Shown here: positions 1 through 33,769 of the stretch, one piece after another
How positions within the stretch are numbered: position 1 is the first letter of the stretch
Layout: every line of letters starts with the position of its first letter
Source of the DNA: Verrucomicrobiota bacterium
GTDB taxonomy: Bacteria; Verrucomicrobiota; Verrucomicrobiia; Verrucomicrobiales; Verrucomicrobiaceae
DNA: 33,769 nucleotides
Reading direction: 5' to 3'
NCBI GenBank assembly: GCA_026397715.1
Contig: JAPLUN010000656.1
Span: forward strand, 1-33,769
Notes under the pieces: model-generated
Databases searched by the model: none
Told to the model about the DNA's origin: nothing
What the model saw: only the letters and a program-made list of their open reading frames with translations
Program-made: the position numbers and the translations under genes

Positions 1-923
1 GGGAGAATGACGCAGCTTTCTGAGATGCTGTCGATGCGATGCGCCTGACGTGTGCGCTCGTTGAAGACGAGATGCCGCCACGTTTTCTCCTGGTAGGGGA
101 GAAGCTTGAGCAGGATGAGGCTGCCGACGATGGCATAGTACACTTCGGCATCGTCGAGGGTCTGGTCCTTGTTTTCGACGGGCTCGCTGTAGATGCCGCG
201 GCCGGTGGCGGTGTTGTTCTCCACCTTCACGGTGAGATCGCCGCCGACGGTCTCGACGAAGACGCGATCCTCGATGCTGATGTGCGGGTGGTCGCCGTGG
301 ATGTACATGTCCCGCGTGGCGCGCTTCCATTCAAACTCCTGAGTGGGAGGGAAGACGAACTCGTGATCGCTGCGGTTGCCGAGATACTTGAGCGTGCCGA
401 GGTCATCGTTCACGAGCCACTTGAAGGCTTTTACCTCCGTGGCGCGCTGGCCCACCTGAAAGCCCAGGTAAAGATGCGGACCGATGCGGTGGAACTTCAG
501 GAAGGAGGCGTGCTTGTAGTAGTTGTAGAGGTAGGCGAAGTCCTCCACGAATTGGGGATCACTTAGCAGGCCGTCTTTGTTCGGATGAAAGCTGTGATCC
601 GCAGGATGATAATCATAGACCGCGAACACGTCCTCGATGCGCATGGTGCTGCGCAGGCCGAGGTGGACGTTGTAGCCAAACAGAAAGCGATGCGGGCCGA
701 TGGCGGCGAGGTCGCGCGGCACGCAGTTGTTTTCTGTCGTGAGGCGTGACGTGGCCAGCAGCGCTGTCTCAATGCCGCCGAACTCCGCCTTGCGGTCAGC
801 GTTCAGCAGATCCAGCCGACGCTGCAATTCGGAGCCGTGCTTGTTGAGACGCTGACGAATGACTTCGTAAGCGCCGGCTTCGAGCTGCGGGGAAGGTTGG
901 GGAGATGGAGGCATGTCGGCCAT
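1..923 (-). CDS. DUF3686-type 'DNA repair ATPase', N-terminal part (runs off the left edge)
   Basis: An open frame of 307 codons starts at ATG 923 (or ATG 914, in frame) and reaches base 1 without a stop, so the gene is cut by the window edge. The visible protein begins MADMPPSPQP, has an early helical stretch, then a conserved-looking segment containing NNCVPRDLAAIGPHRFLFGYN and FAYLYNYYKHASF, which I recognise as the DUF3686 N-terminal region of very large (about 1,600-1,700 residue) AAA ATPases annotated as DNA repair ATPases. The Walker motifs would lie outside the window. The real biochemical role of the family is poorly defined, and 'DNA repair' is an annotation label. It starts 6 bases after the stop of the Imm33-like gene and lies downstream of the flotillin and YqiJ-like genes on the same strand, so co-transcription is likely. 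No clear Shine-Dalgarno site was seen. Confidence 0.8.
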   Translation of the reverse strand, partial: MADMPPSPQPSPQLEAGAYEVIRQRLNKHGSELQRRLDLLNADRKAEFGGIETALLATSRLTTENNCVPRDLAAIGPHRFLFGYNVHLGLRSTMRIEDVFAVYDYHPADHSFHPNKDGLLSDPQFVEDFAYLYNYYKHASFLKFHRIGPHLYLGFQVGQRATEVKAFKWLVNDDLGTLKYLGNRSDHEFVFPPTQEFEWKRATRDMYIHGDHPHISIEDRVFVETVGGDLTVKVENNTATGRGIYSEPVENKDQTLDDAEVYYAIVGSLILLKLLPYQEKTWRHLVFNERTRQAHRIDSISESCVIL

Positions 924-929
924 TGATAG

Positions 930-1463
930 CTAAAGGGAGCTTTGGTTTTTTGGGTCAAATCGCTCGACCTTGCCAGAATCCAAATGGACTAAAAAACCCT
1001 CAGGGAGAAGCCAGTAGGGAGCCATTCGCATGTCCTGAATTGTCAGTTCATAGAGTGAACGCAATTCGACCGAATCGATGTCATTCATGTCTAGCTGCTC
1101 CCCATATACCCCCACATACCAGCCAGAGTCAGTGCCTCCGCTTGAACGATCGTGTTTCAAAAAAACTCCCGAATCCCCAGATGAGTAGGATTTAGACACC
1201 AGTGCTGAATGACGGAGAGTGCAAGGCGAAGCATCTACTTGATGTTGATTGATGACCTCATTTTGTTGTTGGGAGATTTTCTCGGCTTCGGTAAAGTCCG
1301 TTGTGAATGAAGCGATACGTTTCATGTCTAACGTCTCGATTTCTGGTGGCGAGCCGCTTTTCGCAATACGAAAAACAAACCAGCCGCATTGGACTGTTTC
1401 CCCCGCTTGATGTGGGCGAACAGCCAAATAGTCTTGAACCAAACTTTTGAGATCAGAAGACAT
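930..1463 (-). CDS. Imm33/DUF2185 domain protein
   Basis: 177 residues, no signal peptide, probably cytoplasmic. The C-terminal half (about residues 85-170) has the DUF2185/Imm33 pattern: a beta strand with ALVSKSYSSG, then TDSGWYVGVYGEQ, a short helical region with LRSLYELTIQD, and the closing APYWLLPEGFLVHLD. Members of this family occur as presumed immunity proteins next to polymorphic toxins and also as free-standing proteins. The N-terminal half (GWFVFRI, PEIETLDMKRIASFTTDF) is not one I can name. No toxin gene is visible nearby. The gene sits 14 bases after the flotillin stop and 6 bases before the ATPase start, so it is in the operon. Its base composition is visibly more AT-rich than both neighbours, with codons such as TTG, AAA and CAA frequent, which suggests later insertion. 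Family call moderately sure, function unknown. Confidence 0.75.
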   Translation of the reverse strand: MSSDLKSLVQDYLAVRPHQAGETVQCGWFVFRIAKSGSPPEIETLDMKRIASFTTDFTEAEKISQQQNEVINQHQVDASPCTLRHSALVSKSYSSGDSGVFLKHDRSSGGTDSGWYVGVYGEQLDMNDIDSVELRSLYELTIQDMRMAPYWLLPEGFLVHLDSGKVERFDPKNQSSL

Positions 1464-1477
1464 CTCGAATGACGCGG

Positions 1478-3562
1478 TTACTTCTTCGCCGCCTTGGCTG
1501 CGAGGAGGCCGCTGACGGTCTGCTCGGTGAGGCCGAAGCGGGAGGCGGCGCCGATCATGCCGGTGAGCTTGTTTAAGGTGGTGGCGTCGGGGTTGAGGCC
1601 GATCAGTTTGCCGAAGAGGGCGCTGAGGGTGAGGTTCTTGGTGTCTTCGGAGGTGAGGCCGAATTGATCAATGATGTTTTTGAGCTGGGATTTGAAGTAG
1701 TCGGGATCGCCGGTGAAGAAGGTTTCCTTCACATCCGTGAGCGTGCGGCTGCCTTCGACCATGCGGTCGATGGCGCGGGCGTTGCCGATGGCGTTGGTGA
1801 TCTTGTCGAAGAACTGGCTTTCGCCGCCGATGATTTCGATCTTGGCGGACTTCATGGCCTCGCCGAGCACGTTGGCCTGGGCGGCGGCGATGTCCTTCTG
1901 GATGTTGATCTGCGCGAGCTCGATGGCTTTTTCCTTTTCGAGCGTGAGCTTGAATTCCTCGTGTTCGCGTCCGGCGTTTTCGAGGAGCTTCATGGCCTGC
2001 GCCTTCTTGGTGATGCCATCGGCTTCCGCAGCGAGTTTGAGCTGCGTGACTTCGGCATCTGCGGTGCCCTGCTTCTGTGAGGCTTCGGCCTTTGCAAGCA
2101 GGACCTGGGCTTCTCCGAGGCCGATGGCGGCGGAGCTGGCGGTGCGGCCTTCGGCGAGAGATTTCTCGGCGGCGGCATCCTTGGAGGCGGACTCTTGCCG
2201 GGCTTCGGCAAGCGTGAGCAATTCCTGAGCGTGAAGCTCTGCAGCCTGCTTGGAAGCGTCGGCGGCTTTGATGGTGGTGAAGGCTGACTGCTCAGCGGCG
2301 AGCTGAGCGGATTGTTTGGAGGCTTCGGCCTCTTTGATTTTCTGGATGAGCTGCTCCTGGGCGTTTTTCTCGGCGTTGGTGAGAGCAACCTGCTTCTCGC
2401 GGTCGGCGGTGGCGAAGGCTTCGGCGTCCTTCATTTTCTGCTGCTCGATGACGACGGTTTTTTCGAGAGCCACGCGGTCTTTGATGACTTCCTGGATGTT
2501 CTTTTTCTCCACTTCGACGGCCTTCTCCTTCTCGATGGCTTTGAGCGTGGTGACGCGCTCGCGGTCGATGATTTCGAGATCGCGATCACGGGTGACGCGC
2601 TCGACTTCGACGGCGTCGGTGCGCTCCTTGTTGCGCTGGGCGACGAGGACCTGGCGATCTTTGTTCTGGGTGGCGACGGCGATTTCTTCGTCGGCGCTGA
2701 TTCTGGCGCGTTCAGACTTCAGGCGCTCTTCTTCCTGGACCTTCATCGTCTCGGCCGTTTCGCGGGCACGGACGCTTTCGACATCGCGCTTCTGCTTCGA
2801 CTCGGTTTCGGCCAGCTGGCGTTCGAGTTCGAGGATGGCTTCACGGGCCTGAACGTCCTGCTGCTTGATGACTTTTTCTTTGTCGCGCTGGATGTTGTTG
2901 GAGAGCTTGGCCTGGATGGCGGTGAGCTCGGTGATTTTCTTGATGCCTTCGGCGTCGAGGATGTTGTCGGGATCGAGGTTTTCGAGCTGCGTTTGTTCGA
3001 GGAAGTCGATGGCGCAGTCGTCGAGGGTGAAGCCGTTGAGGTCGGTGCCGATGACTTTGAGGATCTCGCTCTTGAAATGGTCGCGCTCATTGTAGAGCTG
3101 CACGAATTCGAAGCGCTTGCCCACGGTCTTGAGGGCTTCGGAAAACTTGGCGTCAAACAGCACACGGATGGTGTCCACAGTGCTGGCACGGGTGCAGCCG
3201 ATGCTCTGGGCCACGCGGAGCACATCTTCCGGCGTTTTGTTCACGCGGACGAAGAAGGCGACCTTGATGTCGGCACGCAGGTTGTCTTTGCAGATGAGGC
3301 CTTCCTGAGCTTTGCGCTCGATCTCGATGCGCTTGACCGAGATGTCCATGTACTCGGATTGATGGGCCACAGGGATGACGATCATGCCGTTGAAGGTCAC
3401 CTTGGTGCCGCCGATGCCGTTGCGCACGATGGCCTGGCCCTGCTGAACTTTGCGGAAGAAGCGCGAGAATAGAATCAGGATGCCGAGAAAGATGCCGATG
3501 ATGATGACTCCGACAAGAAGGCTGCCTTCGAGGAGGAGAGCGAGGGGTAGGGATGAGGTCAT
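1478..3562 (-). CDS. Flotillin-like SPFH/band-7 membrane scaffold protein (YqiK type)
   Basis: 694 residues. Residues about 11-34 form one hydrophobic membrane segment (ending ILILFSRFF). This is followed by an SPFH/band-7 domain to about residue 215 with QQGQAIVRNGIGGTKV, AFFVRVNKTPEDV and LNGFTLDDCAIDFLEQT. A very long charged, alanine/glutamate-rich coiled coil follows (about 220-560), rich in EKEKAVEVEK-like and AEASKQ-like repeats, then a C-terminal globular part containing KIEIIGGESQFFDKI. Flotillins oligomerise at membrane microdomains and act as scaffolds. The protein is longer than Escherichia coli YqiK (about 550 residues), mainly in the coiled coil. It lies 27 bases downstream of a YqiJ-like gene, reproducing the yqiJ-yqiK pair. 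Its partner here is probably the DUF3686 ATPase downstream. Start ATG 3562 is chosen because the membrane segment follows at once. Confidence 0.93.
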   Translation of the reverse strand: MTSSLPLALLLEGSLLVGVIIIGIFLGILILFSRFFRKVQQGQAIVRNGIGGTKVTFNGMIVIPVAHQSEYMDISVKRIEIERKAQEGLICKDNLRADIKVAFFVRVNKTPEDVLRVAQSIGCTRASTVDTIRVLFDAKFSEALKTVGKRFEFVQLYNERDHFKSEILKVIGTDLNGFTLDDCAIDFLEQTQLENLDPDNILDAEGIKKITELTAIQAKLSNNIQRDKEKVIKQQDVQAREAILELERQLAETESKQKRDVESVRARETAETMKVQEEERLKSERARISADEEIAVATQNKDRQVLVAQRNKERTDAVEVERVTRDRDLEIIDRERVTTLKAIEKEKAVEVEKKNIQEVIKDRVALEKTVVIEQQKMKDAEAFATADREKQVALTNAEKNAQEQLIQKIKEAEASKQSAQLAAEQSAFTTIKAADASKQAAELHAQELLTLAEARQESASKDAAAEKSLAEGRTASSAAIGLGEAQVLLAKAEASQKQGTADAEVTQLKLAAEADGITKKAQAMKLLENAGREHEEFKLTLEKEKAIELAQINIQKDIAAAQANVLGEAMKSAKIEIIGGESQFFDKITNAIGNARAIDRMVEGSRTLTDVKETFFTGDPDYFKSQLKNIIDQFGLTSEDTKNLTLSALFGKLIGLNPDATTLNKLTGMIGAASRFGLTEQTVSGLLAAKAAKK

Positions 3563-3589
3563 GAGCGAGTTGGGTGAAAGGGTGTTGGA

Positions 3590-4252
3590 TTAGTTCTGGG
3601 AAGCGGGTTCGATCAGGTAAAAAATATTGTCGGGACCGGCGGAGATGACTTTGGCCGAGTCGCCGCGTTTCAGCGGTGTGACTCCCGGCTCGGTGCGGAC
3701 ATTGATCAGCAGAGGAACGCTGGCGGTGGTGATTTCGAGCTGACCGTAGGAGTCATCCGCTTCCGTGGAGGTGATGATGCCGGTGCGCCCGATGACCTCC
3801 TCGGCCTCGGAGTCGGAATCTCCCATGGCTTTGAAGAGTTTGGCGACGGGGAGGGTGACGAGTTTGGTCACGATGAGGCTGCCGAGAAGGTTGGGCAGGA
3901 GGAGCCAGACGGCCTGCAACAGGCTGCCAGCCTGGTTGTACCATTCGTTCAGCGCCAGTGAGCCAAACCAGAGAAAGAGGACCATGAAACTGAGCCAGAC
4001 CATGAGGGGCACCTGTGAAAAGCCGAGGAAACGACCCGCCGAGAGCCAGGCTCCGCCGGTGCTCATACCAAGAGAGTTTGAGGAGCCAGCACCGTGGTGG
4101 GCATCGCCGTCTGTGCCGAGATCGTCAGGCAGATCAGCCTCGAAATCCAGCGCGCCAAGCAGGACCAGAAGCCAGTAGCAGACGACCAGTGTCAGCAGCA
4201 GCGTCAGCAAAAGCTGGTGTGGCAGGATGGCGGCTTGGAAGAGTTCGAACAC
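3590..4252 (-). CDS. YqiJ-like OB-fold (NfeD-related, DUF1449) inner-membrane protein
   Basis: 220 residues starting with GTG 4252. Hydrophobic segments lie at about residues 10-35, 80-103 and 108-135. An acidic and glycine/histidine-containing linker separates the first two. The C-terminal 75 residues (EEVIGRTGIITSTEA, LEITTASVPLLINVRTEP, LKRGDSAKVISAG) form a predicted beta-barrel OB-fold like that of NfeD/YuaF/YqiJ proteins. In known systems such proteins are encoded beside and work with flotillin-type SPFH proteins, which matches the gene order here. It is the first gene of the leftward operon, so the promoter should lie in 4253-4500. No good Shine-Dalgarno site precedes the GTG, so the exact start is uncertain. 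Confidence 0.85.
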   Translation of the reverse strand: MFELFQAAILPHQLLLTLLLTLVVCYWLLVLLGALDFEADLPDDLGTDGDAHHGAGSSNSLGMSTGGAWLSAGRFLGFSQVPLMVWLSFMVLFLWFGSLALNEWYNQAGSLLQAVWLLLPNLLGSLIVTKLVTLPVAKLFKAMGDSDSEAEEVIGRTGIITSTEADDSYGQLEITTASVPLLINVRTEPGVTPLKRGDSAKVISAGPDNIFYLIEPASQN

Positions 4253-4519
4253 GTTGGGAGAGTTGGCGGAAAGGTGATGTGCGATATAAGCAACTGACCC
4301 GAGGCGAGGCGATTACAATTTTGCAGATCGTCTTCAATGCAATTAGATGGGCCTAGTTGCGCGTGCCGCAGAGGTTAAATAAATTCCTGATCGCCGGGGT
4401 GGGGGAGGATTGAAAAACCGAGATTCGGAATGTTCGCACGGTTTATTTTTGGGTGAGGAGAGGGATGGCAGGTTGCGCGAAAGGCGGCTTTGAGGGCGTG
4501 ATATGAACCGTGAGAAGCA
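4253..4519. promoter_or_regulatory. Divergent intergenic region between the flotillin operon and the PUR-family gene
   Basis: Together with the promoter to its right this is a 355-base gap between divergently transcribed genes. I see no credible coding region; a short plus-strand frame at 4094-4297 is a shadow of the YqiJ-like gene. The leftward promoter of the flotillin operon must lie here, but I could not pick a convincing -35/-10 pair. The stretch 4370-4390 (gttaaataaattcc) is locally AT-rich, and 4393-4412 is a G-rich run. Confidence 0.4.
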
Positions 4520-4547
4520 TTGACAACCCCGGCGCTGCTCCTAGAAT
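4520..4547 (+). promoter_or_regulatory. Sigma-70-type promoter of the PUR-family gene
   Basis: TTGACA at 4520-4525 is a perfect -35 element. TAGAAT at 4542-4547 matches the -10 consensus at five of six positions, with a 16-base spacer. The predicted transcription start near 4554 leaves a leader of about 50 bases before ATG 4608. It is the best promoter match I found in the window. Confidence 0.75.
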
Positions 4548-4607
4548 CGGCATCGAATTCACCCAGAACAAAGTACAGCGAATCGTCAGTCAGTGGAGGT
4601 TACCGGC

Positions 4608-4850
4608 ATGAGGAACACAGAATTTGAAGACGAACGGCGTCCGCCCAATCCGCCGCTGCATTCCGAGAAAATCGTCACGGATCGGAAGATTTTTTTCCTG
4701 GATCTCAAGGAGAATGATCGCGGCAAATTCATCAAGATCACCGAGGACGTTCGCGGCCGCCGTGACACGATCATTCTGCCGATCGACGCCGCGCAGGAGT
4801 TCCTGGACGCCATGATGCGGACGGTGGACGCTGCGAGTGTGGATGAGTGA
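4608..4850 (+). CDS. PUR-family (DUF3276) small nucleic-acid-binding protein
   Basis: 80 residues when started at ATG 4608, which has a good Shine-Dalgarno site (GGAGG at 4595-4599, 8 bases upstream). The GTG at 4593 is rejected because it would use that ribosome site as coding sequence. The core, about residues 19-72 (HSEKIVTDRKIFFLDLKEN, GKFIKITEDVRGRRDTIILP, then AAQEFLDAMM), matches the single PUR repeat of DUF3276 proteins, related to eukaryotic Pur-alpha and Borrelia BpuR. These bind single-stranded nucleic acid. A four-strand sheet plus helix is expected. The strong promoter and ribosome site suggest good expression. Target nucleic acids cannot be read from the sequence. Confidence 0.8.
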   Translation: MRNTEFEDERRPPNPPLHSEKIVTDRKIFFLDLKENDRGKFIKITEDVRGRRDTIILPIDAAQEFLDAMMRTVDAASVDE

Positions 4851-4855
4851 GTTCG

Positions 4856-4957
4856 TTACACGAACCTGATCTCGTGCTTCTGCCCTTGCTCGTCATGCGC
4901 GGGATTGAGTGATCCCAACTCGAAATCAGCGCGGTCGAAGTCGATGCGGACAATGCT
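4856..4957 (-). pseudogene. 3'-end remnant of a metallophosphoesterase gene
   Basis: Read leftward, this stretch encodes about 34 codons ending in a stop at 4858-4856. The last 30 residues match the C-terminus of the intact metallophosphoesterase at 6415-7341 at about 21 positions (for example LNPAHDEQGQKHEIRFV here against LNPAHEEHGQKHVIKFV there). By eye the DNA differs at about 20 of 98 positions. Upstream of 4957 the similarity stops, and no long open frame continues in this frame. It therefore looks like the tail of a lost paralogue, or of a duplicated copy, left behind just after the PUR-family gene. Confidence 0.75.
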
Positions 4958-5055
4958 CTGGTGTGCAGTGACGCTTTTTTCATTACTCTGGCGAACGCAA
5001 CCTCCAAATCTGATGGCTTGCTGTGGTTTTAAAATCTGAGCAGAATGGCTCAGCC

Positions 5056-6384
5056 ATGAAGCTTCAAACTAACCGTCACCGTTCATCCCTGACGCCCGGC
5101 TACTCTTGGTTGCGGATGATTATTGCGTGCCTGCTGCCTTGGCTCGCGGCTGCTGATCTTCAGGCTGGAGGACGGCAGGAACTCTTCGCGAGCGAAGCTG
5201 GCGAAGGCCCGTTGCTGTTTTTCGTGCGGCCAGAGAACAGCCACGGCAAGCCATTGGCCGACGATGAGGGTGATCGACGTGAGAGCGTTTATGTCTGGAG
5301 CGCGGGTGATCCGGGGCCGCCGCAACGAGTGATGCGCTGTGATGTCCCATTGCCCAATTTCCTTCACCGCATCAGCCAGCAAGGGGTGTTGATACGTTAC
5401 CATGACAGGCTGCAACTCCTGGATCTGAAGGCTGGAAAGATGGAGCGGCTGCTGAAGACGGACGATCAGAGCGACCTCGTGCGTGCGGACGGAACCACCC
5501 TCTACGTCCTGCAGCAGACCGTCCCACGCGAGTCATCTGGCTATCGACTGAAGACCCAGGATGGCAAGACGGTGCTGGATGAATGGCATCGTCCCAAGGA
5601 CCGGCTATGCGCATATTTCGCTGGAGATGTTCCGAAGACGGTCGAACTCGCCGAGCCGTTGATCGAAGCGGTCTTGCAGCATGATGCTGAGGGTTTCTGG
5701 GTGGTGACGGCCGAAACGCCGCCGCGCCTGCTTCATGTGTCCACGCAGGGCGTGATCACAGATGCACTGCCATGGCAAGCCGACTGGGCAGTCTGTGAGG
5801 CCAAGTTTTCTTTGTCTCCTGACGCCAGACACATGGCGCTCTCAATCCTGCGGACCGATCAAGATTTTCACGAGCGCCGGGACTTGGTGGTGATGAGCCG
5901 CGAGAAAAAGGCCATCCTCCAAACGGTGAGGGACATCGACCTGCGGAATTCCCTTCTCTCAGGTTCGACGCCAAGCCTCCAACTGGCCTGGCTTGATCGC
6001 AGCACTCTTCGTTTTGGCTCCTACTTCTTTTCCTCCTGGCAGGTTCTAAACGTTGAGACACTGGCCATTACCAAATTTGATCCGACAGCAGTGCTTCAAC
6101 GTGAGCCATCCGATCCTCGAATCGTGGTGGGAAAATTTGAAACCACCCACGGCAGGGTGTGGTTCGGAAAAGACACCGAACTCGCCGGGAGCGTCCTGAA
6201 TGCCAAGGGGAATTGGGTTTCCTCGTGCCTGGAGTTCAGCCCTGATTCGGCCTGGGCTGCGCTTGCATCGCCTGAGCTGGATAGCGTGGTGGTTTTGGAT
6301 GGCGAGAACAGAACGCGCCGCAAGCTCATCGACGGCTGGTGCTATGATCTGCGCTGGCTGGGTGCGCCCGGCGAGAAGCCGTGA
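5056..6384 (+). CDS. Secreted beta-propeller-like protein of unknown function
   Basis: 442 residues from ATG 5056; GTG 5023 would add 11 residues. A basic N-terminus (KLQTNRHRSS) followed by the hydrophobic run MIIACLLPWLAAA and a possible cleavage site near LQA-GG indicates export. The rest is beta-rich with spaced repeats of the kind seen in TolB/WD-like propellers: LQLLDLKAGKMERLL, TTLYVLQQTV, FSLSPDARHMALSIL, LEFSPDSAWAALASPELDS, VVVLDGENRTRRKLI. The two FSPD/LSPD motifs are typical propeller blade starts. No catalytic residues are recognisable, so a binding or scaffold role is possible. An inverted repeat (CTGAGC/GCTCAG, 5036-5053) lies just before the start. It converges on the metallophosphoesterase gene. 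The close family is not known to me. Confidence 0.7.
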   Translation: MKLQTNRHRSSLTPGYSWLRMIIACLLPWLAAADLQAGGRQELFASEAGEGPLLFFVRPENSHGKPLADDEGDRRESVYVWSAGDPGPPQRVMRCDVPLPNFLHRISQQGVLIRYHDRLQLLDLKAGKMERLLKTDDQSDLVRADGTTLYVLQQTVPRESSGYRLKTQDGKTVLDEWHRPKDRLCAYFAGDVPKTVELAEPLIEAVLQHDAEGFWVVTAETPPRLLHVSTQGVITDALPWQADWAVCEAKFSLSPDARHMALSILRTDQDFHERRDLVVMSREKKAILQTVRDIDLRNSLLSGSTPSLQLAWLDRSTLRFGSYFFSSWQVLNVETLAITKFDPTAVLQREPSDPRIVVGKFETTHGRVWFGKDTELAGSVLNAKGNWVSSCLEFSPDSAWAALASPELDSVVVLDGENRTRRKLIDGWCYDLRWLGAPGEKP

Positions 6385-6414
6385 TCCGCACGCGAAGTCC
6401 ACTTCAGTCTTTCC

Positions 6415-7341
6415 TCACACGAACTTGATCACATGCTTCTGCCCGTGCTCCTCGTGGGCGGGATTGAGCGCACGGAGTTCGAACTCGGCACGGTCTGAAT
6501 TGATGCGGACGATGACCCAGCCGTTCGGGCGTTTGGGGTCGAAGGTGTAGGCGACGGGCGGGAGATTGATGAGCGGAAGGCCGGTCTTCTCGTGTTTCGT
6601 TTTCAGCCAGGTGTGGGTGTGGCCGTAGATGTAGCCCTGCACCTTGGGATAGGCGGCGAGGAGATCGAAGAGAGCATCGCTGTCCTGCAGGCAGGAGCCT
6701 TTGCCTTTGTCATTCATGCTGGGCTGCATTGGATTGTGATGCGCCACGATGAAGGTGGGCTTGTTGGGCGCGTTGCGCAGTTCGCGTTCGATCCACACGA
6801 GCTGGGGTTCGCCCAGCAGACCGGGGGTTTTGTTCACGAGGTCGAGGGAGTCGAGCAGGATCCAATTCACCTGGGCGCTGGTGACGGTGGCGACGTGCTT
6901 GTCCGGCACGTTCATGGGCCGCTCGGCGTTGGGCGGCGGCGGGCCGATGATGGCGTTGAGGAAGTTGTTGCGGTGGTCGTGGTTGCCGAGGGTGCAGTGA
7001 ATCTGGATGGACTGTTCGCGCAGCGCCTGAATGCAGTGGGTGAAGGTGACGTAGTCCTCCGTTTTGCCTTCGAGGTAGGCGCAGTCGCCGTTGACGATGA
7101 GGCCAAAGGGCTTCTGGCCGATCTTGAGCACCTGATTGGCGCAGCGGCGCAGATTTTCCGCCATGCAGGCGCCACGCGCGACGAGCGCCTCGTCCTGGGC
7201 GATGTGGGGGTCGGAAAACAGGACCCAGGTCTGTTCAGGAATCTCAAGCGCGGGAAGCTGCGTGGCGAGTGCGCCCAGAGCAGCGGCGGTGCCGTGCTGC
7301 AAAAAGTTGCGGCGGGTGAGAGGGGGGAAGGTGATTGGCAT
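6415..7341 (-). CDS. Tat-exported calcineurin-like metallophosphoesterase
   Basis: 308 residues from ATG 7341. An upstream TTG at 7392 is in frame but would place 17 residues before a clear Tat signal. The N-terminus has the twin-arginine motif TRRNFLQ (residues 9-15) and a following hydrophobic stretch to about residue 31. The metallophosphoesterase metal-site motifs occur in order: D44-P-H46, G-D86, GNHD at 119-122, VAHHN in the middle, and GHTHTW near the C-terminus. This predicts a two-metal phosphohydrolase acting outside the cytoplasm. The substrate (nucleotide, phosphodiester, phosphoprotein or lipid) cannot be told. It lies downstream of upp on the same strand with a 54-base gap. A truncated relative of its 3' end lies at 4856-4957. 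Confidence 0.9.
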   Translation of the reverse strand: MPITFPPLTRRNFLQHGTAAALGALATQLPALEIPEQTWVLFSDPHIAQDEALVARGACMAENLRRCANQVLKIGQKPFGLIVNGDCAYLEGKTEDYVTFTHCIQALREQSIQIHCTLGNHDHRNNFLNAIIGPPPPNAERPMNVPDKHVATVTSAQVNWILLDSLDLVNKTPGLLGEPQLVWIERELRNAPNKPTFIVAHHNPMQPSMNDKGKGSCLQDSDALFDLLAAYPKVQGYIYGHTHTWLKTKHEKTGLPLINLPPVAYTFDPKRPNGWVIVRINSDRAEFELRALNPAHEEHGQKHVIKFV

Positions 7342-7395
7342 GGGAAGGAATGAAACGCTGCTTGAGGGCCGGATCGTGCGAACAGGAAGCAAACT

Positions 7396-8028
7396 TCAGG
7401 TGCCGAAATAGCGGTCTCCGGCATCGCCGAGGCCGGGGACGATGTAGCACTTGTCGTTCAGGCCGGAATCAATGGCGGCGGTGACGATGGCCACATCGGG
7501 ATGAGCACGCTGCATGGCGGCCAGTCCTTCAGGGCAGCTCACCACGCAGATCATGGTGATGCGCATGGCTCCGGCCTCCTTGAGCTGGCGTGCGGCCTCG
7601 CAGGCGCTGCCACCTGTGGCAAGCATGGGGTCCAGGAGGAACACATCTGCGGTAGAAAGGCTGGCGGGCAGATTCGCATAGTAGGCATGCGGCAGGGCGG
7701 TTTCCTCATTTCGCCTGATGCCCACATGGGCGACGACGGCGTCAGGCACGAGCGGCAGGATACCATCCAGCAAACCCAGGCCGGCGCGCAGGATGGGCAC
7801 GCAGACAAGCGGGCGTGCGAGCTGTGCGCCCACGGTTTGCTTCAGCGGTGTCTGCACTTCAATTTCGCGCACTGGGAGCTCGCGGGTGGCTTCGAGGAAG
7901 AGAAGGCGCGCGAGGTGGTTCAGATGCCGCCGAAACTCATGCGATGGCGTGTCGACAGCACGGATGGCGGCGAGATGGCACTGTGCCAAAGGATGCTGAA
8001 CGACGACAACGGGCTGCATGCCGGGCAT
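7396..8028 (-). CDS. upp: Uracil phosphoribosyltransferase
   Basis: 210 residues from ATG 8028 (ATG 8019 is the other in-frame choice); E. coli Upp has 208. It converts uracil and PRPP to UMP in pyrimidine salvage. The PRPP-binding motif appears as DPMLATGGSA, the mid-region has PILRAGLGLLDG and RNEETALPHAYY, and the C-terminus GLGDAGDRYFGT is the uracil-binding tail of the family. The open frame continues upstream to 8295, but that extension has no family similarity and overlaps the divergent lipoprotein gene, so it is left out. The gene is divergent from the lipoprotein gene at 8097 with 68 bases between them. Confidence 0.96.
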   Translation of the reverse strand: MPGMQPVVVVQHPLAQCHLAAIRAVDTPSHEFRRHLNHLARLLFLEATRELPVREIEVQTPLKQTVGAQLARPLVCVPILRAGLGLLDGILPLVPDAVVAHVGIRRNEETALPHAYYANLPASLSTADVFLLDPMLATGGSACEAARQLKEAGAMRITMICVVSCPEGLAAMQRAHPDVAIVTAAIDSGLNDKCYIVPGLGDAGDRYFGT

Positions 8029-8096
8029 TCTGCCGCATTTGCCCGTGCTGGCAAAGTTTTCCACCACCGGGTTGACGGTCATGCTACCCTGCAGGC

Positions 8097-8585
8097 ATGA
8101 AAACACGATTCTGTGTGCCTGCGCTGCTCGCTCTTTCCCTGGTCGCTTGTGACAGCGTACCGAGAGGAGACGGTTCGAGTTATTATTACCCGTCGGCCAA
8201 CCTCCCGGAGGCCGCTTCGCGCAGCAGCCCCAGCCAGAGCATCGCCAGCATGGCGGGCAGCCGCGGAGCTCCCGTGCCGCGGGGTGGGTATGCACCGGGT
8301 TCCGGACCGACGGCGATGCCGCAAGGGAACCAGTTCATGTACCATCAGAATGTGTCAGGCCCCTTTGGCAGCCGCAGTTCGAGCGGTGTCATCAATGCTT
8401 ACGGCGGGGTGCAGAGCTATCAGACCATTGGCAATATGCCGGTCTATCCCGGAATGGCGGTTCCGTACAACAACCAGCGCTACAACGGCAGGATGCCAAC
8501 GCAGCCGGTGTACGTGCCCGGTGTCGGCGGTGCTCAGGGCTATTACATGAACCCGAGCACCGGGGCGCGGGTGCCGGGGCCGTGA
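8097..8585 (+). CDS. Low-complexity lipoprotein
   Basis: 162 residues. The N-terminus is a lipoprotein signal: KTR, a hydrophobic run, then the lipobox LVAC with the modified cysteine at residue 19. The mature part is rich in Gly, Ser, Pro, Tyr, Asn and Gln (SSYYYPSANLPE, SGPFGSRSSSGV, YNNQRYNGRMPTQPVYVPG) and is probably disordered or extended. No domain is recognised. It is expected to be anchored in the outer or inner membrane. Eleven bases separate it from the next gene, so the two may be co-transcribed. No strong ribosome site was seen. Confidence 0.7.
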   Translation: MKTRFCVPALLALSLVACDSVPRGDGSSYYYPSANLPEAASRSSPSQSIASMAGSRGAPVPRGGYAPGSGPTAMPQGNQFMYHQNVSGPFGSRSSSGVINAYGGVQSYQTIGNMPVYPGMAVPYNNQRYNGRMPTQPVYVPGVGGAQGYYMNPSTGARVPGP

Positions 8586-8596
8586 AAAGATAAGCT

Positions 8597-9151
8597 ATGA
8601 AACTTTCAGTCATCCATGTGGGTGTAGGATCCAGAGGAATGTGGTTCATTTGGGTGCTGGGCCTGTACACGCTCTTTTCGCTCCAACTAAATGCTGCGAA
8701 GCAAGCGACAGTTAACCGCACCGCCGAAGCCTTGGCCGGCGTGGTTGCAGATGAAAAAGCCCTTCCGGCGGCTCGATTGGATGCGCTGAAGGCATTGTTC
8801 AGCAAGCACTTCAAGCCACAGGGGACGCTGGCAGAAACCGCCGACTTTTTCAAGTATTGCCGCTGGATCAAGAAAGGAGACTGGGAGGTCCTTTATGCTT
8901 TTGCTGGCTCGTGGCCATTTGAGGATACAGATATTTTTTCCGCAACACCTGAGAGGACCCAACTGGTGGCAGTTCGCATGAATCCCTCAGGCTTAAATTT
9001 TCCGAATGGGGTTTGGCTGGGTTTCCCTCGGGGCGAAAAGATTACCGAGCCAGAGATCGAGATGATCTTGTCCGGAAAATGTCCAGAGCGATTGGCAAAG
9101 ATCCGTCTGTTGGATGGTTCTTTTGAATACCACTCGAACAATCAGGAGTGA
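8597..9151 (+). CDS. Hypothetical exported protein
   Basis: 184 residues. A hydrophobic segment at about residues 15-32 (MWFIWVLGLYTLFSLQL, then NAA) looks like a signal peptide or anchor. The following part is helical (NRTAEALAGVVADEKALPA), then a compact region with the aromatic-rich stretch WIKKGDWEVLYAFAGSWPF and the C-terminal FPRGEKITEPEIEMILSGK. I recognise no family. It follows the lipoprotein gene by 11 bases and converges on the DedA gene. ATG 8639, just before the hydrophobic run, is an alternative start. Confidence 0.6.
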   Translation: MKLSVIHVGVGSRGMWFIWVLGLYTLFSLQLNAAKQATVNRTAEALAGVVADEKALPAARLDALKALFSKHFKPQGTLAETADFFKYCRWIKKGDWEVLYAFAGSWPFEDTDIFSATPERTQLVAVRMNPSGLNFPNGVWLGFPRGEKITEPEIEMILSGKCPERLAKIRLLDGSFEYHSNNQE

Positions 9152-9167
9152 TGATGTTCAACTGCTG

Positions 9168-9821
9168 TCAGGATTTGTCAGCCTCTTTCTGTGCTCGTTT
9201 GGCCTCTGCTTTGTGTTTGAGCACTTCAAAGACGATGGGCAGCATGGAGACGACGATGATGAGAACGAAAACCAGCTTGAGGTTGTTTTTGATGATCGGG
9301 ATGCTGCCGAGGAAGTAGCCGGCGATGCTGAAGCTGAGCACCCAGACCAAGCCGCCGCCGAGGCTGTAGACCAAGAAGCGGCGGTAATCCATGCGACCAA
9401 AGCCGGCGGTGAAGGGGGCAAAGGTGCGCACGATGGGCACGAAGCGCGCGAGGATGATGGCCTTGCCGCCGTGCTTGACGAAGAAGGCCTCGGTCTTCGC
9501 GAGGTAGTCGCGCTTGAACCAGCGCTGGTTGACGATCCAGCCGCCCGCCTTGCGGCCGATCCAGTAGTTCAGGTTGTCACCGATGATGGCGGCGCACATG
9601 AGCAGCGGAATGATGAGTTCGATGCGGATGAGCCCCTGGGCGGACAAGGCGCCCACGGCAAACAGAAGCGAATCTCCTGGCAGAAAGGGCATGATCACCA
9701 GGCCGGTCTCACAGAAAATGATCGCGAACAGCAGGCCGTAAATCAGCGAACCATGATCCTGCGCGAAGGCTTGCAGGTGTTTGTCGATGTGCAGGGCGAA
9801 ATCGAGAATCTGGGAGATCAT
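9168..9821 (-). CDS. DedA-family (VTT/SNARE-associated) membrane protein
   Basis: 217 residues from ATG 9821, chosen because MISQILDF fits the usual DedA N-terminus; ATG 9869 would add 16 residues. The order of features is that of DedA proteins: an amphipathic N-terminus, a re-entrant/hydrophobic region with CETGLVIMPFLPGDSLLFAVG, GDNLNYWIGRKAG, then the signature ARFVPIVRTFAPFTAGFGRM, and two C-terminal membrane helices. Family members act in the inner membrane in lipid carrier (undecaprenyl phosphate or phosphatidylethanolamine) recycling and proton-dependent envelope homeostasis. Which lipid this one handles cannot be read from the sequence. It converges on the hypothetical gene at 8597. 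Confidence 0.92.
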   Translation of the reverse strand: MISQILDFALHIDKHLQAFAQDHGSLIYGLLFAIIFCETGLVIMPFLPGDSLLFAVGALSAQGLIRIELIIPLLMCAAIIGDNLNYWIGRKAGGWIVNQRWFKRDYLAKTEAFFVKHGGKAIILARFVPIVRTFAPFTAGFGRMDYRRFLVYSLGGGLVWVLSFSIAGYFLGSIPIIKNNLKLVFVLIIVVSMLPIVFEVLKHKAEAKRAQKEADKS

Positions 9822-9888
9822 GGACGGCGAATGTCCGGCGTCAGAGCGGTGCGGCAAACGAAAATTCATGCCGATCCCGACAGGTGCA

Positions 9889-9918
9889 CAAAAAAGCCGG
9901 GGCGTGATGCCCCGGCTT
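9889..9918 (-). terminator. Rho-independent terminator of the lipoprotein gene at 9952
   Basis: Perfect inverted repeat AAGCCGGGGC (9894-9903) / GCCCCGGCTT (9909-9918) with a 5-base loop. Read leftward it is followed by a U tract given by the A run at 9890-9895. It begins 34 bases after the stop of the minus-strand lipoprotein gene. Confidence 0.9.
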
Positions 9919-9951
9919 CGCTGGATTGATTCTGCCGATCTGTGGGGTGGC

Positions 9952-10728
9952 TTACTTCAGCTCTGCGGTGACCACTTTTTTGCCTTCGATCTTGAGGCCA
10001 TCGACGTTTTTGAATTTTTCTGCCACCTCCTCGGGGCTCAATCCGGTGTCAGCCGATTCCATGAAGCCGGTGAAGACATCCGCGTTGTCCATGATCTTGT
10101 CGAACTGGATGTCCATGTAGCTGATGGTGCCATCGTTGAGATTTGTGGCGTTGGAACTGGTGATGCCATTCGCCCCTTTGACTGCCACGGCCACGTGCAT
10201 GCCGGCAAACATGGGCTTCATCATCGCCATCTGCGATTTCATCATGGCGATTTGTTCCGGGGTCTTCTTCGGCTTGGCAGCATCGCCGCCTTTCTTTTTA
10301 TCTGAGTCCGGATTGGTGATGGTAAGGGTGGAGCCGCTGAGCGCGAAGGTCATCGGCTGCGTGGTGGAAGGCTTGCCTTCCTGCTCTGGCTCAAACGGCG
10401 CGTATTTCAGCTTGGAGATATCAGCGACGGCGAAGACCACTTTCACACCGCTTTTGCCATCGGGTGTCTTCACTTCTTCATGGGATTTGACGGTGACGCC
10501 CTCGCCGAGTTTCTTCGCGCGTTCCGCGGCCTTCTCCTTGTCCATGACGAGGCCCTTGAGCTGATCACCCTGGCCGCCCTGCATCATGGCAGCCAGCTGA
10601 GCACCCAAGAGAACACTCTCCTCGATGGTGGCCGTGCCGTCTTTGCTGACGATCACGGTGGATTTGATTTCAATGCAGGAGGCCAGCACAAAAGCGACCG
10701 CCGCGAGGAGGAGGGATGAGATTTTCAT
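9952..10728 (-). CDS. Lipoprotein of unknown function
   Basis: 258 residues. The N-terminus MKISSLLLAAVAFVLASC is a lipoprotein signal with the lipobox LASC and Cys at residue 18. The following strand-rich stretch (IEIKSTVIVSKDGTATIEES) looks like a beta-sandwich start of the type seen in proteins that sum a quadratic or test statistic, but I cannot name a family. The middle has a lysine-rich, low-complexity segment (DKKKGGDAAKPKKTPEQ) and a methionine-rich helix. The end contains ISYMDIQFDKIMDN and LSPEEVAEKFKNVDGL. It is a single gene with its own terminator and is divergent from the CII-like gene. Confidence 0.7.
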   Translation of the reverse strand: MKISSLLLAAVAFVLASCIEIKSTVIVSKDGTATIEESVLLGAQLAAMMQGGQGDQLKGLVMDKEKAAERAKKLGEGVTVKSHEEVKTPDGKSGVKVVFAVADISKLKYAPFEPEQEGKPSTTQPMTFALSGSTLTITNPDSDKKKGGDAAKPKKTPEQIAMMKSQMAMMKPMFAGMHVAVAVKGANGITSSNATNLNDGTISYMDIQFDKIMDNADVFTGFMESADTGLSPEEVAEKFKNVDGLKIEGKKVVTAELK

Positions 10729-10808
10729 GAGATTGGCAGATTAGGCGTGTGGAATTTTCTTCTACAAGCGCAAAGAGTGAGGAGGCGTGACATTTACCAT
10801 GGCAGAAC

Positions 10809-10827
10809 GGCAAGGATGATGCTTGCC
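10809..10827. promoter_or_regulatory. Inverted repeat upstream of the CII-like regulator
   Basis: GGCAAG (10809-10814) and CTTGCC (10822-10827) form a perfect 6-base dyad with a 7-base spacer, 30 bases before the start of the helix-turn-helix gene and in the space shared with the divergent lipoprotein gene. Its position suits an autoregulatory operator. There is no direct evidence of binding. Confidence 0.35.
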
Positions 10828-10857
10828 AAATGGGCTACTTTCTGAAACAAGTCAGGC

Positions 10858-11343
10858 ATGGACTCCCATGAAGTGATCAGCAAGGCCGTCGAGCAAACCA
10901 GCTTCAAAGAGGTGGCGGCGCAGATGGGCGTCTCCCTCTCGCTTGCCTACAAGTGGTCCCAGCCGGACGAGCAGCAGGGCAGCGGCACCTCCAATCCGCT
11001 GGATCGCGTGCGCCAGCTGTTTGAGATCACCAAGGATGCTCAGCTCATCCAGTGGCTTTGCCACAAGGCGAACGGGGTCTTTGTGCAGAATCCCACCAGC
11101 GGAGGTCCGCGTGGCATGGAGCTGATGCCTGCCACGCAGGAAATCGTCCAGCAGTTTGCCGATCTCCTCACGGCCATCAGCAAGGCGGCCTCTGACAACC
11201 GCATCAACAAGGAAGAGGCGGAACACATCCGCGGAGTGTGGGATGAGCTGAAACGTTTCACCGAAGGCTTCGTCCGCCTGTGTGAGAAGGGCGACTTTGC
11301 CCACCTTGCGGACGAGATCAAAACGCATCAGGGGCACAAATAA
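10858..11343 (+). CDS. Phage CII-like (Phage_CP76-type) helix-turn-helix regulator
   Basis: 161 residues. The N-terminal half carries a helix-turn-helix: FKEVAAQMGVSLSLAYKW (about residues 16-33), followed by NPLDRVRQLFEITKDAQLIQWLC and then ANGVFVQNP, an arrangement I recognise from the CII/CP76 regulatory protein family. The C-terminal part is helical and charged (QEIVQQFADLLTAISKAA, KEEAEHIRGVWDELK) and probably mediates oligomerisation. It is likely a DNA-binding regulator. No other phage gene is near, so it reads as a chromosomal, domesticated family member. The cupin gene starts 21 bases downstream and may be co-transcribed. Confidence 0.75.
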   Translation: MDSHEVISKAVEQTSFKEVAAQMGVSLSLAYKWSQPDEQQGSGTSNPLDRVRQLFEITKDAQLIQWLCHKANGVFVQNPTSGGPRGMELMPATQEIVQQFADLLTAISKAASDNRINKEEAEHIRGVWDELKRFTEGFVRLCEKGDFAHLADEIKTHQGHK

Positions 11344-11364
11344 CGAACCTAATTGCTGGAAGCC

Positions 11365-11733
11365 ATGGCCACCACCGGTCCGCTGCTGATCCGCCACGAA
11401 GGCCACACGCCACGCGAGCGCAGCACCTGCGGCTGGCGGGATCGTTTGATAAGCCGTGAGGATGCGGGCCTGTCTCCTGCTGCCTGGGCGCATGCGGTGG
11501 ACATCGACGGCGCGAAGCTCCATTACCACAAACGCTCCACGGAACTCTACTACGTCCTCGATGGCGGTGGCACTGTGGTGCTGGACGGCATCGAACAGCC
11601 TGTGAGTCAGGGTTCGCTAGTGCACATCCCGCCCGGCGTCGTGCATGGTGCGCGTGGGAAGATGCGCGTCCTCGTCGTGGGCATCCCGGACATCGCGGAA
11701 GATGATTATTTCGAGGTGGAGGAGCCGGACTAA
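11365..11733 (+). CDS. Small cupin-domain protein
   Basis: 122 residues from ATG 11365, with TGGAAG just upstream acting as a weak ribosome site. A TTG at 11353 is less likely. It is a single-domain cupin: motif 1 appears as LHYHKRSTELYYVLDGGG and motif 2 as GSLVHIPPGVVHGA. The two histidines of motif 1, the glutamate (TELYYVL) and the histidine of motif 2 (VVHGA) form the usual metal site. The closest known shapes are mannose-6-phosphate-isomerase-like or sugar-binding cupins. Enzymatic or binding function cannot be decided. It is cytoplasmic, with an acidic C-terminus (EDDYFEVEEPD). Confidence 0.82.
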   Translation: MATTGPLLIRHEGHTPRERSTCGWRDRLISREDAGLSPAAWAHAVDIDGAKLHYHKRSTELYYVLDGGGTVVLDGIEQPVSQGSLVHIPPGVVHGARGKMRVLVVGIPDIAEDDYFEVEEPD

Positions 11734-11801
11734 AATTAATAAAACGTACGCGCAGTCAGAGGGACTGGGCCGATTGGTATGGAAACCGCTCCTTTTTTGC
11801 C

Positions 11802-11963
11802 ATGGCATTGCTTCTCCTTTTTGTCGCCCGGCTTTGCCTCACGTCGCCCATGCAGCTTAGCATGCAACTCAGCGACGACGATTGGATGGCTTTATATGCC
11901 GTCCTTTCCATTTCGGTTGCCCTACTGATCAGTCACAAGGTTCACATGCTGACCGGGCGCTGA
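11802..11963 (+). CDS. Possible 53-residue membrane miniprotein
   Basis: An ATG-started frame of 53 codons (MALLLLFVARLCL at the start, then SDDDWMALYAVLSISVALLISHKV) with one or two hydrophobic segments. In-frame ATGs at 11850 and 11862 would give a shorter single-membrane-helix peptide. There is no ribosome site and no family that I know. It could equally be chance, since short hydrophobic frames are common. Confidence 0.25.
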   Translation: MALLLLFVARLCLTSPMQLSMQLSDDDWMALYAVLSISVALLISHKVHMLTGR

Positions 11964-12169
11964 ATCACGCCCTTTGGCGGAGGCTGGAGTGTTGTTTTCC
12001 AAGGGGGGCGTCACAATGATTTGAAAATCAATGTGATGAGAGGGGGCGGGAGAAATCGTGAACCGTCTCTAGGAGCGCAAATAATAAAGAATAGGCGTAT
12101 ACTGCTAAAGAAATGGAGTGGAAAGACTCGGGAATCGATAAAATTAATTGGACCAATTTGCATTTGTTA

Positions 12170-12190
12170 TGTTTATTATAATCATAAACA
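12170..12190 (+). promoter_or_regulatory. TATAAT box framed by an inverted repeat, upstream of the carrier-protein operon
   Basis: A perfect TATAAT at 12177-12182 is flanked symmetrically by TGTTTAT (12170-12176) and ATAAACA (12184-12190), an exact 7-base dyad with a 7-base spacer. A repressor bound there would cover the -10 box. No good -35 lies 16-18 bases upstream (the nearest candidates, TTGGAC at 12148 and TTGCAT at 12158, are spaced 23 and 13). The promoter may therefore need an activator, or the TATAAT may be chance in AT-rich DNA. The dyad ends 18 bases before ATG 12209. Confidence 0.45.
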
Positions 12191-12208
12191 TTTAGTCTAT
12201 TTATCATT

Positions 12209-12463
12209 ATGAGCGAGAACGAACGCAACACTCTGGTGCCTGACATCCGTGAAGTCCTTTCCCAGCATGGTCGGTTCCCCGTGGAGAATCTGACTGAGGC
12301 TGATGACCTTTATAATGCCGGCCTGACGTCTTTGGCGACGGTGGCGGTGATGCTGGCGCTGGAAGACAAGTTCAATGTCGAGTTTCCCGACAATCTGATC
12401 GGTCGCCGCACTTTCAAGAGCATCGAATCCATCGCGGAGGCGATCACGAAGCTCGCGGCCTAG
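12209..12463 (+). CDS. Acyl/aminoacyl carrier protein (4'-phosphopantetheine carrier)
   Basis: 84 residues with the four-helix carrier-protein pattern. The phosphopantetheine site is Ser41 in NAGLTSLATVAVMLALEDKF, where the usual DSL is replaced by TSL, as I recall for the carrier proteins that pair with aaRS-like ligases. Helix III follows FPDNLIGRRTFKSIESIAEAI. After modification by a phosphopantetheinyl transferase (none in this window), the thiol would carry an aminoacyl or acyl group. It is the first gene of the operon, with the dehydrogenase-like gene 64 bases downstream and the matching ligase after that. Its divergence from housekeeping AcpP (TSL site, basic LIGRRTFK) argues against a role in fatty acid synthesis. 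No Shine-Dalgarno site is seen before ATG 12209. Confidence 0.9.
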   Translation: MSENERNTLVPDIREVLSQHGRFPVENLTEADDLYNAGLTSLATVAVMLALEDKFNVEFPDNLIGRRTFKSIESIAEAITKLAA

Positions 12464-12527
12464 GCCCGAGCGGTGATGTGCCCCAGTTGTTCAAGCCCGT
12501 ACGAATCCCCACCCCCAATCCAATCCT

Positions 12528-13709
12528 GTGAGCACTCTTTGCAGCACCGAAGTCGATTTTGACGAACTTTTGAAGGAGGTGCATGCGCTGGGCAAATCGG
12601 TGCTTCGTGTTCATGCGGCGGATGTGGACAAGCAGGCGCGCTTTCCGAGCGAGTCGATCGATGCCATGCGCGAGGCGCGTCTGATGAGCGCGTATGTTCC
12701 TGAAGAGTATGGCGGCATGGGGTTGAACCTCGTGCAGGTCGCGAAGATCTGCGAAACTCTGGGTCAGTACTGCGGCTCATCGGCCATGATTTATGCGATG
12801 CACAAGATTCAGGTGGCCTGCCTCGTGCATCATGCCCAGACGTCGGAATTTTTCTGCGACTACCTGCGGCAGTTGGTGGAGGACCAGCGCCTGATGGCCT
12901 CTGCGACGACGGAGATCGGAACGGGTGGAGACCTGCGCTCCAGCATCTGTGCGGTGGAAGTCTCGGGGGATCAGTTCAAACTCACGAAGAAGGCCCCGGT
13001 CATTTCCTATGGTGACTTCGCAGACGAGATTCTGGTGACTTGCCGCAGTGCATCGAACGCGCCGGCGAATGAGCAGGTGCACGTCATGGTGCGCAAAGGA
13101 GAGTACACCGCGGTGCCGCTTTCGACCTGGGACACCATGGGTTTCCGCGGAACCTGCAGCTCGGGCTTTGAGCTGACAGCCACAGGCAACGCGGAGCAGA
13201 TCATTCCGCAGCCTTTCAATGAGATTCTAGGGCAGACGATGCACCCCTACTCGCACATCGTGTGGGGCGCGCTTTGGTCGGGCATTGCGATGGATGCAGT
13301 GAACCAGGCCCGTGCCTTCGTGCGTGCTGAAGCGCGCAAGACGCCCGGTGAAACACCCATCTCGGCCATCCGCCTCGGCGAGGTCGATCAGGTGCTGCAA
13401 GTGATGAGAAACAATGTGACGGCCATGGCCCGTGAGTACGACGAACTGCGCAGCCGCGACTGCCCGGGAGTGTTTGAAGAGTTTGGCTTCTCCATCCGCA
13501 CGAACAATCTGAAGCTGTCCACCTCGCAGCAGTTCGTGGACATCGTCGGCCGCGCGATGCTGATCTGCGGCATCTCGGGTTATCGCAACGATTCCAAATT
13601 CAGCATCGCCCGCCATCTGCGTGATGCCTATGGCGCGGCACTGATGGTCAACAACGACCGCATTTTGAAACTGAACGCCACGATGCTGATGGTTCACAAG
13701 GAAGGCTGA
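12528..13709 (+). CDS. Acyl-CoA-dehydrogenase-like flavoprotein
   Basis: 393 residues, GTG start at 12528. It has the acyl-CoA dehydrogenase fold order: N-terminal helical domain (VPEEYGGMGLNLVQVAKICETLGQ), FAD/substrate-binding strand domain (MASATTEIGTGGDLRSS, WDTMGFRGTCSSGFELT), and C-terminal helical bundle (STSQQFVDIVGRAMLICGISGY). The C-terminal RDAYGAALMVNND aligns with the classical RDA...YEGT motif, but the glutamate catalytic base of that motif is replaced (Val374). It may use another residue or carry out different chemistry. Located between the carrier protein and the amino acid:carrier-protein ligase, a carrier-bound aminoacyl thioester is a plausible substrate, by analogy with prolyl-S-carrier-protein dehydrogenases. 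That substrate is inferred. Confidence 0.88.
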   Translation: MSTLCSTEVDFDELLKEVHALGKSVLRVHAADVDKQARFPSESIDAMREARLMSAYVPEEYGGMGLNLVQVAKICETLGQYCGSSAMIYAMHKIQVACLVHHAQTSEFFCDYLRQLVEDQRLMASATTEIGTGGDLRSSICAVEVSGDQFKLTKKAPVISYGDFADEILVTCRSASNAPANEQVHVMVRKGEYTAVPLSTWDTMGFRGTCSSGFELTATGNAEQIIPQPFNEILGQTMHPYSHIVWGALWSGIAMDAVNQARAFVRAEARKTPGETPISAIRLGEVDQVLQVMRNNVTAMAREYDELRSRDCPGVFEEFGFSIRTNNLKLSTSQQFVDIVGRAMLICGISGYRNDSKFSIARHLRDAYGAALMVNNDRILKLNATMLMVHKEG

Positions 13710-13712
13710 TTT

Positions 13713-14648
13713 ATGACGTGCACCTCGACCGCAACTCTCCCCATCACCGAGGCCTATCAGGCGTTTCTCGACCAGGTCACTGAGGCCGGGCTGCTCGTGC
13801 CGCTTGGCGTGCGGGGTGTCTATGGATACAACGGTGTGTTTGAAGGCGTGCTGCAGAGCTTTGACCGCCTGATCACACGACGCGCAGCGCACTTTCAGGC
13901 GGATATTTTGCGGTTGCCCGGGGTGCTGAGCCGCGAGCACTATTTGAAGACCAGCCACATCGAAAACTTTCCGGATCTGATGGGGTCCGTGCACAGCTTC
14001 ATGGGGCGTGATCGCGAACATTTGGGGATGCTCACGAAGCGCGAGAAGGGCGAAGAATGGACCCAGGACCTCGTTCCGAGCGCCTTGATGCTGACACCCG
14101 CATGCTGCTATCCTCTGTATCCCACAGTGACTGGTACGCTGTCGAGCGAGGGCAAGACGGCGGATCTGTTCTCGCAGGTGTTCCGGCATGAGCCATCGAT
14201 CGACCCTTGCCGCCTGCAGATCTTCCGTCAGCGCGAATTCGTCCGCATTGGCACTGCCGAACAGGCGCTGGAGCATCGCAAACAATGGATCGAACTGGGC
14301 CGGGACATTCTGGCAGAGGTCGGTCTCGGCGTGGAGATCGTGGTCGCCAACGACCCATTCTTTGGGCGTGGGGGACGTGTGATGGCGGCGTCGCAGAAGG
14401 ATCAGGACTTGAAGCACGAGTTCACCTTTGCCGTGGCTTCAAATGAAAAGCCGACGGCGATCGCCTCGACCAACTGCCACATGGATTACTTCGGCAAAGC
14501 CTTCGACATCAAGCTGCCGAACGGTGAGGCAGCGCATTCAGCCTGCATTGGTTTTGGGATGGAACGCATCGCGCTGGCCTTGTTCAAGCATCACGGATTC
14601 GATCCTGACCGCTGGCCGTATGAAGTGAAAAACGCCCTGGAACTATGA
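13713..14648 (+). CDS. Amino acid:[carrier protein] ligase (class II aaRS-like)
   Basis: 311 residues. It resembles the catalytic core of atypical (methanogen-type) seryl-tRNA synthetase without a tRNA-binding domain, as in the Bradyrhizobium Bll0957 family, which activates Gly or Ala with ATP and loads it on a carrier protein thiol. Motif 2 is seen around RHEPSIDPCRLQIFRQREFV (about residues 158-177) and motif 3 as GFGMERIALALF (280-291). The expected zinc ligands are present: Cys131 (or the adjacent Cys132), Glu175 and Cys278, close to the positions I recall for Bll0957. The gene starts 3 bases after the dehydrogenase stop, and its end overlaps the DUF1839 start by 4 bases, so the products are probably made together. 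The cognate amino acid cannot be decided from sequence alone. Confidence 0.92.
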   Translation: MTCTSTATLPITEAYQAFLDQVTEAGLLVPLGVRGVYGYNGVFEGVLQSFDRLITRRAAHFQADILRLPGVLSREHYLKTSHIENFPDLMGSVHSFMGRDREHLGMLTKREKGEEWTQDLVPSALMLTPACCYPLYPTVTGTLSSEGKTADLFSQVFRHEPSIDPCRLQIFRQREFVRIGTAEQALEHRKQWIELGRDILAEVGLGVEIVVANDPFFGRGGRVMAASQKDQDLKHEFTFAVASNEKPTAIASTNCHMDYFGKAFDIKLPNGEAAHSACIGFGMERIALALFKHHGFDPDRWPYEVKNALEL

Positions 14649-15622
14649 GCCGGCCGTTTCCAGCGCTTGATCCGCAAACCTACACGCGACATCGCCTGCA
14701 TACGCAGGAGCGCGAGTGGGCGGAGACGAACTGCTACGTCGATGTTTGGATCGAAGTCCTGCATGCCCGTGGCCTGGAGCCGATAGCGGCCCTGCCGTTC
14801 ACGCTGGGCATCGACTTTGAGGGCGACCAGTGGACCTTTTTCAAATACCAGCTGACAGATCTGTATGATCTGTACGCTCTGGATGTGCAAGAACTCGCGA
14901 TCTACCGGCCGCTGACGGCGCACATCGAGGAGCAGCTTTCGCTTGGAAGACCGCTGCTCATTGAGCTGGATTCGTTTTATCTGCCTGACACGGCTGGCAG
15001 CGCCTACCAGCTGGAGCATGTCAAAACGACGGTCGCCATTGCGGAGATCGACATGGAGCAGCAGCGCCTGGGCTACTTCCACGCGCAAGGCTACTACCAC
15101 CTGCATGGGGATGATTTCGCGCATGTGTTTCACCTGCGTGGGGAAAAGAATCCTGCGATTCTGCCTCCTTACTGCGAGATCGTGAAGAGCACCGCCAAGC
15201 TGCCGCTGCAAGGCGAGGCGCTGCTGAATGCATCGCTGGTTCTGTTGAAGCGACAGCTGCAGCGTCTTCCGGAGGTGAACCCCTTCGTGAAGTTCCGCGC
15301 CCGCTTTGAGGCTGACATGCAGTGGCTGATCAACGAACCGATCACCACGTTTCACCAGTACTCCTTTGCCACGCTGCGTCAGTTTGGCTCCTGCTATGAA
15401 CTGGCCGGCACCTACTTGAAGTGGTTGCAGAGCCAGGGCGTGGGCGGGCTGGATGGCGCGATTGAGTCGATCCTCCGGCTTTCCACCGGGGCGAAGACGC
15501 TGCAGTTCCAGCTGGCACGTGCGATGGCGCGAAAAAAGGCGATTGATTTCACGCCTGTCGATCAAATGGCAGAGCACTGGACCCAGGCGATGCAGCAACT
15601 GAAGGACGCGTTTCCCGCGTAA
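14645..15622 (+). CDS. DUF1839 protein, possible Cys/His aminoacyltransferase
   Basis: 325 residues, ATG overlapping the ligase stop by 4 bases. DUF1839 proteins are usual neighbours of aa:carrier-protein ligases, with no assigned activity. The N-terminal half shows NCYVDVW with Cys30, GIDFEGDQWTFFKY, then GRPLLIELDSFYLPD, and YQLEHVKTTVAIAEID with His125 followed by Asp136. This order (Cys, then strand with a conserved D..YLP, then His, then Asp) resembles the BtrH_N/papain-like fold of BtrH, which moves an acyl group from a carrier protein to an aminoglycoside. The C-terminal half is helical (LVLLKRQLQRLPEVNPF, YELAGTYLKWLQSQ). I infer a transferase that takes the aminoacyl group from the carrier protein. 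Structure prediction would be the deciding test. Confidence 0.85.
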   Translation: MSRPFPALDPQTYTRHRLHTQEREWAETNCYVDVWIEVLHARGLEPIAALPFTLGIDFEGDQWTFFKYQLTDLYDLYALDVQELAIYRPLTAHIEEQLSLGRPLLIELDSFYLPDTAGSAYQLEHVKTTVAIAEIDMEQQRLGYFHAQGYYHLHGDDFAHVFHLRGEKNPAILPPYCEIVKSTAKLPLQGEALLNASLVLLKRQLQRLPEVNPFVKFRARFEADMQWLINEPITTFHQYSFATLRQFGSCYELAGTYLKWLQSQGVGGLDGAIESILRLSTGAKTLQFQLARAMARKKAIDFTPVDQMAEHWTQAMQQLKDAFPA

Positions 15623-15627
15623 TCACC

Positions 15628-18132
15628 ATGACGGACCCAGTTCACTTTGCGCCGTGGACATGCTGTGCGCAGGCTCCCGGAGCGAGTGCCGAACCGGCAG
15701 CGGTGCAGGGAGATTGGATTGCTGCCGAGGTTCCGGGCACGGTGGCCTCGGCATTGCGCGCACGCGGTCAGTGGAGTCATCAAAATCCGCCGGATATCGA
15801 TGCGCAGGACTGGTGGTACCGCACGACTTTTACTGCGACAGCGCGAAGTGCTGAAGAGCCTTGTGTCCTGTGCTTCGACGGGCTCGCCTCGCTTGCGGAT
15901 GTGTGGCTCAACGGCGAACTCATTCTAAGCTCGGACAACATGTTTCGCAGCCATCGCGTGGACGTTGCGCGAGTTTTGCGCGATGAGAATGAGCTGGTGA
16001 TCCGTTTTCGTTCGCTCACGGCGGACTTGAAGAAGAAACGTCCGCGTCCGCGCTGGAAAACGAACCTCGTGAACAACCAACAGCTGCGCTGGCAGCGCAC
16101 GAGCCTGCTGGGACGCATTCCTGGCTGGTCCCCGCCCGTGCCTGCCGTGGGGCCATGGCGCGCGGTGAGACTGGAGCGTGCGGCTGTGCTGCTGGCGGAT
16201 ATTCACAAAACTGCATTGCTGGTGGGAGACGAAGGCGTTGTGAGTTTTCGTGCGCGGGTGGATTCGTCGATGAAAATTGCTTCGGCGCGGTTGAACATCG
16301 GTGCGCATTCTGCCGAGCTTTTGTGTGAGGATGATGTCCTGAGTGGTGAAATTCGCATTCAGAAGCCTGAACTGTGGTGGCCGCATACGCATGGCGTGCC
16401 GGCGTTGTACAACGGCAAGGTGATCATCGAGACGAGTGCAGGGCTGCATGAGTTTCCGCTGGAGCAAACGGGCTTCCGCAGCATCGAGGTTTGCAACGAT
16501 CCCGGGTTTGCGATTCATGTGAATGGAGAGCGCGTGTACTGCCGGGGTGCGTGCTGGACGACGAACGACATTTTTACCCTCGGTGGAACAGCGGCGTCGC
16601 TGCGGCATGATCTCACACTCGCGCGTGATGCGGGCATGAACATGCTGCGCATCGGCGGCACGATGGCCTATGAGAGTGATGCATTCTACCGCCTCTGCGA
16701 TGATCTGGGCATTCTTGTCTGGCAGGACTTCATGTTTGCCAACATGGACTATCCCGTGGATGACGCGGCGTTTGCTGAAAACATCACGATTGAGGCGACG
16801 CAGCAGTTAGACCGTCTCGCGCAGCACCCGTGTGTCGCGGTTTACTGCGGCAACAGTGAGATCGAACAGCAGGCGGCGATGCTGGGCATGCCGCGTGAAC
16901 TTTGGCGGAACCGATGGTTTGGAGAGCAACTGCCGACGCTGTGCAGCCAGCATCATCCAGGCACGGCGTATGTGCCTTCATCGCCAAGCGGCGGGGTGCT
17001 GCCTTTTCACACTCGAACCGGCGTGACACATTATTATGGCATCGGTGCGTATCTGCGCTCTTTGCGTGAGCTGCGGCAGGCGGATGTGAAGTTCACCAGC
17101 GAGTGCCTGGGCTTTGCGAACATTCCGGAGCCTGAGGCGATTGATGAGATCATGGGCGGTCTTATGCCGGTGATGCACCACCCGCGCTGGAAGCAGCGCG
17201 TGCCGCGTGACACGGGAACCGGATGGGATTTTGAAGATGTGCGTGATCACTACCTGCGGGAGCTTTTCAATGTCGATCCGGTGACTTTGCGCTCGTTCGA
17301 CATGCCGCGTTATCTGGAACTGAGCCGCGTGGCATCGGGCGAGATGATGGCGCGAACCTTTGCGGAATGGCGCAGCGGTCACAGTCGCAACGCGGGTGCG
17401 CTGGTATGGTTCTACAAGGATCTGTGGCCAGCGGCGGGTTGGGGCATCGTGGACAGCACGGGCGCTCCGAAGGCGGCGTACTATCAGCTTAAGCGTGCAT
17501 GGCAGACGCGGCAGTTAATGATCACGGATGAAGGGCTGGATGGTTTGCATCTGCATCTGAGCAACGAAACGGCCGAACTGGTCGAGGGCTTTGTCGAGGT
17601 GCAGCTGCTGCGCGAGCCGAATGTGGTCGTCGCACGTCACGAGATTGAGATGAAGGTGGAACGGCGCTCGCTGGAGATGCGAAGTGTTGATGAAATTCTC
17701 GGTTCATTTTTTGACGTGAACTATGCGTACCGTTTCGGTCCGCAGTCGCATCATGTGATGATCGCCACCTGGTTCAGCGCCGAGCGTGAGGTCATCAGTG
17801 AGGCGTTTCATCTCACCCGTGCACGTGATCCGGTGGCGCAGCCATTGGCAGCGGAGATGCTGGGCGCCACGGCGGAAGCGCTGGGTGATGGGCGCTACCA
17901 GCTCATGCTCAAGAGCGACCGGTTTTTGCATAGTGTGCGATTGTCGGCCAAGGGATTTTTGCCCGACGACAATTACTTTCATCTGGCCCCGGGCCGGACC
18001 AAGGCGGTATCCTTTAAGCCGACCTCTGGGAAGAGCGGGGCGCTTGAAGTTTATGTTGAGGCCTTGAATGTGGCGGGCGAAATTTCGGTGGAGCCGAGCC
18101 GTGCATCCCACGCAACCCATCATGACACCTGA
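15628..18132 (+). CDS. GH2 beta-mannosidase-like glycoside hydrolase (no signal peptide)
   Basis: 834 residues, starting 5 bases after the DUF1839 stop. Domain order is that of GH2 beta-mannosidases: jelly-roll N-domain with WWYRTTF and LASLADVWLNGELILSSDNMF, two immunoglobulin-like domains, the TIM barrel, then a C-terminal beta domain. The acid/base is Glu411 in GNSEIEQ and the nucleophile Glu492 in TSECLGF. Both are present, so it should be an active retaining enzyme. GVYCRGACW-like and NMLRIGGTMAYES segments form the barrel entrance. No export signal is seen (MTDPVHFAPWTCC), so it appears cytoplasmic, which is unusual beside polysaccharide genes. It might act on a small sugar conjugate made inside the cell. 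The exact sugar specificity is not readable. Confidence 0.9.
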   Translation: MTDPVHFAPWTCCAQAPGASAEPAAVQGDWIAAEVPGTVASALRARGQWSHQNPPDIDAQDWWYRTTFTATARSAEEPCVLCFDGLASLADVWLNGELILSSDNMFRSHRVDVARVLRDENELVIRFRSLTADLKKKRPRPRWKTNLVNNQQLRWQRTSLLGRIPGWSPPVPAVGPWRAVRLERAAVLLADIHKTALLVGDEGVVSFRARVDSSMKIASARLNIGAHSAELLCEDDVLSGEIRIQKPELWWPHTHGVPALYNGKVIIETSAGLHEFPLEQTGFRSIEVCNDPGFAIHVNGERVYCRGACWTTNDIFTLGGTAASLRHDLTLARDAGMNMLRIGGTMAYESDAFYRLCDDLGILVWQDFMFANMDYPVDDAAFAENITIEATQQLDRLAQHPCVAVYCGNSEIEQQAAMLGMPRELWRNRWFGEQLPTLCSQHHPGTAYVPSSPSGGVLPFHTRTGVTHYYGIGAYLRSLRELRQADVKFTSECLGFANIPEPEAIDEIMGGLMPVMHHPRWKQRVPRDTGTGWDFEDVRDHYLRELFNVDPVTLRSFDMPRYLELSRVASGEMMARTFAEWRSGHSRNAGALVWFYKDLWPAAGWGIVDSTGAPKAAYYQLKRAWQTRQLMITDEGLDGLHLHLSNETAELVEGFVEVQLLREPNVVVARHEIEMKVERRSLEMRSVDEILGSFFDVNYAYRFGPQSHHVMIATWFSAEREVISEAFHLTRARDPVAQPLAAEMLGATAEALGDGRYQLMLKSDRFLHSVRLSAKGFLPDDNYFHLAPGRTKAVSFKPTSGKSGALEVYVEALNVAGEISVEPSRASHATHHDT

Positions 18133-20011
18133 ACCACAGTCGCATGCGCCTGAAGACGCTTCGTGGGTGGGTCAGGCCGGGCGGAGCGCGTTCTATTTTG
18201 AAAGCGGTGGCAGGTCGTTGTTTGCCTGGTTGCACCGACCTGCGCGCGCTGTGGCTGAGCATGGGGTGTTGATCTGTCCGCCACTTGGGCACGAGCAGGT
18301 TCATTCACATCGTGCGCTGCGACACCTCGCGGAAAGACTGGCGGCGCAAGGTTTTGCGGTGATGCGGTTCGACTATCATGGCACCGGTGACTCCGAGGGT
18401 GCAGAAAACGATCCGCAGCATCTGGCCACGTGGCAGGCCAACGTGAGTGATGCCGTGGATTGGATGCGTCGTGAAGGGGGCTGCCTGAAGATCAGCCTCG
18501 TGGGCCTGCGTCTAGGAGCGTCGCTCGCGGTGCTTTATGCAGAGCAGCACGAGGTGGAAAGCCTGGTGCTGTGGGCTCCTATTGTGAAAGGCCGGCGCTA
18601 CGTGCGCGAACTCACCGCCTTGGGCCAGACCGCGCAGTTGACCGCAGGCAATGAATCGGCAGGGATTGAAGCCATGGGATTTGTTTATCCGAATGAGCTG
18701 ACTGGCGAGCTCACGCAAATGGATCTGTTGTCCCACCCGGTGCTCTGTCAGCAGGTGTTGATTGCATCCAGTGCGAACGCTGCGGGTGATTCGGCGTTAT
18801 TGGAACATCTGGCGAAGCAGGGCGTGTCCGTGGAGTCCATGGCGTTGACTGGTTACGAGGGGATGATGGCCGAACCCCATGACACCCAGGTGCCACATGA
18901 CGCGCTACGAAGGATTGTGGACTGGATGAAGGCCAAGGCACAGCCTGTCGTGACAGGCAGGAGCAACATATCCGCTGCAGGTGCGACGACGATGCTGACG
19001 CACGGTCCTGACGCGGTGCGCGAGACCCTTCATCAGATCAGCAGCACGCCCGATTTGTTTGGCATCATGTCGGAGCCGGTGGAGCGCCCGAAGTCATTGC
19101 CGTGGATCGTGATGCTCAACGCCGGGGCGGCGTACCGGATTGGTCCGGGGCGCATCCATGTGGCCATGGCGCGGCAGCTTGCAGTGCTCGGCTATCCCTG
19201 TCTGCGGCTCGACATCAACGGCATCGGTGACAGCGTGGCCGCTGATCCTGAAAAAGAAAATGACACCTACGCGGCGACCGCCTTCCGTGATGTGAGTCTT
19301 GTGTGTGACTACTTGAATGAGCAGCAACCTGGCCGCTCCATTGTTCTTCTGGGGCTCTGCTCAGGTGCCTACGTGGCCTTTCAGTCGGCGGCCCAACTGC
19401 CACATTCCGCCATCATCGAGAGCATCCTTATCAATCCCCTCGTCTTTTACTGGAAGGAGGGCATGACGATCAATGACACGAACACCGATCAGCTGGTGGC
19501 GTGGCGTGAGTATTGGAATGCGATCTTCAAATGGAGCCAATGGAAGATGCTGCTCACCGGCAGGACGCGCACGGGGTTTGCCGGCTCGCTCAAACGTTTT
19601 GCAGGTCACGTGAAGCCGCGTTTTCTAAGTTCTGGCAGACCTGCTCCGCAGAAGGAAAAGTCCGCACTGCAGAGCGGCTGCTCACATCCGGCGCGCAAGG
19701 ACCTGCCGGGAGATTTGAGCCGCATCGCTGCTGCGGAGCGCAAGCTGGCCATGTTTGTTTCTGACAACGAGCCCGGGCATTTTCTGCTGATGTACCAGGC
19801 GCGTCGCAAAGCCAGGCAGCTGATGAAGCAGGGCCTGCTGCAGTGCCGCTTCATCCACCAGGCGGACCACACTTTCTCCACCGCTCAGGCGCGTCAGACC
19901 TTTTATCAGTCACTCACGGACTATCTGCATCACCGCTTTGGTTCCGGAAGGATTGAGAAGCGGGCACCGGATGAGGATTGCAAACTGCTGGCAGCTTCGC
20001 TGACGGCGTGA
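18122..20011 (+). CDS. Two-domain alpha/beta-hydrolase (exosortase-associated-hydrolase-like)
   Basis: 629 residues from ATG 18122, overlapping the GH2 gene by 11 bases. GTG 18068 would add 18 residues but lies far inside GH2. Two alpha/beta-hydrolase domains are fused. Domain 1 (about residues 25-270) has ICPPLGHEQVHSHRALRHLA, RFDYHGTGDSEG and the elbow GLRLG (128-132), with Arg130 where the serine nucleophile should be. Domain 2 (about 325-605) has RLDINGIGDS and GLCSG (411-415), with Cys413 at the nucleophile site, and a later Asp548 (FVSDNE) and His583 (ADHTF). Domain 1 is probably inactive or non-hydrolytic. Domain 2 could be a Cys-dependent hydrolase or acyltransferase. The pattern recalls hydrolases of exosortase-linked polysaccharide loci. 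It is the last gene of the operon. No terminator was seen, and it converges on the lipoprotein gene. Confidence 0.85.
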   Translation: MTPEPQSHAPEDASWVGQAGRSAFYFESGGRSLFAWLHRPARAVAEHGVLICPPLGHEQVHSHRALRHLAERLAAQGFAVMRFDYHGTGDSEGAENDPQHLATWQANVSDAVDWMRREGGCLKISLVGLRLGASLAVLYAEQHEVESLVLWAPIVKGRRYVRELTALGQTAQLTAGNESAGIEAMGFVYPNELTGELTQMDLLSHPVLCQQVLIASSANAAGDSALLEHLAKQGVSVESMALTGYEGMMAEPHDTQVPHDALRRIVDWMKAKAQPVVTGRSNISAAGATTMLTHGPDAVRETLHQISSTPDLFGIMSEPVERPKSLPWIVMLNAGAAYRIGPGRIHVAMARQLAVLGYPCLRLDINGIGDSVAADPEKENDTYAATAFRDVSLVCDYLNEQQPGRSIVLLGLCSGAYVAFQSAAQLPHSAIIESILINPLVFYWKEGMTINDTNTDQLVAWREYWNAIFKWSQWKMLLTGRTRTGFAGSLKRFAGHVKPRFLSSGRPAPQKEKSALQSGCSHPARKDLPGDLSRIAAAERKLAMFVSDNEPGHFLLMYQARRKARQLMKQGLLQCRFIHQADHTFSTAQARQTFYQSLTDYLHHRFGSGRIEKRAPDEDCKLLAASLTA

Positions 20012-20036
20012 CTCGGCTGGATCTGTTGCCTGGTCT

Positions 20037-20627
20037 TCATTTCAAAGGCGGAACGCGGAAAACCTTCCCGGTATAAGGACATTGAGACATCTGACCCGCA
20101 TTGAAATCTCGCACATCGATCAGGCGTCCGCTGGGATCGAACGGGCTCTTCACGACTCCACGCTTTCCGGGAGCCCAGGTGGCAAAGGGAATATCCGCCG
20201 GATTCAGATCTTGCGCAGGCGTCGCGCTCACGGTGGGTTTTGACGCTGATGGTGTTGTCGAAACCGTGGGCGCGGGTGTCACCGCAGTGCCTGTGCTCGG
20301 CGTGCTCGGTTCCGGAAGTTCGGCAAGCGCGGGCTGGCTTCCCGACGCAGGTGGTTTGTAGCGTTGCATGGCGAGATTCCAATAAGCGTCACGCGCGGCG
20401 TTGGGATCTGGAGGCGGATCTCCTCCTGCAACAGGTGGAGTTTCCCCCGCAGCAGACGCCGCGCCCGCCACGGCTGGTGGAGCACCTTCGGACAAGGCCA
20501 TCTTTTGATCCACACCTGCTGAAGCAGACGGGGCACTTTTGGACAAAGCCTTCTTCGGCCCTGCACAAGAAGTGAGGCCAAGGATGGTCAGGCTCAAGAG
20601 AGAGACAGAATGGAACAGGCGGATCAC
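20037..20627 (-). CDS. Proline/alanine-rich lipoprotein
   Basis: 196 residues, GTG start at 20627. The lipoprotein signal MIRLFHSVSLLSLTILGLTSC has the lipobox LTSC and Cys at residue 21. The next 110 residues are low-complexity (Ala, Pro, Ser, Thr), likely an extended spacer. The C-terminal about 55 residues (IPFATWAPGKRGVVKSPFDP, then CPYTGKVFRVPP) look like a folded, conserved unit with one Cys-Pro-Tyr-Thr-Gly-Lys motif. I have seen such tails in verrucomicrobial lipoproteins, but I cannot give a function. It is convergent with the operon of the double hydrolase. Confidence 0.7.
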   Translation of the reverse strand: MIRLFHSVSLLSLTILGLTSCAGPKKALSKSAPSASAGVDQKMALSEGAPPAVAGAASAAGETPPVAGGDPPPDPNAARDAYWNLAMQRYKPPASGSQPALAELPEPSTPSTGTAVTPAPTVSTTPSASKPTVSATPAQDLNPADIPFATWAPGKRGVVKSPFDPSGRLIDVRDFNAGQMSQCPYTGKVFRVPPLK

Positions 20628-20748
20628 GAGAGGTGTGGATGGTAAGTAAGCTTCGCCGCCGGCTCAACCGGCCCACTCATTCATAATACACCCCACCATT
20701 TTAGGCAAGTCACCGACCATTTTCCCAGCAAATTGGAAAAAGGACACT

Positions 20749-20783
20749 AAAAAGCCCTGTAAATCGTTGATTTACAGGGCTTT
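20749..20783 (-). terminator. Rho-independent terminator of the initiator tRNA gene
   Basis: Exact 15-base inverted repeat (20751-20765 and 20769-20783; arms AAAGCCCTGTAAATC / GATTTACAGGGCTTT) with a 3-base loop. It lies just downstream of the tRNA on its strand and runs into a short U-rich end. It is very stable and probably ends transcription of the tRNA. Confidence 0.92.
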
Positions 20784-20788
20784 GAAAT

Positions 20789-20865
<77 letters not shown>

Positions 20866-20978
20866 ATTTGATGAGGGGATGAGAATCGGCTGTCTCAAAG
20901 GATTGGCAACCTGTATTTACATTACTTCACATCTTGACCTGCAATATCGTCTGCGGCTTCTCGTTTGCTGCTTCCCGC

Positions 20979-21797
20979 ATGAAATACACTGCAACAACCC
21001 TCCTGCTCGCTCTGGCGAGTTTTCCGGCCCTGGCTGCCGACTCCAAACCTGCCGCTCCAGAAAAACCCTCACCCATCGGCTATTCAGACACACCGGTCAT
21101 TCCTGGCACCCAGTGGAAGGTTCATGACATCGACCGTCCTCGTCCAGCCGCTGTGGCTCCCGGTGACAAGGCCGGCGATCCTCCTGCAGATGCGATTGTG
21201 ATCAATGCCGATGCTCTCCAGGCAAAGGAAAAGGACGCGAAGGGCAAGGAAACCGGCAAGATCATTCCCTGCCCTTGGACACTCGACAGCGGGGTGATGA
21301 TGATTTCCGGCGGTGATTGCTGGACGAAGCAGGAGTTTGCCAGCTGCCAGCTCCATCTGGAATGGATGAGCGAACCCAACACGAAGGGCAATTCCCAGAA
21401 AAAGGGCAATGCCGGAGTGTTTTTCATGGACCGCTACGAGTCCCAGATGCTGGACTGCGACAACAACCCCACCTATGCCGATGGCATGACGGGCGGTGTG
21501 TATGGCCAGACGCCACCGCTGGTGAACGCCGTGCGTCCTGCAGGCCAGTGGCAGGTCTATGACATCGTCTTCACCGCGCCCAAGCTGGAAGGCGGCAAGG
21601 TGGTGGAGCCAGCCTACATCACGACTTTCGTGAATGGCATCTGTGTGCAGAACCACACGAAGATCATGGGACCGACGAAGCACAAGAACATCACGGACTA
21701 CACGGGTGAGTTCCCCGAAAAAGCACCGATCCGCATCCAGGACCACAAAAACGAGCCGCCAGTGCGCATTCGGAACATCTGGATCAGGCCGCTCTGA
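20979..21797 (+). CDS. DUF1080 (3-keto-disaccharide hydrolase-type) secreted protein
   Basis: 272 residues from ATG 20979, where a clear signal peptide starts (MKYTATTLLLALASFPALAA). A longer frame from 20934 is not needed. The mature protein has the DUF1080 concanavalin-like fold pattern: GVMMISGGDCWTKQEFASCQLHLEWM, NAGVFFMDRYESQMLD, QWQVYDIVFTAPK, YITTFVNGICVQNHTKI and the C-terminal IRIQDHKNEPPVRIRNIWI. DUF1080 domains are widespread in Planctomycetes and Verrucomicrobiota, and some are now known to act on 3-keto-glycosides. The specific substrate of this one is unknown. It is a monocistronic unit with a terminator behind it. Confidence 0.9.
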   Translation: MKYTATTLLLALASFPALAADSKPAAPEKPSPIGYSDTPVIPGTQWKVHDIDRPRPAAVAPGDKAGDPPADAIVINADALQAKEKDAKGKETGKIIPCPWTLDSGVMMISGGDCWTKQEFASCQLHLEWMSEPNTKGNSQKKGNAGVFFMDRYESQMLDCDNNPTYADGMTGGVYGQTPPLVNAVRPAGQWQVYDIVFTAPKLEGGKVVEPAYITTFVNGICVQNHTKIMGPTKHKNITDYTGEFPEKAPIRIQDHKNEPPVRIRNIWIRPL

Positions 21798-21826
21798 TAC
21801 TGCAGAAAGCGTCTTTTTTAAACTCG

Positions 21827-21863
21827 CAAGGCCGGAGGTAACCCCTCCGGCCTTGTTGTTTTT
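21827..21863 (+). terminator. Rho-independent terminator of the DUF1080 gene
   Basis: Perfect 12-base stem CAAGGCCGGAGG (21827-21838) / CCTCCGGCCTTG (21844-21855) with a 5-base loop, followed by TTGTTTTT. It lies 29 bases after the stop. Confidence 0.93.
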
Positions 21864-22037
21864 AGGCGGCAAAAGTCAAAAGTAAGGAAAGCGTAAGATT
21901 AATACAGTATTTATGATAATTTCATTGAAGTTAATAAATCGCCACCTAAACTGCGTGTGATTGTCGAAATTTCCATAACCGCCATGCCTGTCAGCCACCA
22001 CTGGTTGAAGGCCTAAGCTCTATCTAACCCTTTGATT

Positions 22038-23105
22038 ATGCCGTTCGCACTATACTCGCGCTCTATCAAAGCCGCCGCCCTTGTGGGCAGCGGGCTGGCT
22101 TCGTTTTCGCGTACACGGCGTTCCTCCGAGGCCACGATTTTAACGTTTCACGGCCTCAGTGAAAATACAGGAGATCGGGGCATCCTCGACTGGTCTCTGC
22201 ATCTGGATGTCGATGCTTTCCGCAGTATTTGCTCCATGCTGGCCAAAGAGTACCGCGTGATTTCGCTGGCCGATCTCGTTGAAGCACGCAGCCAGGGATC
22301 CGGCCTGCCTGACAACTCAGTCGTCATCACCTTCGATGACGGGTATGCATCCAACTACGAACTGGGATTCCCTATTTTGCGGGAGTTCGGGCTGCACGCC
22401 ACCATCTTTGTCGCCACGGGTTTCCTCGATGGAGTGGAAATGTTTTGGTTTCAGCGCGTTGATCTCGCGCTCGGTCGAACGCAGAAGGATCTGCTCGACT
22501 GGAGGATCAATGGCAAAAAACTGCGCCTTTACCTCGGCACGTACGAGCTGCGTCAGCAGTCCCTCAGGCAGCTGCTGCCGGAACTCAAGGAACTGCCGGA
22601 CACAGATTTGCTGGGCGAGGTGGATCGCCTGGAGGCGGCGCTGGAGGTCAAAGCGCCCACTTTCAGTGATCTACCCAAAGCCATGCGCCCGATGACTTGG
22701 GAGATGGCGTGTGAAATGTCCCTCAGCGGTCATGTGGACATCGGCGGTCATACGCACACGCACCCTATTCTGGCGCGTTGCGATATCATGGCAATGCGTG
22801 CGGAAATTGCCACCTGCCGTGATCGCATTCATGCCGAGCTCGGTGAACTGCCCATTGCTTTTGCCTATCCCAACGGCGGGCCGGACGATTTTACCCGCGA
22901 AACACTCATGCTCGTGCGTGAAGCGGGGTTCAAAGCGGCCTGCACGACGATCAGTGGTCGCGTCCATGACACCGTCTCGATGCACCAGCTGCCACGTTAC
23001 GGCTCCCCTGAATCCGTGTTGGAGGCGAAAGCCACGGTTTCTGGTGCTTTTGAAACACTCAAAGACTGGCGGCAGAGCTGCCTGAAAGCGATGTCGATGA
23101 TATGA
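22038..23105 (+). CDS. Polysaccharide deacetylase (CE4, NodB-like)
   Basis: 355 residues from ATG 22038; the TTG at 22032 is ignored. Carbohydrate esterase family 4 motifs are present: TFDDGY at residues 98-103 (catalytic base and metal aspartates), the metal-binding HTHTH at 238-242 (H-x3-H), and FAYPNGG further on. It should remove N- or O-acetyl groups from a polysaccharide or an oligosaccharide intermediate with a divalent metal. No clear signal peptide is seen (a short hydrophobic AAALVGSGLASF only), so it may act in the cytoplasm or be membrane-associated. First gene of the exopolysaccharide operon; its stop overlaps the glycosyltransferase start by 4 bases. An AT-rich leader at about 21890-21960 probably holds the promoter. 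Confidence 0.92.
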   Translation: MPFALYSRSIKAAALVGSGLASFSRTRRSSEATILTFHGLSENTGDRGILDWSLHLDVDAFRSICSMLAKEYRVISLADLVEARSQGSGLPDNSVVITFDDGYASNYELGFPILREFGLHATIFVATGFLDGVEMFWFQRVDLALGRTQKDLLDWRINGKKLRLYLGTYELRQQSLRQLLPELKELPDTDLLGEVDRLEAALEVKAPTFSDLPKAMRPMTWEMACEMSLSGHVDIGGHTHTHPILARCDIMAMRAEIATCRDRIHAELGELPIAFAYPNGGPDDFTRETLMLVREAGFKAACTTISGRVHDTVSMHQLPRYGSPESVLEAKATVSGAFETLKDWRQSCLKAMSMI

Positions 23106-24358
23106 GGACGATCACGCTTGCCACGAGTAACACGCTGCAGCTGCCCATCCAGCAGCCGATGCGTGCCTTCGTGGCTGCGCAAACCCTGCCTGCACCCGCA
23201 TTCGATCGGCGCCCGGTCGTGCTGCATTTTGCTTACAGCATCGGTGGCGGCGGAGCGGAGGCGATGCTGATGAATCTGGCCGAATCGTTCGATCCGGCGC
23301 AGTTCCGCACCGTGGTCGTGGCCATCAATGCCAAGCCTTGGACGCATCAACTCAAGCGGCTGCAGGAGGCAGGGGTGAATGTGCATGACCTGGAGAGCAC
23401 CACCTACCTCAATCCGCGTACTCTCGCGAGACTGCACGCCGTGCTGCGTGCGGAGCGTCCCGACATTGTGCAAACGTGGACGCATCACGCCGATCTCGTG
23501 GGCGGCTGGGCTGCGAAACTTGCCGGAGTGCGCAACATTGTATGGAGCATCCACTGCCGCGAAATCCACCGCAACCCCGGCGATAGCGACAGCAAGATGG
23601 CGCTCTTCCGCCGCGCGCTGGCCTGCAGCTCGCGTTTTATTCCGCGGCGCATCATTTCCTGCTCTGCCACCGCCATCGAAGATCACGCCGCCATCGGCTA
23701 TCCGCGTGCCAAAATGCGCTGGATTCCCAATGGCATCAGCGCTGAACGCTTTGTGCCGGACACGGATGCCGGACTGGACACGCGTGCCGAACTGAAACTG
23801 CCACCTACGGCACCGGTGATCGGATTCGTCGGACGCTTTCATGAGATGAAGGATCTGGCGACCTTCCTGCGCGCAGCGGCCCTGCTCCAGACCCGGGTGC
23901 CAGAGGCACACTTTGTCTTTTGCGGCGGAGTCGAAGTCGAACTGGGCGAAGTGGAGCGTGAGCTGCTGGCCATGCTGCCGCAGCGTCAGCAGGTGCGCTT
24001 TGATTCTTTCCGTGCTGACCCTTGGCGTTTGTATCCTGCGCTGAGTGTGTTCTCGCTCTCGTCGCGCACCGAGGCGTGCCCGATGACCATCATTGAAGCG
24101 ATGTCCTGCGGTGTGCCGTGTGTCACCACGGATGTGGGTGACTGCGGACGACTGCTTGAGGGTGTTGGTCAGGTCGTGCCCATGCAGGATCACTCTGCTT
24201 TGGCGAGAGCCTGGGAACAGGCGCTGCAGCTTGGAGCGGCGGAGCGTGAAGAAATCGCCCGGAAGTCGCGCCAGCGGGTGCTGGAGAAATTTACCATCGC
24301 CCATGCGGCACGGCAGTATGCGGAAACTTATGCAGAGCTCGTGGAGGTGAAGTCATGA
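23102..24358 (+). CDS. GT4-family glycosyltransferase
   Basis: 418 residues, ATG overlapping the previous stop by 4 bases. GT-B fold, family 4: N-terminal nucleotide-free domain with HFAYSIGGGGAEAMLMNLAE and IVQTWTHHADLVGG, and C-terminal domain with VIGFVGRFHEMKDLATFLRA and the E-x7-E motif EACPMTIIE followed by AMSCGVPCVTTDVGD. It transfers a sugar from a nucleotide sugar to the growing lipid-linked glycan at the cytoplasmic face, with retention. The donor and acceptor cannot be told. It is flanked by deacetylase and DUF4091 genes, both overlapping by 4 bases. Confidence 0.94.
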   Translation: MRTITLATSNTLQLPIQQPMRAFVAAQTLPAPAFDRRPVVLHFAYSIGGGGAEAMLMNLAESFDPAQFRTVVVAINAKPWTHQLKRLQEAGVNVHDLESTTYLNPRTLARLHAVLRAERPDIVQTWTHHADLVGGWAAKLAGVRNIVWSIHCREIHRNPGDSDSKMALFRRALACSSRFIPRRIISCSATAIEDHAAIGYPRAKMRWIPNGISAERFVPDTDAGLDTRAELKLPPTAPVIGFVGRFHEMKDLATFLRAAALLQTRVPEAHFVFCGGVEVELGEVERELLAMLPQRQQVRFDSFRADPWRLYPALSVFSLSSRTEACPMTIIEAMSCGVPCVTTDVGDCGRLLEGVGQVVPMQDHSALARAWEQALQLGAAEREEIARKSRQRVLEKFTIAHAARQYAETYAELVEVKS

Positions 24359-26040
24359 AAGTGCTTCTGCTACTCCTGGCATTGACCACCAATGCGGCTG
24401 CCCAGCCGGTGAAAGTGTCGTTTTGCGATGGCATGACCCGCATTTCCCGTGATGGCGCCGCGCCGCCGGCAGCCACAAACACCCTGTACGCAGCACGCGG
24501 AGAGTGGGAGCCGCTGCAGATCATCGTCACCGCCACGCCGGAGCAGCTCAAAACGATTCAAGTGATCGCCACGGGGATCGCCAAAAATGATTCTGCCGCT
24601 CTGCTGCCAGCCCCAAAGGTGCTGCGTGAGCACTATGTGCGCGTCACCAAGTCCACGCCGATGGCACCGCTGCCGCCGGGCGAATATCCGGATGCACTGG
24701 TGCCGCTGGACATGCCTGCGCAGGAGCTCAGCGGTACTGAAGTGGTGAATCAACCTTACTGGGTGGATGTCTTTGTGCCTTACACGGCTGCACCGGGGGC
24801 ATATACCGGCGAAGTGAGATTCGAGTTTGCCGATGGCATGAAAGCCATTGCCAGCTACACGCTCAACGTGTGGGATTTTGACCTGCCGGTGGTGCCGAAG
24901 CTGCGCACCTCGATCATGACCACGGTGCGTCACGTCGCCCAGGTGCATGGCCTGGAGTATCATGACAATGCACCGTCGCTGGCGCACGCGGGTTTGCTCA
25001 ATGCCTATTACGACCTCCTCGCCGAACATCGGCTCAGCGTGGATCAAATCTACGGCAGCTATCCCGACGCCGGCACCGGCAAGCTGGATGAAGACAAGGT
25101 GGAACGGGCGCTGAGAAAGCACCTGCTGCACCGCCATTGCAACAGCATCGGCCTGCCGATCTGGCCGCAGTGGCCGTTCAAAGATCCCTTGGGCGAGGAC
25201 CGCGCTGCGGCGATGAGCTATGTCGCGCAATGGATGAAGCTGCTGGCCAAAATTCACTGCGAGTCACGCGGCTATGTCATCATGGGAGATCTCGATGAAC
25301 CAAACGACGAGGCCGCTTACGCCACCGTGCGCCGCTGGGGTGAGTTCTTCAACGAGGTGGAAAAAAAGCACGGCGTGCGTGTGCCGTTGCACGTCACCGA
25401 GCAACCCACAGCCGAAAAGGCCGCGTGGGGTTCACTTGCCGGTGCGGTGGACATCTGGGTGCCGCATTTCAGCGAAGTGTGGAAGGATATGGAATGGGCC
25501 GGTGGCAAGCATGACATCGCCCTGCGTCGTCAGGCAGGTGAGGAAGTCTGGGCGTATGCAGCACTCGTGCAGATGCCGGTGGCCTGGGAACAGCAGCACG
25601 GCAGGCCCAAGCAGCTCACCAGCAGCTTTCCACCCGTGTGGGCGCTCGATTATCCGCCCATGGCGCATCGCATCGTCGGCTGGTTGTTCCCGAAGCATGG
25701 AATCACCGGCTTTGATTACTGGGACACGATCTTTGCTGGCGACGGCTCCTACATCTACCCTGCCACGGAGAAACGTCAGGGCCGCAACGCCCCGGTGGCG
25801 TCCATGCGTCTGAAATGGCTGCGTGAGACGGCGGAGGACTACGATTACCTGATGCTGGCGCGTCAGCTGGGCCTGGAAGAGGAGGCACGTCGTTTGACGG
25901 CCAGTTTTGCGCGTGGTTTTGGCGACTGGGATGACAATTCCGGCGTAATGCTGAAGGCGAGTCAGCAACTGGGTGCACTGATCGAATCCGCGCAGCAACG
26001 CAAACAAACAGCCGCAGTGCCGGCAGGAGGTGCCAAGTGA
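24355..26040 (+). CDS. DUF4091 glycoside-hydrolase-like secreted protein
   Basis: 561 residues, ATG overlapping the glycosyltransferase stop by 4 bases. Signal peptide MKVLLLLLALTTNAAA with cleavage before QPV. A beta-sandwich N-domain (about residues 20-190, ending YTLNVWDFDLP) precedes a TIM-barrel-like region. In that region GDLDEPND (DEPND at 314-318), VDIWVPHFSEVW, AYAALVQMPVAW and FDYWDTIFAG are the conserved DUF4091 marks. The acidic residues at 314-315 are a likely catalytic part. This family is poorly characterised and related to GH clans. In this operon it may trim or modify the exported glycan. The C-terminal tail QQRKQTAAVPAGGAK is not family-like. Confidence 0.85.
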   Translation: MKVLLLLLALTTNAAAQPVKVSFCDGMTRISRDGAAPPAATNTLYAARGEWEPLQIIVTATPEQLKTIQVIATGIAKNDSAALLPAPKVLREHYVRVTKSTPMAPLPPGEYPDALVPLDMPAQELSGTEVVNQPYWVDVFVPYTAAPGAYTGEVRFEFADGMKAIASYTLNVWDFDLPVVPKLRTSIMTTVRHVAQVHGLEYHDNAPSLAHAGLLNAYYDLLAEHRLSVDQIYGSYPDAGTGKLDEDKVERALRKHLLHRHCNSIGLPIWPQWPFKDPLGEDRAAAMSYVAQWMKLLAKIHCESRGYVIMGDLDEPNDEAAYATVRRWGEFFNEVEKKHGVRVPLHVTEQPTAEKAAWGSLAGAVDIWVPHFSEVWKDMEWAGGKHDIALRRQAGEEVWAYAALVQMPVAWEQQHGRPKQLTSSFPPVWALDYPPMAHRIVGWLFPKHGITGFDYWDTIFAGDGSYIYPATEKRQGRNAPVASMRLKWLRETAEDYDYLMLARQLGLEEEARRLTASFARGFGDWDDNSGVMLKASQQLGALIESAQQRKQTAAVPAGGAK

Positions 26041-27275
26041 CTACAACAATGTTTCTTCACAAATCGCGCCGTGATGCGGCCGATTCCATCCCAGCACCGC
26101 GTCGTGGCGTGCTCACGCTCGACATCGTGCGCGATGAAGCGGGTTTCTATGCACTTCAGCCGTTTTGGGACACACTGGTCGAGCAAATGGCCACGCGTTC
26201 GCCGTTCGTTCGCTGGGACTGGATGAGCCTGTGGTGGGAAGAATGCCGTCAAGACGCACGGCTGGTCGTTGGTGTGCTGCGTGATGCCGAAGGTATTCCG
26301 CAGGCCATTGCGCCGCTGATGCTCGCCTCTGAATCGGATGCGATGCGCAAACATCTCGTGACCCTGACCTTTCTGGCCGGATTTGGAGATGCGCATGGCG
26401 AGCGGCTGGACCTTATCGTGCCTGCCGGCCTTGAGGATGAACTGACGCCTCAGCTCTGCCGCGTATTCAAGATTCTGCGGCCTGAATGCGACAATGTCCG
26501 GCTCAATCATCTGCTCGAAGAATCTCCCAACAGGCCCCATCTCCTCGCGGTGCTGAAGGAAGCTTTCAGCGATGCCGGAGTGCTGAACCGCCAGGTCACC
26601 CGGTTTATCAACCTGCCTGCGTCGTGGGACGAATACGAAGCACGCCACAGCTCCAAATGGCGCAATTTGCTGCGCCGCGGCCGCAGGGCGTTTACAGCAG
26701 AGCATGCAGGCATCGCCACGCAAGTCGGTGAGCGCATGACCATTGACGAAACGATGAAGGAGTTTCGAGTGCTGCATGCCATGCAGTGGTCGGAGGGAAT
26801 CAGCACTTTCACCACGGAGGCCTCCTGGCGTTTTCACCAGCGTCTGGTGGCGCGCTGGCTGCCTCAGCAGCGTGCATGGATGCCCTTGCTCGAAGCCGAC
26901 GGCAAACTGGTGGCCGCGCTTTACGGCTTCGTTGAGAGGGAGCAATTTTTTCAGTATCAGTCGGGCTGGGAGCGATCATTGGCGAAGATTTCCCCTGGAA
27001 AGCTGGTGATTCGCTGGGCTGTTGACTGCTGCATACAGCGCGGTCTGCAGGTGCATGACATGCTGCCCGGCGAATACGAATACAAACGCCAGTGGTGTGA
27101 CGGTACACGCTGGCTGCTCGATCTCGAAGGTTTCAATCCGGCAAGCTGGCGCGCCACCGCCTTTCGAGCTCTGCGTACCGTGCGCCGCTGGTTGCCACGG
27201 TCCAATTCTCCAGTGGTGACTAGTTCCAACGATTCTCAGGAGGGGAATGAACCTGTTCTCCCTCCAGCTGCTTAA
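26037..27275 (+). CDS. GNAT-type acyltransferase (CelD/BcsL, FemAB-like)
   Basis: 412 residues from GTG 26037, overlapping the DUF4091 stop by 3 bases; ATG 26049 is an alternative start. The protein is a double-GNAT enzyme of the type called 'acetyltransferase involved in cellulose biosynthesis' (CelD/BcsL), close in fold to FemAB. The motifs are FVRWDWMSLWWEE near the N-terminus, SSKWRNLLRRGRRAF in the middle and LVAALYGFVEREQFFQYQSGWE plus GKLVIRWAVDCCI in the second half. It is cytoplasmic, with no membrane segment. Family members transfer an acyl, or in the Fem branch an aminoacyl, group onto a sugar or amino acceptor. Next to a carrier-protein operon, an aminoacyl donor is a tempting idea, but no sequence proof exists. 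The C-terminal tail is proline/serine-rich. Confidence 0.88.
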   Translation: MTTTMFLHKSRRDAADSIPAPRRGVLTLDIVRDEAGFYALQPFWDTLVEQMATRSPFVRWDWMSLWWEECRQDARLVVGVLRDAEGIPQAIAPLMLASESDAMRKHLVTLTFLAGFGDAHGERLDLIVPAGLEDELTPQLCRVFKILRPECDNVRLNHLLEESPNRPHLLAVLKEAFSDAGVLNRQVTRFINLPASWDEYEARHSSKWRNLLRRGRRAFTAEHAGIATQVGERMTIDETMKEFRVLHAMQWSEGISTFTTEASWRFHQRLVARWLPQQRAWMPLLEADGKLVAALYGFVEREQFFQYQSGWERSLAKISPGKLVIRWAVDCCIQRGLQVHDMLPGEYEYKRQWCDGTRWLLDLEGFNPASWRATAFRALRTVRRWLPRSNSPVVTSSNDSQEGNEPVLPPAA

Positions 27276-27284
27276 TTCATTCAT

Positions 27285-29750
27285 ATGGCCATTTCCTACA
27301 GCATCCAGTCCTCAAACGCCGCCCCACCGGACGGCTTTGGAGCGATGCTTGCCCTCCCACCAGCGCGCGGCCTGGTGCCAATGGCTCCATCCATGACCAT
27401 GCCGGCGCATCCGGGCATGTCGCCGGTGTTTGATCCGCGTGCCTTCCTGCCGCCGATCAATCCGCAGGATTTTGAGGTGCAGTCGCTCATCAGTCTCGTG
27501 GATGTCATCGGCTATATCCGCAAGCGCTGGCTGCGGGGTGCGGTGCTGGGTCTCATGCTCGCGGCATTCACGTTTTACTACCTCGGCATGGGGGTGAAGA
27601 TCTACGAGGCGGAGTCTCAGCTGCTGCTGCGCATTCAGGATGCCAGTCCGGTTGACATCGATGGCGCGGTCTCCCGCGGTCCTGGAGAACTGAGTGCTGT
27701 GCAATTGATTAATAACCACCGTGCGGAGCTGCTGTCCCGGCGCTACCTGAGTTATTTATTCGACCACTTTCCGGCGAAGGAGCGTGATGCGCTTCTGGAT
27801 CGTGAGGCGAACTCGCTCAGTCGCAAGGACGAGCTGATGAAACTGCTGGGGCTGTACAAGCCGGGCAAGCCTGGCGATCCACGTGAGCGGTTCATCAACC
27901 TGATGATTAGCAATGCACGGGTGGAGCCGCTCAAGGAATCGCACGTGCTGCGGGTGCAGATTCGCGACCGTGATCCAAAGACCGCCGCCGATCTCGCCAA
28001 TCAGTTCACGGAAGAGTACACCCGCTATGTGGCCGAGGAGGAAGGCCAGCTCAGCGCGAACGCCTCCACCTTCCTTGAAACCAAGTCTGCGGAGTTGCTA
28101 AAAAGACTGCGTGAATCGGAGCAGAAGCTTGCCGAATACCGCAAAAGCCAGGGGATCATGGAAGACGTCGATTCCAAGGATGTCTCCAACGACAAGGTGC
28201 GCCAGCTTAACGTCGCGATCACGGAGGCTGACCTCAAGCTGACCCGCGCCAAAAGTGATCTCAATGATCTTGTGGCTGCGCAGAAGGTCGGTCGTGACCT
28301 TACCGAACTTCGGCTGTTTGCAGACAACCCGGATGTGAATTTCATCCGCAAGCAGCTTGATGCCAAGATCGCCGAACGTGCGCCTCTGGAAGCCACCTGC
28401 GGCCGCAAACACCCACGCATGATCGGCCTGACGAATGAAATCGAAGCGCTGCGCGGGTCGCTGGCCCGTGCGATCAGCTCCGTGGGTGGGATGATCCAGG
28501 CAGAGGTGGAGTCGCAGGAGCGCCAGCTTGCTGACTACCGCCGCCAGCTCGAAGAAGCGCGCGGCGTGGCGCTGGACGTCAATGGCAAGAACGTGCAGCA
28601 GAGCCTGCTGCGCGACCAGGTGCGAATGGACCGCGATCTCTATGAGAAAATCGAGATGCGCCGCAGTCAGGCAGCACTCACGGGCCAGTTCCGTGACAGC
28701 GGTCTGCTGCGTGTGGCGGATGTGGCAACGGTGCCGGAAAAACCTGTGAAACCGAGCAAGCCCATCGCCGCCTTGGCTGCTGTGATGCTGTTTGGTCTGA
28801 CCCTGATCGGCCTGCCAGTGGGTTGGGGAATTTTTGACGATCATGTGAAGAAGCTTTTCAACCCCAAAGTCGAAAAGCCTGTGATGCAGGATCAAACGCA
28901 ACACACCGCGTATGGCTATGGCTATCCAGCTCAGCAGGCACCGCCGCGTGCTTCTCCATTCGCCATTGCCAGCCCTGCAGCGCCGACCTTGCCTGCTACT
29001 GAACGCCCACCGCCTGCGATGAGTCGTCCGGAGCCGATGCCACCTCAATCGCGCCAGGCGCCGGTGATCAAGCCTGCCAATGGTGAAACCACCATTCTCG
29101 CCCGTCTTCCTTACGTGCAGGGATCCAGCCCGGAGGCCATGCTTTCGGAACTGCTGAAACCGGAACCCATCGGCGCTTCCAGTGCGCTGCATCAGCTCAC
29201 CAGCACGCTCGAACAACAAGCCATGAACCGCAGCGGCACCGCTGGGGTGATTCTCATTACGAGTGCGGGCACTGGAGATGGCAAAACGCTGGTATCCGCC
29301 GCTCTGGCCGCCGCCTTCTGCCACCAGGGCCGCCGCGTGTTCATGATGGAGTGCAATCCGTCCTCCCCCACGCTGCATCAGTGGTTCCCGCGTGCCGTGC
29401 AGGGTTACGGCGCCTATGCCAGCAACCTGGAGGCCCTCCGCTACGGCCACAGCAATCTTTTCCTTCTCCCCGGCTGCGATCTGCCCGCGCACGCCACCAA
29501 CGAACTGCTCGACGGCTACCGCAGCTGGATCGAGCGTGCGAAGACGGAAGTGGACTGGATCATTCTCGATGCTTCTCCGCTGCTGAAAAGCTTTGCCAAC
29601 GTCGCGCCGCTGGCCCCGCTCGCGACCGATGTGCTCATCGTCAACAATCCTGTCAAAACCACCCCCGCACAGCTGCGTGCCGGTCTGGCGCTGCTGCAGC
29701 CGATGATGTCATCGAGCGCGCTGCGTGGCATGGTGGTGAACGGCGGGTGA
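27285..29750 (+). CDS. Wzz/GumC-type chain-length determinant fused to a BY-kinase-like ATPase domain
   Basis: 821 residues. Order: proline-rich cytoplasmic N-terminus (to about 75), membrane helix near 84-104, a periplasmic Wzz domain with long coiled coil (about 110-480, for example LLKRLRESEQKLAEYRKSQGIMED), second membrane helix about 492-514, proline-rich linker, and a C-terminal P-loop domain. The Walker A motif is TSAGTGDGKT at 659-668. The Walker A' region MMECNPSSP (687-695) lacks the usual Asp pair, and Walker B is WIILDAS with Asp762. The protein stops at GMVVNGG with no C-terminal tyrosine cluster, so autophosphorylation as in Wzc is doubtful. It would set polysaccharide length or stabilise the export complex. 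It is the last gene of the exopolysaccharide operon, 9 bases after the GNAT stop. It ends 8 bases before the convergent PH-domain gene. Confidence 0.93.
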   Translation: MAISYSIQSSNAAPPDGFGAMLALPPARGLVPMAPSMTMPAHPGMSPVFDPRAFLPPINPQDFEVQSLISLVDVIGYIRKRWLRGAVLGLMLAAFTFYYLGMGVKIYEAESQLLLRIQDASPVDIDGAVSRGPGELSAVQLINNHRAELLSRRYLSYLFDHFPAKERDALLDREANSLSRKDELMKLLGLYKPGKPGDPRERFINLMISNARVEPLKESHVLRVQIRDRDPKTAADLANQFTEEYTRYVAEEEGQLSANASTFLETKSAELLKRLRESEQKLAEYRKSQGIMEDVDSKDVSNDKVRQLNVAITEADLKLTRAKSDLNDLVAAQKVGRDLTELRLFADNPDVNFIRKQLDAKIAERAPLEATCGRKHPRMIGLTNEIEALRGSLARAISSVGGMIQAEVESQERQLADYRRQLEEARGVALDVNGKNVQQSLLRDQVRMDRDLYEKIEMRRSQAALTGQFRDSGLLRVADVATVPEKPVKPSKPIAALAAVMLFGLTLIGLPVGWGIFDDHVKKLFNPKVEKPVMQDQTQHTAYGYGYPAQQAPPRASPFAIASPAAPTLPATERPPPAMSRPEPMPPQSRQAPVIKPANGETTILARLPYVQGSSPEAMLSELLKPEPIGASSALHQLTSTLEQQAMNRSGTAGVILITSAGTGDGKTLVSAALAAAFCHQGRRVFMMECNPSSPTLHQWFPRAVQGYGAYASNLEALRYGHSNLFLLPGCDLPAHATNELLDGYRSWIERAKTEVDWIILDASPLLKSFANVAPLAPLATDVLIVNNPVKTTPAQLRAGLALLQPMMSSSALRGMVVNGG

Positions 29751-29758
29751 TCGGTTCT

Positions 29759-30220
29759 TCAGGGCGCGCTTTGCTGCTTCAAAGCGTCAATGAGCGCCGC
29801 AGGATCGCTGACACTGAGCATGAGACTGTAGCCTTCCGTGGTCGGAATGCGTGCCACGCGTGTCTTGTCCGTGACAAAGAGCAGCGCTTTCTCCCCATTG
29901 CGGAGTTTGAACCATCCGGCGGCGTAGCCTGGCAGCGCTGTGCCCATCGTGCGCCATTTCGGCTGATGATCCTTGTCGGTGTGCAGGTTGGTGACGACCG
30001 CCTCGTCGAGTTTGAGCGACTTGAGCGGGACCATTCGACCATAGAGATCGCCTTGAAGCCGCAGGCCATCATTCGAGACCGTGAAACGCACATGCTGCAT
30101 GGACCACGCCAGCCAGATCATCAGCAACAGGACACCGACGAGGATGAGGCTGATGATGGCAAAGAACCACAGCGATTTACTCGCGGAAGGAATCATGGGA
30201 AAGACGGTGGCGGCATTCAT
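29759..30220 (-). CDS. Membrane protein with bacterial PH-like domain
   Basis: 153 residues from ATG 30220, preceded by AGAGG at short distance; ATG 30196 is the alternative. Residues about 18-41 form one membrane segment (FFAIISLILVGVLLLMIWLAW). The rest is beta-rich with VRFTVSNDGLRLQGDLYGRMVPLKSLKLDEA and a segment GWFKLRNGEKALLFVTDKTRVARIPT. This pattern fits the bacterial PH domain type (bPH, like DUF2679/YdbS/YvbH proteins), anchored with the domain on one side. No partner can be named. It ends 8 bases before the stop of the convergent Wzz-like gene. The aconitase gene stands upstream on the same strand, with a terminator between them. Confidence 0.75.
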   Translation of the reverse strand: MNAATVFPMIPSASKSLWFFAIISLILVGVLLLMIWLAWSMQHVRFTVSNDGLRLQGDLYGRMVPLKSLKLDEAVVTNLHTDKDHQPKWRTMGTALPGYAAGWFKLRNGEKALLFVTDKTRVARIPTTEGYSLMLSVSDPAALIDALKQQSAP

Positions 30221-30259
30221 GCCTCTGAGTGTGATCCTTCCGATGAAATATGCCAGAAA

Positions 30260-30292
30260 ACAAAAATCCGGCAGCCTTGCGGTCTGCCGGAT
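30260..30292 (-). terminator. Rho-independent terminator of acnA
   Basis: 9-base stem ATCCGGCAG (30266-30274) / CTGCCGGAT (30284-30292) with a 9-base loop. Read leftward it is followed by a U tract (the A run at 30262-30266). It lies 52 bases beyond the acnA stop and separates it from the PH-domain gene. Confidence 0.88.
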
Positions 30293-30315
30293 GATTGTTG
30301 AATCGTGTCTGGAGG

Positions 30316-30337
30316 GAACGAACTTGGAAGTTCGTTC
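30316..30337. repeat. Perfect inverted repeat just after acnA
   Basis: Arms GAACGAACTT (30316-30325) and AAGTTCGTTC (30328-30337) around GG, 6 bases beyond the acnA stop codon. It is not followed by a U tract on either strand, so it is not a simple terminator. It could be a small REP-like palindrome or a transcript-stabilising hairpin. I find only one copy in this window. Confidence 0.6.
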
Positions 30338-30343
30338 TACGGC

Positions 30344-33115
30344 TTACGCGTTGGCGCGCAGGATCTGGGCGAGCACATACGGCAGGATGCCGCCGGCGCG
30401 GTAGTAGTCGATTTCGACGGGGGTGTCGATGCGGACGACGACGGGGACGTCGAAGCTGCTGCCGTCGGCCTTGTGGACGCGGAGGGTGGCTTCGCTCATG
30501 GGCTTGAAGTCATTGCTCAGGCCCAGGAGGTCGAAGGTGGCATCGCTGAGGTCCTTGACCTTGTCGTAGTCGGCCTTGTCCTTGAAGTTGCAGGGCAGGA
30601 CGCCCATGCCGACGAGGTTGCTGCGGTGGATACGCTCGAAGGACTTCGTGATGACGGCTTTGACGCCGAGCAAACGCGTTCCTTTGGCGGCCCAGTCGCG
30701 GCTGGAACCCATGCCGTAGTCTTCACCGCCGAGGATGATGCTAGGCGTGCCAGCGGCCTTGTAGGCCTCTGCAGCGTCGTAGATGCTCATCTCGGTGCCT
30801 GCAGGCTGGAGGAGGGTGTCGCCGCCTTCCTTGCCACCCAGCATGAGGTTCTTGATGCGCACGTTGGCGAAGGTGCCACGGGTCATGACGAGGTCATTGC
30901 CACGGCGGCTGCCGAAGCTGTTGAAATCAGCCTGGGTGACACCGTGTTCGAGCAGGAAGCGACCAGCGGGGCTTGCCTTCTTGATCGCACCCGCAGGGCT
31001 GATGTGGTCGGTGGTGACGGAGTCGCCGAAGATGCCGAGCGGGCGGGCACCCTTGATCTCGGTGATGTCGCCGGGGGTCATGCTGAAATCAGCGAAGAAC
31101 GGCGGATGCTGGATGTAGGTGGACTTGCCATCCCACTCGAAGACTTCGCCGATGCCGCCCTGGATCTCGTTCCACTTCGGATTCTGCGAAGCGAAATCGG
31201 TGTAGAGCTTGCGGAAGACATCCGGAGAAAGAGCAGACGCCATGGCATCGCGCACTTCTTTGAGCGTGGGCCAGATGTCCTTCAGATAGACGCCGCTGCC
31301 GGCGACGAGTTCGTCTTTGCTCAGATCAATATCGACCGTGCCTGCGATGGCGTAGGCGACCACAAGCGGAGGGCTCATGAGGAAGTTGGCCTTGATGCTC
31401 TGATGCACGCGGGCTTCGAAGTTGCGGTTGCCGGAAAGCACGCTGGCAGCCACGACATCCTGGCCTTTGACGACGTCTTCAATGCCTGCATCAAGCGGGC
31501 CGGAGTTGCCGATACAGGTGGTGCAGCCGTAGCCAACGGTCTGGAAGCCGAGCTTGTCGAGTTCGACCTGAAGGCCGGTTTTCGTGAGGTAATCAGTCAC
31601 CACACGGGATCCTGGCCCGAGGCTGGTTTTGACAGCAGGCTTCACCGTGAGGCCCTTGGCGTTCGCCTTCTTCGCGAGGAGACCGGCAGCGAGCATGACG
31701 CTCGGATTGCTGGTGTTTGTGCAGCTCGTGATGGCAGCGATGAGCACGCTGCCGTCGGTGATGCTGTCTTTGATGCCGCCTTTGGAATCGACGGTGACTT
31801 CGAACGAGGTCTTGTCTGAAACCACATCCACACCAGCTGCTGCGCCCGTGACATCCAGTCCGTCTGCCTTGGCTGCGCCGAGGTGCTCGACAACCTGTGA
31901 AGTCGAAGCCTTGCCAAACCCGCCGGCTTTCACATCGGCAGCCAGGAGTTCATTGAACTTGGATTTCAAAGCAGGCACTTCGATGCGGTCCTGCGGGCGT
32001 TTCGGGCCGGAAACGCAGGGGACCACGGTGCTGAGGTCCATCTCCATCTCGGTGGTGAACTCGATGCTGCCTTTTTCGGTGGGGATGCCCCACATGCCCT
32101 GGGCCTTGTAGTAATTGGTGACGGTGGTGCAGAGCTCTTCGCTGCGGCCGGTGCCGCGCAGGTAGGCGATGGTTTCTTCATCCACACCGAAGAAGCCCAT
32201 CGTGGCACCATATTCAGGGGCCATGTTGGCGATGGTCGCACGGTCGGTCACTGGCAGGCTGACTGCGCCCGGGCCGTAGAACTCGACGAATTTGCCGACG
32301 ACACCGAGCTTGCGCAGCTTCTGGGTGACTTCGAGCACGAGGTCCGTGGCGGTGACACCTTCTTTGAGCGCACCTTTGAGGTAAACACCGACGACTTCCG
32401 GGACGAGGAAGGTCACCGGCTGGCCGAGCATGCCTGCTTCGGCCTCAATGCCACCCACACCCCAGCCAACGACGCCGAGGCCGTTGATCATGGTCGTGTG
32501 CGAATCGGTGCCGACGAGGGAATCGGGATAATACACACCGTCCTTTTCCAGCACGCCCTTGGCGAGGTATTCCAAGTTCACCTGATGCACGATGCCGATG
32601 CCAGGAGGCACCACCTTGAAGGTGTCGAAGGCCTGTTCACCCCATTTGAGGAACTGATAGCGCTCCTTGTTGCGCTCAAACTCCAGCGCGAGGTTTTGAT
32701 TCAGCGCATTTTGCGTACCGGCGAAGTCCACCTGCACGCTGTGATCGACCACGAGATCGACGGGCACGAGGGGCTCGACCATCTTCGGGTTCTTGCCGAG
32801 TTCTTTCACCTTCGAGCGCATGGCGGCCAGATCGACGAGAAGAGGCACGCCGGTGAAGTCCTGCAGCACGATGCGGGCGACAGTGAAGGGGATCTCATAT
32901 TCACCCGGGTTCTTCGCGTTCCAGTTCGCGAGGTTTTTGACGTCGGCCTCAGTGACCTTCTTCCCATCCAGATTACGCAGCAGGGACTCCAGCACGATGC
33001 GGATGGACACTGGCAGACGAGAGACATTGCCTACACCGGCACTTTCAAGAGCGGGAAGAGAGTAAAATTTGCCGGGAGCGCCGGAGCCAGTGGTGAAGGT
33101 GAGTGGTGTGTTCAT
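30344..33115 (-). CDS. acnA: Aconitate hydratase A (TCA cycle)
   Basis: 923 residues from ATG 33115; E. coli AcnA has 891. It interconverts citrate and isocitrate using a [4Fe-4S] cluster. The cluster cysteines are Cys465 ([19 protein letters not shown]) and Cys531 and Cys534 ([14 protein letters not shown]). Other AcnA/IRP1-type marks are [20 protein letters not shown] at about 203-222, [19 protein letters not shown], and [14 protein letters not shown] plus [10 protein letters not shown] in the C-terminal swivel domain. A stretch at about 395-447, alanine/glycine- and valine-rich, is longer than I recall for E. coli AcnA and explains most of the extra length. It is a single gene with its own terminator. 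Control is probably by the palindromic region upstream. Confidence 0.98.
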
Positions 33116-33769
33116 TGGGATGGGGTAGCGACCAACGAAATAGCAAGAGTAGCACGAATGACACCACTTTTTTGTCCCTGCTCATATACGGGACAAGCCA
33201 CGCCAGGCCCCCAAGCGCCTCAAAGCGGGACATCTGGCATCATCCCAATATAGGAATGAGGGAGGCAGAGGTCGCAGTGCACAGTCGCGTCTCACATATG
33301 AGGACAGCGCCCAGAACAGGCGGTACCAAGGGTGTTTTAGAGTCAGACGAGAGGCACGATATGGAGGCATGTTTTTGATGGCTCATTTGCAGCTCCGAAT
33401 GCCTGCCGACATCGAGCTCAATCATCGATGAAATCGAGGGAAGAGAAGAAAATGCGTGATGCACGCACAACGCGATGAAGTTTTTGGATCGATGCCTTCA
33501 TGAGATGATCAGCAGGCTTCAAAAACGAGGCTTCGCCAATGCTCAAAACGACGCGTTTACGTAGACAAAACGTCGTTTTTGGAGAGCCGCTTTTGCAGAC
33601 AACATGAATACGGGATCGAAGGCGCAGCATGGGGCAGGAATCGGCAGGAAATGACTGATTGGATGCTTCGAACGAAACTTTTTTGCAAAAAACAGCACAA
33701 TGTAGTTGCACGGTTCTGAAGCTGTTCTAAGATCCCAACCCGCAGCGAAAAACGCGGGCTGAGAAAAAA
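33116..33769. other. 654-base region upstream of acnA without a recognisable gene
   Basis: I could not support any coding sequence here. A 97-codon minus-strand frame (33418-33711) starts with GTG, has no ribosome site and resembles nothing. It holds a dyad TGTCCC / GGGACA (33173-33178, 33190-33195) about 60-80 bases before acnA, which could be an operator. A second dyad AAAACGACG / CGTCGTTTT (33545-33553, 33571-33579) and a short T6-GC-A6 palindrome near 33679-33692 also occur. Near the right end a weak -35/-10-like pair (TTGCAC at 33706, TAAGAT at 33728) and a hairpin CCCGC / GCGGG suggest a rightward promoter and leader of a gene outside the window. Confidence 0.4.

Follow-up and report, generated by a model that had tools for sequence, protein, structure and literature searches.

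A conserved six-gene bacterial cassette proposed to transfer carrier-bound amino acids to amine acceptors

The window analysed here is a stretch of 33,769 nucleotides from a Verrucomicrobiota bacterium (GenBank assembly GCA_026397715.1, contig JAPLUN010000656.1), in which six consecutive open reading frames (ORFs) lie on the plus strand, with inter-gene gaps of 64, 3, -4, 5 and -11 bases as calculated from the ORF coordinates of the window (Table 1). A preliminary description had placed six genes on a single strand with exactly these gaps, and both the coordinates and the families are confirmed. The six-gene unit looks like a self-contained transcription unit. It is bounded on both sides by genes of the opposite strand (10852-11529 and 20037-20627), and the exopolysaccharide (EPS) genes that lie beyond therefore form a separate unit. 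In a promoter and terminator scan, promoter-like matches were at chance level and terminator-like ones barely higher. In the region from 930 to 10728 the window also contains an Imm33-like ORF (930-1463, minus strand) and a series of ORFs with no Pfam match, namely 1478-3562, 3590-4252 and 9952-10728 on the minus strand, and 5023-6384, 6592-7353, 7501-8100, 8097-8585, 8597-9151 and 9114-9929 on the plus strand.

Table 1. Genes of the cassette and the polysaccharide genes that follow it, in window coordinates
Feature	Position	Strand	Family match or gene content
Carrier protein, 84 aa	12209..12463	+	PF00550 and NF005480, above cut-off
Acyl-CoA-dehydrogenase-fold flavoprotein	12528..13709	+	PF02771/PF00441, above cut-off
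Amino acid:[carrier protein] ligase, class II aaRS-like	13713..14648	+	NF005479
DUF1839, proposed carrier-protein-dependent aminoacyltransferase	14645..15622	+	PF08893
GH2 glycosidase, beta-mannosidase-like	15628..18132	+	PF22666
Double alpha/beta hydrolase	18122..20011	+	Partial TIGR03101/TIGR03100 matches, below cut-off
Polysaccharide genes	from 20934		3-keto-disaccharide hydrolase, polysaccharide deacetylase, GT4, weakly GH123-like, FemAB/GNAT-type, Wzc-like

The carrier protein matches NF005480 with 95.1 bits (cut-off 72), and its predicted phosphopantetheine serine, S41 in the motif GLTSLAT, is conserved in at least 93% of 50 aligned rows. The ligase scores 399 bits against NF005479, the amino acid--[acyl-carrier-protein] ligase model (cut-off 357), and its nearest solved structure is Bll0957 (4h2w, E 4e-64). 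Its 311 residues align only with residues 305-505 of the 527-residue archaeal SerRS 3w3s and, judged from this alignment, the enzyme is the catalytic core of an archaeal-type SerRS without the tRNA-binding domain. Ligases of this family load an amino acid onto a carrier protein, and Bll0957 and Atu2573 are the members reportedly characterised by Mocibob in 2010 and 2013. The residues C132, E175 and C278, all conserved, are candidate ligands that we take to be the metal-binding Cys-Glu-Cys set. Position 280, which presumably governs the size of the accepted amino acid, is Gly in 61 of 61 sequences and Ala in Bll0957; from this glycine and the presumed role of the position, alanine is possible as the amino acid. 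Three genomes (L038, L042 and L047), all MAGs and maybe incomplete, keep the other cassette genes but gave no match to the ligase, and the amino-acid-adenylation protein encoded nearby in L038 suggests that it has replaced the ligase there.

In the flavoprotein, the N- and C-terminal acyl-CoA dehydrogenase domains match above cut-off and the middle domain below it. Its AlphaFold2 model (pLDDT 91.6) is matched over the whole length by acyl-CoA dehydrogenases, ColB1 (Z 40.5) and TdsC/DszC, with dehydrogenases and monooxygenases scoring alike in this fold comparison. ColB1 dehydrogenates a carrier-bound cysteine. Near the C-terminus, inspection by eye locates a motif VNNDRI where dehydrogenases have YEGT, with N376, D377 and R378 invariant; most profile alignments to solved structures end before this motif. 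No obvious glutamate was seen by eye in the sequence at the two usual catalytic-base positions. The flavoprotein is proposed to oxidise the carrier-bound amino acid.

The DUF1839 protein matches PF08893 with 396 bits (cut-off 22.5), and its AlphaFold2 model (pLDDT 93.3) superimposes on CcbD over 288 aligned residues (Z 19.7, rmsd 3.5, Foldseek probability 1.00), and on AziU3 (Z 19.0) and CtaG (Z 17.5) over 270-290 residues in the Foldseek and VIA-align comparisons, after which the Z score drops to about 8 and to unrelated proteins. AziU3 and CtaG are enzymes of azinomycin and closthioamide synthesis. Five residues of DUF1839, C30, H125, H146, D109 and D157, are invariant in 41 aligned rows. 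Single-sequence and profile searches against PDB sequences returned neither CcbD nor any other relative of DUF1839, so the protein may work like CcbD but is not called a member of its family. In CcbD itself, a site resembling that of Cys proteases accepts proline from a carrier protein and transfers it to the amino group of a thiooctose (PMC12945683), which is the amino sugar of celesticetin. Moreover, a survey of papain-like enzymes placed DUF1839 in that superfamily, with a C-(T/S)-H triad that differs from the Cys-His-Glu triad of CcbD, and suggested a role in glycan processing from genomic context (PMC10318531). On the basis of the model, DUF1839 is proposed to be a papain-like carrier-protein-dependent aminoacyltransferase with the CcbD/AziU3/CtaG fold and Cys30 as the candidate nucleophile.

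The GH2 protein contains the galactose-binding domain PF22666 (105 bits), and its nearest solved structures are beta-mannosidases (5n6u, E 2e-58). The nucleophile E492 is present in 64 of 64 sequences and the acid/base E411 in 59 of 64, the remainder having Asp (four) or Gln (one), and no signal peptide is apparent by eye. As judged from sequence, it is a GH2 enzyme with both catalytic glutamates, beta-mannosidase-like by its nearest solved relatives. In three other genomes (L014, at G003:C40:164801-167260, G743 and G745) the GH2 match contains one TGA each within the alignment, and these copies may be broken, early-ending or misassembled.

The last protein of the cassette had been described as a double hydrolase of the exosortase style. 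Its two halves do resemble the corresponding TIGR pair, the N half TIGR03101 (hydr2) and the C half TIGR03100 (hydr1), but both stay below the cut-offs (122.5 against 202.75 and 147.8 against 168.45, respectively), and the first half is without the usual nucleophile. In fact, an Arg (R130) occupies the nucleophile elbow of the N half, GLRLG, in 45 of 52 sequences. The C half has C413 (52/52), D/E550 (51/51; Glu here, Asp in the relatives) and H583 (51/51). Cys-type acyltransferases such as PHA synthases have a comparable Cys-Asp-His site. For the exosortase XrtA, the genome gave only matches below cut-off. In one locus (L046:366-5308), a parallel set encoding an amino-acid-adenylation protein, a carrier, a flavoprotein, hydr2 (GLRLG) and hydr1 (GLCAG) lies directly upstream of the DUF1839 cassette, and the hydrolase pair is thus associated with carrier-bound amino acids in two different contexts.

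Within the family of the source organism, DUF1839 is encoded in 10 of 68 genomes and the six-gene order is identical in all 10, one of which belongs to another genus; the nearest DUF1839 relatives in the named collection are Verrucomicrobia MAGs (92-96% identical). The same six genes in identical order are also found on plasmids of Azospirillum and Mycetohabitans. Since the order is kept in the nine other genomes of the family and on these plasmids, the arrangement is not due to chance. A search beyond the phylum returned at least 533 stretches encoding DUF1839, and the best 80 were analysed; these scored best against a query in which sequences of the window's type were strongly represented, and the counts that follow describe that sample, restricted to loci with enough flank. 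The 80 loci were assigned to Verrucomicrobiota, Planctomycetota, Pseudomonadota, Acidobacteriota, Actinomycetota, Gemmatimonadota, Myxococcota, Chloroflexota and Abditibacteriota, many of them on MAG contigs that are possibly misbinned, and the six genes in kept order are spread over at least eight phyla. Upstream of DUF1839, the ligase gene adjoins directly in 67 of 70 loci, with the flavoprotein gene in 69 and the carrier gene in 66; in 13 other loci an AcpS-type PPTase gene lies just upstream of the carrier gene. Phyllobacterium and Reyranella-type loci also carry the cassette, and in several cases it is located on plasmids. The preliminary description had proposed to survey GH2 and the double hydrolase as conserved neighbours of the ligase and DUF1839, with a lack of such conservation in relatives as the refuting outcome, and that outcome did not occur: GH2 is directly 3' of DUF1839 in 57 of 63 loci, and the hydrolase follows immediately, in the same orientation, in 33 of 58 loci and lies elsewhere within the locus in 14.

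Co-occurrence was examined in 76 genomes of the order that holds Vineibacter (G733) and Reyranella (G734). Ligase (above cut-off), DUF1839 and GH2 are found in the same 29 genomes and in none of the 47 others, one of which gives a ligase match of 73 residues, a fragment that stays below cut-off. The double hydrolase is present in 27 of the 29 cassette genomes and in one of the 47 others, and in these exceptions the cassette genes or the match lie near contig ends. The corresponding Fisher P values, 1e-21 and 4e-17, ignore shared ancestry and serve only as a guide. In four genomes (G733, G734, G808 and G809) the genes for GH2 and the hydrolase lie together on a contig other than that of the rest of the cassette, so that physical linkage does not explain the co-occurrence. 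Moreover, in the family of the source organism a GH2 orthologue (at least 68% identity) occurs in exactly the 10 DUF1839 genomes and in none of the 58 others, and the distances of the five long proteins are correlated (r 0.83-0.94, with no species-tree baseline). Gene order and co-occurrence rule out GH2 or the hydrolase as hitchhikers, and the single functional unit, GH2 included, that had been postulated earlier gains support from gene order in many phyla and from the perfect co-occurrence across the 76 genomes.

The first three genes also occur without the others. On a plasmid of Priestia megaterium (NZ_CP085444.1, L149:1869-15692), genes for a PPTase, carrier, flavoprotein and ligase lie without DUF1839 or GH2 beside those for an ATP-grasp protein, an alanine permease, an alanine racemase and a D-Ala-D-Ala ligase; judged by its gene content, this cluster appears to make a product derived from alanine, and some of its genes may serve self-protection. 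Likewise, a plasmid of Streptomyces sp. NBC_00557 (L150:6314-8951) carries a carrier, a flavoprotein and a distant ligase relative (29% identity) inside a PKS/NRPS cluster. The trio without DUF1839 in these two organisms suggests that oxidation takes place at the carrier-bound stage, and since the trio occurs alone, loading and oxidation look like a portable module, with DUF1839, GH2 and the hydrolase as a delivery module.

As regards the acceptor, glycan genes recur near the cassette in unrelated lineages. Of the 39 full-length loci, 6 contain a gene for a polyprenyl-phosphate sugar transferase (PF02397), where genome counts predict 0.42; about three lineages are represented, and at the lineage level P is about 0.009. 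Furthermore, 15 loci contain GT4 genes, the hydrolase of Rhizobium sp. NLR16a is fused to a Polysacc_synt_3 flippase domain (L021:13874-17185; 44 bits, cut-off 23), and in Rhizobium sp. Root482 a homologue of this domain directly adjoins the hydrolase (L090:15291-16817). In the window's genus the EPS operon lies beside the cassette. This neighbourhood had been taken in the preliminary description as a sign of a glycan acceptor; the EPS operon is, however, a separate unit and no constant partner, being divided from the cassette by an opposite-strand gene and absent at the cassette of the family's other genus (L014), which no glycan gene flanks. Some Azospirillum, Phyllobacterium and Reyranella-type loci likewise have no glycan gene nearby.

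Taken together, these observations can be read as a ribosome- and tRNA-independent aminoacyl-transfer pathway, in which an amino acid is loaded, oxidised and transferred to an amine, probably of a glycan-destined sugar, a reading for and against which we see the balance as even. The substrate adenylated by the ligase would be a small amino acid, with alanine and glycine as the probable choices; it would be loaded onto the phosphopantetheine of the carrier, where the flavoprotein would oxidise the aminoacyl group. DUF1839 would then take the acyl group onto Cys30 and, in a CcbD-like ping-pong reaction, transfer it to an amine acceptor, an amino sugar being the likeliest. GH2 might trim or transfer a beta-linked sugar of the conjugate, while the double hydrolase of Cys type might move or remove an acyl group on the sugar conjugate. 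In the last and weakest step, the conjugate would probably be incorporated into a glycan or glycolipid for export. Against this reading speaks that a GH2 acting as an intracellular hydrolase is not in itself enough to account for a synthesis; so do the loci with no glycan neighbour, the lack of a sequence match between DUF1839 and CcbD, the differing published triad, the missing obvious catalytic-base glutamate of the flavoprotein and the three genomes with no ligase match. The full version, a multi-phylum pathway that brings an oxidised aminoacyl thioester to amino sugars of exported glycans by means of a papain-fold transferase, together with a double hydrolase of Cys type and a GH2 that is intracellular and obligatory, is put forward tentatively.

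The product could also be a small soluble metabolite, such as an aminoacylated amino sugar or a pseudo-disaccharide like lincosamide or mycothiol, from which a protecting or carrier sugar would be cleaved by GH2 and which the double hydrolase would finish or release. This is somewhat unlikely in our judgement. It agrees with the closest structural relatives of DUF1839 (CcbD, AziU3 and CtaG), all of which make small molecules, with the patchy distribution within genera (10/68 genomes) and the plasmid location, with the surroundings of the trios in Priestia and Streptomyces, which resemble those of antibiotic genes, and with the several loci that have no nearby glycan gene; the recurrent partners of the polyprenyl-phosphate sugar transferase, GT4 and flippase types, including one fusion, speak against it, as does the lack of a dedicated exporter in the six-gene core.

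Two further explanations are considerably weaker. That DUF1839 and the double hydrolase are thioesterases releasing a keto or imino acid, with GH2 as an unrelated catabolic passenger, would suit the often hydrolytic nature of papain-like and alpha/beta folds and the place of DUF1839 in a protease superfamily, but is improbable, because GH2 co-occurs perfectly even where unlinked and is thus no passenger, and because the full-length matches of DUF1839 are to carrier-dependent transferases, with proteases scoring far lower. Equally hard to credit is a lipid amine or lipid-linked amino alcohol as acceptor, giving an aminoacylated membrane lipid: the parallel-cassette carriers of L046 and L047 resemble those of ornithine-lipid synthesis (NF052616, below cut-off) and the flippase partner fits a lipid-linked product, but the obligatory glycosidase and the glycosyltransferase neighbours favour a sugar moiety and no lipid-synthesis gene is prominent among the annotated recurrent neighbours.

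A transfer to sugar had been predicted before. In a note added in proof, Iyer and Aravind (2010) proposed that the genes of this neighbourhood join an amino acid to the amine of a sugar at the cell surface, and assigned the ligation to Atu2574 (PMC2922099). Their neighbourhood shares with the cassette the ligase family, the carrier, the flavoprotein, the conserved uncharacterised protein Atu2574, which we infer to be the DUF1839 protein from Agrobacterium gene order rather than from a direct match, and a glycosidase; the redox enzyme was called Rossmann-fold, and the double hydrolase, the DUF1839 fold, the co-occurrence and the phylum spread are not mentioned (PMC2922099). The sugar acceptor suggested in the preliminary description is thus a rediscovery of the 2010 prediction, to which support from co-occurrence and from fold is added here, the latter being the newly found whole-length match of the DUF1839 model to CcbD, AziU3 and CtaG. 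In the literature on Atu2573-2576 and bll0957 only passing mentions were found; for instance, Bll0957 and the flavoprotein Bll0958 are listed together with a 3.0-fold change in a phaR mutant (PMC10888616). A review of 2022 continued to describe the role of the amino acid:[carrier protein] ligases as unknown (PMC9437257), as it had been since 2010; the complete set of partners, the fold of the transferase and the obligatory presence of a glycosidase narrow the question. If the acceptor is a surface sugar, the cassette would represent a glycan modification so far unrecognised in many bacteria of soil and plants, rhizobia and agrobacteria among them.

Among the known systems, the lincosamide synthetases (LmbC/N/D and CcbC/Z/D) are alike in that a carrier-bound amino acid is moved to a sugar amine by a Cys transferase, whereas their loading enzyme is an NRPS adenylation domain rather than a ligase of the aaRS-like kind, and they are without GH2 and the double hydrolase. 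BtrH of butirosin synthesis (PF14399) is described as a papain-like carrier-protein:aminoglycoside acyltransferase (PMC10318531); DUF1839 is a separate Pfam family. The exosortase-A-associated hydrolases 1 and 2 (TIGR03100 and TIGR03101) have the GLRLG and GLC(S/A)G motifs in common with the double hydrolase, which differs from them in being fused in a single chain, in scoring below both cut-offs and in the lack of an exosortase in the cassette. Finally, in Dlt D-alanylation (DltA, DltC, DltB and DltD) a carrier-bound amino acid is destined for a surface polymer, as proposed here, but with a different class of ligase, a membrane-bound acyltransferase and an ester linkage in place of the amide proposed for this operon. 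If the proposal is true, the cassette would constitute a further route for amino acids onto cell-surface polymers, beside Dlt and the aminoacyl-tRNA-dependent transferases.
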